Shown: in pieces, positions 1 through 64,000 of the stretch | Position numbering within the stretch: position 1 is the stretch's first letter | Layout of the letters: each line of letters opens with the position of its first letter | NCBI GenBank assembly: GCA_947632605.1 | Contig: CANRPX010000001.1 | Coordinates: 52,535-116,534 of the forward strand | Direction of reading: 5' to 3' | Source of the DNA: an uncultured Clostridia bacterium | GTDB taxonomy: Bacteria; Bacillota; Clostridia; TANB77; CAG-508 | DNA length: 64,000 nucleotides | Translations under genes and position numbers: made by a program | The notes under the pieces: generated by a model | The model's input: only the letters and a program-made list of their open reading frames with translations | Told to the model about the DNA's origin: nothing | The model's database searches: none

Positions 1-864
1 CATGCTGCAATGCACTTAATTTATGCAAGATTTATGACAAAAGCTTTACGTGATTTAGGATATTTAGATTTTGATGAACCATTTAAGAGATTAGTTCATC
101 AAGGTATGATTTTAGGTCCTGATGGAAATAAAATGAGTAAGAGTAAAGGAAATACAGTATCACCAGATGAATATATTGATAAATATGGTGCAGATATATT
201 TAGAATGTATTTAATGTTTGGCTTTGATTATAAAAATGGTGGACCTTGGGATGACAAGGGAATAGAAGCTATGACAAGATACTTTACTAGAATAGAAAAA
301 TTAATTGATTCTATTTCTAATAATGAAATAACTTATGGTGAAGAAAAAGAATTATCAATTGAAGAAAAAGATCTTTTAAGAGTAAAAGCAAGAACAATAA
401 AATCAATGACACAAGATATACAAGAATTCCAATTTAATACAGCAATTGCAAGACACATGGAATTATTAAACCAAATTAATGAATATTTAAGAGTAAGTAA
501 AAATATTAATGAAAAAATATTTAAACAAGTAGTTACAGAATATTTAGTGCTTTTAGCACCACTTGCTCCACACTTTGCAGAAGAATTATGGAAGGCATTT
601 GGAAAAGAAACATCAATTCATAAAGAAGAATGGCCAAAGGTAAATGAAGAAGAATTAAATGGTGGAACAAAACAAGTACCAATTCAAATTAATGGTAAGT
701 TAAAAGATTGTATTTCAGTTGATGCAGAAGCAAGCAATGAAGAAATATTAGAATTAATAAAGAAAAGTCCAAAAATTGTTGAAGCATACAATAATTTTGA
801 AATAAAAAAAGAAATTTATGTTCCAGGAAAAATATACAATTTAGTAACTGGTGCAAAAAAATAA
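1..864 (+). CDS. leuS: Leucyl-tRNA synthetase, C-terminal part (5' end outside window)
   Basis: This is the 3' end of a class I aminoacyl-tRNA synthetase that charges tRNA-Leu in the cytoplasm. The open frame runs from the first base of the window, and the residues before the first internal Met (H-A-A-M-H-L-I-Y-A-R-F) match the LeuRS catalytic core, so the start lies upstream. The signature KMSKS loop is at nt 130-144, followed by G-N-T-V-S-P and an anticodon-binding helical domain containing A-P-L-A-P-H-F-A-E-E-L-W. About 287 codons of an expected 800 or more are present. The stop is TAA at 862-864. The family call is firm. Confidence 0.95.
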   Translation, partial: HAAMHLIYARFMTKALRDLGYLDFDEPFKRLVHQGMILGPDGNKMSKSKGNTVSPDEYIDKYGADIFRMYLMFGFDYKNGGPWDDKGIEAMTRYFTRIEKLIDSISNNEITYGEEKELSIEEKDLLRVKARTIKSMTQDIQEFQFNTAIARHMELLNQINEYLRVSKNINEKIFKQVVTEYLVLLAPLAPHFAEELWKAFGKETSIHKEEWPKVNEEELNGGTKQVPIQINGKLKDCISVDAEASNEEILELIKKSPKIVEAYNNFEIKKEIYVPGKIYNLVTGAKK

Positions 865-925
865 TATATTGATTTAAAAAAATCTATATGTTATAATCAT
901 TTTGATTTTAACAAAAGAAAGATGG

Positions 926-1267
926 GTGTTATTTTTGATATTTATAGCAATAATAATTTTGCTATTAATGATGATAGTACTATTAACTTTACTTGCTGTT
1001 GCACAAATAAAGATGGCAGGTATAGAAGTTAAAGACTTTTGGTCTTTCATTAAAGCAAATGATACTTTAAATAAATTATATGCATTTTCTGTAAAGTATG
1101 ACAAGCTTAGTCCTCAACAACAGGTTATGTTTTTACACGAAGCAGATACTATATTTGATGCTTTTGCTAAAGTACCAGATATGCTTTGGGAAGAAGAATA
1201 TCCAAAATATATGAAAATTTTAGATAAATATAAAGATATAAAAATAAAAAGATGGGAATCTCAGTAG
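926..1267 (+). CDS. Small membrane-anchored protein of unknown function
   Basis: An open frame runs from TTG 902, but no ribosome binding site precedes that codon. GTG at 926 follows an AAAGAAAGA stretch and is a more plausible start, giving 113 aa. The protein has a very hydrophobic N-terminal segment (about residues 1-28, rich in Ile and Leu) and then a soluble, mostly helical, charged tail of about 85 residues ending in K-R-W-E-S-Q. I do not recognise a family. It probably sits in the membrane with the tail on one side. It lies between leuS and a strong terminator, with a TATAAT-like box (893-898) just upstream, so it may have its own promoter. Confidence 0.55.
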   Translation: MLFLIFIAIIILLLMMIVLLTLLAVAQIKMAGIEVKDFWSFIKANDTLNKLYAFSVKYDKLSPQQQVMFLHEADTIFDAFAKVPDMLWEEEYPKYMKILDKYKDIKIKRWESQ

Positions 1268-1292
1268 TAAGTATATACTACTGAGATTTTTT
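1257..1292 (+). terminator. Rho-independent terminator
   Basis: A 13-bp perfect stem (1257-1269 with 1276-1288) with a 6-nt loop is followed by a run of T. It overlaps the last codons of the small membrane protein gene. Confidence 0.9.
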
Positions 1293-1352
1293 CACACTTT
1301 TAACTCTTTCTCATATCATATAAATATATAGAAAAAGATGGAAGGTATGAAA

Positions 1353-2492
1353 ATGGATATAAAATATTTTGACCATGCAGCAACTACAGCGGTTGATGAA
1401 AGGGTATTAAAAGAAATGATACCATATTTTTCTGAGAGCTATGGAAATCCTTCTTCTGTATATAGTATTGGAAGGGCAAATAAAGAAATAATTAATATTT
1501 ATAGAATGAAAATTGCAAACATTTTAGGAGCAAAAGTAAACGAAATTTATTTTACGAGCTGTGGAAGTGAAAGTGATAATTTAATTTTAAAGGGAATTGC
1601 TTTTGCAAATAAAAATTTAGGAAATCATATAATTACTACACAAATTGAACATCCAGCAATATTAGATACTTGTAAGTTTTTAGAAAAGTTTGGATTTAAA
1701 GTAACTTATCTAAAACCAAAAGAAAATGGAATTATAGATATAAATGATATAGAAAAAAGTATAACAAGAAATACAATCTTAATTAGTGTTATGTTTGCAA
1801 ATAATGAAATTGGCACGATTCAGCCTATAAAAGAAATAGGAGAGATTGCTAAAAAATATAAAATATTTTTTCATACAGATGCAGTTCAAGCAATGGGGAA
1901 TATAAATATAAATTTTAAAGACTATAATATAGGTGCTCTATCTATGTCAGCTCATAAATTTTATGGACCAAAAGGAATGGGAGTAGCTTATATTAATGAA
2001 AATATACCATTTATGAGAATTCAAGATGGTGGACATCAAGAGAAAAATAAGAGGGCTGGAACAGAAAATGTAGCAGGAATTGTTGGAACTGGGAAAGCTT
2101 TAGAAATAGCGACTCAGGAACTAGAAAGGTATAATGCTCACATTAAAAAATTAAGAGATTTTTATATTTCAGAAATTATGAGAAGAATAAAATATGTAAA
2201 ATTAAATGGAGATATAGAGAAAAGACTTTCTGGAAATGCAAATATATCATTTAGTGGAGTAGATGGAAGTTTATTATTAGAAGAATTAGATAAAAGACAG
2301 ATATGTGCATCAAGTGGTTCAGCATGTAGTGCAGGACTTTTAAATCCTTCACATGTATTACTTTCAATAGGAGTTCCTAAAAATTTAGCTAAAAGTAGTT
2401 TAAGAATAACTTTTGGAAGAGAAAATACTTTAGAAGAAACAAAATATTTGATAGATAGTATAGAAGAAATTGTAGATAAATTAAGACATTAA
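1353..2492 (+). CDS. iscS: Cysteine desulfurase, IscS/NifS type (class I)
   Basis: This is a PLP-dependent enzyme that takes sulfur from L-cysteine as a persulfide for Fe-S clusters and tRNA thiolation. The start is put at the third of three in-frame ATGs because GGAAGG (1341-1346) is correctly spaced from it, and the protein then begins M-D-I-K-Y-F-D-H-A-A-T-T as in the family. The length is 379 aa. The PLP lysine is in S-A-H-K-F-Y-G-P-K (about K202). The mobile-loop catalytic cysteine is in S-S-G-S-A-C-S-A-G (about C325), the class I form. No IscU or thiI neighbour is visible, so the acceptor is unknown. Confidence 0.9.
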   Translation: MDIKYFDHAATTAVDERVLKEMIPYFSESYGNPSSVYSIGRANKEIINIYRMKIANILGAKVNEIYFTSCGSESDNLILKGIAFANKNLGNHIITTQIEHPAILDTCKFLEKFGFKVTYLKPKENGIIDINDIEKSITRNTILISVMFANNEIGTIQPIKEIGEIAKKYKIFFHTDAVQAMGNININFKDYNIGALSMSAHKFYGPKGMGVAYINENIPFMRIQDGGHQEKNKRAGTENVAGIVGTGKALEIATQELERYNAHIKKLRDFYISEIMRRIKYVKLNGDIEKRLSGNANISFSGVDGSLLLEELDKRQICASSGSACSAGLLNPSHVLLSIGVPKNLAKSSLRITFGRENTLEETKYLIDSIEEIVDKLRH

Positions 2493-2527
2493 AAAAGTGA
2501 ACTTAAATTTTTTTAAGTTCACTTTTT
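2492..2527. terminator. Bidirectional terminator between convergent genes
   Basis: A 16-bp stem (2492-2507 with 2512-2527) is flanked by A-runs and T-runs on both sides. It serves the desulfurase on + and the SPFH gene on -. Confidence 0.85.
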
Positions 2528-2546
2528 ATAATTATTTAAATATTAT

Positions 2547-3467
2547 TTATTCTGCTTTAGGTTTCTTTTGAGAATCTTTAACTACATCAGACATTGCTCC
2601 TAAAGAACTTAGAGCTTTTGTTGCTTCAAAAGGAATAAATATTTTATTTGCTTCACCTTTTGCAACTTCTTGTAAAGCTTCTAAAGATTTTAATTGAACT
2701 AATTTATCACTAGGATCTGATTTTTTAATTGCTTCATAAACCATATTTATTTCTTGAGCTTTAGCATCTGCTACTTGTTTAATTGCTTCTGCTTCACCAG
2801 TTGCTCTTCTAATTCTAGCTTCTCTATCTGCTTCAGCATCTAATATAGCAGCTTCTTTTCTACCTTCAGCAAGTGTAATTGCAGATTGTCTTTCACCTTC
2901 AGCTTCTAGAATTAAAGCTCTTTTATTTCTTTCTGCGTTCATTTGTTTTTCCATTGCATCTCTAATGTCAGCAGGTGGTGTGATATCTTTAATTTCAACT
3001 CTGTCTATTTTGCATCCCCAAGCATCTGTTGCTTCATCAAGTATTGCTCTTAATTTATCATTAATTATATCTCTTGAACTAAATGTTTCATCTAATTCCA
3101 TTTTACCAACAATATCACGAATTGTTGTTATAGATAAATATTCAATACCCTTTTTTAAACTTTGAATTTCATAAACAGCTTTTGCTGGATCTGTAATTTT
3201 ATAGAACACAACAGTATCAATAGTAATTGTAACGTTATCTGATGTAATAACAGCTTGTGGTGGAATATCCATAGTTTGTTGTTTTAAACTAACTACTGAA
3301 CGAACTTGATCTAAAAAAGGAACAATTATTGTAAGACCAGCTTCTGCAACTTTGTGAAATCTACCTAATCTTTCAATAATATAAACTTCTGATTGTTTAA
3401 CAATTTTAATTGTTTTGTAAGCTACAATACAAATGATGACAAATAATACTAATAAGAAAGCTCCCAT
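2547..3467 (-). CDS. SPFH/stomatin-family membrane protein (QmcA-like)
   Basis: A 306-aa prohibitin/stomatin-type membrane scaffold protein. One N-terminal membrane helix (about residues 2-20) is followed by the SPFH domain with Y-I-I-E-R-L-G-R-F-H and the stretch D-I-T-P-P-A-D-I-R. A long Glu/Ala-rich coiled coil with E-R-N-K-R-A and E-G-E-R-Q-S-A comes next. It starts 24 bp after the NfeD-like gene with a good AGGAGG site, so the two form an operon. NfeD-SPFH pairs are a recognised bacterial module thought to organise membrane microdomains or proteolysis. That role is inferred from the family. Confidence 0.9.
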   Translation of the reverse strand: MGAFLLVLFVIICIVAYKTIKIVKQSEVYIIERLGRFHKVAEAGLTIIVPFLDQVRSVVSLKQQTMDIPPQAVITSDNVTITIDTVVFYKITDPAKAVYEIQSLKKGIEYLSITTIRDIVGKMELDETFSSRDIINDKLRAILDEATDAWGCKIDRVEIKDITPPADIRDAMEKQMNAERNKRALILEAEGERQSAITLAEGRKEAAILDAEADREARIRRATGEAEAIKQVADAKAQEINMVYEAIKKSDPSDKLVQLKSLEALQEVAKGEANKIFIPFEATKALSSLGAMSDVVKDSQKKPKAE

Positions 3468-3491
3468 TATAATAAATCCTCCTAAATTTTT

Positions 3492-3920
3492 TTATACTAA
3501 GGGTTTAACTATTGCCTTAACACCCTCAATTTTTTCAACAATTATTTCTGTGTCTTTTGAAATATATGTATTATCAAGTGATTTAGCTGACCAAGTTTCT
3601 CCATCAACTTTTACTTGACCTTTAGAATTAATAGGATCAATATCTGTGATTACTTTTCCAACTTTCCCTTCTAGTGATGCGGAATTTGTTTTTACAAAAG
3701 AATCATTAGATGTAAGTTTATTTACAAATGGTTTTGTTGCAAATAATAATACTGTTGATGAAACTAAAAATATTGCAGACTGAATAACAATATTATCAAT
3801 AAAGAAACTTGAAATCATTGCAATAAAAGCTCCGACAGAAAACCAAAATACTAGAAAACCTAAATTAATGATTTCTATTACTAAAAAAATTCCTGAAAGG
3901 ACAAGCCATATTTTCCACAT
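3492..3920 (-). CDS. NfeD-family membrane protein
   Basis: About 142 aa. The open frame extends further upstream, but GGAGG lies 5 nt before the Met at 3918-3920 (M-W-K-I-W-L-V), so that start is chosen. Three or four closely spaced hydrophobic segments occupy roughly residues 1-65. A small C-terminal beta-barrel (OB-like) follows, with the motif L-E-G-K-V-G-K-V-I-T-D-I-D-P and K-V-D-G-E-T-W-S-A, typical of short NfeD proteins that lack the ClpP-like protease part. It is the promoter-proximal partner of the SPFH gene. Confidence 0.85.
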   Translation of the reverse strand: MWKIWLVLSGIFLVIEIINLGFLVFWFSVGAFIAMISSFFIDNIVIQSAIFLVSSTVLLFATKPFVNKLTSNDSFVKTNSASLEGKVGKVITDIDPINSKGQVKVDGETWSAKSLDNTYISKDTEIIVEKIEGVKAIVKPLV

Positions 3921-4131
3921 ATATACCTCCAATCTATTCAAGAAACAGAATAATAGAATTTTTTACAATAACATTATACTATATTTCTTTTAAAAAATAA
4001 ACTATTTTTTTAAATTTACTAAAAATATGTCAAAAAAAGTAGATTTTTTTAAAACCATATTATATAATTTCAAACATAGAACATAAAAACTAAAATGAAA
4101 AATCTAAACGAAAATATGAGAGGAAATAAGT

Positions 4132-5223
4132 ATGAAATCAAAATTAACCGTAGTTTTAGGAATAATTTTAGGATTAATAGTGCTATTATTTATAGGCTTT
4201 TTTATATGGTATAGCATAAATTTAAAACCAGTAAGTAAAATATCTAGTGATGAAAATACGCCAATTAGATTAGAAATTCAAGAAGGAATGGGAATTTCTA
4301 GTATAGCAAACTTATTAGAAAAAAATAATGTAATAAAAAATGCTTTTGCTATGAAGTTATATGCTAAAATAAATAACATTAATAATTTAAAAGCAGGTAA
4401 ATATGATTTCAATAATAGTGAAAATGCGCAAACTATTTTAACTCATATTGTAAATGGAGATGTAGCAAATGAAGAAGTTAAAATTACCTTTATAGAAGGT
4501 AAAAATATGAGATGGATTGCTAAAACTATTGCAAAGTCAACAAATAATACAGAAGAAGATGTTTTTAATCTTTTAGAAAATGAAGAATATATAGATTCTT
4601 TAATAGATAAATATTGGTTTATTACTGATGAAATAAAAGATGATAGAATTTATTATCCATTAGAAGGATATCTATTACCAGATACTTATATTTTTGAAAA
4701 TGAAGAAGTTTCAGTTGAAGATATTTTTAATGTTATATTAAAATATACAGAAAAATTTTTAAATGAATATAAAGAAGATATAGAAAATAATAATTTGACA
4801 TTACATCAAATTTTAACATTGGCTTCACTTGCAGAACTTGAAGGAGAATCTACTGAAGATAGAGCAGAAATTGTTGGTGTTTTCTTTAATAGATTATCTA
4901 GCAAAATGAATTTAGGAAGCGATGTAACTACATATTATGCTTTTAAAGTAGATATGGGAGAAAGAGATTTAACTAAAAAAGAATTAGAAACAGAAAATCC
5001 ATATAATACTAGAGGACCAAATATGATAGGAAAGATACCAGTAGGACCTATTTGTAATCCTAGCAAATCAGCAATAGAAGCTACAATAAATTATAAGAAA
5101 ACAGATGCTTACTTTTTTGTAGCAGATAAAAATGGAAAAGTATATTTTACAAAAACAGAAAAAGAACATAATAAAAAGATTCAAGAATTGAAAGATAAAG
5201 ATTTATGGTATGTTTATGAATAA
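4132..5223 (+). CDS. mltG: Endolytic murein transglycosylase MltG
   Basis: A 363-aa membrane-bound lytic transglycosylase of the YceG/MltG family, which cleaves nascent glycan strands and sets their length. One transmembrane helix (about residues 5-28) is followed by a LysM-like extracellular region and the catalytic YceG domain. The conserved A-S-L-A-E-L-E-G-E-S segment carries the proposed catalytic Glu, and G-P-I-C-N-P-S-K-S-A-I-E-A sits near the C-terminus. GAGAGGAAAT precedes the ATG. It stands alone, divergent from the NfeD/SPFH pair and upstream of the aspS leader. Confidence 0.9.
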   Translation: MKSKLTVVLGIILGLIVLLFIGFFIWYSINLKPVSKISSDENTPIRLEIQEGMGISSIANLLEKNNVIKNAFAMKLYAKINNINNLKAGKYDFNNSENAQTILTHIVNGDVANEEVKITFIEGKNMRWIAKTIAKSTNNTEEDVFNLLENEEYIDSLIDKYWFITDEIKDDRIYYPLEGYLLPDTYIFENEEVSVEDIFNVILKYTEKFLNEYKEDIENNNLTLHQILTLASLAELEGESTEDRAEIVGVFFNRLSSKMNLGSDVTTYYAFKVDMGERDLTKKELETENPYNTRGPNMIGKIPVGPICNPSKSAIEATINYKKTDAYFFVADKNGKVYFTKTEKEHNKKIQELKDKDLWYVYE

Positions 5224-5284
5224 ATTTTAAAATAATTCTAATAAATAATATAAATACTAAAAACTATTTAAAAACAAACGAAAC

Positions 5285-5314
5285 TTGACAATATAGGCAA
5301 AATTGGGTTATAAT
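5285..5314 (+). promoter_or_regulatory. Sigma-A type promoter of the aspS T-box leader
   Basis: TTGACA (5285-5290) and TATAAT (5309-5314) are separated by 18 bp, immediately upstream of the T-box leader. Confidence 0.8.
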
Positions 5315-5321
5315 AAATATA

Positions 5322-5562
5322 TTATAGACAAATTGCTATGAAGATGAAAGCATATTGAAAAACATTTTACAGAGAAAAAATGCTATTAGCTGAGAGCATT
5401 TTAAATAAAGTTCAATTTGTGAAACACATTGGAGCAATAACAGAAGTTGTGAATTTATGCAACAAATAAAAGTGGAAAACTATTAGTTTTCAAATAGGGT
5501 GGCACCGCGGAAGTTTAGCTTTCGTCCCTGTAACTTAGGTTACAGAGATGAAAGCTTTTTTG
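5322..5562 (+). promoter_or_regulatory. T-box riboswitch upstream of aspS
   Basis: This untranslated leader senses uncharged tRNA. The conserved T-box sequence AGGGTGGCACCGCGG is at 5496-5510. The intrinsic terminator (stem about 5518-5535 with 5539-5556, then T6) overlaps it, so pairing of the tRNA 3' end would favour antitermination. Stem I includes an AGAGA and GCTGAGAGC segment and the conserved T-T-G-G-A-G-C on its 3' side. The best reading of the specifier is AAC (5423-5425), an Asn codon, rather than GAC for Asp. I see no GAC at that spot. Confidence 0.9.
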
Positions 5563-5638
5563 TTTTAGTAAATGAAAATTTACATATTACAAGTAATATT
5601 CCGTCCCTATGTAAAAATAAAAAAAGGAGTGAATTTTT

Positions 5639-7408
5639 ATGAAGGAGAATGTTTATAGAACATATAATTGTTCTGAATTACGAGAAAAACACGTAGGAGA
5701 AGAAATTAAGTTAGCAGGTTGGGTAGACACAATTAGAGATTTAGGAGGAGTTTTATTTATTGACTTAAGAGACCAATATGGTATTACACAAGTTGTAATT
5801 TCAGGAGATGAAGAAAAAGTAGATTTTGCAGCAAAAATACCAGTAGAATCTACAATATCAGTTTCTGGAAAAATTAGATTAAGAAGTGAAGAAACAATAA
5901 ATAGAGCAATTGAAACTGGAACAGTAGAGCTATTTGCAGATAAAATTGAGATATTAGGAAAAAGAACAGAAAGATTGCCTTTTGATATTTCAAATAATAG
6001 AAGTGTTAGAGAAGATTTAAGATTAGAATATAGATTTTTAGATTTGAGAGCTAGAAAGAGTTTAGAAAATTTAAAATTAAGAGCACAACTTATTCAATTT
6101 TTAAGAACTCAAATGATAGAGCAAGGATTTTTAGAAGTGCAAACACCAATACTTACTAGTTCATCACCAGAAGGAGCAAGAGATTATTTAGTTCCAAGTA
6201 GAATTTATCCAGGAAAATTCTATGCACTTCCACAAGCACCACAACAATTTAAACAATTACTTATGGTATCAGGAATAGACAAATATTTTCAGATAGCACC
6301 TTGCTTTAGAGATGAAGATGCAAGAGCTGATCGTTCACCAGGAGAATTTTATCAATTAGATATGGAAATGGCATTTGCAACACAAGAAGATGTTTTTGAT
6401 GTAATGGAAAAAGTAATTTATAATACATTTTCAAAATTTTCTAACAAGAAAATAGTAGAATACCCATTTCCAAGAATTCCTTATAAAGAAGCAATGCTTA
6501 AATATGGAACAGATAAACCAGATTTAAGAAATCCGTTAGAAATAAAAGATGTAACAAATATTTTTGAAAAATTAGATATAAAAGTATTTAATGGAAAAAT
6601 AGTAAGAACAATAACACTTCCAAATGGAGCAAATGATACAAGAACTTTTTATGATGAAATGGAAAACTTTGCAATTACAGAATGTAAAGCAAAAGGATTA
6701 GCATGGCTTAAAGTAAATGATGATAGAACTTTGCAAGGACCTATTGCCAAACTTATTCCAAAAGAATCTACTGAAGAACTTTTAACTCAAACTGATACAA
6801 AAGTAGGTGACAGTATTTTCTTCATAGCAGAACATAAAGGAATTGTTGAAAAGTTGGCAGGAGAAATTAGAAAAGAAATAGGAATAAGAAAAAATTTAAT
6901 AGATGATTCAGTTTATAAATTTTGCTGGATAGTAGATTTTCCAATGTTTGAAATTGGAGATAATGGAAAATTAGAATTTTCACATAATCCATTTTCAATG
7001 CCACAAGGAGGAATGGAAGCATTAAATATAAAAGATCCTTTAGATATTTATGCATATCAATATGATATTGTATGTAATGGAATAGAACTTTCTTCAGGAG
7101 CTGTTAGAAACCATGATCCAGAAATTATGGTAAAAGCATTTGAGATGGCAGGATATACAGAAGAAGAAATATTAAGAAAATTTTCTGCATTGTTTAAAGC
7201 ATTCCATTATGGAGCTCCACCACATGCAGGTATTGCACCAGGAATAGATAGAATTCTTATGTTACTTGCAGGAGAAGAAAGCATAAGAGAAGTAATTGCT
7301 TTTCCAATGAATTCAAAAGCACAAGATATATTGATGGGAGCACCAGGGAAAGTAAGTGATAGACAATTAGAAGATATTCATATCAAATTGGATTTAAAGC
7401 AAAGATAA
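5639..7408 (+). CDS. aspS: Aspartyl-tRNA synthetase (bacterial type)
   Basis: A 589-aa class IIb synthetase with an N-terminal OB anticodon-binding domain (about residues 1-110), a catalytic core with motif 2 F-R-D-E-D-A-R-A-D-R, a GAD insertion in the middle, and motif 3 G-I-D-R-I-L-M-L-L-A-G near the C-terminus. AAGGAG precedes the ATG. Expression is controlled by the T-box leader, whose apparent specifier is Asn. That would fit a non-discriminating enzyme that also makes Asp-tRNA-Asn for amidation, but no gatCAB or asnS is visible here to test it. Confidence 0.96.
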   Translation: MKENVYRTYNCSELREKHVGEEIKLAGWVDTIRDLGGVLFIDLRDQYGITQVVISGDEEKVDFAAKIPVESTISVSGKIRLRSEETINRAIETGTVELFADKIEILGKRTERLPFDISNNRSVREDLRLEYRFLDLRARKSLENLKLRAQLIQFLRTQMIEQGFLEVQTPILTSSSPEGARDYLVPSRIYPGKFYALPQAPQQFKQLLMVSGIDKYFQIAPCFRDEDARADRSPGEFYQLDMEMAFATQEDVFDVMEKVIYNTFSKFSNKKIVEYPFPRIPYKEAMLKYGTDKPDLRNPLEIKDVTNIFEKLDIKVFNGKIVRTITLPNGANDTRTFYDEMENFAITECKAKGLAWLKVNDDRTLQGPIAKLIPKESTEELLTQTDTKVGDSIFFIAEHKGIVEKLAGEIRKEIGIRKNLIDDSVYKFCWIVDFPMFEIGDNGKLEFSHNPFSMPQGGMEALNIKDPLDIYAYQYDIVCNGIELSSGAVRNHDPEIMVKAFEMAGYTEEEILRKFSALFKAFHYGAPPHAGIAPGIDRILMLLAGEESIREVIAFPMNSKAQDILMGAPGKVSDRQLEDIHIKLDLKQR

Positions 7409-7458
7409 AATTAATTATTTTGAAAAATAAAAGATATAGAAACTTAAGTAAAAATTAG

Positions 7459-7487
7459 TTTACAATAAATGGAAAATAGTGTATAAT
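7459..7487 (+). promoter_or_regulatory. Promoter of lysS
   Basis: TTTACA (7459-7464) and TATAAT (7482-7487) are separated by exactly 17 bp, 35 bp upstream of the lysS start codon. Confidence 0.75.
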
Positions 7488-7522
7488 ACCTTAAATCAAT
7501 AAATAGTAAAGGGGCGTTTTAA

Positions 7523-9028
7523 ATGAATGAAAATGAAAACAATAATGAAGTAATCCAAACAGAAGAGGACATTAACAGATTAATGCAAATTAGAATGGAT
7601 AAATTAAAAGAATTGCAAGAAAACGGAAAAGATCCATTCGAAATTACAAAATATGATAGAACAGAATTTTCTAAAGACATAAAAGACAACTATGATAAAT
7701 ATGAAGGTAAGGATGTTTCTGTTGCTGGAAGAATTATGGCAAAAAGAATTATGGGAAAAGCTTCTTTCTGTACAATTCAAGATAGTAAAGGTAGAATTCA
7801 AAGCTATGTTAGTATAAATGATTTAGGAGAAGAATCTTATAAAGCTTTTAAAACATTTGATATAGGAGATATTATAGGATTAAAAGGTTTTGTTTTTAAA
7901 ACAAAAACAGAAGAAATCTCTATTCATGCTAAAGAAGTTGTTTTGCTTACAAAATCATTAAGAGATTTACCAGAAAAATTCCATGGATTAAAAGACGTTG
8001 ATTTACGTTATAGACAAAGATATGTTGATTTAATAGTAAACCCAGAAGTTAAGGAAACTTTCCTTTTAAGAAGTAAAATATTAAGAGAAGTAAAAAGCTT
8101 TTTAGATAAAGAAGGATATTTAGAAGTAGATACACCAATTTTAAATACTATTGCAGGTGGTGCTGCAGCCAGACCTTTTATTACACATCATAATACATTA
8201 GATTTAGATATGTATTTACGTATAGCTAATGAATTATATTTAAAAAGACTTATTGTTGGTGGATTTGATAGAGTATATGAAATGGGAAGAATGTTTAGAA
8301 ATGAAGGAATGGATATAAAACATAATCCTGAATTTACAAACATGGAATTATATGCTGCATATCAAGATTATAATGATATGATGAATATAACAGAAAATAT
8401 GATAAGAACAGTTAGTAAAAATGTTTTAGGAACAGCTAAAATTACTTACCAAGGAACAGATATAGATTTAGAATCACCTTGGAGAAGAGTTACTATGATT
8501 GAAGCAATAAAAGAAGTAACAGGTATTGATTTTAATACTATTAATACTGATGAAGAAGCTTTAAAAGTAGCTAAGGAAAAAGGTGTTGAATTAGAAGAAT
8601 CAAAACAAACTAGAGGATATATTATAAATGCATTTTTCGAAGAATTTGTAGAAGAAACTTTAATTCAACCAACATTTATATATGATTATCCTGTTGAAGT
8701 TTCACCTCTTACAAAGAGAAAACCATCAGACAAGAGATTAGTTGAAAGATTTGAAGTATTTATAGATGGTCGTGAATACGGAAATGCATATTCAGAATTA
8801 AATGATCCAATAGATCAAAAAGGAAGATTTTTAGATCAATTAAAACAAAGAGAAGCTGGAGATGAAGAGGCAAATATGATGGATGATGATTTCATTATGG
8901 CTCTTGAATATGGTATGCCTCCAACAGGTGGATTAGGAGTTGGAATTGATAGATTAGTAATGCTACTTACAGATTCTGCTTCAATTAGAGATGTAATTTT
9001 ATTCCCAACAATGAAACCATTAAACTAA
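7523..9028 (+). CDS. lysS: Lysyl-tRNA synthetase, class II
   Basis: A 501-aa class IIb synthetase that charges tRNA-Lys. The order is an N-terminal helical extension, OB-fold (about residues 65-150), then the catalytic core with motif 2 (M-F-R-N-E-G-M-D near residue 265, followed by H-N-P-E-F-T) and motif 3 ([12 protein letters not shown]) close to the end. The length is normal. AAAGGGG is the ribosome binding site. It has its own promoter, and no terminator is evident before the next gene. Confidence 0.96.
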
Positions 9029-9082
9029 TAAAAATTTCTATACAACTAGTTATACTGAATTTCATGAAAGAAACTAAAGAAA

Positions 9083-9907
9083 ATGGACGAAGAAGTAATA
9101 AAAATTGTAATTGCTGATGGAGAATATATGGAAACGTATGCTCCATTTCAAGGAAGTAAAGAAGAAAATGAAGAAAAAGTTAAAAGAGGTATACTTACTC
9201 GTCTTGGAATGAAATCAGATGAAATTGATAAAGTAATTGACAGTATAGAAGTAGAGTTTGATTCAGGTGTAGATGGTATGTTTGATGATGGACCATATAC
9301 ACCAATCAAATTAGTAAGAAAGATATATAAAGAACCACCTACAATTGATATTACAGAACCACAAATTCCAGAATCAGAAAAGGAAGAGGCAAGAAAACCA
9401 AGACAAACAATGTTAGAGCAGTATTATGGAGATAGAAAATCTGAAACTAGAAGAAGAAAACTATTTGATAGATTTAAATCTCATATAGTACAAAAAGAAA
9501 TAGATGTATATGATGAAGATGGTACAAAAAGAAAAGTAGAAGCATATACAATAGAAGATTACCCAGAAAAATCACAAGATTCTGATGAATTATTATTAGA
9601 TGGTTACCAAACAAGACTTGAAAGATTATCAAGAGCACATCAAAAAGATTTTTCACCTTATGAAAGAGAACTTCAAAGATTAGAAACATCAGCTATAAAA
9701 GAAATTATCCAAAGATATGAAGAAATGCATACTGTTAGTGTAGAAAATGCTGATAAATTTAAAAAAGAAGCAATGGATTTACTTGCTACTACAAGAGATC
9801 CAGAATTTAGAAAAAAAGCAATTCAAGCATTAATAGACCAAGACACAGAATTTATAGAAACAAATAATTATACATATAATTCTCGACAAAATACAGCTGA
9901 GAATTAA
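9083..9907 (+). CDS. Unknown protein, N-terminal part of a gene split by an in-frame stop
   Basis: 274 codons end at TAA (9905-9907). The sequence after the stop continues in the same frame with protein-like codons and joins the 636-aa frame at 9995, so this looks like the first third of one gene of about 940 codons. It is acidic and charged with no membrane segment. It begins M-D-E-E-V-I-K-I-V-I-A-D-G-E-Y and has a helix-rich second half. No family is recognised. The start has only a weak upstream site (AAAGAAACTAAAG). It may be a pseudogene, a stop read-through case or a sequence error. Confidence 0.6.
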   Translation: MDEEVIKIVIADGEYMETYAPFQGSKEENEEKVKRGILTRLGMKSDEIDKVIDSIEVEFDSGVDGMFDDGPYTPIKLVRKIYKEPPTIDITEPQIPESEKEEARKPRQTMLEQYYGDRKSETRRRKLFDRFKSHIVQKEIDVYDEDGTKRKVEAYTIEDYPEKSQDSDELLLDGYQTRLERLSRAHQKDFSPYERELQRLETSAIKEIIQRYEEMHTVSVENADKFKKEAMDLLATTRDPEFRKKAIQALIDQDTEFIETNNYTYNSRQNTAEN

Positions 9908-9994
9908 AAAACACTTGGAAAAGATGGTGAGAAATCTGTAAAAGCACAAATTTCTGATGAGCAATCTGCTCTTCAAAAAGCTGGACTTAAAACA

Positions 9995-11905
9995 ATGAAT
10001 TTCTTTATTAGTGTTAGAAATCATACAAGAGCTCCAGTAAATAAAGCAATAGGTACTTATGTTGCATCACCTATATTTAGAGCACTTATGAGAGTTACAC
10101 AATCTAAAACAGAAGAGCCAATAAGTGTTGATGGATTTTTGATTAAACCAATGGAGAGTATATTAGCTACTTCACAAAAACATTCAAGAGGAATGTTTAA
10201 AAACAAACCATCTCATAGATATCATGCAAGAAAAGACTTTTTTATAAGTAGAGAAAGAGAAGAATTAAAAGCAAAATCGGGACAAGATCAAGACTCAAAA
10301 AAAGTTCCAAGAGTAACAGTAGGACAACTTGTAAAATTAGCAATTGTTCCAAGAGTAAACGCAATTATTAATTATAAAGAAGGCAATAAAGCAGTATTAA
10401 ATGCTGGATTACATGATATAGAAGAAGCTACTGCTGAAAGACAAATGCAAATGCTTCAAAAAAGACATAAAATGAAGAGTTCTATTAGAAGAATAGCTTC
10501 ATACGAAAAAGAAATAGAAGATTTAGAAGCCTTATTAAGAACAACGAAAAAACCAGAAGAAAAAGAAAAAATAGAACAAGTTTTGAAACAAAGAAAATTA
10601 TATGCATTAAAATTAAAAGGTAGATTAGCAGAAGTAGAAAGAATAGAAGTAGACAGTGTTTCAACAGATGCAGTTTCTCTTGCTCAACATGATAAAGCAA
10701 ATAAAGCTAATATATCAACTGTTGTAAGAGGATTTAAGTTAGGTGCAAAAATTGCTGCAAGTGCTTATATTAGTAGATACATTTATGAAGAAATTGCACA
10801 TAAATCAAAAACACCTGATACGTATGAATATATTCCAGGTGAAAAAAAGGTTGTAAAAAGAGAAGTTTCAGAAGTAATTACAGAAACAGTTCCAGGAATG
10901 GAAAAAGCTGATGTAGGAAAAATTACTTTAGATGATATATATTCTAAAGGTAGTGGACTTTTAACATACGATGCTTATGGTGGAAAAACGATACAAGATA
11001 ATACATCATTTTTTAGAGGATTAGCTTTTCATTATGAAGGAAAGTTATGTTCAGGATCAGATGGAAGAGGTTTTGATCCAACAGTTTTAACAGATGTAAA
11101 AATAGATCAAGCAATAGATGGTAATACAACAATAGTATCTTTAATTAAAGAAGTAATAAAAGATAAATACGGAAAAGACCTTACAACAGATGAAATAAGT
11201 GATATGATAGTAAGAGGCGATATTTCAGGAATTGATATTTGGAGATCAACTTCTCAAGATGGTGTTCCAATGGGATGGCTTGATGCTACTGAAATCGTTC
11301 CAGATTTAGTAAGCAGTGGTTCACATGAAATTACAAAAGAAGTTGTAAAAACTGTAACAGATGTTGTTACAACTCCTGGAAAATATGTATTAAAGCCTGG
11401 AGTAGAATTTGAATATACAACAACAGAACTAAATCCATTAGCAGTAGCAGCAGAATTAGGACTTGAAGCATCTGAAATTTCTGATTTAAATGAATTTTTA
11501 AGATTTACAAGAAGTCAAGAATCAATTCAAAGAAGACAGCCTAGAATTATAGAATTAATGGCAAAAGAAAATGCTAAGAAAAGAGCTGAAAAGTCAGCAC
11601 AAGGAAAAACAGAAAAAGAAGATGATGAAAAGGGTACTGGTAAACAAGAAACAACTAAGGTTAAGAAAAAAAGAGAAATAAAATCTTTCCAAAGAAGTAA
11701 CAAATCTAAAATTAGATATTATGCACATTATAGTGAAGAAATGAGAAGAGCATCTGAAATAGAAGCTCAAAAAAGAAAAGGTGTTACTGTTTTTGAAGGA
11801 TTTGTTGGAACTAAAAAAGCTGATTTAGCAAGTGGCTATGATGAAAACTTACTTCATGTAAATGATAGAGAAAAACCTATTGATAGTGAAGAAGGAAGGG
11901 ATTAA
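9995..11905 (+). CDS. Unknown protein, C-terminal part of the same split gene
   Basis: 636 aa from the first Met after the stop. That Met has no ribosome binding site, and the codons from 9908 to 9994 are in the same frame, so independent initiation is doubtful. The protein is lysine- and glutamate-rich, with a long helical coiled-coil stretch (about residues 140-220), a mildly hydrophobic patch (G-F-K-L-G-A-K-I-A-A-S-A-Y-I) and a basic low-complexity tail. I do not recognise a domain. The 3' end runs directly into a DUF1292-like gene. Confidence 0.6.
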   Translation: MNFFISVRNHTRAPVNKAIGTYVASPIFRALMRVTQSKTEEPISVDGFLIKPMESILATSQKHSRGMFKNKPSHRYHARKDFFISREREELKAKSGQDQDSKKVPRVTVGQLVKLAIVPRVNAIINYKEGNKAVLNAGLHDIEEATAERQMQMLQKRHKMKSSIRRIASYEKEIEDLEALLRTTKKPEEKEKIEQVLKQRKLYALKLKGRLAEVERIEVDSVSTDAVSLAQHDKANKANISTVVRGFKLGAKIAASAYISRYIYEEIAHKSKTPDTYEYIPGEKKVVKREVSEVITETVPGMEKADVGKITLDDIYSKGSGLLTYDAYGGKTIQDNTSFFRGLAFHYEGKLCSGSDGRGFDPTVLTDVKIDQAIDGNTTIVSLIKEVIKDKYGKDLTTDEISDMIVRGDISGIDIWRSTSQDGVPMGWLDATEIVPDLVSSGSHEITKEVVKTVTDVVTTPGKYVLKPGVEFEYTTTELNPLAVAAELGLEASEISDLNEFLRFTRSQESIQRRQPRIIELMAKENAKKRAEKSAQGKTEKEDDEKGTGKQETTKVKKKREIKSFQRSNKSKIRYYAHYSEEMRRASEIEAQKRKGVTVFEGFVGTKKADLASGYDENLLHVNDREKPIDSEEGRD

Positions 11906-11909
11906 TAAA

Positions 11910-12197
11910 ATGGATGATGCTAAAAATAAAATTATCATAGAATTATATGATAATGCAAAACAAATTCATAAATATGAATTATTAGATATTATTAATTATA
12001 ATAATAATGAATATGCTGTTTTACTTGAGCAATATTCTTTAGATGGAGAAGTGGAAATTTTTAGATTAAAACATTCAAAAGATAAATCAGCAACATTATA
12101 TAAACCAGAACTTGATAACTATATAGCATCACAAGTTTATGAAATGTTTAAAGAAGATTCTAAAAATTATTATGGTCAAAATATAAAATTTATTTAA
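11910..12197 (+). CDS. DUF1292-like small protein (YrzB family)
   Basis: 95 aa from the ATG at 11910, chosen because GAAGGAAGGG lies 8-9 nt upstream. The open frame could extend to 11862, but that would overlap the preceding gene. The sequence has the DUF1292 pattern: a beta-strand run I-I-I-E-L-Y-D, N-N-N-E-Y-A-V-L-L-E, and then E-V-E-I-F-R-L. The family is widespread in Firmicutes with no assigned function. It lies 4 bp after the split unknown gene, ahead of a strong terminator. Confidence 0.65.
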   Translation: MDDAKNKIIIELYDNAKQIHKYELLDIINYNNNEYAVLLEQYSLDGEVEIFRLKHSKDKSATLYKPELDNYIASQVYEMFKEDSKNYYGQNIKFI

Positions 12198-12207
12198 TAA
12201 AAATAAA

Positions 12208-12239
12208 AAGAGCTTGAATTTATAATTCAAGCTTTTTTT
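12208..12239 (+). terminator. Rho-independent terminator
   Basis: A 10-bp stem (12211-12220 with 12224-12233) is followed by a run of seven T. Confidence 0.9.
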
Positions 12240-12258
12240 ACGAAAAATCCGAAATTTC

Positions 12259-12288
12259 TTGACAGAGTATATAAATTTATAGTAAAAT
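12259..12288 (+). promoter_or_regulatory. Promoter of the secreted HExxH protein gene
   Basis: TTGACA (12259-12264) and TAAAAT (12283-12288) are separated by 18 bp. The start codon follows 50 bp downstream. Confidence 0.7.
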
Positions 12289-12337
12289 AGTTATGTTAAC
12301 TTTGTAATATAATAAGAAATTAAGGAGAAACAATTAA

Positions 12338-13258
12338 ATGAAGAAAAATCTGCTTTTGATTCTTCTGGTCTTTTGTATTACTAGCATAGCTTTAGGAAAT
12401 TATGTTATATCAGTAAAAACAACTGAAATAGGCCAGAATTTAAATTCAAAAACAAAAGAAAGTTCTGAAATATACACAAGTAATACCTCATTAAATACTA
12501 AAGAAGAGTTAACAAATAATACAATTATTTCAATGAATTCAGAAGAGAAAGTTCAAAATATTTCAAATGAAAATTTGATTCAAAATGCAAATTCAGAAGA
12601 TGAAAATTTAGATTCGATAAAAAATTTAAGTCAAAATGAAATCCCACAAACAAATGAAAATATAAATGAAATAACTACTTCACAAGTAGTAGAAAAAGAA
12701 GAAAATATAAATACAGTAAATAGCAATGTTAATAATTCTGATGCTATGCCAAGAGAATCTATAAAATCTAATTATAGTTTTTTATTGATGCCTGAAAATG
12801 CTACATCTAGTATTTTGAAAACAGCTGAAAGTGAAATTTCTAGATTACCACAAAATGTATTAAATTCTTTTATTAATGATGGTTGGACAATTAATATAAC
12901 TAATGATAATATTGCATCAAAATATTTTGGAGGTAGCTATTCAAATGTAATGGGTGCAACAAAAATGGATTCAAAACAAATTATTATACAAAATAAAAAA
13001 AGTTGTGTTCAAGCATCAATTATTCATGAGATGGGACACTTTATAGATAATTATTTTGATTATCCAAGTTTAAGTGACGAATTTTGGGAAATATATAATA
13101 GTGAAATTGATACCTTTAGATCAAGAATTCCAAATTCATCAGCAATAAGAGATGAGCTAGAATTTTTTGCACATACATTTTATTATTCAGTTAAAGATCC
13201 ATCAAAATGTACACCAATGGCATTACAATTTGTAGAGAATTATGTTAATAATATGTAA
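12338..13258 (+). CDS. Secreted HExxH zinc metalloprotease-like protein
   Basis: 306 aa. A signal peptide or anchor (K-K-N followed by a hydrophobic stretch to about residue 28) precedes a low-complexity Asn/Glu/Ser/Thr linker (about residues 30-140). A C-terminal domain follows with H-E-M-G-H at 230-234 and E-L-E-F-F-A-H about 45 residues later, which could supply the third metal ligand. The arrangement recalls anthrax lethal-factor-like or other gluzincin domains. There is no clear lipobox. It has its own promoter and terminator, so it is a single-gene unit. The substrate is unknown, and the protease call rests on the motif. Confidence 0.7.
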   Translation: MKKNLLLILLVFCITSIALGNYVISVKTTEIGQNLNSKTKESSEIYTSNTSLNTKEELTNNTIISMNSEEKVQNISNENLIQNANSEDENLDSIKNLSQNEIPQTNENINEITTSQVVEKEENINTVNSNVNNSDAMPRESIKSNYSFLLMPENATSSILKTAESEISRLPQNVLNSFINDGWTINITNDNIASKYFGGSYSNVMGATKMDSKQIIIQNKKSCVQASIIHEMGHFIDNYFDYPSLSDEFWEIYNSEIDTFRSRIPNSSAIRDELEFFAHTFYYSVKDPSKCTPMALQFVENYVNNM

Positions 13259-13280
13259 TAAAAATAAAATTATGTAAAAG

Positions 13281-13315
13281 ATTGCTTTTTAATTGATAAA
13301 AAGCAATTTTTTTGT
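13281..13315 (+). terminator. Rho-independent terminator
   Basis: A 10-bp stem (13281-13290 with 13298-13307) is followed by a T-run. Confidence 0.85.
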
Positions 13316-13450
13316 TTTAAAGTAGAACTATAAGAAATTGGCAAATTACTAGACTTTTTTTGCTTTATATGATATAGTGTGTAAAGTTAATTATGAGTTA
13401 ATTATTGTTTACATAGAAAATATTATACAAAAGAATTAAGGAGGAATTTA

Positions 13451-14191
13451 ATGTTTGGATATGGTGTAGATAAAAGAGCAATATATATTGTACTTTTAAT
13501 TTTAGTAATTTTTGAATTAGCAAGTATGACAAGTAGTGAATGGCTAAATATATTAATAACACTTCCAGCAGTTATTGTAGCAATAACATTTCATGAATTT
13601 GCACATGCAAATGCTGCTGATAAGTTAGGAGATACTACTCCTAGAAATCAAGGAAGATTAACTCTAAATCCGTTATCACATTTAGATCCATTTGGTTTTA
13701 TACTTCTTATGTTTGCACATATTGGTTTTGGAAAGCCTGTTCAAATAAATCCAAATAATTTTACTAGTAATAAATCAAGAGGATTTTGTAATGCTATTGT
13801 GGCATTAGCAGGCCCACTTATGAATTTTTTTATTGCAATTGTTGCATGTATAGCAATTGTTCTTTTAGATAAACTTGCAAGTATTACATTTATAAGTAGT
13901 TTTGCAGGACAGATTTTAGGATTATTTTTATATATGCTTATAACAATTAATATAGGATTAGGAGTTTTTAATCTAATTCCATTACCACCATTAGATGGAG
14001 AAAAAATATTCAGAAATTTGTTGCCATATAATGTTCAAGAGTGGTTAGATAGAAATTATCAAACATTATACACAATATTTTTAATATTATGGATTTTTGG
14101 ATTTTTAGGATTAATAGTTTCACCAGTTATAAATGTAATTAGTGAAGGATTATTCTTTGTTGTAAGAAATTTGATAGGTTTATTTATTTAA
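13451..14191 (+). CDS. Site-2 protease family (M50) membrane metalloprotease
   Basis: 246 aa with five or six hydrophobic segments. The zinc motif H-E-F-A-H is at residues 48-52 inside a membrane helix, and the partner motif N-L-I-P-L-P-P-L-D-G lies further on, supplying the Asp ligand. This is the short YwhC-type group of intramembrane proteases without a PDZ domain. The substrate is unknown. AAGGAGG precedes the ATG. A long perfect inverted repeat follows the gene. Confidence 0.88.
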   Translation: MFGYGVDKRAIYIVLLILVIFELASMTSSEWLNILITLPAVIVAITFHEFAHANAADKLGDTTPRNQGRLTLNPLSHLDPFGFILLMFAHIGFGKPVQINPNNFTSNKSRGFCNAIVALAGPLMNFFIAIVACIAIVLLDKLASITFISSFAGQILGLFLYMLITINIGLGVFNLIPLPPLDGEKIFRNLLPYNVQEWLDRNYQTLYTIFLILWIFGFLGLIVSPVINVISEGLFFVVRNLIGLFI

Positions 14192-14192
14192 A

Positions 14193-14229
14193 GTATTTAG
14201 GGATAACTTCTTAAGTTATCCCTAAATAC
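14193..14229. repeat. 17-bp perfect inverted repeat between the M50 gene and tsaD
   Basis: Arms 14193-14209 and 14213-14229 pair perfectly around a 3-nt loop. No T-run follows on +, so it is not a standard terminator. It may be a transcript-stabilising or processing hairpin ahead of tsaD. Confidence 0.7.
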
Positions 14230-14252
14230 ACATAAAAGTTAGGAGATAAAAA

Positions 14253-15248
14253 TTGAAAGATATACTTATAATGGGAATTGAATCAAGTTGTGATGAAACT
14301 TCTGTGTCTGTTGTAAAAAACGGTAGAGAAGTTTTATCTAATGTTATAAATTCTCAAATAAAAATACATGAAGAATATGGAGGGGTAGTTCCAGAAATTG
14401 CATCAAGATGTCATACTGAAGTAATTAATATGATAATGAAACAAGCATTGAAAGAAGCAAATGTTTCATTAGAAAATATTGATGCAATTGCTGTTACACA
14501 AGGACCAGGCCTAGTTGGAGCATTATTAGTAGGTGTTTCTTATGCGAAAGGTTTAAGCTATGTAATTAATAAACCATTAATTGCCGTAAATCATATTGAA
14601 GGACATATTGCTGGAAATTATTTAACTCATAAAGACTTAAAACCACCATTTATATGTTTAATAATTTCTGGTGGACATACTCATTTGGTAAATGTAAAAT
14701 CATATAACGATTTTGAGATACTTGGAAAGACTAAAGATGATGCAATAGGAGAAGCTTTTGATAAAGTTGCAAGAGTTGTAGGACTTGGATATCCTGGTGG
14801 ACCAAAAGTAGATAATTTGGCAAAAGAAGGAACTTCAAATATAAAACTTCCTGTAACACATTTTGAAAATCTAGATTTTAGCTTTAGTGGTATAAAAACA
14901 GCTGTAATTAATTTAAATCATAAAAATCCAAATATTAATAAAGCTGATTTATGTGCAAGTTTTCAAACAGCTGTTACAGAAATGCTTACAACTAATATGA
15001 GAAAAGCAGTAAAACAATACAATGCAGATAAAATTGTAATAGCAGGTGGTGTTTCTAGAAATTCATTTATAAGAAAATCTTTTGATGATTTAGCAGAAGA
15101 ATTAAAAATAAAAGTATATTATCCAGAGCCAATTCTTTGTACTGATAATGCAGCTATGATTGCTGGTGCAGGATATTATAATTTTATAAATGGAGAAAAA
15201 GCAGATTTAAGACTAAATGCTATTCCAAATTTAAAAATAGGAGAATAA
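14253..15248 (+). CDS. tsaD: tRNA N6-adenosine threonylcarbamoyltransferase TsaD
   Basis: 331 aa. It transfers the threonylcarbamoyl group to A37 of ANN-decoding tRNAs, together with TsaB and TsaE. It begins with the family hallmark I-E-S-S-C-D-E-T. The metal-binding H-I-E-G-H is near residue 110, S-G-G-H-T near 140, and a C-terminal D-N-A-A-M-I-A-G motif follows. The start is TTG, supported by AGGAG 7 nt upstream and by the normal family N-terminus. Neither tsaB nor tsaE is adjacent. Confidence 0.95.
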
Positions 15249-15267
15249 TTTTAAGGAGAAAAAATAG

Positions 15268-15975
15268 ATGTCTATATATGTAATAGGCGACTTGCATTTA
15301 TCTTTTTCAGTAGATAAACCAATGGATGTATTTGGATATAATTGGGAAAATCATACTGAAAAAATAAAAAATAATTGGATAGAAAAGGTTAAAGAAACTG
15401 ACACTGTTATTCTTCCAGGAGATTTTTCTTGGGCTACATATTTAGAAGATACATATAAAGATTTTGAGTTTTTGAATTCTTTACCAGGAAAGAAAATAAT
15501 GTCAAAGGGAAATCATGACTATTGGTGGACAACAGTTACAAGTATGAAAAAATATTTAAAAAATAATAGTTTTTTAAATATAGAGTTTTTGTATAATAAT
15601 GCATTTTTAGTAGAAGACAAAATTATTGTAGGAACTAGAGGCTGGATAAATACTTGGAAATCAGAAGAAAATTATAAAATATTAAAAAGAGAAAATGAAA
15701 GACTTAAACTATCAATTGAAAAAGGAATTAATGAATTTGGAAATGATAAAGAAATTATAAGTTTTATACATTATCCTCCTTTTTATAAAGAGAATGTAAT
15801 TCCAGAAGAAATTGATTTTATTAAAACTCTTGAAAAATATGATATTAAAAAATGTTATTATGCACATCTTCATAGTGATTCACATAAAGAAGCAATAGAA
15901 GGAAAAATTAGAGATATAGATTTCAAATTAGTAAGCTCAGATTATTTAAATTTTGATTTATTAAAAATTCAATAA
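15268..15975 (+). CDS. Calcineurin-like metallophosphoesterase
   Basis: 235 aa with the five metallophosphoesterase blocks: D-L-H-L near the start, G-D-F-S-W, G-N-H-D-Y-W-W, then H near I-H-Y-P-P and H-L-H-S-D-S-H. There is no signal peptide, so it acts in the cytoplasm. The substrate cannot be told from the sequence. It sits 19 bp after tsaD and 11 bp before lepA and is probably co-transcribed with both. Start AAGGAG-N8-ATG. Confidence 0.88.
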
Positions 15976-15986
15976 AAGGAGAAAAC

Positions 15987-17801
15987 ATGCAAGACAAACA
16001 AAAAAATATTAGAAATTTTAGTATAATTGCACATATAGATCATGGTAAATCAACTTTAGCTGACAGAATTATAGAGATGACAGGAGTTCTTTCAGAAAGA
16101 GAGATGGAATCACAAGTTTTAGATAATATGGATATTGAACGTGAAAGAGGAATTACGATAAAATCTCAAGCTGTTAAAATGACTTATAATGCAAAAGATG
16201 GACAAACTTATGAATTTAATTTAATTGATACACCAGGTCATGTAGATTTTAATTATGAAGTATCAAGAAGTTTAGCAGCTTGCGAAGGTGCAATTTTAGT
16301 AGTTGATAGTACTCAGGGAGTGGAAGCTCAAACACTTGCTAATGTTTATTTAGCATTAGATGATAATTTAGAAATTATTCCAGTAATAAATAAAGTAGAT
16401 CTTCCAAATGCAAGACCTGATGAAGTAAAAAAAGAAATAGAAGATATTATTGGGATTCCAGCAATGGATGCACCTTGTATTTCTGCAAAAACAGGGTTAA
16501 ATGTTGATGAAGTTTTAGAAAGAATTGTTAAAGATATTCCAGCACCTTCTGGAAATGCAAATGATGAACTTCAAGCACTTATATTTGATTCATATTATGA
16601 TAATTATAAAGGTGCATTAAGTTATGTGAGAATAAAAAATGGAACAGTAAAAGCTAATGATGAAATATTGTTTATGGCAACAGGAAAATCATTTACAGTA
16701 ACAGAAGTTGGATATTTTGGAGCTGGAAGTTATATTCCTACTGATAAATTAGAAGCAGGAGAAGTTGGTTATATTGCAGCTAGTGTAAAAACAGTATCTG
16801 ATTTACATGTTGGTGATACAATAACTCTTAAAAATAAGCCAGCAAAAGAGCCACTTCCAGGATATAAAAAAGCAAATTCTATGGTATATTGTGGAATGTA
16901 TCCATTAGATGGTAGTGAATATGAAGCTTTAAAAGATGCTCTAGAAAAATTAAAATTAAATGATGCAGCATTAAATTATGAACCAGAAACTTCTGCAGCA
17001 TTAGGATTTGGTTTTAGATGTGGATTTTTAGGATTGTTACACTTAGAAATTATAATAGAAAGACTAGAAAGGGAATTTGATTTAGGTTTAATTACAACAG
17101 CACCATCAGTTATCTATCAAGTTCATAAAACTTCTGGTGAAGTAATAGAATTATATAACCCAACAGAATTACCACCTCAAACTGAAATTAGCTTTATAGA
17201 AGAGCCAATAATGAAAGCAGAAATAATGATACCAAAAGAGTTTGTTGGAAATGTTATGAAGGTTTGTCAAGAACGTAGAGGTGTGTATCTAGATATGAAA
17301 TATTTAGATACAAATAGAGTTACTTTGGAATATGAATTACCTTTAAATGAAATTATATATGACTTTTTTGATACCATAAAATCTAAAACAAAAGGATATG
17401 CTTCTGTTGATTATGAATTTAAAGAATATAGAAGAGCAGATTTAGTAAAACTTGATTTACATATAAATAATGAAGCAGTAGATGCTCTTTCATTTATAGT
17501 TCATAAAAATTCAGCTTATGAAAGAGGAAGAAAAATGGCTGAAAAACTTAAAAAAGTTATACCAAGACAATTATTTGAAATTCCAATACAAGCTGTTGTT
17601 GGTGGAAAAATAATAGCAAGAGAAACATTATCTGCTATGAGAAAAGATGTTTTAGCAAAATGTTATGGTGGAGATATTACCAGAAAGAAAAAATTATTAG
17701 AAAAACAGAAAAAAGGTAAAAAGAAGATGAGACAAATTGGTAATGTTGAAGTACCACAAGAAGCATTTTTAGCAGTACTAAAATTAGATGATGAAGAATA
17801 G
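15987..17801 (+). CDS. lepA: Elongation factor 4 (LepA GTPase)
   Basis: 604 aa, the normal length. The translational GTPase G1 motif A-H-I-D-H-G-K-S-T is near residue 14, with D-T-P-G-H and N-K-V-D following. The LepA-specific C-terminal domain contains [11 protein letters not shown]. It binds ribosomes and promotes initiation or back-translocation under stress. AAAGGAG precedes the ATG. Confidence 0.97.
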
Positions 17802-17851
17802 TTTATAGGTATCTTAAAACCTAAATTTGAAAAATATATAGGAATTAAAAA

Positions 17852-18676
17852 ATGAAAAACGATAATAGTAGGAGAAAAATGCAAAAAATACAAAAAGTAA
17901 ATGAAAAAAAGAATAATTCTGTTCAAACATTTAAAGAAGAGTTTTATGATGATGTAGTTTACGGAAGAAATGCTGTTTTAGAACTTTTAAAATCTAATAG
18001 AGATATAAATAAAATATTTATAGAATCAGGAGAAAAACATGGATCTATAAAAGAAATTATAGCTAAAGCAAGAGAAAAAAGAATTGTTTTAGTAGAAGTA
18101 AATAGACAAAAATTAAATTCAATTGCATTATCAGAAAATCATCAAGGTGTTGCTGCAATTGTTCCACCTTTTAATTATAGTGAAGTAGAAGACATTTTAG
18201 AATATGCTAAAGAAAAAAAAGAAGATCCATTCATTTTAATATTGGATGGAATAGAAGATCCACACAATCTAGGATCTATAATTAGAACAGCAGAAACAGC
18301 AGGAGTTCATGGAATAATAATTTCTAAAAGAAGATGTGTTTCTGTAAATAGTACAGTTGCAAAAGTATCAACTGGAGCTGTTTCATATATTAAAATAGCT
18401 AGAGTGAATAATCTTAATGAAACAATAAAAAAATTAAAAGATTCTGGACTTTGGATAATAGGAACAGATGGAGATGCAGATACTTTATATTATAACCAAG
18501 ATTTGAGAGGACCTTTAGGAATAATAATTGGAAGTGAAGGTTTTGGAATGAGTAAATTAGTTAAAGAAAATTCAGATATACTAATAAAAATTCCAATGAA
18601 AGGAAAAATAACATCTTTAAATGCTTCAGTTTCTGCTGGAATTATAATGTATGAAGCTGTAAAACAAAGAACATAA
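17852..18676 (+). CDS. rlmB: 23S rRNA 2'-O-ribose methyltransferase, TrmH/SpoU family (RlmB-like)
   Basis: 274 aa. A basic N-terminal tail is followed by the L30e-like substrate-binding domain (Y-G-R-N-A-V-L-E-L-L) and the SpoU knot domain with D-G-I-E-D-P-H-N-L-G-S-I-I-R-T, G-S-E-G-F-G-M-S and a final I-P-M-K-G-K-I-T-S-L-N-A-S-V-S-A-G. The family methylates ribose in rRNA or tRNA. RlmB (Gm2251) is the closest functional match by architecture, but the exact site is not proven. Confidence 0.88.
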   Translation: MKNDNSRRKMQKIQKVNEKKNNSVQTFKEEFYDDVVYGRNAVLELLKSNRDINKIFIESGEKHGSIKEIIAKAREKRIVLVEVNRQKLNSIALSENHQGVAAIVPPFNYSEVEDILEYAKEKKEDPFILILDGIEDPHNLGSIIRTAETAGVHGIIISKRRCVSVNSTVAKVSTGAVSYIKIARVNNLNETIKKLKDSGLWIIGTDGDADTLYYNQDLRGPLGIIIGSEGFGMSKLVKENSDILIKIPMKGKITSLNASVSAGIIMYEAVKQRT

Positions 18677-18695
18677 TATATAATTAAATTAAAAT

Positions 18696-18728
18696 AAAAA
18701 ACTTTGCAAATTTTGCAAAGTTTTTTTA
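18696..18728. terminator. Bidirectional terminator
   Basis: A stem (18696-18709 with 18712-18725) with A- and T-runs on its two sides separates rlmB from the convergent minus-strand gene, whose stop codon overlaps the T-run. Confidence 0.85.
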
Positions 18729-19694
18729 TGTATATATAATATTAAAACATTTGAAATTATTTAAAGAATTACTCTCTAAACAAGCTAAGTAAATATCTAA
18801 TTCATTGAGATTTTTACAAGCTCTAATAATAACTGGATTTAAATTTGTGTTAAAAAATAATTCATTTGCTAAATTAATTGTTTGTAAAAATGGTATTTTT
18901 GATTTTTTAGCTAAATTAAAAGTTTCTTTAAATCTAGAAAAAGAAGCATTTTTAAATTTATTTAAAGAAATTGTAAATTTTTTATCTATGATTTCTTGCA
19001 TAGATGAATATTTTTCTTTATTATTTAAAAATAATGTTTCTAATTCACTTACTGAATAAGGTAAAACAGCAGTTTGATTTTTAGTAGATATTAGTAATGT
19101 TTTTTCTAAAAATTCTTGCTCATTTTCATTAAATGTAGAAGTGTCAGAAATATTAATATTACTATTTATATTAGAAATAGATTCTTCTTCATTAGTAGTA
19201 TTATCATATTCTTCTTTAATAATTTCTTTATTTTCAAATAATTCATTTTCATCTTTATCAAAAACTGGTATTGGAGGTAAATCTTCTGGAAATACAACTT
19301 CCATATATTTTAGTAAAGATTCCATAAAAGAATAATAAAAAATATTATCTTCTGAAATTTTTTCAAATAATTTAACATATCTATTATTATATTCATTAAA
19401 TAAAGTTTGTATATCAGAATCGGATTTAGAAATATTTTCTAAATCTTTTTTTAAATTTATAAGATTATCAATATTTCCTTTAATATTATCAAAACTCTTT
19501 TGTATACCATTTAAACAAGAAATTAAAGAATTATTATCTTGTGGATTATTAGCATTATAAATTCCTTCAGTTATTTTCTCAAGATATAAAAGCAAAGTCT
19601 TTTTAAGTTGTCTTTGCTCACTTAAAGTATTATTTAAGTTTTTTAATTCGTTATTTATAACACTTTCATCTATTGTAAATTTTGATCCTATCAT
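18726..19694 (-). CDS. Unknown coiled-coil protein
   Basis: 322 aa with no signal peptide or membrane helix. The first 130 residues are predicted helical with heptad-like Leu/Ile spacing. An acidic low-complexity linker rich in Asn, Glu and Ser (about 150-200) follows, then a helical C-terminal domain. I do not recognise a family. It is transcribed alone, divergent from pyrG, with AGGAGGAT before the ATG. Its AT-rich codon use matches its neighbours. Confidence 0.7.
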   Translation of the reverse strand: MIGSKFTIDESVINNELKNLNNTLSEQRQLKKTLLLYLEKITEGIYNANNPQDNNSLISCLNGIQKSFDNIKGNIDNLINLKKDLENISKSDSDIQTLFNEYNNRYVKLFEKISEDNIFYYSFMESLLKYMEVVFPEDLPPIPVFDKDENELFENKEIIKEEYDNTTNEEESISNINSNINISDTSTFNENEQEFLEKTLLISTKNQTAVLPYSVSELETLFLNNKEKYSSMQEIIDKKFTISLNKFKNASFSRFKETFNLAKKSKIPFLQTINLANELFFNTNLNPVIIRACKNLNELDIYLACLESNSLNNFKCFNIIYT

Positions 19695-19776
19695 TTTATC
19701 CTCCGTTTACAAATAAATTATATTATAAACATTTTTAAAATACAATTGGATTTTTGTAAAAAAATCTCAAATTTAC

Positions 19777-19805
19777 TTGCAAAGGATTATATAAAATGTT
19801 AAAAT
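19777..19805 (+). promoter_or_regulatory. Promoter of pyrG
   Basis: TTGCAA (19777-19782) and TAAAAT (19800-19805) are separated by 17 bp. Transcription would begin near 19812, upstream of a leader terminator. Confidence 0.65.
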
Positions 19806-19830
19806 AGATTTATTAGAAGAGACGAATCGA

Positions 19831-19878
19831 AACAGATTTAAAAAAAAAACCCATTTTTTAAATCTGTTTTTTATTTTT
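19831..19878 (+). terminator. Attenuator-like terminator in the pyrG leader
   Basis: A 15-bp perfect stem (19831-19845 with 19854-19868) and a long T-run lie between the pyrG promoter and pyrG itself. Read-through must be controlled for pyrG to be expressed, as in the pyrG attenuation known in Gram-positive bacteria. Confidence 0.8.
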
Positions 19879-19923
19879 TATTATATTTGTACATCTAAAA
19901 AAATAAAAATGAAAGGAGCTAAG

Positions 19924-21537
19924 ATGAGTACAAAGTATATTTTTATAACAGGAGGAGTTGTATCAGGATTAGGAAAAGGAATAACAGCATCATCTTTGGG
20001 AAGACTACTTAAAAACAGAGGATATAAAGTAGTAAATCAAAAGTTTGATCCATATATCAATGTTGATCCAGGAACTATGAGTCCTTATGAACATGGAGAA
20101 GTTTTTGTTACAGATGATGGAGCAGAAACTGATTTGGATTTAGGACATTATGAAAGATTTACTGATGTAAACTTAACTACGAATTGTAGTGTAAGTTCAG
20201 GAAAAATATATCAAAGTGTTATAAGTAAAGAAAGAAGAGGGGATTATTTAGGCAAAACTGTTCAAGTAATTCCTCATGTTACAAATGAAATAAAAGAAAA
20301 TATTTATAGTTTTGAAGGACAAGCAGATATTGTAATAACAGAGTTGGGAGGAACAATTGGAGATATTGAAGGATTAGCATTTGTAGAAGCTATTAGACAA
20401 GTTGGCTTAGAAAAAAATCCTGATGATGTTATGTATATACATGTAACTCTTTTACCATATATAAGTGGTTCAAATGAATTAAAATCAAAACCTACACAAC
20501 ACTCTGTTAAAGAATTACAATCTTTTGGAATAAAACCAGATATTTTAGTTTGTAGATCAGAAACAGATATACCAAATGAAATAAGACAAAAATTAGCTCT
20601 TTTCTGTAATGTTAGACCAGAATGTGTTATACCAAACCTTACTGCTGAAAATCTTTATGCAGTACCACTTATGCTAGAAAAGCAAGGACTAGCAAAAGCT
20701 GTTTGTGAAAAATTAAAATTAGAAAATAAAGAACCTAAAAACGGTGAATGGGAAAAATTAATAGAAACAATTAAGAATCTAAAAGGTGAAGTAAATATAG
20801 CACTAGTTGGAAAATATATGCAACTTCAAGACTCATATTTATCAGTTGCAGAAAGTTTAAGACATGGTGGATTTGCAAATGGAGTAAAAGTTAATGTAGG
20901 ATTTATAGATTCAGAAACAATTAATGAAGACACAGTTTGCGACATTCTTAAAAATTATGATGGAATTTTAGTTCCAGGTGGTTTTGGAAATAGAGGTATT
21001 GAAGGAAAAATAACAGCAATAAAATATGCAAGAGAAAATAAAATACCATTTTTAGGAATTTGTTTAGGAATGCAAATGGCAGTTGTTGAATTTTCTAGAA
21101 ATGTTTTAGGATTAAAAGATGCTAATTCAGCAGAATTTAGTGATGATACTAAAAATCCTGTTATACATATAATGGAAACTCAAAAAAATGTTACTAAAAA
21201 AGGTGGTACAATGAGGCTTGGAAGTTATCCTTGTACTATAAAAAAAGGAAGCTTAGCTTATAAAATCTATGGAAAAGAACATATTGATGAAAGACATAGA
21301 CATAGATTTGAATATAATAATGATTACAAAGAAAGATTAGAAAAAGCAGGACTTATTTGTTCTGGAACTTCACCAGATGGAACTTTAGTTGAAATTGTAG
21401 AAAATATAAATCATCCATTTTTTATAGCAGGACAATTCCATCCAGAATTTAAGTCTAGGCCAGATAAACCAGCACCACTTTTTAAAGCTTTAATAAAAGC
21501 AGCAATCGAAAATAAAAAGCATAAGGGTGTAAAATAA
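19924..21537 (+). CDS. pyrG: CTP synthase
   Basis: 537 aa. It makes CTP from UTP with glutamine as nitrogen donor. The upstream in-frame ATG at 19909 is rejected because AAAGGAG lies between it and the ATG at 19924, which gives the normal N-terminus [19 protein letters not shown]. The synthetase domain comes first. The class I glutamine amidotransferase domain follows, with nucleophile Cys in L-G-I-C-L-G-M-Q and His-Glu in F-H-P-E-F. Its leader carries a terminator, so attenuation by nucleotide level is likely. Confidence 0.96.
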
Positions 21538-21539
21538 AA

Positions 21540-22238
21540 ATGAATTATAAATTAGTAAATTTTGAAGACACAATTGACAATGAAAAAATAATAAAATGTG
21601 GAAAATTAAACAATGATATTATTTTTATGAAATATGATGTTTCATTAGGAGATGTCATTATTGCTTCTGAAAATGAATTTGTTATATTAGTTAATAAAGG
21701 ACAAGTATATGATTATAAAGAGAATGAAGGAAACTATTTGGTAAAAGAAATTGACTTAGAAATAGAAGAGCAATGGAAAGATTTATTCATTAGAGATGCA
21801 GAAAATAATGGCTTGTGTGTTATATTTTTTAATAAAAATATAATTAAAAATAATAAATTATTAATTAATAAAGAAGTAGAAAAAGAAAAAACTTTTAACA
21901 ATAAATTAATAAAATATAATATAAATATATATGTAGAATACGATTTTAGAATAGAAAATCCAAGGAATTTTTTAGACAGAATTATAGGATTAAGAAAAGT
22001 ATATACAAAACAAGAAATAATAGAAAAAGTTAGAAAATATATATTAAATTCTATTGAAAAAAGAATAAATACTGAACTAGAAGAATATAAATTAGATATA
22101 GAAAAATTATCTAACAATACTAAAATGATAGATAATTTTAATGAGTATGATTCAAAGCTATTAGAGTATGGTGTTAAATTAATAAGCTATAAAATTGTAA
22201 GATATGAAATAATCGATAAAAAAAATAAATTTTTTTAG
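21540..22238 (+). CDS. Unknown protein, possibly a truncated SPFH / virion-core-like domain
   Basis: 232 aa starting 2 nt after the pyrG stop, so translationally linked. It has no membrane helix and is rich in Lys, Asn and Ile. The region with R-I-E-N-P-R-N-F-L-D-R-I-I-G and the end with L-L-E-Y-G-V-K-L-I-S-Y-K-I-V resemble the SPFH domain of YdjI-like proteins, but the usual C-terminal zinc ribbon is missing. The similarity is from memory and weak, so treat it as an unknown. Confidence 0.55.
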   Translation: MNYKLVNFEDTIDNEKIIKCGKLNNDIIFMKYDVSLGDVIIASENEFVILVNKGQVYDYKENEGNYLVKEIDLEIEEQWKDLFIRDAENNGLCVIFFNKNIIKNNKLLINKEVEKEKTFNNKLIKYNINIYVEYDFRIENPRNFLDRIIGLRKVYTKQEIIEKVRKYILNSIEKRINTELEEYKLDIEKLSNNTKMIDNFNEYDSKLLEYGVKLISYKIVRYEIIDKKNKFF

Positions 22239-22246
22239 AATATATA

Positions 22247-22303
22247 TTGACATTTTAGTAAATAGGGTATAAATTATTAGCAGTCACAGATAATGACTGC
22301 TAA
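22247..22303 (+). promoter_or_regulatory. groESL promoter with CIRCE-like HrcA operator
   Basis: TTGACA (22247-22252) and TATAAA (22268-22273) are followed by a perfect 9-bp inverted repeat with a 9-bp spacer: TTAGCAGTC (22277-22285) and GACTGCTAA (22295-22303). The CIRCE consensus is TTAGCACTC-N9-GAGTGCTAA, so one base is changed symmetrically in each arm. Confidence 0.85.
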
Positions 22304-22316
22304 TTTTAAATTATAA

Positions 22317-22646
<330 letters not shown>

Positions 22647-22650
22647 ATAA

Positions 22651-24309
<1,659 letters not shown>

Positions 24310-24312
24310 AAT

Positions 24313-24350
24313 AAAAAGTGTTAAGCTAAAAAAGCTTAACACTTTTTTAA
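24313..24350 (+). terminator. Terminator of groESL
   Basis: A 15-bp stem (24313-24327 with 24333-24347) ends in a T-run. It also faces the small minus-strand gene. Confidence 0.9.
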
Positions 24351-24372
24351 TTTGACAAAAGATTAAATTTAA

Positions 24373-24495
24373 TTAGCAACAACCTCTATTACCATTATTT
24401 CCACAACAACAGAAAATAATAATTAAAAGAATTATTAATAATAAACAATCATTATCTCCTCCAAATATTCCGCAACAACCTCTGTTTTCTGGCAT
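24373..24495 (-). CDS. Cysteine-rich membrane microprotein (40 aa)
   Basis: A 40-codon frame with a textbook ribosome binding site (AAGGAGG, 8 nt before the ATG). The peptide begins M-P-E-N-R-G-C-C-G-I-F-G-G-D, continues with a hydrophobic Leu/Ile segment of about 11 residues and ends in C-C-C-G-N-N-G-N-R-G-C-C. In total there are eight cysteines in CC or CCC clusters around one short membrane segment. Similar tiny Gly/Cys-rich membrane peptides occur in Clostridia. Its function is unknown. Confidence 0.65.
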   Translation of the reverse strand: MPENRGCCGIFGGDNDCLLLIILLIIIFCCCGNNGNRGCC

Positions 24496-24784
24496 TTTAA
24501 AATCCTCCTTAAATAAAATATGTTATTATAGAAAAATCTATAATTTATTCTAGATATTAAATTTGATGATATAATTTAATATCTAAAAAACTTTAAAAAT
24601 CTTTTGTATGTTATATATTATGAATTCTAAAAAAAAGTGTTACTAATAGTGGTAAAGTAGAAAATAAAATTTTAAAAAAGTATACAAAAAATAATTTTAA
24701 TGATATAATTTGATAAATTGTAAAAGTATGCAAAAGAAAAGTTATTAAATCACATAAGGCACCTAAAAGAAAGGAAAGATAGAA
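24496..24784. other. Intergenic region ahead of mutL
   Basis: AT-rich spacer between the divergent microprotein gene and mutL. A TATAAT-like box occurs near 24703. No gene or strong hairpin was seen. Confidence 0.4.
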
Positions 24785-27406
24785 ATGGGAAACATAGTTT
24801 TATTAGATGATTTAACTATAAATAAAATAGCAGCAGGTGAAGTTATAGAAAGACCAGCTTCAGTAGTAAAAGAAATGCTAGAAAATTCAATTGATGCGGG
24901 AGCAAAAAATATAACTGTTGAAGTAAAAAATGGAGGAATTTCTTTAATAAAAATAACAGATGATGGCTGTGGAATATCAGAAGATGATATGGAAATAGCC
25001 TTTGAAAGACATGCTACAAGTAAAATAAGAAATGCAGAAGATCTTGAAGTTGTAAGAACAATGGGGTTCAGAGGAGAGGCATTAGCTAGTATTGCATCTA
25101 TTGCAAGAGTTGAAATGATTTCAAAAACACAAAATGAAGATGTAGCTCATAAATTAGTTGTTGAAGGTGGAAAAACAATTGAATTTATGGATACAGCAAG
25201 ATCTGTAGGAACAACAATTACTGTTCAAAACTTATTTTATAATACTCCAGTTAGATATAAATTTTTAAAGAAAGATTATACAGAAGCAGGATATATTGAA
25301 GATATAGTTACAAGAATAGCATTAGTAAATAGAAATGTTGCAATTAAACTTATAAGTAATGGTAAAACTATTATACAAACAAATGGAAATGGTGATTTAA
25401 AAACAGTTATATATAGTATATATGGAAAAGATGTTGCTGCAGAAATTATAGAAGTAGATTATGAATTTGAAGGAATAAAAATAACAGGAGCTATTGGAAA
25501 ACCAGTTATAGCTAGAGGAAATAGGGCAAATCAATTATTCTTTTTAAATGGAAGATATATAAAAGATAAAAATTTAACAGCTGCAGCAGACCAAGCATAT
25601 AAAGGAATGATTCCTGTCGGAAGATTCGGATTTATAGTTCTTAATTTAGATATGGATCCAAAATTAGTAGATGTAAATGTTCATCCAGCTAAATTAGAAG
25701 TAAGATTTGAAGATGAAGCTAAGGTATTTAAAGCGGTATATCATGCTATAAAATCAAATTTAGCTCAATCTGAACTTGTTGCAGATGTTGAAAAAACAAT
25801 AGATAGTTCTTCAATATTAAATGAAATTTCTAGTAACAATAATTTAGAATCTGAAAATTTATCAAAACAAGGAACTATAATAACAGAAAATGTTGGTGAG
25901 CTAATAAATGATAAATTTATGGAGAAATATGAGAAAAAGAATGGTTTAACAGGATTTTTCAAAAAGATAATGAAAGAACCAGAAGAAACTCAAGAAGAAT
26001 TAAATAATAATACATTAGAAGAAATATTTAAATACAGAAATAATATGGTAAACAGTGAAAAAACTGATGTAGATAATTCAGAAGAAGTAAAAGATGACTT
26101 TCTTAAAAAAATCTTGTCTTCTAACAATGAAAATAAACAACAAGAATCTGACAATAAAACAGAAGATGGCTTTTCATTAAATAAAACATCTTTTGATGAA
26201 ACAAGAGAAATAAATGTAGAAAATGTAAATAAATTAATTAAAGATGCAACAAGAGATATAGAATCTACTAAAATGATGGATAAAGAAAGTACACAAATAA
26301 TAAATTCACAAGAATTAAAAAATGAAGAATTAGAAAAAACACAAATTTTAGATGTGTCATCATTAAAACAAGAATCCTCTCAGGACACAGTAATTGCAGA
26401 AACAAATAAAATAAATAATCTACCAGAAAATACAATTTCTTTAAATGAAAATATAAATGAAGAAATATCAAAAAATGAAGAAGAAAAAGTAGAAGTAATA
26501 GAAAATACTACTAATAATAATGCAGAAATTGATAATGATGATTTTTCAAAAATAGCACAAAAATTATTTGAAGAAAGAACAAATTTAGATAACACACAAT
26601 CCATAGATACTTCAAAAGTTAGAGAAGCTATAAATGAAACTAAATTTGAAGAAAATCCAGAATTTGATCAAATGTATAAAAAAACATTTGGTAGTGATAC
26701 ATCAGCTGTTAGAAGAGAAAAAGAATTAGAAGAGGAAGAAAAGAAAAAGATAGATGCTTCAAATGATTTTTCTTATGCTTCAGAAAATATGAATGTATTT
26801 GAAGAAGAAAAAGAAGAAGCAGTTAAAGAAATTCCTTATAAATTTATTGGAATAGTATTTTCTACTTATATAATTATAGAAATAAAGAATGAGATGTATG
26901 TTATAGATCAACATGCAGCACATGAAAGAATAATGTATGAAAAAATAAAAGAAAATTATTATAGTGATGAACAAAAAGATGAACAATTTTTATTATTACC
27001 AGATGTTATTACATTAACACATAAAGAAATGTCTATTGCAAAAGAAAATGTTGAAATGTTTGCAAAGGCAGGATTTACATTCGAAGAGTTTGGAGAAAAT
27101 ACAATAAAATTAATGTCTGTTCCTAGCATGTGTGAAGATTTAAATACAAAGCAATTATTCTTAGATATTTTAGATGAAATAGATACAGTAGCTGTTACAG
27201 CAAGACAAGAAAAAGAAGATAAATTTATTGCAACTGTTGCATGTAAATCAGCAGTAAAAGCAAAAATGAAATTGGATGAGCAAGAAGTTAAAAATTTAAT
27301 GAATAAATTATTAGAACTTCCAAATCCTTTTACTTGTCCACATGGTAGACCAACAGCTATAAAAATGACAAAATATGATTTAGAAAAAAAATTTAATAGG
27401 AGATAA
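24785..27406 (+). CDS. mutL: DNA mismatch repair protein MutL, with a long acidic linker
   Basis: 873 aa, clearly longer than the usual 600-650. The N-terminal GHKL ATPase has E-N-S-I-D-A-G-A, D-G-C-G-I-S, R-H-A-T-S-K-I and G-F-R-G-E-A-L. The C-terminal domain carries the endonuclease motif D-Q-H-A-A-H-E-R-I-M-Y-E at about 708-719 and C-P-H-G-R-P-T near the end, so it should nick DNA itself as in MutH-less bacteria. Between them (about 335-680) is a low-complexity Glu/Asn/Lys/Thr stretch. AAAGGAAAG precedes the ATG. miaA follows after 3 bp. No mutS is adjacent. Confidence 0.95.
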   Translation: MGNIVLLDDLTINKIAAGEVIERPASVVKEMLENSIDAGAKNITVEVKNGGISLIKITDDGCGISEDDMEIAFERHATSKIRNAEDLEVVRTMGFRGEALASIASIARVEMISKTQNEDVAHKLVVEGGKTIEFMDTARSVGTTITVQNLFYNTPVRYKFLKKDYTEAGYIEDIVTRIALVNRNVAIKLISNGKTIIQTNGNGDLKTVIYSIYGKDVAAEIIEVDYEFEGIKITGAIGKPVIARGNRANQLFFLNGRYIKDKNLTAAADQAYKGMIPVGRFGFIVLNLDMDPKLVDVNVHPAKLEVRFEDEAKVFKAVYHAIKSNLAQSELVADVEKTIDSSSILNEISSNNNLESENLSKQGTIITENVGELINDKFMEKYEKKNGLTGFFKKIMKEPEETQEELNNNTLEEIFKYRNNMVNSEKTDVDNSEEVKDDFLKKILSSNNENKQQESDNKTEDGFSLNKTSFDETREINVENVNKLIKDATRDIESTKMMDKESTQIINSQELKNEELEKTQILDVSSLKQESSQDTVIAETNKINNLPENTISLNENINEEISKNEEEKVEVIENTTNNNAEIDNDDFSKIAQKLFEERTNLDNTQSIDTSKVREAINETKFEENPEFDQMYKKTFGSDTSAVRREKELEEEEKKKIDASNDFSYASENMNVFEEEKEEAVKEIPYKFIGIVFSTYIIIEIKNEMYVIDQHAAHERIMYEKIKENYYSDEQKDEQFLLLPDVITLTHKEMSIAKENVEMFAKAGFTFEEFGENTIKLMSVPSMCEDLNTKQLFLDILDEIDTVAVTARQEKEDKFIATVACKSAVKAKMKLDEQEVKNLMNKLLELPNPFTCPHGRPTAIKMTKYDLEKKFNRR

Positions 27407-27409
27407 TTA

Positions 27410-28327
27410 ATGAAACCTAAAATTGTAGTTATTGTTGGACCAACTGCGTCTGGAAAAACATCTTTGTCAATTGAACTTGCAAAAAAAATAAATGGGGAAA
27501 TTATTTCTTCAGATTCAATGCAGATTTATAAAGATATGAATATTGGTACAGCAAAAGTTACAAAAGAAGAAGCACAAAATATAAAACATTATTTAATTGA
27601 TTTTTTATCTCCAGAAGAAAGATATACAGTTTCAGATTTTAAAAAAGATAGTGAAAAAGCAATAAGTGAAATTTTATCAAAAGGAAAAATGCCAATTGTA
27701 GTTGGTGGTACAGGATTATATGTTAATTCTTTGATATATGGAATTGAATATCAAGATATGGAATATGATGAAGAATATAGAAATGAATTAATGAAAAAAG
27801 CAGAAACACCTGAAGGATTAAAAGAACTTTATGAAGAAGCAAATAAAATTGATTCAGAAGCTATGAAAAAAATTAGTGAAAATGACAAAAAAAGAATAGT
27901 TAGAGTTTTGGAAATATATAAAGCAACAGGAAAAACAAAAACAGAACAAGAAATATTATCTAAACAAAAAGAATTGAAATATGATTTTAAAATTTTTGGA
28001 ATTACGTTTGATAGAGAAAAACTTTATAACAGGATAAATCGTAGAGTAGATATAATGATTGATCAAGGTTTAGAAGAAGAAGTAAAAAATTTAATTTCAA
28101 AGTATTCAAAATTTCCAACAGCTATGCAAGGATTAGGATATAAGGAAGTTGTACAATATTTTGATGGAGAATTATCTCGCGAAGAAATGATTGAGAAAAT
28201 AAAACAAGAATCAAGAAGATATGCAAAAAGACAATTAACTTGGTTTAGAAAAAATAAAGATATTATCTGGCTTAATGGAGAAGACGATGTTTCATATAAT
28301 GTAAGTCAAATTATAAAGGAGTTATAG
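27410..28327 (+). CDS. miaA: tRNA dimethylallyltransferase MiaA
   Basis: 305 aa. It adds a dimethylallyl group to N6 of A37 in tRNAs that read UNN codons. The P-loop G-P-T-A-S-G-K-T-S is at about residues 10-18, followed by S-S-D-S-M-Q-I-Y-K and G-G-T-G-L-Y-V-N, all family hallmarks. It starts 3 bp after mutL (ATG after TAGGAG) and its stop overlaps the next start by one base, so the three genes form one operon. Confidence 0.96.
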   Translation: MKPKIVVIVGPTASGKTSLSIELAKKINGEIISSDSMQIYKDMNIGTAKVTKEEAQNIKHYLIDFLSPEERYTVSDFKKDSEKAISEILSKGKMPIVVGGTGLYVNSLIYGIEYQDMEYDEEYRNELMKKAETPEGLKELYEEANKIDSEAMKKISENDKKRIVRVLEIYKATGKTKTEQEILSKQKELKYDFKIFGITFDREKLYNRINRRVDIMIDQGLEEEVKNLISKYSKFPTAMQGLGYKEVVQYFDGELSREEMIEKIKQESRRYAKRQLTWFRKNKDIIWLNGEDDVSYNVSQIIKEL

Positions 28328-29550
28328 TGAAAAAAGTACAAGACGAGAATAGTAAATTTAAAGTTTTTGCAACAATATTATGTATGGCTTTTATTATTTT
28401 TTTAGTAACAAATAGTACAAAAGTTTTCAAAAAACCAACTAATGTATATGTAGTTGCAAATGGTTCTTTGTCAGAAGAAGAAACAGCAGAAGGATATATT
28501 ATTAGAGATGAAATCGTTTTGCAAGGAGAAAATTATAAAAATGGAATGGTGCAAGTTCTTTCAGATGGAGAAAGAGTTGCAAAATCTGAAATAGTTTTTA
28601 GATATTATTCTAATAGTGAAGAATCAATTTTAAATGAAATAGCAAAATTAGATGAAGAAATAAGTGAAATCCTTGAAAATAGTGGAATGAATTTACCTTC
28701 AAGCGATATAGTTAGTATAGAAAAACAAATAGAAACAACAGTTGATTCAATGTATGATTTAAATTATTTACAAAAAATTCAAGAGAATAAAAATAAAATT
28801 GAAGCATATATATCTAAGAAGGCACAAATTACTGGAACATTAAGTCCATCTGATTCTTATGTAAGACAATTAACAGATAAAAGAAATGAGTTAGAAAAAG
28901 AAATAGAAAATGGTTCAGAAACAATGTATGCACCAATTTCTGGAATGGCATCTTATAGAGTTGATGGTTTGGAAAACATACTATTAGCAGATAATTTTGA
29001 TTATTTAAATTCGGAATTATTAGATAGTTTTAATTTAAAGATTGGAGCAGTTGTGCCATTAAGTAGCGAAAAAGGAAAAGTATTTAATAACTTTGAATGT
29101 TATATAGCAACATCTATTAATTCAGAAAAAGCTATGCTTGCACAAGTTGGAGATGAAGTAACTTTAAGGTTATCTGATTCAAATGAAATTGATGCAGAAA
29201 TTGTTTATATAAAAGAAGAAAATGAAAATAGAATTTTAGTTTTTAAAATAAAAGAAGATGTATCAGAACTTATAGAATATAGAAAGATATCTTTTGAGAT
29301 TATATGGTGGAAATATTCAGGATTAAAAATAAGTAATTCTTGTTTAACCGAAGAAAATGATATAACGTATGTAGAAAAAGATAGGACAGGCTTTGTGGAA
29401 AAAATACCAATAAAAGTATTAAGACAAAATGACACTTATTCAATTGTAGAAAATTATACTGATGAAGAATTATTAGATTTAGGATATAGTGAAGAAGAAA
29501 TTGAAGATTTAAATAAGATTAGATTATATGATGAAATAATATTACACTAA
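28327..29550 (+). CDS. HlyD-like membrane-anchored protein
   Basis: 407 aa starting with GTG that shares its first base with the miaA stop. One N-terminal membrane helix (about residues 13-30) is followed by a beta-rich extracellular part with a coiled-coil hairpin (about 90-200) and a barrel-like region. This is the layout of HlyD-family periplasmic adaptor proteins, although no transporter is beside it. In other Clostridia a similar protein lies next to sepF, as here. A specific function cannot be assigned. Confidence 0.6.
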   Translation: MKKVQDENSKFKVFATILCMAFIIFLVTNSTKVFKKPTNVYVVANGSLSEEETAEGYIIRDEIVLQGENYKNGMVQVLSDGERVAKSEIVFRYYSNSEESILNEIAKLDEEISEILENSGMNLPSSDIVSIEKQIETTVDSMYDLNYLQKIQENKNKIEAYISKKAQITGTLSPSDSYVRQLTDKRNELEKEIENGSETMYAPISGMASYRVDGLENILLADNFDYLNSELLDSFNLKIGAVVPLSSEKGKVFNNFECYIATSINSEKAMLAQVGDEVTLRLSDSNEIDAEIVYIKEENENRILVFKIKEDVSELIEYRKISFEIIWWKYSGLKISNSCLTEENDITYVEKDRTGFVEKIPIKVLRQNDTYSIVENYTDEELLDLGYSEEEIEDLNKIRLYDEIILH

Positions 29551-29718
29551 GCACAAAAAAGTTACAAAAAAAATACAAAAGAATTACAAAAAAATTATTT
29601 TTTTATAACAATTGGCAAAAATGGGAAAAAATGCTTGACTTTATGAAAAAAAAGATAGATACTATATACATATTAAAGCTACAAATGAAGAGAAAAAATT
29701 AGGAGGTCTTTTAAAAAA

Positions 29719-30198
29719 ATGGCAGGAATATCATCATTTAAAAAATTTGTTGATTCATTATGGGGAGAACCAGAAGATTCTCAAGAAGATTATGAAGAAG
29801 AAAACATCTACAATACTGATTATGCAGATGATTATGAAAATGAAGAAGAAAATGAAGGAAATGGTGGCTTTTTCGCTAAAAAGAAAAAGAATGTTGTGCA
29901 AATGCCACAAACACAACAATTAACTATGAAGATAGCTAAGCCAACTAATTTTGACCAAGCTGATGAGATTATTATGCAATTAAAAGCTAAACATGCAGTT
30001 GTTATAAATTTAGAGTATGTTAGCAAAGATGTAGGAAGAAGAATCGTTGATGCTGTTTGTGGTGCAGCTAAAGCTTTAGATGGAAATATGGAAAAAGTGT
30101 CTAATTCAATATTTGTTGTTGCTCCATATAACTATGACATTATTAATGAAATTACAAAAGAGAAAATAGAGAGCAAATTTTCTAATCCATGGAGATAG
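29719..30198 (+). CDS. sepF: Cell division protein SepF
   Basis: 159 aa. It tethers and bundles FtsZ filaments at the membrane. A short amphipathic N-terminus (M-A-G-I-S-S-F-K-K-F) is followed by an acidic linker (about 20-55) and the SepF domain with P-T-N-F-D-Q-A-D-E-I and V-V-N-L-type strands (V-V-I-N-L-E-Y-V). AGGAGG precedes the ATG. divIVA follows 23 bp downstream, the usual division-gene neighbour. Confidence 0.93.
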   Translation: MAGISSFKKFVDSLWGEPEDSQEDYEEENIYNTDYADDYENEEENEGNGGFFAKKKKNVVQMPQTQQLTMKIAKPTNFDQADEIIMQLKAKHAVVINLEYVSKDVGRRIVDAVCGAAKALDGNMEKVSNSIFVVAPYNYDIINEITKEKIESKFSNPWR

Positions 30199-30221
30199 AA
30201 TAACAGGTAGGAGGAAAGGCC

Positions 30222-30671
30222 ATGTTAACACCGTTAGATATAGAAAATAAGAGATTTTCAAAAACCTTAAAAGGCTATAATGTTGATGAAGTTGACGACT
30301 TTTTAGATCAACTTACAATAGATTATGAAAAATTATATAAAGAAAATTCAGAATTAAAAGAACAAGTAGAAGAAAGTAAAAAAGATTTAGAACATTATAA
30401 AAATGTTGAGCGTACACTTCAAAATACATTAGTTATGGCTCAAACAACAGCAGAAGATATAAAAACAAATGCACAAGAAAGAGCAACACAAATTATTAGA
30501 GATGCACAAAGTGAAGCTAAAAGAGCAACAGAAACAATATCTCAAGAAGAATTTGAAATAAGAAAAAGAACAGAAGAATTAAAAAGACAATTTGATGTAT
30601 ATAAAGCAAAAATGGAAGCATTATTAATATCACAATTAGAATTATTACAAGATAAACATGATGAAGAATAA
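30222..30671 (+). CDS. divIVA: DivIVA-family protein
   Basis: 149 aa. The N-terminal membrane-curvature domain has the hallmark M-L-T-P-L-D-I-E-N-K-R-F and L-K-G-Y-N-V-D-E-V-D-D-F-L-D. A long coiled coil of about 100 residues follows, shorter than in B. subtilis DivIVA. It localises to division sites and poles. TAGGAGG precedes the ATG, and a clear terminator follows. Confidence 0.92.
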   Translation: MLTPLDIENKRFSKTLKGYNVDEVDDFLDQLTIDYEKLYKENSELKEQVEESKKDLEHYKNVERTLQNTLVMAQTTAEDIKTNAQERATQIIRDAQSEAKRATETISQEEFEIRKRTEELKRQFDVYKAKMEALLISQLELLQDKHDEE

Positions 30672-30687
30672 TATTTAATAATAGATG

Positions 30688-30709
30688 GAGTGCAAAAGCA
30701 CTCTTTTTT
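30688..30709 (+). terminator. Terminator of sepF-divIVA
   Basis: The short GC-rich stem GAGTGC/GCACTC with loop AAAA is followed by a T-run. Confidence 0.85.
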
Positions 30710-30893
30710 ATTTTTTATAAATTAAAACTAAGTTTTATATCATAAAAAAATAGAATGTTACATTCTTAAAAGTCTTGTTAAATCAAGATTACAGTAGAAT
30801 TAAGTATGTATTACATTTGTGTTAATCTTATTGACTTATCCATATTTTGGAATAAAATATTATATATAGTATAATTGTGCGTATAGGAGTTAT

Positions 30894-31460
30894 ATGAGAA
30901 TAATAAGTGGAACTTTAAGAGGAAGTAAACTTTTTACTTTAGAGGGCGAAAATACAAGACCAACACTAGATAGAGTAAAAGAAGCACTTTTTAGTAAAAT
31001 AAATTATAACTTATTTGATGCGAAAGTTTTAGATTTGTTTTCTGGAAGTGGTGCTTTAGCTTTAGAATCCTTAAGTAGAGGCGCAGAAATTGCTTATTTA
31101 TGTGACTCTTCACGAGATGCAATAAAAATAATTAAACAAAATATTGATAAAACAAGAATGCTAGATAAGACTGTATTACTTAATTGTGATTATAAGAAAG
31201 CTCTATTAGAATTAAAAGAAAAAAATTTAAAGTTTAATATAGTTTTTTTAGATCCACCTTATAAAACTGATTTTGCAGAAAATGCTGCAAAAGAAATAAT
31301 AAAAAATAATTTGCTAGATAATGAAGGTACTATTATTTTAGAAACAGATAATAAGGAAAAAGTAATAGAAAACTTAGATTTAGATTTACTAAAGATAAAA
31401 GATATAAAAAAATACGGAAGAATATATCTTCTATTTTTAGAAAAGAATATACAAAATTAA
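30894..31460 (+). CDS. rsmD: 16S rRNA (guanine966-N2)-methyltransferase RsmD
   Basis: 188 aa. It begins M-R-I-I-S-G-T-L-R-G and then T-R-P-T-L-D-R-V-K-E-A-L-F, typical of RsmD. The SAM-binding motif V-L-D-L-F-S-G-S-G-A-L and the catalytic F-L-D-P-P-Y (about residues 117-122, a D-P-P-Y type motif) are intact. A TATAAT box at 30870-30875 is close to the ATG, giving a short leader with TAGGAG as the ribosome binding site. Confidence 0.93.
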   Translation: MRIISGTLRGSKLFTLEGENTRPTLDRVKEALFSKINYNLFDAKVLDLFSGSGALALESLSRGAEIAYLCDSSRDAIKIIKQNIDKTRMLDKTVLLNCDYKKALLELKEKNLKFNIVFLDPPYKTDFAENAAKEIIKNNLLDNEGTIILETDNKEKVIENLDLDLLKIKDIKKYGRIYLLFLEKNIQN

Positions 31461-31492
31461 TTTTTGTATACATTGGAAAGGAATGAAAAAAG

Positions 31493-31972
31493 ATGGAAAT
31501 CTTTGCACTACTTGAAGCCTTGGAAGATATTTTAGAAAAAAGTAAAACATTACCTTTTACAGATAAAAGTATTGTAGAAAAGGATCAATTTTTAGATATA
31601 ATTAAAGAAATAAGACTTAGATTACCTGATGAGCTAAAACAAGCAAAATGGATAAAAGAAGAACGTGAAAGAATTATTAGTGAAGCTCAGAAAGATGCAA
31701 ATGATATAGTAAAAGAGGCAGAAAACAGAATTATTTCAATGATAGATGAACATGAAATAACAAGAAAAGCTTATGATAAGAAAACAGAAATAATCGCTGA
31801 TGCAAATGAAATGTATAGAGAAATTACTCAAGGAACAAATACTTATGTAGATGGAATTTTAGCAAATATAGAAAACAATATGATGGAATTAGGAAAAACT
31901 TTAAGTGGTGTGGAACTATCAATTCAAAATGCATTAGAAACAATACAAAATAATAGAAAAGAGTTGAAATAA
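31493..31972 (+). CDS. Coiled-coil protein resembling ATP synthase subunit H/E-type helical proteins
   Basis: 159 aa and nearly all helical. The middle part (about residues 55-100) is a charged coiled coil with Ala-rich repeats such as E-A-Q-K-D-A-N-D-I-V-K-E-A-E-N-R. Clostridial relatives next to rsmD are often annotated simply as ATPase or V-type subunit H, but no nucleotide-binding motif is present here, so enzymatic activity is not supported. Its role is unknown. It is probably co-transcribed with rsmD. Confidence 0.6.
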   Translation: MEIFALLEALEDILEKSKTLPFTDKSIVEKDQFLDIIKEIRLRLPDELKQAKWIKEERERIISEAQKDANDIVKEAENRIISMIDEHEITRKAYDKKTEIIADANEMYREITQGTNTYVDGILANIENNMMELGKTLSGVELSIQNALETIQNNRKELK

Positions 31973-31976
31973 ATAA

Positions 31977-32020
31977 AAGCCAGAATCAAAATCAATTAAA
32001 ATTGATTCTGATTCTGGCTT
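31977..32020. repeat. 20-bp near-perfect hairpin after the coiled-coil gene
   Basis: Arms 31977-31996 and 32001-32020 pair with one mismatch. The hairpin is followed by an A-run, not a T-run, on +. It probably ends or stabilises the upstream transcript. Confidence 0.7.
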
Positions 32021-32068
32021 AAAAAAACAAAATTACTTTAAGAAAATCCAGTTTAGGAGGATGTATCA

Positions 32069-34543
32069 TTGGGAAGAAGAAAAAAGAAAAATTCTAATAA
32101 AACATCAAATAATAAAAAAAGTACAGGATTAAATATAGATTTAGTAGTAATAATACTATTTGTAATTAGTATATTACTATTTATTTTGATATATGGAGAA
32201 AAAGGTGTAATAGGAGAAATATTAAGTCCAGCTTTAGGAGGAATAATAGGTTTTATAAAATATTTAATTCCAATTGGATTTATGGCACTTGCTATTTGTA
32301 CAGCAAAAGATGACAAAAGTTATATTACATCTAAAATAATTCAATTTGCTGTTTTACTTTCATGTGTGGCAGCAACAATGTCTATATATCAAATTTCAAA
32401 AGGAATTATAAATCCCAAATTAGAATTTGATGATGTAATAGAAGTCGCTTATGATTTAGGTGTTAAGAATATAGGAGGTGGAACAGTTGGTGCAGTTATT
32501 GCATATCCTCTTATAAAATTACTTGGAATGTTTGGAGCAGCAATTACAACTGCTGGAATTGTTGTAGTACTTTGTGTATTCACTTTTGGATTACATCCAT
32601 CAGAATTTTTCCTTGATATAATGGATGAAGCAAATGTTAGAAGAGAAAAAAGAGATGAAGAAGTTCTAGCAAGACGTGAGCAAAGAATGGCAGATAGAAG
32701 AGAAAGAATGAATGGAAATATACAACTTGATTTATTAGATAATAATTCTCAAAAATCTAAGACTACATTATCTAATTTTGATGAAGATGAGATAACAATT
32801 AATTTAAATGGTACAGAGCAAAAAACTGAAAAAACTAAAGGAAAATTAGCAAGTATATTTGGAAAAAATAAAACTGAAGAAAAAAATCCAGATGTTATAG
32901 AAGCAAATATTTATAAGAATACAGCAAAAGCTCAAGAAGAAAAAAGTCAAAATGCTATAAAAGAAGATAATTTATTTACAGTAGAAGAAGAACAAAAAGA
33001 AAGTAAAACAAAAGCTGTATTACAATTAGAACATACAGTTTCAATAGAAGATGAAAATTATGAATATCCACCAACTAGCTTATTAGGAAAAAGTAGTAAA
33101 AAGGTAAGTAAAACAGGAGCAAAAGCTCTAACAGAAAAAGCAACTCAACTACAAAGAACATTACATAGTTTTGGTGTATCAGCTAAAGTAGAAAATATTT
33201 CTGTTGGACCTGCTATTACAAGATATGAATTAAAACCAGCAGAAGGTGTTAGAGTTAGTAAAATAGCAAATTTAGCAGATGATATAGCATTAAATTTAGC
33301 AGCAGAAAGCATAAGAATTGAAGCACCAATACCAGGAAAACAAGCTGTTGGTATTGAAATACCAAACAAAGAAAAAGAATCAGTTCCATTAAGAGATGTT
33401 ATAGAAAGTGATGAATTTGAAGATAATAATTCTAAACTAACTATTGCACTTGGAAAAGATGTTGCTGGAAGTATAGTTTTAGCAGATATTGCAAAAATGC
33501 CACACGTTTTAATTGCTGGTTCTACTGGTTCTGGTAAATCTGTATGTATTAATACAATAATAACAAGTATAATATATAATGCAAAACCTAGTGAAGTAAA
33601 ACTTGTTATGGTTGATCCAAAAGTTGTTGAACTTTCTGTATATAATGGAATACCACATTTATTAATACCAGTAGTAACTGACCCTAGAAAAGCAGCAGGA
33701 GCACTTGCTTGGGCAGTTCAAGAAATGGATAATAGATATAATTTATTTGCAGCAAAAGGTGTTAGAGATTTGAAAGGATATAATGCAGCAGTAGAACATG
33801 CTCAAGGTACTGAAAATGCAGGTAAATTACCACAAATTGTAATTATTATAGATGAGCTTGCAGATTTGATGATGGTAGCAGCAAAAGAAGTAGAAGATTC
33901 TATTTGTAGATTAGCTCAAAAAGCAAGAGCTGCAGGAATGCATTTAGTAGTAGCAACTCAAAGACCATCAGTAGATGTTATTACAGGATTGATTAAAGCA
34001 AATATTCCTTCAAGAATTGCTTTTGCTGTATCTTCACAAATAGATTCAAGAACAATCTTAGATCAAATTGGCGCTGAAAAATTATTAGGAAAAGGCGATA
34101 TGCTATTTTATCCAGCTAGTGCATCAAAGCCTACAAGAGTGCAGGGTGCTTTTGTCTCTGATAGTGAAGTAGAAAAAATAGTTGATTTTATTAAATCAAA
34201 TGGTGTTGCAACATATAATGAAGACATTTTAGAAGAAATTGAAAGATCAAATAAATCAGATGGACAACTAGAAAAAGAAGCAGAAGAAGATGATACAGAT
34301 CCATTATTAATGGATGCAATTGATACAGTTGTAGAAATAGGGCAAGCTTCAACATCTTTTATACAAAGAAGATTTAAAGTTGGATATGCAAGAGCTGGAA
34401 GAATTATAGATCAAATGGAAGCAAGAGGAATTATTTCTGGTTATGAAGGTAGTAAACCAAGACAAGTTTTAATTACAAAAGAACGATTAGATGAGCTTAA
34501 AATGGCAAAACCACTTGAAGACAATAGTAGTGAAACTGAATAA
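32069..34543 (+). CDS. ftsK: FtsK/SpoIIIE-family DNA translocase
   Basis: 824 aa. Membrane-anchored DNA pump at the septum that clears the chromosome ends. The start is TTG, supported by AGGAGG 7 nt upstream. Four hydrophobic segments (about residues 22-180) are followed by a charged linker and the motor with Walker A G-S-T-G-S-G-K-S at about 484-491 and Walker [10 protein letters not shown]. The C-terminal gamma winged helix has [12 protein letters not shown]. All key parts are present. Confidence 0.96.
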
Positions 34544-34563
34544 AATAAAAAAGGAGGACTTTT

Positions 34564-36087
34564 ATGGGATTATTTTCTAAATTAAAGGATTATCATGCAG
34601 AATTAGAAGAAGTTTTAGATTCAAAATATTTTTCTGCAAGCATAAAAAGTCTTCTTTTTAGTATGATTTATAAAAGTGAAATTTGTTATGAAGATTTTCA
34701 AAAAGTAAAAAAATCTGTAAGAACAAAAGAAGATTTCTTAAATGAAATAATTGAAGTAATTAGATTATATTGTGATAATATAAAAGTAGTTGAGCCTGAT
34801 TCCAATCAGGCTAAATTGCTTATTAAAAACAATGTAAAAGCACTTACTAATGAAAAAGAAAGAAGTATATTAACTTATCCTACTGAAAGTTCATTATTAT
34901 ATGCAATATCAGACATATCACCAAAATATTTTTATATTAATGGGAATTTTCCATTAAAGACTCTCTTACAAAACATACTTGTAAATGGATATAATTTAAA
35001 TAATGAAGAAATTTTAAGAGATTTTAATGGATGGTCTTGGGATAAAGTTTATGATGATGAATTTAGATATATTGATAATCTAATTTATCAAAATTTGTTA
35101 GTTATTTTGGGAGAAAAATTTCTTTATGAATGGAGAACTTATGGTTCTACAAGAAAAGATTTTTTAGAAGATGCAAAACAATTTATTAAATATTTTACAA
35201 ACAATGAAAAATACATTAAAGATTTATATAAAATGGTGTATTTAGCTTCAAGTGAAAAAGATAGAGAAAAAATTGATGAAGGCTTAAAAGAAAAAGCTAA
35301 ATTGCTAAAGAAAATGGAAAATAAAATTAAGTTTATAGATGATGCAAAAAATAGAAAAATGAAACTTAATAATAAAATTCAAAGAATGGATTTAGCTTTA
35401 AATGATAAAAAAATACTAATAAAAGAATTAAAGAAAGTAAATGCAAAATTAGAAAAAGATAAAAAAATAAAATTAGTTTCAACATATAGAAAAAGATTAA
35501 CAAAAGAAAGAGAAAAATATGTTAATGAAATAAAAGAAATTGATTATATTTTAAAACCATCAAATTTTTTAAATGAAAAGAAAGCAATAGAAGAAACACT
35601 TAACTTTTATAGATGCAAAGATAAATTTGAAGAAACATTAATAGATTGGCAAAAAGAATTTCTATATTTTATTGATAAAAAAATAAATAAAATGAATACA
35701 AGAGATGAACTAATCGATATTTTATATGAGATTAGATATTATAGTAAATTAAAAATTTCTAAAGATACTTATCTTTCAGATTTTGAAGAAATTGAAAATT
35801 CAATAGATAAAATATTAAAAAAAGTTATAACAAAACTTTGTAAATTAGGTGCGATGAAAATCTTTAGTATGGATATTAATTTAAATTGTGAAATCATAAA
35901 ATATGCTTTAGATACTAATATAATAGAATTGGAAGATACCAGAGTTGCACTTAAATGTGATAATGAAGGACTTATTATAAAAGTATACGATAAAGAAGCT
36001 TTTGAAAAACAAGGAAGAAAAAGAACTAAAATTACAGAAAATTCTTTAGAAGTAAAACAAAATAGAAAAATAAAATTATTTAATTAA
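34564..36087 (+). CDS. Unknown protein with central coiled coil
   Basis: 507 aa, 20 bp after ftsK with AAGGAGG before the ATG, so probably co-transcribed. The N-terminal half is helical and acidic. About residues 235-330 form a strongly basic Lys-rich coiled coil (K-K-M-E-N-K-I and K-E-L-K-K-V-N-A-K-L-E). The last 60 residues look beta-rich and end in a basic tail. There is no signal peptide or membrane helix. I do not recognise a family. Confidence 0.7.
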   Translation: MGLFSKLKDYHAELEEVLDSKYFSASIKSLLFSMIYKSEICYEDFQKVKKSVRTKEDFLNEIIEVIRLYCDNIKVVEPDSNQAKLLIKNNVKALTNEKERSILTYPTESSLLYAISDISPKYFYINGNFPLKTLLQNILVNGYNLNNEEILRDFNGWSWDKVYDDEFRYIDNLIYQNLLVILGEKFLYEWRTYGSTRKDFLEDAKQFIKYFTNNEKYIKDLYKMVYLASSEKDREKIDEGLKEKAKLLKKMENKIKFIDDAKNRKMKLNNKIQRMDLALNDKKILIKELKKVNAKLEKDKKIKLVSTYRKRLTKEREKYVNEIKEIDYILKPSNFLNEKKAIEETLNFYRCKDKFEETLIDWQKEFLYFIDKKINKMNTRDELIDILYEIRYYSKLKISKDTYLSDFEEIENSIDKILKKVITKLCKLGAMKIFSMDINLNCEIIKYALDTNIIELEDTRVALKCDNEGLIIKVYDKEAFEKQGRKRTKITENSLEVKQNRKIKLFN

Positions 36088-36101
36088 ATTGGGGGAAAAT
36101 A

Positions 36102-37751
36102 ATGAAAATAACTTTTTTAGGAGCTGCAAGAACAGTAACAGGTTCAAATTTTTTAGTAGAAGCTACAGGAAAAAAATTTTTAGTAGATTGTGGTATGTAT
36201 CAAGGAAAAATTACAGATACATTAGATAATTCAGATCCATTTGCATTTGATGTATCAGAAATAGATTTTATGTTATTAACACATGCACATATAGATCATT
36301 CTGGAAGAATTCCTAAACTATATAATGAAGGATATAGAAATCCGGTTTATGCGACAAAAGCAACTTGCGATTTATGTGAGATAATGCTTCCAGATAGTGG
36401 TCATATACAAGAAGTAGAAGTTGAATGGAAAAACAGAAAAAGAATGAGAGATAATAAAGAATTATTACCTCCTTTATATACAGCAGAAGATGCTTATAAG
36501 TGTTTGGAAATTCTTAGACCAGTAAATTATGATGAAATAGTAGATATTGATGATAATATTAGTGTGCGTTTTAATGATGCTGGACACATGCTTGGTTCTG
36601 CTATTATAGAAATATGGATTACTGAAAATGGAAAAACTAAAAAACTTGTATTTACCGGAGATTTGGGAAATAATGATTTACCACTTTTAGATTCTCCTAC
36701 GATGATAAGCAATGCAGATTATCTTATAATGGAATCTACTTATGGTGGAAGATTACATGTAAGAAATGATGATAAAGCTAAAATGTTTTTGGACATTGTT
36801 TCAGAAACATTAGATAATGGAGGAAGAGTAATTATACCATCATTTGCAGTAGGAAGAACACAAGAAATTTTATATGAATTAGATAAACTAAAAGATGACT
36901 TAGGACAAGATGAAGATTTTGCTAGAAAATATGAAAAAATAATGAATGTACCGGTTTATGTAGATAGTCCTCTTGCAATTTCTGCAACTGAAGTATTTAA
37001 GAAAAATACAGAATTATTCGAAGATGAAATTCAAGAAAAAATAAAAAGAGGAGACAATCCACTAGAATTTAGAGGATTACAATTTACAAAAACTGCAGAT
37101 GAATCTAAAGAATTAAATGAAGATACAAGACCTGCAATAATACTTTCTGCAAGTGGTATGTGTGATGTAGGAAGAATAAAACATCATTTAAAACATAATT
37201 TATGGAATCCAAATAGTACAATTTTATTTGTTGGATATCAAGCACCAGGAACTTTAGGAAGAACAATAGTAGATGGAGCAAAAAAAGTTAAGATTTTTGG
37301 AGAAGAGATAGCAGTAAATGCAAGAATAGAATATATTGAAGGATATTCTGGACATGCAGATCAAACATGGCTTTTAAATTTTATATATTCTTTTACTAAT
37401 CCTCCAAAGCATGTATTTTTGGTTCATGGAGAACCAGAAGGACAAGATATATTAAAACAAAAAATTGAAGAAACAAGTGAATGCAAAGTTATAATACCAG
37501 AATTTTGCGATAGTTATGAATTAAGTGAAGATGGACCAGTTCTTGTTGAAACAACAACAAAAGTTGAAATGTATAAGAAAGAATTTAAACGTTTAGATTT
37601 AATTGAAAAAATTGAAGAACTTAAAGAAAATATTGCTGATATGGAAAGTACAATTATGAATAAAAATGTAGATACACAAAATACAGATTTAGGAAGTTTA
37701 GAAGATAGAGTAAAAAATATACAAGAGCAAATTAAGAACTTAATGAAATAA
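36102..37751 (+). CDS. Metallo-beta-lactamase/beta-CASP RNase-like protein
   Basis: 549 aa. The metallo-beta-lactamase motif L-T-H-A-H-I-D-H-S-G is near residue 63. The beta-CASP block includes F-A-V-G-R-T-Q-E-I-L and S-A-S-G-M-C-D-V-G-R. The last motif, G-Y-S-G-H-A-D-Q, is the RNA-specificity region found in CPSF73-like bacterial proteins. It is most likely a cytoplasmic RNA endonuclease or exonuclease. The extra C-terminal 60 residues are helical coiled coil. GGGGGA precedes the ATG. Confidence 0.9.
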   Translation: MKITFLGAARTVTGSNFLVEATGKKFLVDCGMYQGKITDTLDNSDPFAFDVSEIDFMLLTHAHIDHSGRIPKLYNEGYRNPVYATKATCDLCEIMLPDSGHIQEVEVEWKNRKRMRDNKELLPPLYTAEDAYKCLEILRPVNYDEIVDIDDNISVRFNDAGHMLGSAIIEIWITENGKTKKLVFTGDLGNNDLPLLDSPTMISNADYLIMESTYGGRLHVRNDDKAKMFLDIVSETLDNGGRVIIPSFAVGRTQEILYELDKLKDDLGQDEDFARKYEKIMNVPVYVDSPLAISATEVFKKNTELFEDEIQEKIKRGDNPLEFRGLQFTKTADESKELNEDTRPAIILSASGMCDVGRIKHHLKHNLWNPNSTILFVGYQAPGTLGRTIVDGAKKVKIFGEEIAVNARIEYIEGYSGHADQTWLLNFIYSFTNPPKHVFLVHGEPEGQDILKQKIEETSECKVIIPEFCDSYELSEDGPVLVETTTKVEMYKKEFKRLDLIEKIEELKENIADMESTIMNKNVDTQNTDLGSLEDRVKNIQEQIKNLMK

Positions 37752-37771
37752 TTTAAATTAAATGGAGATAA

Positions 37772-39676
37772 ATGATGAATACAAAATATTTTAATGATGC
37801 AGTAGTAGGAAACCATAGAATTAAAGCAAGTTTTACTAAAACTGGTGAAATGATAAGAATACTATATGGAGGTGCTGACTATAAACAATTCTTAGATTTT
37901 TTCCATACAGGAGTAAAAATAAATGATTCTGCTTTAATTTATTTACATGATGATATAAATAATTTATATTCTCAAGAATATGTTGGAGAAACAAATATTT
38001 TAAAAACTGAAATATTTAATACATATTTTAAGACTAGAATTACACAAATAGATTTTGTACCAATAGAAGAAGATATTTTAATAAAGAAATATATTGTTAA
38101 AAATGAAAATGATATTGATTTAAATATAAATTTTTTAATTCATTCAAAGATTTTAACAAATTTGAATAATGACACAGCAGGATTAGTAAAAAATAATTCT
38201 TTAATTCAATACAATCATGATTTTTCAGTGTGCACATTTTCAAATATGAATTTATTAAGTAAACAAGTAAATGATGCACAAAGTAGTATTATGAGTGGAA
38301 TCATAGAAGGAAAAGATTATGTAGGAATGTCATCAGATTCTGCAATAAGTTATGATTTGAATGTAATCAAACCAGGAAAAGAAAAAGAAATAGTTATTTT
38401 CGTATTAATAAATAAGAATAAAGAAAAAGATACTATTATTTCTTTATATAATGAATTAGATAGAATAAAAAAGTTAAATGTAAATGTTTTACAAAAAAAT
38501 ACAGCAAAATATTGGGAAAATTATATAAAATCACACGATATATCTAAAATTAATTCAAAAAAAATAAATGAAAGAGTTAAACAAATATATAATAGAACAA
38601 TTTTATTATTTCCACTTCTTATTAATGAAAAAACTGGTGGTATTTCAGCAGGAATAGAAGTTGATGAAAATAGAACTAAATGTGGAAGATACTCATATTG
38701 TTGGCCTAGAGATGCTGTGTTTGTTACAGAAGCACTAGATATTGTTGGAATGAGTGAAGAAGCAAATAAATTTTATTCAAAATTTTGTAAAATGACTCAA
38801 AGTAAAAATGGTATGTGGGAACAAAGATTTTTTACAGATGGAAGATTAGCTCCTTGTTGGGGTTATCAAATTGATGAAACAGCAAGTGTTATATTTGGTT
38901 CTTATGCACATTATAAATTTACAAAAGATATAGAATTTTTAAAAAGTAATTTGAAAATGTATGAAAATGCAATAAATTTTCTTCAATTATATACAAATGA
39001 TTTACTTGAAGATAAAGAGATAATACCAAAAAGTTATGATTTATGGGAAGAATTTGAAGGCATTTCTTTATATTCTATTTCAGCAATTTTTGCAGCATTT
39101 AAATCTATGACTAGAATATATGATAAATTAAAAGTCCTATATTCAGAAACATCTACAAAATTTAAGAGTATAGTAAAAAAAGAAAAAGTATTAGAAAAAT
39201 ATTTGAAAAGAATAAAAGAATATTGTAAAGAAAATTTTTATTGTGAAGAAAAGAAATCATACGTTAGAAATAATGTAGACAAAAAAATAGATATAAGCAT
39301 ATTGGGAAGCATAGTTCCATTTCAAATGTTTTCAAAAGATGAAAAAGAAGTTATAAATACAATTGAAAAAATAAATATGACAATTAGAACATACACAGGT
39401 GGCTATGTGAGATATGAAAATGATGGTTATATGGGAGGATATAATCCATGGCCTATTGCAACTTTATGGATGGCGTGGTATTATTTAGAAACAGGAGAAA
39501 ATGATAAAGCAATAGAACTATTTTTGTTTGTTACTAACTCATCATCAAATCATGGCTTTTTAGGAGAACAAGTTAATAATGATGAAATGAAACCATCTTG
39601 GGTTATAGGTTTAACTTGGAGCCATGCAATGTATGTATTAATATTAGATAAACTTTTAAACAAAGGTCTTATTTAA
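37772..39676 (+). CDS. Glycoside hydrolase family 15 (glucoamylase/glucodextranase-like)
   Basis: 634 aa without a signal peptide, so intracellular. A beta-sandwich N-terminal domain (about 1-260) is followed by the alpha/alpha-barrel with Y-C-W-P-R-D-A at about 308, the substrate-binding hallmark of GH15. Y-D-L-W-E-E near residue 425 carries the proposed general acid, and G-G-Y-V-R-Y and W-P-I-A-T-L-W follow. The likely role is hydrolysis of stored or imported alpha-glucans. It lies between an RNase-like gene and radA, with no sugar genes nearby. Confidence 0.88.
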   Translation: MMNTKYFNDAVVGNHRIKASFTKTGEMIRILYGGADYKQFLDFFHTGVKINDSALIYLHDDINNLYSQEYVGETNILKTEIFNTYFKTRITQIDFVPIEEDILIKKYIVKNENDIDLNINFLIHSKILTNLNNDTAGLVKNNSLIQYNHDFSVCTFSNMNLLSKQVNDAQSSIMSGIIEGKDYVGMSSDSAISYDLNVIKPGKEKEIVIFVLINKNKEKDTIISLYNELDRIKKLNVNVLQKNTAKYWENYIKSHDISKINSKKINERVKQIYNRTILLFPLLINEKTGGISAGIEVDENRTKCGRYSYCWPRDAVFVTEALDIVGMSEEANKFYSKFCKMTQSKNGMWEQRFFTDGRLAPCWGYQIDETASVIFGSYAHYKFTKDIEFLKSNLKMYENAINFLQLYTNDLLEDKEIIPKSYDLWEEFEGISLYSISAIFAAFKSMTRIYDKLKVLYSETSTKFKSIVKKEKVLEKYLKRIKEYCKENFYCEEKKSYVRNNVDKKIDISILGSIVPFQMFSKDEKEVINTIEKINMTIRTYTGGYVRYENDGYMGGYNPWPIATLWMAWYYLETGENDKAIELFLFVTNSSSNHGFLGEQVNNDEMKPSWVIGLTWSHAMYVLILDKLLNKGLI

Positions 39677-39706
39677 TTCTAAAATATAAAAAGAAAAGGA
39701 GAATTT

Positions 39707-41072
39707 ATGGCAAAAAAAGCTAGTACAGTATTTGTTTGTAATAGTTGTGGATATGAATCTAGCAAATGGCTTGGAAAATGTCCAGCCTGTGGAGAATGGA
39801 ATTCTTTTGTAGAAGAAAAAGCTATAACTGTTACAAGTTCTTCTAAAGATAAAAACAGACCTAAAACAGAGGTTGTTAAATTAAATGAAGTTGTAAAAAA
39901 AGAAACTTTTAGAATAAAAACAGATGTTGATGAATTAGATAGAGTTCTTGGAGGAGGTTTTGTAACAGGATCTCTTACACTTTTGCGGTGGTGAACCAGG
40001 AATTGGTAAATCAACTTTAATTCTTCAAATTTGTAATAACATAAAAGTAGATGGAAATATTTTATATGTTTCTGGAGAAGAATCTGCAGAACAAATAAAA
40101 AGCAGAGCAGATAGATTAGGAATAAAAAAAGATAATTTATTATTTTTAGCAGAAACAGATATTGATAATATAGAACTTGCTTTAGATAAAACAGGAGCAA
40201 AATTCGTTATTATTGATTCAATTCAAACTATATATTCAGATGAGATTACTTCAGTAGCTGGTAGTGTAAGTCAAGTAAGAGAAATAACTGCAAGAATTAT
40301 GAAAATGTGTAAACAATCTGGAATTACTACTATAATAATTGGACATGTTACTAAAGATGGAAACATAGCAGGTCCAAGAGTTCTAGAGCACATGGTAGAT
40401 ACAGTACTATATTTGGAAGGAGAAAGATATTTCTCTTATAGAATTTTACGTGGAGTAAAAAATAGATTTGGTTCTACAAATGAAATTGGTATGTTTGAAA
40501 TGCAAAATGAAGGTTTAGTAGAAGTAAAAAATCCTTCTGAACTTCTTATTTCGGAAAGAGATGGAAACCCATCTGGTTCTGTAATTGTTGTAAGTTTAGA
40601 AGGGACAAGACCACTTGTATTAGAACTTCAAGCTTTATCTACACCAACAATTTTTGGAATGCCAAGAAGAAATGCAAGTGGAATTGATTATAATAGATTA
40701 ACTCTTTTAATGGCTGTTCTAGAGAAAAGAGCAGGATTAAATTTAGGTTCACAAGATGTTTATATAAATTTAGTAGGTGGAATAAAAATAAATGAACCAG
40801 CATTAGATTTAGGTATTATTTTAGCTGCTGCTTCTAGTTTTAAAAATATAAGTATAAAAGAAAATGTTGTTGCTATTGGAGAAGTAGGTTTAACAGGAGA
40901 AATTAGAAGTGTAAATATGATAGAAAAGCGTATTAAAGAAGCAGAAAAGTTAGGATATAAAACTTGCATAATTCCAGAAAGTAATAAAAAACTATTGAAA
41001 GAAAATTTCAAATTAGATATAATAGGTGCGAAAAATATTATTGATGCTATGAAATATTTAGGATTAAAATAA
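39707..41072 (+). pseudogene. radA: radA DNA repair ATPase, interrupted by a one-base frameshift
   Basis: RadA/Sms helps branch migration and recombination. The N-terminal zinc finger C-N-S-C-G-Y and C-P-A-C-G-E-W is intact up to L-T-L-L, then the frame ends at 39994. Skipping one base, best the C at 39986, restores L-L-G-G-E-P-G-I-G-K-S-T-L (Walker A) and continues unbroken to the stop. The rest has the K-N-R-F-G-S-T motif and the Lon-like C-terminal domain. The disruption is exactly at the Walker A, so the gene is either inactive or the base is a sequencing error. Confidence 0.85.
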
Positions 41073-41102
41073 TATGATTGACAAAAGATTTAGGAGGAAA
41101 AA

Positions 41103-41909
41103 ATGAAAAAATTACAATTTGTTATATGGATTATTATTATGGTTGCTATATTAGCATTAATAGGAGTATATGGATATTTTACTTATTTAAGAATTACAAG
41201 CACTGTTCAACATCCAGAAGCAACATTTGAAATTGAAAATTATGGAAAAGTAGTAGTAGAATTATATCCAGAATATGCACCAAATACAGTTACTAATTTT
41301 ATAAAATTAGTAGAAAAAGGATATTATAATAATAAAGTTTTTTATGGAAAAGATGAAATATGTATGTATTTAGGAAGAAATTCTACAGGAGAGATAGAAG
41401 AAACAAAGTTAAGCTTAATATCAGATGAAGTTGAGCCAGATTCAGAATCAGATTATGAATATGCAATAAAAGGAGAGTTTGTTGCAAATGGTTTTGAACA
41501 AAATACATTAAGACATGAAAAGGGAATTCTTACATTAATAAGAAATGATTATTCACAACTAATTAATAGTTTAACAGACGAAAGTTATAATTCTGGAAGT
41601 TCTCAATTAGCAATAATGATGAGTGATGATTCAAGAAATTTAAATGGAGCTTATGCTGCTTTCGGAAGAGTAAAAGAAGGTATGGATGTTTTAGAAAAGA
41701 TTTATAATGAAACAGAAATAAAACAAGAATCAGCAGAGGGAGAAGAAGCAAATGTAGCAGATAATATTAGCCAATTTGCAACATATCCAGTTATCACTTC
41801 TGCAACAGTTGATACACATGGTATAGATTTTGGAGATCCAGAAGTTATAGAAGCTTTTGATTATGAATCATATATGTATAATCTAATGAATTCTACTTAC
41901 TCTAATTAA
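41103..41909 (+). CDS. Membrane-anchored cyclophilin-type peptidyl-prolyl isomerase, degenerate active site
   Basis: 268 aa. One N-terminal membrane helix (about 5-28) puts the domain outside. The cyclophilin fold is recognisable from V-V-V-E-L-Y-P-E-Y-A-P-N-T-V-T-N-F and the late G-R-V-K-E-G-M-D-V-L. Where active enzymes have F-H-R-V it reads F-Y-G-K-D, and the Q-G-G-D and Q-F-F-I positions are also changed. Catalytic activity is doubtful, and it may act as a chaperone or binding domain. AGGAGG precedes the ATG. Confidence 0.82.
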   Translation: MKKLQFVIWIIIMVAILALIGVYGYFTYLRITSTVQHPEATFEIENYGKVVVELYPEYAPNTVTNFIKLVEKGYYNNKVFYGKDEICMYLGRNSTGEIEETKLSLISDEVEPDSESDYEYAIKGEFVANGFEQNTLRHEKGILTLIRNDYSQLINSLTDESYNSGSSQLAIMMSDDSRNLNGAYAAFGRVKEGMDVLEKIYNETEIKQESAEGEEANVADNISQFATYPVITSATVDTHGIDFGDPEVIEAFDYESYMYNLMNSTYSN

Positions 41910-41934
41910 TTAAAATTTTAAATTAAAATATAAT

Positions 41935-42024
41935 AGGACTTCTTTATTTTGGAGTAAACCTCAAAATAAATACTTGCAAAAGATTAATTGAGGCAGAATT
42001 CTTCATAAAAAGATGTCCTTTTTA
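41935..42024 (+). ncRNA. Candidate structured leader RNA with a terminator-like closing stem
   Basis: An outer stem (41935-41945 with 42009-42019, one T-T mismatch) followed by five T encloses an inner hairpin (41943-41954 with 41959-41970). CCTCAA (41959-41964) can instead pair with TTGAGG (41988-41993). The two pairings exclude each other. It does not match a riboswitch class that I know. It could also be just the terminator of the upstream gene. Confidence 0.4.
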
Positions 42025-42041
42025 TATAAGTGGAGAAATTA

Positions 42042-43586
42042 ATGAAAAAAGAAGAGGGAATTACTATATTGAAATTAGGAATAATTTTAATTATTAGTAT
42101 AATGCTTATGACAATATGTATAAGCACTATTAGTGTTTCTCATAAAATATATCTTTTAAGAAATTATGTATCACAAATGAATACAATTCAAGAAAAAATA
42201 ATTCAAATAAGAGATAATTATAAGGTTTGGGAAAATTATAATCCTAATGAAACTGGAAATTTTAATACATATCTTCAAAGTTTAGAATTTATTAATGCAA
42301 GTGGAGCATCTAATTTATATATAGATGAATTTAATAAAATAATTAATGAATTAAATAAAAATAATACAATATATTGGGAAAAAAGCGTAGATTCAATAAT
42401 TGCAAATTATTATTATTTTGAGCCAGAAAAAATAAAAGAAGTTTTTGGAATAGAAAACTCTAAATTATTTGTTATAGTTAATTTTTATACAGGAAATATT
42501 ATTTCAAGAGATGGAATTGAAGATGTAAAAACACATAGAATAATTTATAGAGGTTGTGATGCATCAAATGGAAATAAAGCAAGAATAAATAGTATTTATA
42601 ATGAAAATATTCAAACAAAAATTGAAGTAGTTGAAAATAGAGGTTTATCTCAAACAGTAAAAATTAGCTTATTAACAGAAAATGAGCCTAATGCACTAAA
42701 TATTTCTGAAATTTATTATTTTGAAAATGATAATGATGAAGTTAAGAAAAAATGTAGTATGCTTACAGATTATAGATATGATGAAACAGAAAAATCTGCT
42801 TATTTTAAAATAAAAACTTCTGGTGAATATAAGTTTATTATAGAAGATACAAATTCTGTACAATATAAAGAAATAAAAAAAGATTTCAAACTTTGTAATC
42901 CACCAATTTTATCAGAAAATATGACTGGAATATATTATAATGGTGATGAAGAAAAAGAAATAGAAAATATATATGATAGCAATTGGTATAATTATTCAAT
43001 GAATGAACTAAAAATGGCAAATGCAAAAACAAAAGATGGTATTTATTGGGTTTGGATTCCAAGATTTATTTTTAGAGAAACTGATGAGGGAACAGAATTA
43101 GAATTTGTTTATGATAAATCAAATACACCAACTACAAATATTGCAAGTAATACATATAATTTACAAGAAGCTTTTTCAGAAAATGGGGAAATTACAGGAT
43201 ATTGGATAGCAAAATTTCAATCTAATAGTGAAGATAGTGTAATTATAAAACCAGGATTAACTTTAGCAATTACAGACAAAACAAGAGCTACACAAAATTC
43301 TGAAAAATATTTAAATGATAATAAATTATACTCAAGCTTACCAACTTTAAATAAATTAAATGCTATTATCATATTAGCAAATTCTTATGATATTGAAATT
43401 GTAAATGATTTAGTAAGTTATGCTGGTGGTTCTACTAATGAATTAGGATATATGGATAATGTAAAATATTCTTCTTCAAATAATATATATGGCGTTTATG
43501 ATGTTATAACTTCTGAAAATGAACTTTTGCAAGAATCAAAACCAAATGAGAAGGGAAGATTTAGACCAGTATTAATGCCAAAATAA
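42042..43586 (+). CDS. Type IV pilin-like membrane protein of unknown function
   Basis: 514 aa. The ATG at 42042 is used because GGAG lies 7 nt upstream; the frame could also open at GTG 42030. It begins M-K-K-E-E-G-I-T-I-L-K followed by about 20 hydrophobic residues, the layout of a type IV prepilin leader (cleavage after Gly), but position 5 is Lys rather than Glu. The remainder is a large extracellular region with beta-rich repeats, Y-W-V-W-I-P-R and Y-W-I-A-K-F-Q. No pilus assembly genes are nearby. It has its own terminator. Confidence 0.6.
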   Translation: MKKEEGITILKLGIILIISIMLMTICISTISVSHKIYLLRNYVSQMNTIQEKIIQIRDNYKVWENYNPNETGNFNTYLQSLEFINASGASNLYIDEFNKIINELNKNNTIYWEKSVDSIIANYYYFEPEKIKEVFGIENSKLFVIVNFYTGNIISRDGIEDVKTHRIIYRGCDASNGNKARINSIYNENIQTKIEVVENRGLSQTVKISLLTENEPNALNISEIYYFENDNDEVKKKCSMLTDYRYDETEKSAYFKIKTSGEYKFIIEDTNSVQYKEIKKDFKLCNPPILSENMTGIYYNGDEEKEIENIYDSNWYNYSMNELKMANAKTKDGIYWVWIPRFIFRETDEGTELEFVYDKSNTPTTNIASNTYNLQEAFSENGEITGYWIAKFQSNSEDSVIIKPGLTLAITDKTRATQNSEKYLNDNKLYSSLPTLNKLNAIIILANSYDIEIVNDLVSYAGGSTNELGYMDNVKYSSSNNIYGVYDVITSENELLQESKPNEKGRFRPVLMPK

Positions 43587-43633
43587 AATGGAGATTAATT
43601 ATTACATTAAAATAATTAATTAAAATTTACAAA

Positions 43634-43669
43634 AAATATCTATTATAGTTTTATAATAGATATTTTTTT
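43634..43669 (+). terminator. Rho-independent terminator
   Basis: A 14-bp perfect AT stem (43634-43647 with 43652-43665) is followed by T residues. It separates the pilin-like gene from the ylxM operon. Confidence 0.85.
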
Positions 43670-43680
43670 AGTTAAAATAC

Positions 43681-43709
43681 TTGACAAATAAAACAAAATA
43701 GTGTAAAGT
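43681..43709 (+). promoter_or_regulatory. Promoter of the ylxM-ffh operon
   Basis: TTGACA (43681-43686) and TAAAGT (43704-43709) are 17 bp apart. GAGGTGG precedes the first ATG. Confidence 0.75.
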
Positions 43710-43740
43710 ATATTAGCATTACAAAATAAGAGGTGGTCAA

Positions 43741-44091
43741 ATGGAGAAAAATGTTAAAATAGGTATTCTACTAGATATGTATGGAAAACTATTAACAGAA
43801 AAACAAAAATGTCTTCTAGAAGACTACTATAATAATGATTTATCTTTGTCAGAAATAGCTGAAAATGAAGGAATAACAAGACAAGCTGTTAGAGATAATT
43901 TGAAAAAAGGTGAAAATAACATTTTAGAATATGAAGAAAAATTAGAACTTATGAAAAAAACTTCTTTAAGAGAGAAAAAAGTAAGTTCAATAATATCTGA
44001 GATAGAGAAAATAGAGGAAAAAAATTCATTCAATCTAGAAATGAAAAAACAAATTGAAAAAATAAAACAAGAATTAAACTCTTTAATATAA
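43741..44091 (+). CDS. ylxM: YlxM/p13-like DNA-binding protein (UPF0122)
   Basis: 116 aa with a sigma-factor-like helix-turn-helix: L-S-L-S-E-I-A-E-N-E-G-I-T-R-Q-A-V-R-D (about 37-55). The C-terminal part is a coiled coil. The family always sits directly before ffh and is thought to modulate the signal recognition particle. Here the gap to ffh is 15 bp. Confidence 0.92.
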   Translation: MEKNVKIGILLDMYGKLLTEKQKCLLEDYYNNDLSLSEIAENEGITRQAVRDNLKKGENNILEYEEKLELMKKTSLREKKVSSIISEIEKIEEKNSFNLEMKKQIEKIKQELNSLI

Positions 44092-44106
44092 TTTTAGGAG
44101 GATAAT

Positions 44107-45456
44107 ATGGCTTTTGAAGGTTTATCAGCAAGATTGCAAGAAATAACTAGAAAGCTTAAAGGAAAAGCTAGAATAACTGAAGATGATTTAAAAGAAGTTT
44201 TAAGAGAAGTAAAACTTTCTTTATTAGAAGCAGATGTTAACTATAAAATAGTTAAGGATTTTGTAAAAACAATAGAAGAAAAAGCTCTTGGACAGGATGT
44301 TTTAAAATCACTTACTCCAGGTCAGCAAGTTGTTAAAATAGTTAAGGATGAATTAGTAGATTTACTTGGAGGAGAAGAAAGTAAAATTAATTTTACTCCA
44401 AATCCACCTACAATAATTATGCTTGTAGGACTTCAAGGTTCTGGTAAAACAACAACAGCCGGAAAATTAGCAAATATTATTAGAAAACAAGGTAAAAAGC
44501 CTTTATTAGTTGCTTGCGATGTTTATAGACCAGCAGCTATTAAACAATTACAAGTAGTTGGAAAACAATTAGATATTCCAGTTTTTGTAAATGAAAATAC
44601 TAAAGATGTTAGTTTAATTGCAAAACAAGCATTATCAACTGCAATTTCAAAATTAAATGATGTTATAATCATAGATACAGCAGGTCGTTTACAAATTGAT
44701 GAAGTATTAATGCAAGAATTAAAAAATTTAAAATCAAATGTGAAACCACATGAAATTTTGTTAGTAGTAGATTCAATGACAGGTCAAGATGCTGTTAATG
44801 TAGCAGATACTTTTAATAAAGAACTTGGAATTGATGGAATCGTACTTACAAAGTTAGATGGTGATACAAGAGGTGGTGCAGCATTATCTGTTAAAAAAAT
44901 TACAGGTAGACCAATTAAATTTGCTGCAACAGGTGAAAAATTAAGTGATATAGAAGTATTTCATCCTGAAAGAATGGCATCTAGAATTTTAGGTATGGGA
45001 GATGTACTTTCTATTATAGAAAAAGCAGAAGAAACTTTCGATATGGAAGAAGCTGCTAAATTAGAAAAAAAGTTAAAAAAGCAAAGTTTTGATTTAGATG
45101 ACTATTTAGCTCAATTAAGACAAATGAAAAAAATGGGTTCATTTTCATCACTTTTAAAATTAATACCAGGAATGAATAAATTAAAAGATGTTCAAGTTGA
45201 TGAAAAAGAATTTGTTAGAATAGAAGCAATAATTTGTTCAATGACAAAAGAAGAAAGAAGAAATCCTAAAGTTTTAAATGGAAGTAGAAGAATAAGAATT
45301 GCAAAAGGTAGTGGAACAACAGTTGAACAAATTAATAAATTTATGAAATCCTTTGAAATGACTCAAAAAATGATGAAAGATATGACTTCAAACAAAGGTA
45401 TGATGAAAAACTTAATGAAAAATATAAATATGGATGAATTAAAAAATTTTAAATAA
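44107..45456 (+). CDS. ffh: Signal recognition particle protein Ffh
   Basis: 449 aa. GTPase that binds signal peptides together with the 4.5S RNA and directs ribosomes to the membrane. The N domain comes first, then the G domain with G-L-Q-G-S-G-K-T-T near residue 105 and D-T-A-G-R, and the methionine-rich M domain with P-G-M and R-I-A-K-G-S-G-T. AGGAGG precedes the ATG. It is followed by rpsP, the standard order. No 4.5S RNA gene was seen in the window. Confidence 0.97.
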   Translation: MAFEGLSARLQEITRKLKGKARITEDDLKEVLREVKLSLLEADVNYKIVKDFVKTIEEKALGQDVLKSLTPGQQVVKIVKDELVDLLGGEESKINFTPNPPTIIMLVGLQGSGKTTTAGKLANIIRKQGKKPLLVACDVYRPAAIKQLQVVGKQLDIPVFVNENTKDVSLIAKQALSTAISKLNDVIIIDTAGRLQIDEVLMQELKNLKSNVKPHEILLVVDSMTGQDAVNVADTFNKELGIDGIVLTKLDGDTRGGAALSVKKITGRPIKFAATGEKLSDIEVFHPERMASRILGMGDVLSIIEKAEETFDMEEAAKLEKKLKKQSFDLDDYLAQLRQMKKMGSFSSLLKLIPGMNKLKDVQVDEKEFVRIEAIICSMTKEERRNPKVLNGSRRIRIAKGSGTTVEQINKFMKSFEMTQKMMKDMTSNKGMMKNLMKNINMDELKNFK

Positions 45457-45531
45457 GTTATTAAATTTTAATTCTACTTTAAATAAGAATTAAATTTATT
45501 ATATATATAGAATATTCAGGGGGTGAATTTT

Positions 45532-45768
45532 ATGGTAAAAATAAGATTACAAAGAGTTGGAAAGAAAAAAGCTCCTTTCTACCATGTAGTAGTAGCTGAT
45601 TCTAGATCACCAAGAGATGGTAAAATAATAGACCAAATTGGAACTTATGATCCAATGACAGATCCAGCAACAATTTCTTTAGATAAAGAAAAAGTTGAAA
45701 AATGGATTAAAAATGGTGCTAAACCAACAGATACAGTTAAAGCATTAATAGAAAAAGCAGCTAAATAA
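45532..45768 (+). CDS. rpsP: 30S ribosomal protein S16
   Basis: 78 aa from the ATG at 45532, chosen because AGGGGGTG ends just before it. The upstream GTG at 45523 overlaps that site. It begins [17 protein letters not shown], typical S16. It is first of the rpsP-khpA-rimM-trmD-rplS set. Confidence 0.96.
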
Positions 45769-45792
45769 TCATATCAAAAAAGAGGTGCAAAA

Positions 45793-46023
45793 ATGAAAGA
45801 TATACTTGAAGTAATAATTAAAAATTTAGTAGACAATACTGAAGAAGTATCTATTACTGAAAAATCAGAAGCAAAATCTATTTGCTATGAAGTAAAAGTT
45901 GCTAAAAGCGATATGGGAAAAGTAATAGGAAAACAAGGAAAAATGGCAAAAGCTATAAGATCAATTGTAAAAGCTATTGCTGTTAAAGAAAATAAAAAAG
46001 TTAATGTTGAATTTCTTGATTAG
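45793..46023 (+). CDS. khpA: KH-domain RNA-binding protein KhpA
   Basis: 76 aa, a single KH domain with G-K-V-I-G-K-Q-G-K-M-A-K-A-I-R (the GxxG loop). It binds RNA broadly and usually partners KhpB. AGAGGTG precedes the ATG, and rimM starts 9 bp downstream. Confidence 0.93.
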   Translation: MKDILEVIIKNLVDNTEEVSITEKSEAKSICYEVKVAKSDMGKVIGKQGKMAKAIRSIVKAIAVKENKKVNVEFLD

Positions 46024-46032
46024 GTGTTAAAT

Positions 46033-46536
46033 ATGAATAAATATTTGGAATTAGGTCAAATAGTTAATGTTAAAGGGTTAAAAGGTGAAGTTAAAGTTAA
46101 TTCTTTTACAGATGATAACACAAAGTTTGAAAGAATATCAAAAGTTTTTATAAAACAAAAAAACAACTTAGCTGAATATGAAATTGAAAAAGTAGGATAT
46201 GCTAAAAATCAAGTTATAATAAAATTTAAAAATATAAATACAATTGAAGAAGCTGAAAAACTTAGAAATTCTTTTATTGTTATAGATAGAGAAATTTTAG
46301 GAGATCTTCCAGAAGGTGTGTATTATATAGCAGATTTATTAGGACTTGATGTATATACAGAAAACAATGAATATTTAGGAAAAGTTGATGATATTTATAA
46401 TACAGGAAGCAATGATATTTATGTTGTAAAAGATGAACTTGGAAAACAAAAACTTTTACCTGGAATTGATGAAGTTATTAAGAAAATAGATTTAGAAGCA
46501 AATAAAATAATTGTAAATCTAATAGAGGGACTTTAA
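46033..46536 (+). CDS. rimM: 16S rRNA processing protein RimM
   Basis: 167 aa from the ATG at 46033, placed after AGGTG at the end of khpA. A GTG nine bases earlier is the alternative. The N-terminal barrel has G-Q-I-V-N-V-K-G-L-K-G-E-V-K-V and the PRC-barrel domain contains L-L-P-G-I-D-E-V. It binds S19 and helps mature the 30S head. Confidence 0.94.
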   Translation: MNKYLELGQIVNVKGLKGEVKVNSFTDDNTKFERISKVFIKQKNNLAEYEIEKVGYAKNQVIIKFKNINTIEEAEKLRNSFIVIDREILGDLPEGVYYIADLLGLDVYTENNEYLGKVDDIYNTGSNDIYVVKDELGKQKLLPGIDEVIKKIDLEANKIIVNLIEGL

Positions 46537-46537
46537 T

Positions 46538-47260
46538 ATGAAATTTGATGTATTGACTTTGTTTCCAGAAATGTTTGAACCAATAAAACAAAGCATTATT
46601 GGAAGAGCTATGGATAAAAGTTTAATAGATATTAATTTAATAAATATTAGAGATTTTTCAAAAGATAAGCATAAAAAAGTTGATGACACAATATATGGTG
46701 GAGGAGCAGGAATGCTAATTAAACCAGATGTTGTATATGATGCTTATAAATCTGTGAAAACTGAAAATTCAAAAGTTATATATTTAACTCCACAAGGGAA
46801 AAAACTTAATCAAAGTAAAGTTGAAGAATTAGCTAAAGAAGAACATTTAATATTATTATGTGGTCATTATGAAGGAATAGATGAGAGAGTACTTGAAAAA
46901 ATAGTTGATGAAGAAATTTCAATAGGAGATTATGTATTAACAGGAGGAGAAATACCAGCAATGGTATTAATAGATGCAGTATCTAGATATGTAGAAGGAG
47001 TTCTAACAAAAGATTCAACAGAAGAAGAAAGCTTTTCAAATGGACTTCTAGAATATCCTCAATACACAAAACCTAAGGAATTTGAAGGAATGAAAGTTCC
47101 AGAAGTACTACAATCTGGACACCATGAAAATATAGAAAAATGGCGTAGAAGAGAATCTATAAAAACAACTTACATAAAAAGGCCAGAACTTTTAGAAAAA
47201 GTTAATTTAAATGATGAAGAAAAAAAATATTTAGAAGAATTAAAAAATAAGAAGGATTAA
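46538..47260 (+). CDS. trmD: tRNA (guanine37-N1)-methyltransferase TrmD
   Basis: 240 aa SPOUT enzyme that methylates G37 to prevent frameshifting. It begins [12 protein letters not shown] and has the trefoil-knot SAM motif [13 protein letters not shown] and [10 protein letters not shown]. It starts 1 bp after rimM, so the two are translationally coupled. Confidence 0.97.
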
Positions 47261-47295
47261 CATCCTATCCATTATTTAAAGAAGGAGGAAAGAAA

Positions 47296-47865
47296 ATGGA
47301 TATTTTAAAATCTATCGAACATGAACAATTAAAAAATAAAATACCAGATTTAAAAATTGGTAACACAGTTAAAGTTCATGTAAGAATTAAAGAAGGAAAC
47401 AAAGAAAGAATCCAAGTTTTCGAAGGAATTATAATAAAAAAACAAGGAGGAGGAGTAAATCAAACATTTACAGTAAGAAGAATTTCTTATGGTGTTGGTG
47501 TTGAAAAAACATTTTTAGTTCACTCTCCAATGATTGAAAAAGTAGAATTAGTTAGAGTAGGTAAAGCAAGAAGAGCTAAATTATATTACTTAAGAGATAG
47601 AGTAGGTAAAGCTGCTAAAACTAAAGAAAGAGTTGGTGCAAGAATTGAAGATAAAGAAATAGTTGTTAAAGAAGAAGTTGTACCAGGAGAATCTGAAGTA
47701 GAAGAAACAGTTACTGAGGAAGCTGTTGCAGAAGCAGTAGAAGCTGAAGCTAAAATAGAAGCAGAAAAAGCTGAAGAAGAAGCAAAAAAAGAAGTAAAAG
47801 AAGAAGCTAAAGAAGAACCAGCAAAAGAAGAAAAAACAGAAAAAGAAGATAAATCAGAAGAATAA
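47296..47865 (+). CDS. rplS: 50S ribosomal protein L19 with a long charged C-terminal extension
   Basis: 189 aa, against about 115 for typical L19. Residues 1-115 are standard L19 ([26 protein letters not shown]). The last 70 or so residues are almost only Glu, Lys, Ala and Val (for example [10 protein letters not shown] and E-E-A-K-K-E-V-K). It would project from the 30S-50S interface. AGGAGG precedes the ATG. Confidence 0.95.
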
Positions 47866-47925
47866 AAATAAGAAAGAAATTAGAATGTAAAGAATAAATT
47901 ATTAGTTATTTCGCTAAATTTACTC

Positions 47926-47954
47926 TTGACAAATAGTTTCAAATAAATTATAAT
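47926..47954 (+). promoter_or_regulatory. Promoter of the tandem tRNA-Gly genes
   Basis: TTGACA (47926-47931) and TATAAT (47949-47954) are 17 bp apart, 23 bp before the first tRNA. Confidence 0.8.
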
Positions 47955-47977
47955 TTATACTTGTTAGAAGGAAAATT

Positions 47978-48051
<74 letters not shown>

Positions 48052-48093
48052 ACAGATAATTTATTATCTGTATAATCCTTCTAACAATTATAT

Positions 48094-48167
<74 letters not shown>

Positions 48168-48197
48168 ACAAGTAATTATACTTGTACCACTTAAATT

Positions 48198-48237
48198 AGT
48201 CATTGTGCTAAAGTTATTTTAGTATGATGGCTTTTTT
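48198..48237 (+). terminator. Terminator of the tandem tRNA-Gly unit
   Basis: A 15-bp stem with several G-T wobbles (48198-48212 with 48218-48232) is followed by a T-run. Confidence 0.75.
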
Positions 48238-48249
48238 AGTTTTTATTCA

Positions 48250-48278
48250 TTGCAAAGAAAGAAAAAAATATGTATAAT
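48250..48278 (+). promoter_or_regulatory. Promoter of the third tRNA-Gly gene
   Basis: TTGCAA (48250-48255) and TATAAT (48273-48278), 17-bp spacer. Confidence 0.65.
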
Positions 48279-48291
48279 ATAAATATATGAT

Positions 48292-48365
<74 letters not shown>

Positions 48366-48367
48366 CA

Positions 48368-48393
48368 AAAGGCATTTTAGCCTTTATTTTTTT
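48368..48393. terminator. Terminator just inside the left end
   Basis: AAAGGC (48368-48373) pairs with GCCTTT (48380-48385), followed by a T-run. It now serves as terminator of the tRNA-Gly transcript. Confidence 0.75.
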
Positions 48394-48424
48394 GTTTCAA
48401 TGTGTCACTGTAAACCGCTAAAAA

Positions 48425-48536
48425 TGGGCATTTTATAAAAATAAAAGAGACAGATTAAAACACTTTAAAACGAAAAATTGTCAACAAAATTGTCAACAAT
48501 AAAAAACGTGTTGACAATTTGTTGACAAAATGCCCA
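48425..48536. repeat. Left-end arm-type repeats and enclosing inverted repeat
   Basis: TTGTCAACA occurs at 48478-48486 and 48490-48498, and its complement TGTTGACAA at 48509-48517 and 48520-48528, spaced 11-12 bp. A 10-bp inverted repeat (TGGGCATTTT at 48425-48434, AAAATGCCCA at 48527-48536) frames them. They are likely integrase or excisionase binding sites. Confidence 0.7.
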
Positions 48537-48723
48537 TGTAATCTTACAGTATTAAGAGATACAAAGGTCAGTATTTTTAATGCTTTACATAAATAAGTTT
48601 AAAAGTGGAAATTTAGTGGTGAATTTTTTAAAAAAGTTTTGACATTAATCTATTAAAGTATTGATATATAAATAAAAAATGACATAGGGAAAAGCAGTAT
48701 TCAAAAAGAATACTGCTTAAATA
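48537..48723. other. Noncoding stretch before the integrase 3' end
   Basis: AT-rich. A hairpin (about 48695-48719, AGCAGTATTC pairing with GAATACTGCT) lies right after the integrase stop and could terminate the minus-strand operon. Nothing else was seen. Confidence 0.5.
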
Positions 48724-49935
48724 TTATCTTGCTAAATCATTATTGTCTAATAATTCATAATTGGTTGTATTTAATTCTCTTGCTTTATTGAATATATCAT
48801 TATTTAAATAATATTCATGTAGTTTTTCCATTTCTTTTTCTTTGTATTTATTTAAAACAGAAGTATAAGTGTTTAATGTTATATTTATGTCAGTATGACC
48901 AAGTAATCTTTGAAGTGCAACAGCTCTCATACCAGATTCAATACAACGAGTACCATAGGTGTGTCTTAAAGTGTGTGTAGAAACTGGATGTGTAATATTA
49001 ACTTTTTTAGCAATACCTTTTAGTTGATTGTTAATAGTAGAGTGTAAAACTAGTTTTTGATTTGGTGTTAAAAATAACATGTTGTCTTTATTGTTTTTAG
49101 AAATTTCTAATTGTTCCATTATATAAGGTAATATAAAATCAGGTATTGGTAAATCTCTTTGCCCAGCAAAAGTTTTTGTAGTTTTTCCTACACATACTTT
49201 ATCGTTTTTATCAGTTGTTAATGTTCTTCGTACTTTTAGTATTTTTTTATTTAAATCAAAATCACTAGATTGTAAAGCAAGAGTTTCGCCAACACGAAGT
49301 CCCATATATAGTTGAATTAGAAATACATTTCTGTAAGGTACATCTTGAACATCAACATTTAGTAAATAATCAGTTAGTCTTTGTTGTTCATCAACTTCTA
49401 AAGCATTGCAAATTTTATCTTCCTTTTTACTTCTAGGTTTTATCGTTTCATACATAGGGTTTTCATGTATATAACCTTTATTTAGAGCATATTCAAAAGC
49501 ACTTTTAAATTGAAAATAACTTTTTTGAATTGATGAATTACTGTAATTTTCAGTTAATGAATTAAAATAATTTTGTAATTCATCTGTTGTTATTTCATTT
49601 ATGTTTTTATTTGCTAAATATGTCTTTTCGATAGTCCTTATAGTGTTCATACTTCTTGCATAAGCTCTATCGGTTATTAAATTAGAATCAACTTTTTTCT
49701 GCAATAACATTTTTATAAGTTTAATTAAAGGTATTCCATTGTTTTGAATAAATATAGAACTATTTTTTTGCAAGTTTATATCTTTTAAAAATTCTTTTGC
49801 CGATTCTTCTGTTGAAAATGATTTTCTTATTCTTTTGGGTTTAGCAGTATTTAAATCTTGTATAATATAAGAAGCTATCCAGTTTTTTCTATCTTTATTA
49901 TAAAAAACACTGCCTTGAGCTTGTTTATTTGCCAT
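48724..49935 (-). CDS. Tyrosine recombinase (site-specific integrase, Tn916-like)
   Basis: 403 aa. A longer open frame exists, but AGGAGGTG 7 nt before the Met at 49933-49935 fixes the start and avoids overlap with the upstream gene. The N-terminal AP2-like arm-binding domain (about 1-60) begins Q-G-S-V-F-Y-N-K-D-R-K-N-W. A SAM-like core-binding domain follows, then the catalytic domain with R214 (G-L-R-V-G-E), H321 and R324 (H-T-L-R-H), H347 (L-G-H-T-D) and nucleophile Y357. It catalyses integration at the tRNA-Gly and excision. Confidence 0.95.
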   Translation of the reverse strand: MANKQAQGSVFYNKDRKNWIASYIIQDLNTAKPKRIRKSFSTEESAKEFLKDINLQKNSSIFIQNNGIPLIKLIKMLLQKKVDSNLITDRAYARSMNTIRTIEKTYLANKNINEITTDELQNYFNSLTENYSNSSIQKSYFQFKSAFEYALNKGYIHENPMYETIKPRSKKEDKICNALEVDEQQRLTDYLLNVDVQDVPYRNVFLIQLYMGLRVGETLALQSSDFDLNKKILKVRRTLTTDKNDKVCVGKTTKTFAGQRDLPIPDFILPYIMEQLEISKNNKDNMLFLTPNQKLVLHSTINNQLKGIAKKVNITHPVSTHTLRHTYGTRCIESGMRAVALQRLLGHTDINITLNTYTSVLNKYKEKEMEKLHEYYLNNDIFNKARELNTTNYELLDNNDLAR

Positions 49936-49946
49936 AAACACACCTC

Positions 49947-50222
49947 CTAAACTCGTCTTTGCATTTTCCAAATAGTGTAGGCAAGAAGTGTTATGTGCCA
50001 AGATTGACCTAGATTTACAGACGGAAAATCATTTCTTTTAAAAATTTTATAACTTGCATTTTTACCAATGTTTAAATCTTTTGCAACATCTTTTACTGTT
50101 AATGTAGCAAATGGATTTTCTAATTTATCTATAGCAACTTTTGCAAGAACTTCTTCAAATGAGATTTTTTCTTTAGTATCAATTAATTCTATTTCTAAAT
50201 TATCTTGTTTTAATTCTTTCAT
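49947..50222 (-). CDS. Excisionase-like helix-turn-helix protein
   Basis: 91 aa. The C-terminal half has a helix-turn-helix pattern L-T-V-K-D-V-A-K-D-L-N-I-G-K-N-A-S-Y-K (about 42-60), then F-P-S-V-N-L-G. This matches small MerR/excisionase-type DNA-binding proteins found directly upstream of integrases. Its stop TAG is part of the ribosome binding site of the integrase, so the two are coupled. It overlaps the relaxase 3' end by 23 bp. It most likely directs excision. Confidence 0.75.
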   Translation of the reverse strand: MKELKQDNLEIELIDTKEKISFEEVLAKVAIDKLENPFATLTVKDVAKDLNIGKNASYKIFKRNDFPSVNLGQSWHITLLAYTIWKMQRRV

Positions 50223-51189
50223 CTTTATCTTTCTCCTTTATAATATAATCTTTTACTAATTTTTTAAGTCTGTTAAGTGGAAAATCAAATAGAATACTTA
50301 CATATTCAAAAGTTTTATTCAAATAGTGTTTTAATAAGTTATTAGTGTTTTTTATTTTTGAATATTCTTGTTTTAAATTATTGTAGTTATATTCTAAATT
50401 TTCTATTTTTTCTAAAGTAGTATCATTTATGACTTTAATTCTAGTATATTGTTTAGCTAGGGTATTGAATTTTTTGATAACTCTACGATAATCAGTTTGT
50501 AATTCATTAAAATTATTAGTGTTAATTTCTTGTTCATATTTTATTGATTTAGTTTCAAATTGTTGTACTTCATGATTAGTTATTACTTTTAACTGCTTTA
50601 TCGGAATATGTTCATTTTCGTCGTTTTTACCACGTTCTAAATTAAAACCAGACCTAGTCATATATTTGTAAAAATTATCTTGTAAATTTTTATAACTATT
50701 TTTTCCTTTCCAAAATTCAGAACAAGAAAGTTTATCTATTGAATTTCCATTTTTATCTTTAGTATGAACAACAGGGAGAAATACTAAATGCATGTGTGGT
50801 GTTGTTTCATCCATGTGGACTTTTGCAGATAAAATAAATTGCTCTCCTAAATTTTTGTAGTTTGCAACAAAAGTATAGGCAGTTTTAAAAAATCTTATTG
50901 TTTCATCAAAACCTATTTCTTCAAAAAAATCTTTATCAGAAGTAATGATATATTCACAAGCAATATTACTTGTCTTTTTAATTTGACCTTTTAATCGATA
51001 ATCATTTCTTAATTGATTAAATCTTTTTGAATATGGGGTAGTACAGGACTTAATTGAAAAATTGTATATACCTTTACTTTTATCAATGTCTTTGTTTGAA
51101 TAATTAGTATTTCTCCTTTCATTGTGTCTATAAGCTAAATTTAGAGTATTTAACTTATGCTTTGTGTTTCTAATTATTGCAAAACTCAT
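50200..51189 (-). CDS. mobV: MobV-type relaxase (Mob/Pre family)
   Basis: 329 aa. It nicks the element's oriT and leads the strand into a recipient. The N-terminus M-S-F-A-I-I-R-N-T-K-H-K and the three-histidine metal motif H125-M-D-E-T-T-P-H132-M-H134 are typical of MobV. The last 100 residues are a coiled coil. The length is short compared with many MobV proteins (about 400 or more). AAGGAG precedes the ATG. It is first of the mob-xis-int operon. Confidence 0.9.
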   Translation of the reverse strand: MSFAIIRNTKHKLNTLNLAYRHNERRNTNYSNKDIDKSKGIYNFSIKSCTTPYSKRFNQLRNDYRLKGQIKKTSNIACEYIITSDKDFFEEIGFDETIRFFKTAYTFVANYKNLGEQFILSAKVHMDETTPHMHLVFLPVVHTKDKNGNSIDKLSCSEFWKGKNSYKNLQDNFYKYMTRSGFNLERGKNDENEHIPIKQLKVITNHEVQQFETKSIKYEQEINTNNFNELQTDYRRVIKKFNTLAKQYTRIKVINDTTLEKIENLEYNYNNLKQEYSKIKNTNNLLKHYLNKTFEYVSILFDFPLNRLKKLVKDYIIKEKDKDERIKTR

Positions 51190-51320
51190 TTTGTCTCCTT
51201 TCTTAAAAATATAGAGACTTCGAAGTCATACTTTTGTATTGAGCACTCATGCTTACTAAATAACAGCACTAAAAAGAAAACAACATAAAAATTATTTTTT
51301 CTTCAGTGCTATAACATACT

Positions 51321-51390
51321 AGAGGACTTTTAGGGAAAGTCCTCTGTATGATTAGGGGATACCCCTAATAACCCCCTAGAGTGTTTTAAT
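51321..51390. other. Putative oriT upstream of the relaxase
   Basis: Two perfect hairpins (51321-51330 with 51336-51345; 51352-51358 with 51362-51368) are followed by C-C-C-C-C-T-A-G-A-G-T-G-T-T-T-T-A from 51372. The last part resembles the TAGTGTG/TTA nick of pMV158-type MobV origins. Its place just upstream of the relaxase fits. Confidence 0.5.
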
Positions 51391-51703
51391 TTGGAAAAGT
51401 TCTCTATAGCGAACTTTAATTTTTCTTTAGTATTGCTTATAAGCAATTTATATGAAGTAAGAGATTCTAGAAATCTCTTTTGGTTTACAAGTTAATGATA
51501 CCAGAAACAATTGATATACAGCGTATTTATAAGAAAATTTTATAATTTATAAGAATTTATAAGAAAATATAAGAAAAATAAACAGATTTTCGCATTAAAA
51601 AACAGCAGTAAATATACTATTTCATCAATTTTTAAAAGTGTGTTTACGTAAGCATTACAAAATTCAATTTAATAATACTATTTTTATGTTAACTAGTTTA
51701 AAA

Positions 51704-51734
51704 ATTAAAAACTGCACACAGTGCAGTTTTTAAT
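51704..51734. repeat. 14-bp perfect inverted repeat in the control region
   Basis: ATTAAAAACTGCAC-ACA-GTGCAGTTTTTAAT. T-runs on both strands suit a bidirectional terminator; the symmetry also suits a repressor site. Confidence 0.75.
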
Positions 51735-51843
51735 CGAAAGTATTGAGAAATATGGAAAATTAATTTTGAAATCTTTACATATAATAATTCGTTATTTTAG
51801 TATTTATTTCTGTTGCAAAAATCGACAAATAATAACAAAAATA

Positions 51844-51871
51844 TTGATTTATTATTATTTTATTATATAAT
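51844..51871 (+). promoter_or_regulatory. Promoter of the cargo operon
   Basis: TTGATT (51844-51849) and TATAAT (51866-51871), 16-bp spacer. Start codon of the first cargo gene follows 35 bp later. Confidence 0.6.
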
Positions 51872-51906
51872 GATTTTGACATAAAAGTAGCAATGAAAGG
51901 ATTAAT

Positions 51907-54624
51907 ATGAAAGATATTTATGAAAAAAATATTAAAGAATTAGAAAATATTTTATTGCAAGATAAGTTAATAGGTAATAGACTTTTACTGTATTATGATG
52001 ATAATGAATTTTTTAATTATGTTAATGAAAAAGCAGAAGATCTATTATTAAATTCAATAAATACACCTTTGAATGAAAAAAAGAATTATTATATAGTTAT
52101 TATATCATTGTCTTTTATATCACTAAAACTTTATGATGGTAGTCTATGGGAGCATGTTAGAAGTATCTATAAAAATCTTTATAGTAAGTATAGTGAGCAA
52201 AAGATTTATAGAAAAATACTAGATATTTTAAATTTATTTAGCAATGAAGATAAAAAAAGGTATATTAATTTTCCAATATCTAATGCAATAGTACCTGAAA
52301 AGTATTTAGATAAATATTTTGAATTTATGTTTGATATTTACAAAATAAATTTTCAAAAAAGTTTGCCTGATAATATTAATGAGGAATTAAAATTTGTTTT
52401 TGAAGGATTGACAGATAGTATTTCCGGAGAAAAAGATGATTTAGAGATTGCTGTAACCAATAAAACATATAAACTAATAAGAACAACACTTAATATTATA
52501 AAAAATAAAAAGAATATAGATTCACTAATTGAATTATCTTCAAATATTTTAAAATATATTGATTCATATTATTGGAATGATCCTACAGTTGATTATATAT
52601 CTACATCTTTTTATGAAGAAGCTTTAAAAAAATGGAAAGAGCAAAATAGTGAAGAAATTGATAAAATTAGAAATATAAATGACTTTGGTAATAAAGAAAA
52701 TAGATCTGCATGGAAGTTAAAATTTAAACTAATAGAGAATGAAATTTATTTATTTACACCTGTACATAGAATACCCAAAGACTATGATCCAACTGATATT
52801 AATATTTTTGTATATAACGGAGAAGAGCCATTGGCATTAGAAGAAAGACCTATTGTCGAAGAATCAATTGGTTATTATATTGTAAAACCTCAAAATGTAA
52901 AAATAGATAAACCAATTGGAAAACTAACATATGTTTTATCTGCTGGGAAAAATGAGATATATAATAGTAAAGATATTTTATATAGAAACTATATAGCATT
53001 TGACAATAAAGGAAATGAATTAAAAAATAACACAGAATATGAAGGAGATCTAATTATTGCAAGTGATGTGATTAATAATTCTGAAATTTATATTATAAAG
53101 AGAACTGAAGGATATATTTTAGGAGAACTAATTGCTAACATAGGTGATTGTGTTAAGATAAATAATAATTATTTGAACTTAAGTAAAAGAATAAAAAATC
53201 CTTTTATAGAAGGTAATCAATTAGAAAAAGTAATTGCTTTAAATGAAAATAAAAAAATAAAAGTGTTTAGAAATGTCGAAAATATACTATTTGATACAAA
53301 TGAACAATTAAGTAATATAATGATTGTTATTGATGGAAAAAGATATAGAATTGAAGATCTTAAGAATTATATAGAAAATAAAAATACTTATAATTTAGTT
53401 TCAGTAAATATAAGTGATCTAGAAGAAGGATATCATTTTATAAAAATAAAGAATATTAGTGATGAAAAAAATATAGCTCTATTTGAATTTATCGTAGATA
53501 AAAAATTTGATTTTGAATGTGAAAAGGTAGAAGATAAAAAATTTGTAATATTATTAGATTCTTCTTTTAGATTATATGATAATAAAAAAAATGAAATTTC
53601 AGAAGTGGTTATAGATATAAAGGAAGAGATAGAATCAAAAGTATTTTTTTATATAAATGAAAAAAAGTTTTTTTATATAATACCTTTATCAATTCCTCTT
53701 TATAAAATAGATGATACAAATTGGTGTGAAATTAACGAATTTATTTGGGGAAAAGATATAAAGTTTTATTCTAGACTTATGTTGAGAAATATAGATTTTG
53801 ACAAAATAATATTAGAAGACTTACAAAATAATGAATTAAAATGTTTAAATATAAGTGGAGAAGTTATTAATATAGATTTTTTAAGAAAATATATAGAAGA
53901 TTTTGATAGATTAAAATTAAAATTTTTAAAACAAGAAATAGAATTGGTAAGCATTGATATATTAAATGCGTGCGAATATGATAAAAATAATAGTTTTATC
54001 CAATATGATGAAGATAATAATATTTTGAAAATAAAGACTGTTTATATAGGAAAAGACAAAATGACATTGAAAATAATTAATACTCATACAAGTGAAATTG
54101 AATTTACTAAAGAATTAAAAGATAATATTACAGAAAATTTAATTGAAGGATTACATGCTTGTTGGGAATATAATATTATTTTTGAAAATATATCTTCTGA
54201 TTTATTTTCATTACCTAAACAAATATATAATGAGATAGTAACATTATATAATACTAATAATTTACAAAGAAAGTATTATAGTATTAACAAAGTTTATTAC
54301 GGCTATCCTATAGATAATTTAAAAGATTTTGAACTAAAAAATACATTTATATGGTTAAATAGTAAAATTGGTGATAAGAGATATGAAGCCGAGATATATC
54401 AAATGGGAAAGAATCATATTAGATTATATAAAACAAATATAAATCCTGTAATAATGGAAGTCATATCTAATCCAAAGGATAATACAATTGAAGCAATGAT
54501 TGTTGATAAGAACGATGATGGATTATTGCTAGATAAAGAAAAAAGAACTGTATATGATGGAAATAAAAATACTTTGAATGATATTTACATATATGAATTA
54601 TTATTAAATAGAAAGAAGAATTAA
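51907..54624 (+). CDS. Large protein of unknown family, first gene of the putative defense operon
   Basis: 905 aa. It has no Walker motif, metal motif, signal peptide or membrane helix that I can see. Residues 1-270 are helical (Y-Y-D-D-N-E-F and repeated Leu/Ile spacing). From about 290 onward the protein is rich in alternating polar/hydrophobic residues, suggesting several beta-sandwich repeats (for example I-Y-L-F-T-P-V-H-R-I-P). It ends 2 bp before the DUF1998-type helicase gene. DruH of Druantia type III occupies the same position next to its helicase, but I cannot show homology. AAAGGATT precedes the ATG. Confidence 0.7.
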   Translation: MKDIYEKNIKELENILLQDKLIGNRLLLYYDDNEFFNYVNEKAEDLLLNSINTPLNEKKNYYIVIISLSFISLKLYDGSLWEHVRSIYKNLYSKYSEQKIYRKILDILNLFSNEDKKRYINFPISNAIVPEKYLDKYFEFMFDIYKINFQKSLPDNINEELKFVFEGLTDSISGEKDDLEIAVTNKTYKLIRTTLNIIKNKKNIDSLIELSSNILKYIDSYYWNDPTVDYISTSFYEEALKKWKEQNSEEIDKIRNINDFGNKENRSAWKLKFKLIENEIYLFTPVHRIPKDYDPTDINIFVYNGEEPLALEERPIVEESIGYYIVKPQNVKIDKPIGKLTYVLSAGKNEIYNSKDILYRNYIAFDNKGNELKNNTEYEGDLIIASDVINNSEIYIIKRTEGYILGELIANIGDCVKINNNYLNLSKRIKNPFIEGNQLEKVIALNENKKIKVFRNVENILFDTNEQLSNIMIVIDGKRYRIEDLKNYIENKNTYNLVSVNISDLEEGYHFIKIKNISDEKNIALFEFIVDKKFDFECEKVEDKKFVILLDSSFRLYDNKKNEISEVVIDIKEEIESKVFFYINEKKFFYIIPLSIPLYKIDDTNWCEINEFIWGKDIKFYSRLMLRNIDFDKIILEDLQNNELKCLNISGEVINIDFLRKYIEDFDRLKLKFLKQEIELVSIDILNACEYDKNNSFIQYDEDNNILKIKTVYIGKDKMTLKIINTHTSEIEFTKELKDNITENLIEGLHACWEYNIIFENISSDLFSLPKQIYNEIVTLYNTNNLQRKYYSINKVYYGYPIDNLKDFELKNTFIWLNSKIGDKRYEAEIYQMGKNHIRLYKTNINPVIMEVISNPKDNTIEAMIVDKNDDGLLLDKEKRTVYDGNKNTLNDIYIYELLLNRKKN

Positions 54625-54626
54625 TA

Positions 54627-57600
54627 ATGAAAAAAATGAATCCAATAGAACAATCAAGTTATATAGAAAATAAATTTAGAGAATATATTCAATCAACATT
54701 TCAAATTGAAGATGAAATATATGAAAGAGAATTTAAAGAGGAACTGAAAAAAGCAGAAATATGCAAAGGTCCATTTATAAGTACAACATTACCTTTTAAA
54801 AGAGGACACTCAATTAGAGAATTAATCGAGCAAGGCTTAATTAATAAAAATTTTTTGAAGTTATCTGATATTGATTTTGATAGAAAACTTTATTTACACC
54901 AAGAAAAAACTTTAGAGTTAATAGAAAAAGGGCATAATGCAGTAATAACAACAGGAACCGGTTCTGGAAAAACAGAAAGTTTTTTATATCCAATTTTGAA
55001 TCATATTTTGAAAGAAATTGATAATGGAAAAGGTGGAAGTGGCATCGTATCTTTATTTTTATATCCCATGAATGCACTAGTTAATGATCAAATCGATAGA
55101 GTGAGGAACATATTAAAAGAATATCCAGAGATTACTTTTGGCTTTTTTACAGGAGAAACAGAGGAAAAGGATGTCCCAAACTTAAGAGAGAGATTATCTG
55201 AAAAATATGGTATAAAAGTTCCTCAAAATGAAATCGTATCAAGGGAAGAAATAAGAAAAAACACTCCTAATTTGTTATTTACTAATTATTCTATGTTAGA
55301 ACACTTATTAATAAGACCTACTGATTTTAATATATTCAATGAGTCAAATATTAAAAGATGGCAATTTGTAGTTTTAGATGAAGCTCATACATATACAGGT
55401 GCATTAGGAATTGAATTGGCACTTCTATTAAGAAGAGTAAAAGGAATTGCCAAAAGGAATCCACAGTTTTTGTTAACAAGTGCTACTTTAGGTGATGAGA
55501 ATAAAGATATTGATAAAATAATAAATTTTGCTGAAAGTCTTACGACAAGCAAATTCGAAAAAGAGGATATTGTCTTCTCAAAAAGAGAAAAATTTTTTGC
55601 AGATTGTAGTTATAGAATTAATCCAGAAGAGTATTCTAAAATTGTTGATTCTATCAAAAAAAATGATTTAAAAACAGTTGTTAAAAATATAAATTGCAAT
55701 ATAGATATTAATCAACAAGATGATGAAATATTATTTGACTTATTAATAAATGATAAAAATGTACTTGAATTGTTTAATATTTTAAATTCAGGAAGTATAA
55801 AAACTTTTAAAGATGTATATTTTAAATTTTGTAATATAATAAATATTACAGAACAACAATTAGTAGATTTTATTTTTATTATTTCAAAAGCTAACAAAAA
55901 AGGAGCAACATTATTTGATTCAAAATATCATACTTTTATTAGAACTTTGGATGGAGCTTTTATTTCAATTGGTCAAAATAAAAAGATGAAATTGACAAAT
56001 TGTAAAACTATAGACGATATGGTTGCATTTGAAATAGGTCTTTGTAAATATTGTAATGAAATTTATATTATTGGTAAAAAATATCAGGATAAAAATGGTT
56101 TATGGCATTTACACCAAAATTCAGATGTTGATATTGATGAAAATTATGGAGATATAGAGGAAAATACTAAAGTTGATTATTTTTTATTAAAAAATAATGC
56201 CAAAGTTAATGATAAATATATAACAGAAGTCGAAGAAGAAGTAGTATGTAGTAAATGTGGAGTTATTTATAATAGTGCAGACTTAAATGCGAGAAGTTGT
56301 AAATGTGGAGAACAATATAAAGTAGAATTATTGAGAGTAAAAAATGATAAAGAAGTAAAAAATAATCTAACCACATGTCCTTGTTGTACTAGAAGTTCAA
56401 GAAACAGTATAGGTATTGTTTCAGGATTTCATTTAAGTAAAGATAGTGCTACAGCATTGTTATCTCAAATTTTATATGAAACTTTGGATTATAAAGAAAA
56501 TAAAAATAGTAATTTTAAAATTGTAACTGATTTTTGGAATTCCAATAATGATCAAACAAAAATAAAAAAAGATGATAAAAAAGTTAAGCAATTTATAGCT
56601 TTTTCGGATAGCAGACAACAAGCAAGTTTTTTTGCAACTTTTTACAATTATACTCATAAACGTTTTCTTAGAAAAAGAATTATGTGGGAAGAATTAAAAA
56701 ATAATGAACATGAGTCAATTTCATTTACTAATTTATTAAATAGAGTGAAAAATAATATATATGATAATAAATTATTTGGTGTGAAAGATGATATAGAAGA
56801 TGCTGAAAAAGAAGCTTGGATTACTTTGATGTCTGAATTACTTAATATAGATGGTAATTATACTGCTGAAGGACTAGGAATTTTTTATTTTAAATTAAAT
56901 CAAGAAGATATAAAAAGAAGGATAAAAGAATATGGATTAAGTGAAGCTTTAAATCAATTTTTAAATAAATATGATTTAAAAGAAAATGAATTTTTTAATA
57001 TGCTTCAAATAATTTGTCAAATTTTTAGAAATACAGCATCACTAAACTATAATGAATCTAATCTTGATATGAGCATTCGAAAAGAAGAATTTGGCTTTAG
57101 AAGATTTGATAATTTTGTCGTTGAAAAAAGAGCGGATTTAAAGGATGATAGTGATGAAAATCAGAAAAAAGGTGAAAACAGAACAAGCTTTCTTCCTGTT
57201 AAAGAAAATATAGTGACTAGAAATTCCAATTATGTTGAAAAAGTTTTAAAATGCTCTAAAGAAAAAAGAAATGAGTTTTTAAGTGATACATTTAAATTAT
57301 GTAAGACAGTATTATTTAAAGAAATTGAAGGAAATTATGAAAAATTATATCAAATAGAAGCAAAAAGATTTGAGATTGATAGTTATATAAAAAATAAATT
57401 TTATTTTTGCCCAAAATGTAAAAAAATTACACCATATAATGTAAGAAATGTATGTCCAACTAAAAAATGTGATGGAAAATTAGAAAAATGTAATTTAGAA
57501 GAACTTTTTAAAAATAATTATTATAGAAAAGAATACATGAATAAAACTATTGAGAATATTGTTGTTAAAGAGCACACTGCACAAATTGATAGAGATAAAG

Positions 57601-59702
57601 GAAGGCAATATCAAAATGAGTTTAAAGATCAAAAAATAAATGTATTAAGTTGTTCTACCACTTTTGAAATGGGTATTGATATAGGAAAATTAGAAAATGT
57701 TTTTTTAAGAAATGTACCACCTACACCTGCAAATTATGTGCAAAGAGCTGGTCGTGCTGGCAGAAGCAAAGATTCTTCAGCGTTTGTTCTAACATTTTGT
57801 GGAGCTTCATCACATGATTTTACATATTTTAATGATCCTTCAAAAATGATTTCTGGAATTATAACTCCACCTAATTTTAAAGTTACAAATGAAAAAATTA
57901 TTATTAGACATATTACGGCATCTGCTTTTGGATTTTTCTTTAGATTATATCCTGAATATTTTGAAAATGTAGAAGCTTTAATTTGTAATAATGGAATAAA
58001 AAAATTTCAGGAATATTTGGAAAGTAAGCCGGATGAACTTAAAGATTATATCGACAATAATGTTTTAGATAATAATTCTAGAATGATATATGGAAATTTT
58101 AAATGGTTAAATAATTTGATTGATGAAAATGGTATTTTAAATAATTATTACAACTATAGAAAACAAAGATTAGATGAACTAGAAGATGCAATGAAAAAAG
58201 CAAGTAATAATTCTAATTTTTATAATGCAAAATATTATCAAGATGAAATAAATAAAGAAAAAAATGAAAATGTTATAGAAAGCTTATCTGAATTTTGTGT
58301 TATTCCTAAATATGGTTTTCCAGTAGATGTCGTTGATTTGAAAGTCTATGAGAAAAACGGTAGGCTAAATTCAAATTATAATTTATCAAGAGATTTATCT
58401 ATAGCTATTTCTGAATATGCACCGGATTCTGAAATAATTGTTGATGATAAAAAATATACTTCAAGATATATATTAAAACCTAGAAATGTTTCTGACTTAA
58501 CAAAATATTGGTATTTTATTTGTAGCAATTGTGAAAGATTAAATAAAGACATAATTAAAGAGCATTTATCCAAATGTAAGTATTGTGGTGATGAATTTAA
58601 CACCGCTAATATTCTTAATTATTATGTCGATCCAATATATGGTTTTGCTACAGATATTAAAAATAAAGAATCAACTACCAAAAAACCTAAAAAGACATAT
58701 TCTGGTGAATTTAAATATATTGGAGAAGGTATTAGTAACAATGATAGATTTTCATTTAATGATTTTGTTTTTATTGAATCATCAAAAGATGATAAGTTAT
58801 TAATTATGAATACGAATCCATTTTACAGATGTAAATTATGTGGATATACAAAACTAATAAAAAATAAAACTGGTATGTATGAAAAAGAAAAACATAAGAA
58901 TCATATGCAATATGATTGCGAAAATGATATTTTAGAAAAGACATCATTAGGTCATGAATTTAAAACTGATGTTGTGAAAATAATAATAATGAATTTAACA
59001 GAAAAAAAACATGCATTATCAGCATTATATGCTATTTTAGAAGGCATTAGTAATGCATTTGATATAGAAAGAAGAGATATAAATGGTATTACATATAAAA
59101 ATGAAGATGGCATTTATGAAATAATTATATTTGATAACGTTCCAGGAGGAGCAGGACATGTTAAAAGAATTTTGGAAAGAGAAAATTTAAAACTTGCTTT
59201 TTATAGTGCTTATAATAAAGTAAATAGTAATTGTTGTGATGAAGAAACTTCATGTTATAATTGTTTAAGAAATTATAGTAATCAAAGAATTCATAATGAA
59301 TTAAAACGTCGATATGCAAAAGAAGTACTAAAGGATGTAATTAATAGTTTTAATATTGAAGATATGAATAAAAAACAAGTAGAATTAAATATTTTAGTTA
59401 ATGATTCATATTTTTTAGATGAGTATAATGTATGGGAAGAAATACAGTATTTTATAGAAGGTATAAAGATTGATGAATTTATAAGTAGAGAAATTAGAAT
59501 ACCAGATTATGCAACTAGTGTAATAAAAACGGAAAATGATACTATTTCTGCATTAGCAATATGGCAAAATGAAAAAATAGTTTTATTTGATAATGGTATT
59601 TCAGATGATAAATTAAATCAATACAATTCTTATGGTTGGACATGCTATAGGATTAATGATATAAATTATGATAATATAAAAAAGATAATGATCGGAGCAT
59701 AA
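54627..59702 (+). CDS. Giant DEAH-box helicase with DUF1998-like C-terminal region (DruE/DrmA-DrmB type)
   Basis: 1691 aa. Superfamily 2 helicase: Walker A G-T-G-S-G-K-T at about 110-116, DEAH at 251-254, S-A-T at 285-287, and motif VI Q-R-A-G-R-A-G-R at 1039-1046. The two RecA cores are split by an insert with zinc-ribbon cysteines (about 470-590 and 925-955). More ribbons follow near 1300 and 1402. The DUF1998/MZB-like end (about 1447-1570) has N-V-P-G-G-A-G-H and C-C-D-E-E-T-S-C-Y-N-C. Such fused helicase-DUF1998 proteins drive Druantia, and split ones drive DISARM. It is the core of the operon. Confidence 0.9.
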   Translation: MKKMNPIEQSSYIENKFREYIQSTFQIEDEIYEREFKEELKKAEICKGPFISTTLPFKRGHSIRELIEQGLINKNFLKLSDIDFDRKLYLHQEKTLELIEKGHNAVITTGTGSGKTESFLYPILNHILKEIDNGKGGSGIVSLFLYPMNALVNDQIDRVRNILKEYPEITFGFFTGETEEKDVPNLRERLSEKYGIKVPQNEIVSREEIRKNTPNLLFTNYSMLEHLLIRPTDFNIFNESNIKRWQFVVLDEAHTYTGALGIELALLLRRVKGIAKRNPQFLLTSATLGDENKDIDKIINFAESLTTSKFEKEDIVFSKREKFFADCSYRINPEEYSKIVDSIKKNDLKTVVKNINCNIDINQQDDEILFDLLINDKNVLELFNILNSGSIKTFKDVYFKFCNIINITEQQLVDFIFIISKANKKGATLFDSKYHTFIRTLDGAFISIGQNKKMKLTNCKTIDDMVAFEIGLCKYCNEIYIIGKKYQDKNGLWHLHQNSDVDIDENYGDIEENTKVDYFLLKNNAKVNDKYITEVEEEVVCSKCGVIYNSADLNARSCKCGEQYKVELLRVKNDKEVKNNLTTCPCCTRSSRNSIGIVSGFHLSKDSATALLSQILYETLDYKENKNSNFKIVTDFWNSNNDQTKIKKDDKKVKQFIAFSDSRQQASFFATFYNYTHKRFLRKRIMWEELKNNEHESISFTNLLNRVKNNIYDNKLFGVKDDIEDAEKEAWITLMSELLNIDGNYTAEGLGIFYFKLNQEDIKRRIKEYGLSEALNQFLNKYDLKENEFFNMLQIICQIFRNTASLNYNESNLDMSIRKEEFGFRRFDNFVVEKRADLKDDSDENQKKGENRTSFLPVKENIVTRNSNYVEKVLKCSKEKRNEFLSDTFKLCKTVLFKEIEGNYEKLYQIEAKRFEIDSYIKNKFYFCPKCKKITPYNVRNVCPTKKCDGKLEKCNLEELFKNNYYRKEYMNKTIENIVVKEHTAQIDRDKGRQYQNEFKDQKINVLSCSTTFEMGIDIGKLENVFLRNVPPTPANYVQRAGRAGRSKDSSAFVLTFCGASSHDFTYFNDPSKMISGIITPPNFKVTNEKIIIRHITASAFGFFFRLYPEYFENVEALICNNGIKKFQEYLESKPDELKDYIDNNVLDNNSRMIYGNFKWLNNLIDENGILNNYYNYRKQRLDELEDAMKKASNNSNFYNAKYYQDEINKEKNENVIESLSEFCVIPKYGFPVDVVDLKVYEKNGRLNSNYNLSRDLSIAISEYAPDSEIIVDDKKYTSRYILKPRNVSDLTKYWYFICSNCERLNKDIIKEHLSKCKYCGDEFNTANILNYYVDPIYGFATDIKNKESTTKKPKKTYSGEFKYIGEGISNNDRFSFNDFVFIESSKDDKLLIMNTNPFYRCKLCGYTKLIKNKTGMYEKEKHKNHMQYDCENDILEKTSLGHEFKTDVVKIIIMNLTEKKHALSALYAILEGISNAFDIERRDINGITYKNEDGIYEIIIFDNVPGGAGHVKRILERENLKLAFYSAYNKVNSNCCDEETSCYNCLRNYSNQRIHNELKRRYAKEVLKDVINSFNIEDMNKKQVELNILVNDSYFLDEYNVWEEIQYFIEGIKIDEFISREIRIPDYATSVIKTENDTISALAIWQNEKIVLFDNGISDDKLNQYNSYGWTCYRINDINYDNIKKIMIGA

Positions 59703-61394
59703 ATGGCTAGAATAATTCCAGAAAAAGTTTATTATTTTAATAAAAGCTATGGAGAAAAATTAGTATATGAATCTCTTAAAAGTTTATCTGATGATTATAC
59801 AATTTTTTATTCTGTACTATGGCAACAAAAAGAAAGAAGAAATGAAAATATAGTATGGGGAGAATCTGATTTTACAGTTTTTCATCCTAAAAAAGGTATA
59901 TTAGTTATTGAAGTAAAATCTGGTGGAATTTCATATAAAGATGGAAAGTGGTGGCAAACTAGATTAGATAATAATGAAATAAAAAGCATGAAAGATCCAT
60001 TAATTCAAGCTAATAAAAGTAAATATAGATTTATTAGTGTAATAAATGAAGTGCTTGAGATAAATCAGTTTTGTAATATTGAATCTGTTGTGTGGTTTCC
60101 ATCAATTGTAGATAATATTAAAAACATTAAATTGCCTTTATCATATAACAAAGACATAATTTTTACTCAAGAGGATTTAAAAAATCCGGAAAATGCGATA
60201 AATAAAGCATATCAATATTATAATGCAGAAAAGAAAACAAGGCTAGATAGTAAAGCAGTGCAAAAAATAATATCTGTATTAGCACCAGAATTTGATTTAA
60301 TTAAGAAGATTGATACAGAAAAGCAAGAAAAAAACTATGCATTTTTGAGATTAACTAGAGAACAGAGTACATTATTAGATTATTTAATTGAACAAAAGAA
60401 AGTTTGTATTCAAGGGTCGGCTGGAACAGGAAAAACTTTGATAGCAATTGAAGAAGCTAAAAGACTGGCACTAGATGGAAGAAAAGTATTATTTTTATGT
60501 TTTAATCATTTTTTATATAAATATTTAAAAAGTAATTTTGAAAATAATAATATAGATTTTTATAATTTACATACACTACTGTTTAAATACTCAGGTAGAT
60601 ATGATATAAAAAATGAAGAAATTGTAACTTTGTTAAAAAAATATGAAAATAAATTTGATTATAATGATGTAATTATAGATGAAGCCCAAGATTTTAATGA
60701 TGATGTTATAGAATTTTATTCAAGAAAAACGGAAAAATGTAATGGAAAATTTTTTATATTTTATGATAGAAAACAATTATTATTTCAAAAGGAAAAATCA
60801 AACTGGATTGAAAACGCAGAATGTAAATTAGTATTATCTAAAAATTGCAGAAATACCCAACAAATAGCAATCACGTCCAATAGTATTATTGATGCAAATA
60901 CATATTTAAATGATAATGCTATTCAAGGAGAAATGCCTACATTAAATTTTGTTAATAACAGAGAAGAAGCAATTAATAAAATTAAAGAGTTAATAGATAA
61001 ATATAAATCAGAAGGTTTTGAAAATAAAGACATAATAATTTTGACACTTGAAACAGAAGATAGATCTATTTTAAATGCTTATACTTATATAAATAATAAT
61101 AAAATTGTATCTGAAATAGATGGAGAAAATATATTATTTACTACATCAAAAAAATTTAAAGGATTAGAATCAGATGCTGTTATTATTATAGATATTAAAC
61201 GAGATGATTTTATAGATGAAGAAAAACGCCGAAACTTATATGTAGCATCTTCTAGAGCTAGACAAAAATTAGGATTGGTTTTTGAAAGTAATGATGAGGA
61301 TATAGATTTTTTAGCAAAAGAAATCAAAGAAATTAATAATTCAAATGGTATAGCGAAAATTGCAATGAAGTTAAAAGTTAAACCTATAAAATAA
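59703..61394 (+). CDS. NERD nuclease domain fused to SF1 (UvrD-like) helicase
   Basis: 563 aa starting at the base after the DUF1998 helicase stop. The N-terminal NERD domain has restriction-like nuclease residues E23, D56 (G-E-S-D-F-T-V), E70 and K72 (V-I-E-V-K-S-G). The helicase part has Walker A Q-G-S-A-G-T-G-K-T at 237-245, D-E-A-Q at 326-329, K-F-K-G-L-E-S-D and Y-V-A-S-S-R-A. It is short for a UvrD-type helicase. It probably cleaves and unwinds foreign DNA together with the two upstream proteins. The exact family is not assigned. Confidence 0.88.
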   Translation: MARIIPEKVYYFNKSYGEKLVYESLKSLSDDYTIFYSVLWQQKERRNENIVWGESDFTVFHPKKGILVIEVKSGGISYKDGKWWQTRLDNNEIKSMKDPLIQANKSKYRFISVINEVLEINQFCNIESVVWFPSIVDNIKNIKLPLSYNKDIIFTQEDLKNPENAINKAYQYYNAEKKTRLDSKAVQKIISVLAPEFDLIKKIDTEKQEKNYAFLRLTREQSTLLDYLIEQKKVCIQGSAGTGKTLIAIEEAKRLALDGRKVLFLCFNHFLYKYLKSNFENNNIDFYNLHTLLFKYSGRYDIKNEEIVTLLKKYENKFDYNDVIIDEAQDFNDDVIEFYSRKTEKCNGKFFIFYDRKQLLFQKEKSNWIENAECKLVLSKNCRNTQQIAITSNSIIDANTYLNDNAIQGEMPTLNFVNNREEAINKIKELIDKYKSEGFENKDIIILTLETEDRSILNAYTYINNNKIVSEIDGENILFTTSKKFKGLESDAVIIIDIKRDDFIDEEKRRNLYVASSRARQKLGLVFESNDEDIDFLAKEIKEINNSNGIAKIAMKLKVKPIK

Positions 61395-61431
61395 TTTTTA
61401 TAAATTACAATTTTTGAAAGGTTGAAAATAT

Positions 61432-62199
61432 ATGGATTTAGCATTAAATTATAGTTTAATAGAAAATTATAAAAATAATTCTCAAAAAGCTAGAATTTTA
61501 ACAGAAGATTGGGTAAAAAGAAATGCTTTTTGTCCGATCTGCGGTAAAGCAAATATAAATAAATTTGAAAATAATAAACCAGTATCAGATTTTTATTGTG
61601 AAAGATGTAAAGAAATTTTTGAATTAAAAAGTAAAAATGGAAACTTTAGTAATATTATTAACGATGGTGCTTATTCAACTATGATTGAAAGAATTACAAG
61701 TAACACGAATCCAGATTTCTTTTTTCTTACTTATAATATAAAAAAATATATTGTAGAGAATTTTCTAATAATACCTAAATATTTTTTTACCCCAAACATT
61801 ATATTAAAAAGAAAACCATTAGCTCCAACAGCTAAAAGAGCAGGTTGGATTGGGTGCAATATTAATTTAAGTTCAATTCCAAATGATGGAAAAATATTTA
61901 TTATAAAACAATGTAGAGAAATTCCAAAAAAAGATGTTATAAGCAAAATGCAAAAGAATATCTTTTTGAAAAATTCAGAAGTAAGTTTAAGAGGATGGAT
62001 TTTAGACATAATGAGATGTATTGATGAAATTAAAAAAGAAGAATTTACTTTATTAGATATATATAAATTTGAAGAATATTTACATATATTACATCCAAAC
62101 AACAATAATATTCAAGCTAAAATAAGGCAACAACTACAAATTTTAAGAGATAATAATTATATTGAATTTTTAGGAAAGGGAAAATATAGAAAGGTTTAA
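61432..62199 (+). CDS. dpnI: DpnI-family restriction endonuclease (cuts methylated GATC)
   Basis: 255 aa, alignable with pneumococcal DpnI along its whole length (for example N-S-Q-K-A-R-I-L-T-E-D-W-V and A-P-T-A-K-R-A-G-W-I-G-C-N). Zinc-binding cysteines are at 34, 37, 56 and 59. The catalytic D53, E64 and K66 are all present. The m6A-pocket tryptophan is at 139, and the C-terminal winged helix ends I-R-Q-Q-L-Q-I-L-R-D-N-N. The enzyme cuts GATC only when adenine is methylated and needs no partner methylase. It has its own AAAGG site 38 bp after the NERD gene. Confidence 0.95.
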   Translation: MDLALNYSLIENYKNNSQKARILTEDWVKRNAFCPICGKANINKFENNKPVSDFYCERCKEIFELKSKNGNFSNIINDGAYSTMIERITSNTNPDFFFLTYNIKKYIVENFLIIPKYFFTPNIILKRKPLAPTAKRAGWIGCNINLSSIPNDGKIFIIKQCREIPKKDVISKMQKNIFLKNSEVSLRGWILDIMRCIDEIKKEEFTLLDIYKFEEYLHILHPNNNNIQAKIRQQLQILRDNNYIEFLGKGKYRKV

Positions 62200-62204
62200 A
62201 AATC

Positions 62205-62444
62205 ATGAATAAATATATTTTTTTGACAGACGAGGGGTATACATATTTGCCTAATTCAGTAAGTACAGAACCTGATTGTGAGAATTCACAAGTATTAGGA
62301 ATAGTTGAAGCTGATTCAGAAGATAATGCTTATAAAAAATTATTAAAAGAAAATGTTTATTTATTAAATAAGCAATTTAGTCAAATTTATTGCTACAAAA
62401 TTGAAAAAAATTTTGAAAAGAAGTATTTTTATATAGAAGACTGA
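62205..62444 (+). CDS. Small protein of unknown function next to dpnI
   Basis: 79 aa, beginning M-N-K-Y-I-F-L-T-D-E-G-Y-T-Y, followed by a short alpha/beta unit with E-A-D-S-E-D-N-A-Y-K-K-L-L-K-E-N. It starts 5 bp after dpnI, so it is in the same operon. Similar small proteins beginning Y-I-F-L-T-D-E-G-Y-T occur in accessory regions. No function is known. A link with dpnD is not supported by sequence. Confidence 0.65.
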   Translation: MNKYIFLTDEGYTYLPNSVSTEPDCENSQVLGIVEADSEDNAYKKLLKENVYLLNKQFSQIYCYKIEKNFEKKYFYIED

Positions 62445-62508
62445 ATGTATGAAAATTTAAAATTATACAAATTGATAAATAAGCATATAATATTATAATG
62501 TTAAATTA

Positions 62509-62537
62509 TTGACATTTTTGAAATTTTACTTTATAAT
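62509..62537 (+). promoter_or_regulatory. Promoter of the type III toxin-antitoxin system
   Basis: Perfect consensus TTGACA (62509-62514) and TATAAT (62532-62537) with a 17-bp spacer, about 15 bp before the RNA repeats. Confidence 0.88.
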
Positions 62538-62551
62538 TAATTTAACAATGA

Positions 62552-62657
62552 AAATATGTGTCGCTCTTGGGTGGTGCGACTAATAAATTATCCCAATCGA
62601 TAAATATGTGTCGCTATTGGGTGGTGCGACTAAACAAAATATCCCAAATGAAAATAT
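62552..62657 (+). ncRNA. Type III antitoxin RNA: two 50-nt pseudoknot repeats
   Basis: Two full repeats with an exact period of 50 nt (62552-62601 and 62602-62651) are followed by a short third start. Each folds as an H-type pseudoknot: GTCGC pairs with GCGAC (62560-62564/62576-62580; 62610-62614/62626-62630), and TTGGG in that loop pairs with CCCAA downstream (62567-62571/62592-62596; 62617-62621/62643-62647). Linkers differ while stems are kept. This is the antitoxin layout of ToxIN/CptIN systems. Confidence 0.88.
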
Positions 62658-62658
62658 G

Positions 62659-62694
62659 GCCTTCCTTTGAAATACAAGGAGGGCTTTGCATTTT
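62659..62694 (+). terminator. Leaky terminator between antitoxin RNA and toxin gene
   Basis: A 9-bp stem (62659-62667 with 62676-62684, one G-T) is followed by a weak T-rich tail. This position is standard in type III systems, where it keeps antitoxin in excess. Confidence 0.82.
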
Positions 62695-62708
62695 AATAGG
62701 AGAAATAT

Positions 62709-63188
62709 ATGGAAATAAAAGAAGGATATGTATATCATATAAAAGATGAATATTTTGAAGTAGTAAAAGATGAAACATTAATGAAAAATCATGAAAATGG
62801 TAAAGCGAGACCAACATATTTTTGTATAAAAGATAAAACATCAGATATTCTTTGGTTTATTCCTATGAGTAGTAAAGTGGAAAAATATAAAAAATTAAGA
62901 GATAAAAAGATTACTAAATATGGAAATTGTGATTCTATTTTAATTAAAGAATTTTTAGGACAAGAGTCTGTATTTCTTTTACAAAATATGTTTCCAACTA
63001 TCGAAAAATATGTTGATCATGTACATATAGTTAATGGAGTAGAAGCTAAAGTTATTAGTAGGATTGAAAAAGAATTAGAAATAAGTTTTAATAAACTAAT
63101 GATTTTGATAAAACAAGGAAAAAAAGTTGTGTTTACGGATATAGATAAAGATTTAAAGATAATGAAAGATGAATTAGAAAGAAAATAA
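62709..63188 (+). CDS. Type III toxin, CptN/ToxN-like endoribonuclease
   Basis: 159 aa. It has the fold-defining pattern of the family: G-Y-V-Y-H-I-K-D-E-Y-F near the start, A-R-P-T-Y-F-C-I-K-D, then W-F-I-P-M-S-S-K-V-E-K-Y-K (about 55-67) and a helical C-terminus. These proteins cut A-rich RNA and cut their own antitoxin transcript into pseudoknot units that inhibit them. AGGAG precedes the ATG. The position directly after the repeats and terminator is the strongest evidence. CptN is the closest subfamily by repeat number and length. Confidence 0.85.
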   Translation: MEIKEGYVYHIKDEYFEVVKDETLMKNHENGKARPTYFCIKDKTSDILWFIPMSSKVEKYKKLRDKKITKYGNCDSILIKEFLGQESVFLLQNMFPTIEKYVDHVHIVNGVEAKVISRIEKELEISFNKLMILIKQGKKVVFTDIDKDLKIMKDELERK

Positions 63189-63215
63189 ATATATTTTATT
63201 GATAAAGGAGAGATT

Positions 63216-63569
63216 ATGGAATTTGAGAATTTAAAAAATTTTTTTCAAAAAGAATATGGAAAAGAAATTACTGACCAAGAATTTTTAGAAAAATTAAAAA
63301 TAATAATAGATGACATTGATTTGCTAGTAGATATGGCAGAAGTAATAAGAAAACAAATTAAAAGTATTTTAATGAGAGTTGAATATTCGATAGAAAATCA
63401 TAAAAATTGTAGAATAACTATAGAAGAAAGAAAAATAGTAATAAGCGCACTTAAAAAATTAAGTAAGATAGTAGTTGATAACAAAGATGCAAAAAGATTT
63501 ATAGAAGTTTTGGCTGAATATTTTTTAGAATGTTTGAATTTGATTCAAAAAAATAATAAAAATTTATAA
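63216..63569 (+). CDS. Unknown helical protein at the right end of the element
   Basis: 117 aa and nearly all helix, with no motif I recognise. AAAGGAG precedes the ATG, 27 bp after the toxin gene. The middle is basic (E-E-R-K-I-V-I-S-A-L-K-K-L). It could be a regulator of the toxin unit or an unrelated element gene. Confidence 0.6.
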   Translation: MEFENLKNFFQKEYGKEITDQEFLEKLKIIIDDIDLLVDMAEVIRKQIKSILMRVEYSIENHKNCRITIEERKIVISALKKLSKIVVDNKDAKRFIEVLAEYFLECLNLIQKNNKNL

Positions 63570-63572
63570 ATT

Positions 63573-63593
63573 TTGTCAACATCTTTGTCAACA
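63573..63593. repeat. Right-end arm-type repeats
   Basis: TTGTCAACA at 63573-63581 and 63585-63593, with the same 12-bp spacing as at the left end. It supports both ends belonging to one element and one integrase. Confidence 0.75.
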
Positions 63594-63627
63594 AATAAAA
63601 AAATGCAACAATAAAACTATATAAATA

Positions 63628-63666
63628 GCGGGTAATGAGAAAACTTGCTTCTGGTTACCCGCTCCA
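63628..63666. repeat. attR with tRNA-acceptor-like hairpin
   Basis: AGCGGGTAA (63628-63636) pairs with TTACCCGCT (63655-63663) around a 18-nt loop, and CCA follows. The stem contains the same 7-bp acceptor stem as the third tRNA-Gly. The 11-bp core identical to attL is 63656-63666. Confidence 0.75.
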
Positions 63667-63990
63667 AGTGAAAAGAGAAACTTTTTGTTTTTCTTTTTTT
63701 ATTTTTATAGATTGATAGTAATTATCTTTTATGATATATAATTGTTAAATGGATCTCAACTAATCGTTGTTTTATTCACTAATAGATCAATTCTTAAGAA
63801 CTGTAAAAGCATATATATTAAGACACAAAAAAGAAACTGATAAAAAGAAAAAATAGTAAAAAATGAGAATGCATTGAAAAAATATATTTTTAGTATGATT
63901 TATAATGAAAATATTTCTAAGATTGCTAATTATATTAATTAATGTTAAATTAATAATATAATAAAAATTTGATTTAGGAGTGATTAATAT
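63667..63990. other. Noncoding chromosomal DNA right of the element
   Basis: 324 bp, AT-rich. A weak terminator-like T-run (63681-63710) lies just outside attR. No gene or RNA is seen before the start at 63991. Confidence 0.5.
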
Positions 63991-64000
63991 ATGAGTAAAA
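63991..64000 (+). CDS. Start of the next gene, cut by the window end
   Basis: ATG-AGT-AAA preceded by TAGGAG at a 10-nt spacing. Only three codons are visible, so no product can be named. Confidence 0.4.

Follow-up and report, generated by a model that had tools for sequence, protein, structure and literature searches.

Our analysis suggests that the DNA considered here, a window of 64,000 nt from an uncultured Clostridia bacterium, probably encodes a three-gene, Druantia-III-like anti-phage operon in which a DruE-like helicase recruits, through its C-terminal domain (CTD), a NERD-SF1 protein as a dedicated effector motor. The genes follow the order 905-aa protein, DruE-like protein and NERD-SF1 with intergenic gaps of 2 nt and 0 nt, the stop codon of the 1691-aa gene directly abutting the first base of NERD-SF1 (59702/59703). 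What is new here is an extra CTD of ~110 aa that is tied to the DruE proteins preceding NERD-SF1. A search of mainly open-access literature turned up no paper that connects NERD-SF1 to Druantia or DISARM; priority is therefore not firm. The features of the operon are as follows.

51907–54624, + strand: first gene, 905 aa, in the DruH position; a divergent family without a known-domain match
54627–59702, + strand: DruE-like YprA-family SF2 helicase, 1691 aa (PADLOC DruE1 571 bits, DruE3 510 bits; PDB 9tu7, E 2e-75)
54897–55505, + strand: RecA1/DEAD domain of the DruE-like protein, aa 91–293 (PF00270, 84.3 bits)
59028–59267, + strand: MZB/DUF1998 zinc domain of the DruE-like protein, aa 1468–1547 (PF09369, 42.7 bits, cut-off 24.2)
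59331–59693, + strand: CTD of the DruE-like protein, aa 1569–1689 (A4 model, 71 bits, the window CTD being in the training set)
59703–61394, + strand: NERD nuclease–SF1 helicase gene, the subject of this finding; a single ORF of 563 aa
59745–60101, + strand: NERD domain, aa 15–133 (PF08378, 44.6 bits, cut-off 22.1)
59754, 59868, 59910 and 59916, + strand: NERD catalytic residues E18, D56, E70 and K72, respectively (homologue alignment)
60411–60437, + strand: Walker A, QGSAGTGKT, aa 237–245 (G238, G241, G243 and K244 in 90/90 homologues)
60678–60689, + strand: Walker B/DEAQ, aa 326–329 (D326, E327 and Q329 in 90/90 homologues)
61137–61280, + strand: UvrD_C_2 helicase C-terminal motifs, aa 479–526 (PF13538, 38.1 bits, cut-off 27.4)

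The 563-aa protein combines a NERD nuclease with a UvrD-like SF1 helicase, as the initial annotation had proposed from the letters alone: the Pfam matches to NERD (44.6 bits) and UvrD_C_2 (38.1 bits) exceed the curated cut-offs, and the Walker A and B motifs of the SF1 motor lie at the residues it had named. The nuclease site had been read as E23, D56, E70 and K72. In an alignment of 90 homologues the last three residues, together with E54, were each present in 88/88 rows having the domain (Q102 in 89/89), whereas E23 was rejected as a catalytic residue, as position 23 is glutamate in just 27/90 homologues and the conserved N-terminal acid of NERD is instead E18 (88/88). Homologues in the large scan were retrieved by the pattern [IV][VI]DE[GA]QDF, which presets the Walker B D, E and Q residues for 80 loci; conservation of the NERD catalytic residues is independent of this search pattern. 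Far from being lost in most homologues, the catalytic residues of the nuclease and the Walker motifs are preserved in virtually all of them. The NERD domain is a predicted PD-(D/E)xK nuclease with intact catalytic residues, and at the level of sequence the identification of NERD-SF1 is well beyond chance given the whole-domain profile matches, the invariant residues and synteny across several phyla. In PADLOC the protein matched RTasNERD-Hel (258 bits) and C3a187 (77 bits) over its full length, with no match to Nhi or HamA. Viral contigs scanned with P0001 and P0003 as single-sequence queries yielded no match, nor did plasmids scanned with P0003.

The DruE-like protein carries the motifs GTGSGKT at residue 110, DEAH at 251 and QRAGRAGR at 1039. 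It aligns to the DruE3 model only as far as position 1684 (of 2055), leaving the C-terminal ~370 aa of the model unmatched, and Pfam found no PLD or Vsr match in it; the absence of PLD rests on Pfam and PADLOC because the HxK(x)4D regular expression was uninformative, being negative also in the DruE of a DruH/DruE locus. The 905-aa protein had no match in PADLOC, Pfam or PDB, and could not be aligned by hhalign with a protein that the DruH model of PADLOC recognises; its identification as DruH is unsupported by either approach. Its AlphaFold2 model is poor (pLDDT 51, pTM 0.26), helical over residues 1–261 and all-beta thereafter, a layout reminiscent of DruH as it has been described (PMC13192584); given the low confidence of the model, this likeness proves nothing. 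A profile built from this protein and its relatives placed homologues ahead of other DruE-like genes, both with and without NERD-SF1; judged by position only, the protein is a probable infection sensor. At loci encoding DruE-like proteins and lacking NERD, proteins in the DruH position reach ~1640–1660 aa (L151, L152, L156), and the one scanned (L151) weakly matched the SMC-like defence models LmuB and JetC.

The surroundings of the operon contain further features. Upstream, at 47978–51189, lie three tRNA-Gly(tcc) genes, a tyrosine integrase (48724–50001, − strand) and a MobV relaxase (50200–51189, − strand; NF041497, 125 bits); the defence genes resemble the cargo of a mobilisable element that integrated close to tRNA-Gly. 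Downstream, 37 nt after NERD-SF1, lies a DpnI-like Dam-replacing endonuclease (61432–62199; PADLOC mREase_II 364 bits, Pfam DpnI 270 bits), and a CptIN-type type III toxin gene follows at 62709–63188 (NF047359, 163 bits) within an element spanning 62550–63188. Upstream of the toxin gene are 2.2 copies of a 50-nt repeat (62550–62658) and a hairpin; the repeat is the probable antitoxin RNA, and Rfam listed no such RNA here at the gathering threshold. Neither the DpnI-like gene nor the toxin gene was counted among the parts of the system.

DruE-like proteins encoded before NERD-SF1 run ~110 residues longer at the C-terminus than those that are not. We trained a DruE-only CTD model on eleven such tails, with all other matches held out, and this model recovered the CTD at the C-termini of DrmB proteins (L033, L038 and L020, with a weak match of 16 bits in L032) as well as in a DruE4-like protein (L034), a further DruE (L157) and a RecQ-like protein (L027); every held-out CTD protein was encoded directly 5′ of an SF1 gene. 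The CTD of one additional locus, L028, was assigned by alignment. A survey blind to gene context, which took in 698 genomes for the CTD (399 for DruE), found it in 5/399 genomes of the phylum of the window and in 1/299 of a Vibrio-centred phylum. In the former, the window itself, G035, G640 and G622 carry NERD-SF1, while G619 encodes an ArmC-like protein of 2138 aa followed by a 696-aa GajB-like UvrD protein (C3a187 121 bits, GajB 114 bits). All of these CTDs lie directly before an SF1-type gene; the exception is the Vibrio-centred genome G781, where the position of ArmD, directly after an ArmC-like protein of 2110 aa, is taken by a 711-aa gene. An E. coli plasmid encodes an ArmC with the same tail, a match that is weak when taken alone (A4 model, 10.6–14.8 bits; out of 1987 ORFs it ranks next below the stronger matches). 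No CTD was found on the methyltransferase that precedes a RelE-UvrD-type gene in Pseudomonas avellanae (L194). From these sequence matches, the CTD and the SF1 gene appear to form one interchangeable module present in at least five kinds of defence system.

For the fold of the CTD we used a homologue from Lachnospiraceae (L035; 126 aa, 15 alignment rows), for which AlphaFold2 gave a model with pLDDT 84.5 and pTM 0.76 and the order helix-helix-strand-strand-strand-helix-strand-helix. Foldseek returned no match to this model at E ≤ 0.001 (best E 0.4), the weak top matches including AbaSI and PvuRts1I, and Pfam gave a single weak match, of one CTD sequence to an inactive restriction-endonuclease family (0.013). 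Identity across families is about 13–30%; the alignment contains no conserved D, E or K column and no catalytic motif, and the near-invariant positions are one P and one W. Bell et al. described inactivated Vsr domains in ArmC and in the DruE of types I and II (PMC12458937). Taken with the modelled secondary-structure order and the pattern W..K.ALF...GW, this makes an inactive Vsr-like nuclease domain the likely identity of the CTD.

The arrangement in the window recurs widely. The order of a ~900–1200-aa protein, a DruE-like protein of ~1670–1780 aa and NERD-SF1 was also found in L019, L021, L030, L035, L037, L039, L040, L043, L084, L140 and L157, with hosts that include Butyrivibrio (L030), Lachnospiraceae (L035 and L040), Bacilli (L037), Mycoplasmatota (L039), Ruminococcus (L043) and Slackia (L084). 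Decayed forms occur as a truncated copy (L041) and a broken copy (L025). Plasmid 2 of Mycoplasmopsis arginini NCTC10129 holds a fragmented DruE-NERD-SF1 remnant at 1–4081 (L005), in which the DruE piece is 47% identical to that of the window and a 63-aa piece of the CTD is still recognisable. Beyond Druantia-like loci, NERD-SF1 stands at the end of DrmA-DrmB operons (L020, L032, L033, L038 and others), of a Druantia IV-type operon (L034; DruE4 1504 bits, DruL 84 bits) and with a RecQ-like gene pair (L027; C3a193 539 bits). Across homologous CTD-linked loci the spacing between the DruE-like and NERD-SF1 genes is about −8 to +5 nt, which bears out the direct coupling to the DUF1998 helicase that had been noted for the window.

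Within the 399 genomes of the window's phylum, 36 DruE-like loci had enough downstream sequence to be scored: four carried both the CTD and NERD-SF1, none the CTD only, none NERD only, and 32 neither (Fisher p 1.7e-5, an inexact value given that the rows are related). As 32/36 loci do without it, NERD-SF1 is, by this gene census, an add-on to DruE-like systems and not a core part. One may postulate on this basis that NERD-SF1 is a self-contained defence, one gene for a nuclease-helicase that operates much as Nhi does, and that its place beside a two-gene Druantia-like system in a defence island is incidental: the two-gene core is apparently self-sufficient in those 32 loci, and NERD-SF1 is in many cases encoded without an SF2 gene upstream. 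We regard this scenario as quite unlikely, however, since near-zero gene spacing holds at every CTD-linked locus and the CTD and NERD-SF1 are distributed jointly. A two-motor complex, as the initial annotation had envisaged, would be the most economical reading of the fact that NERD-SF1 and the helicase CTD are present or absent together.

On a tree of the DruE core, estimated with the CTD columns left out, the joint trait of CTD and NERD-SF1 changes five times, three of which are forced by well-supported branches, and a reduced set yielded four joint changes; a single clade for the trait was rejected (AU p 6e-35, for a group named after the data had been seen). The CTD and NERD-SF1 changed in the same direction in 3/3 independent pairs on well-supported branches, a number too small for a sign test to reach 0.05. 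In a FastTree phylogeny of NERD-SF1, 19 CTD-linked rows fall in one supported cluster of 22, the other three being one decayed locus and two without a same-strand upstream gene, and partners switch inside this cluster between DruE, DrmB, DruE4 and RecQ-like proteins. CTD distances across 12 DruE-linked loci track those of NERD-SF1 (partial r 0.71 given the core) more closely than those of the core (0.43).

The main rival to docking is that the CTD and NERD-SF1 were swapped between operons as one linked DNA segment, in which case no docking would take place and the SF1 protein would act alone. As the CTD-coding 3′ end of one gene adjoins the SF1 gene, co-transfer would produce an identical pattern of joint presence and of correlated divergence. 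The contiguity of the CTD and the SF1 start codon (gaps of about −8 to +5 nt), the partner switches within the NERD-SF1 cluster, the occurrence of NERD-SF1 alone or with other partners, and related NERD/UvrD models in other contexts (RTasNERD-Hel, C3a187) all fit this explanation. We nevertheless consider it somewhat unlikely. The CTD is retained in frame in at least four protein families at ~13–30% identity, a divergence over which a mere passenger should have decayed; in several DruE lineages the CTD and NERD-SF1 were lost or gained together; and ArmC retains the CTD though its SF1 neighbour has another N-terminal domain. That the CTD has a function is favoured by its in-frame preservation as the terminal domain of four or more protein families, alongside two types of SF1 effector.

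The CTD is not universal and is not required for every NERD-SF1, because NERD-SF1 also follows DrmB-like or ArmC-like proteins without a recognisable CTD (L008, L042, L058, L072, L077, L085 and L096) and, in L087, lies in reversed order upstream of a CTD-less DruE-like gene. Several other contexts were observed. Four loci (L042, L058, L067 and L072) encode CTD-less YprA proteins of ~2000–2100 aa with NERD-SF1 next to them or close by, the last three also having two ~1000-aa genes on the opposite strand; these are possibly relatives of ARMADA I. A protein of ~1570–1620 aa without a match to any helicase model used here directly precedes NERD-SF1 in L063, L066, L090 and L103. In Chloroflexota (L045, L046 and L053) NERD-SF1 is followed by conserved-looking large genes of ~1230, 920 and 1130 aa. 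NERD-SF1 is convergent with a ~565-aa gene and a DrmA-like gene of ~1020–1035 aa in L049, L062, L071, L073 and L079, which share these neighbours on the opposite strand and have no CTD.

The initial annotation had further suggested that NERD-SF1 could supply the effector nuclease that the other two proteins lack. This is supported for the DruE-like protein, which has no PLD or Vsr match, is short of the C-terminal ~370 aa of DruE3 and ends in a CTD without a catalytic motif. For the 905-aa protein the lack of a nuclease is unproven, because its fold is without assignment and canonical DruH, which occupies the same position, has nuclease activity (PMC13192584). One may accordingly propose that the 905-aa protein is the main nuclease, a role that DruH may have in canonical Druantia III, and NERD-SF1 a regulator or processing factor that, for example, removes bound proteins or trims ends for the DruE-like helicase. 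The nuclease activity of E. coli Druantia III DruH is dimer-dependent (PMC13192584), and PADLOC, Pfam and a poor AlphaFold2 model assign no fold to the 905-aa protein; PADLOC and Pfam found no nuclease signature in it, however, and the invariance of the NERD catalytic residues (88/88) argues that cleavage is under selection. We therefore judge this proposal unlikely.

Under the reading that we favour, a NERD-SF1 motor recruited by the CTD, we infer that protection against phage could arise through an order of events such as the following. The 905-aa protein would sense infection, and the DruE-like SF2 platform may then load on 3′-tailed or replicating phage DNA, as its E. coli relative DruE loads on 3′-tailed DNA in a system where DruH is the likely sensor (PMC13192584). 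The catalytically dead, nuclease-like CTD would hold the SF1 protein on this platform. With the platform engaged, the motor of the SF1 protein would translocate along the exposed single strand, and its NERD domain would then cut the DNA. In E. coli ARMADA II, defence requires the Walker A lysine of the SF1 protein (PMC12458937). The CTD and the SF1 protein may together be an interchangeable module for several SF2-based defence systems. A broader proposal, to which we give roughly even chances, is that the CTD acts as a portable docking code: one dead domain on different SF2 platforms (Druantia III-like, Druantia IV, DISARM, a CRISPR-III-associated RecQ-like helicase and ARMADA II) would recruit a shared SF1 motor whose N-terminal effector, a NERD DNase or a RelE-like RNase, is exchangeable. 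If true, defence systems that have been catalogued separately would share one exchangeable effector stage joined by a small domain, and this domain would be open to deletion, swapping and mutation as a direct test of how helicase-based defence recruits a nuclease. The CTD would also be a sequence tag for finding more systems of the same design, and would bear on the mode of action, in the module-bearing subset, of the Druantia-III-like DruE proteins that Bell et al. noted to have no nuclease domain.

Among known systems, the operon most resembles Druantia III and III-like (DruH-DruE) loci, in which a DruE-like YprA helicase comes second, after a protein of ~900–1600 aa, and matches the PADLOC DruE1 and DruE3 models. 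A YprA-family DruE helicase with MZB/DUF1998 (571 bits to DruE1; MZB 42.7 bits) fits Druantia of any type; of the two marks of type III, a DruH partner and a pair of C-terminal PLD domains, neither was found by PADLOC, Pfam or hhalign, and the operon adds NERD-SF1 as a third gene and a CTD. Bell et al. report that III-like DruE proteins are mostly without a nuclease domain, and in their main text NERD is mentioned for TALON only (PMC12458937). ARMADA II (ArmC-ArmD) shares a YprA helicase with a homologous CTD followed by an SF1 helicase with an N-terminal effector domain, and the window has the same trait of a dead, likely Vsr-like CTD on a YprA protein before an SF1 gene. The domain ahead of the SF1 core of ArmD is RelE-like according to Bell et al. 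(PMC12458937), an RNase where the window has NERD, and ArmC also has an active Vsr nuclease; no ArmA, ArmB or RelE-SF1 ArmD was found among the genes of 51907–63569. DISARM (DrmE-DrmA-DrmB) is alike in that the DrmB of L020 and L033 (DrmA and DrmB by PADLOC) carries the CTD and precedes the same NERD-SF1, but the helicase and DUF1998 parts are in separate genes and the first gene differs. Druantia IV (DruL-DruE4), as in L034, likewise has a DruE4 with the CTD followed by NERD-SF1, on a distant DruE branch and with DruL present. TALON unites a YprA helicase and a NERD nuclease in one operon but has TPR-CSD and TBP genes (PMC12458937), domains that Pfam did not find in the neighbouring proteins of the window. 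RTasNERD-Hel (DRT) and C3a187 (type III CRISPR set) of PADLOC share the NERD-helicase architecture over its full length; PADLOC and Pfam found no reverse transcriptase among the genes of 51907–63569, and no CRISPR gene was recognised in the operon. Nhi, a one-protein nuclease-helicase (PMC12904381), and Hachiman also pair a nuclease with a helicase acting on phage DNA, although with other partner genes. Finally, the recurrently acquired nuclease-protease pairs (PMC12799240) illustrate the same concept, a single effector module that several unrelated immune systems have taken up; the proteins are others, and the module described here extends to a domain at the tail of the host protein.
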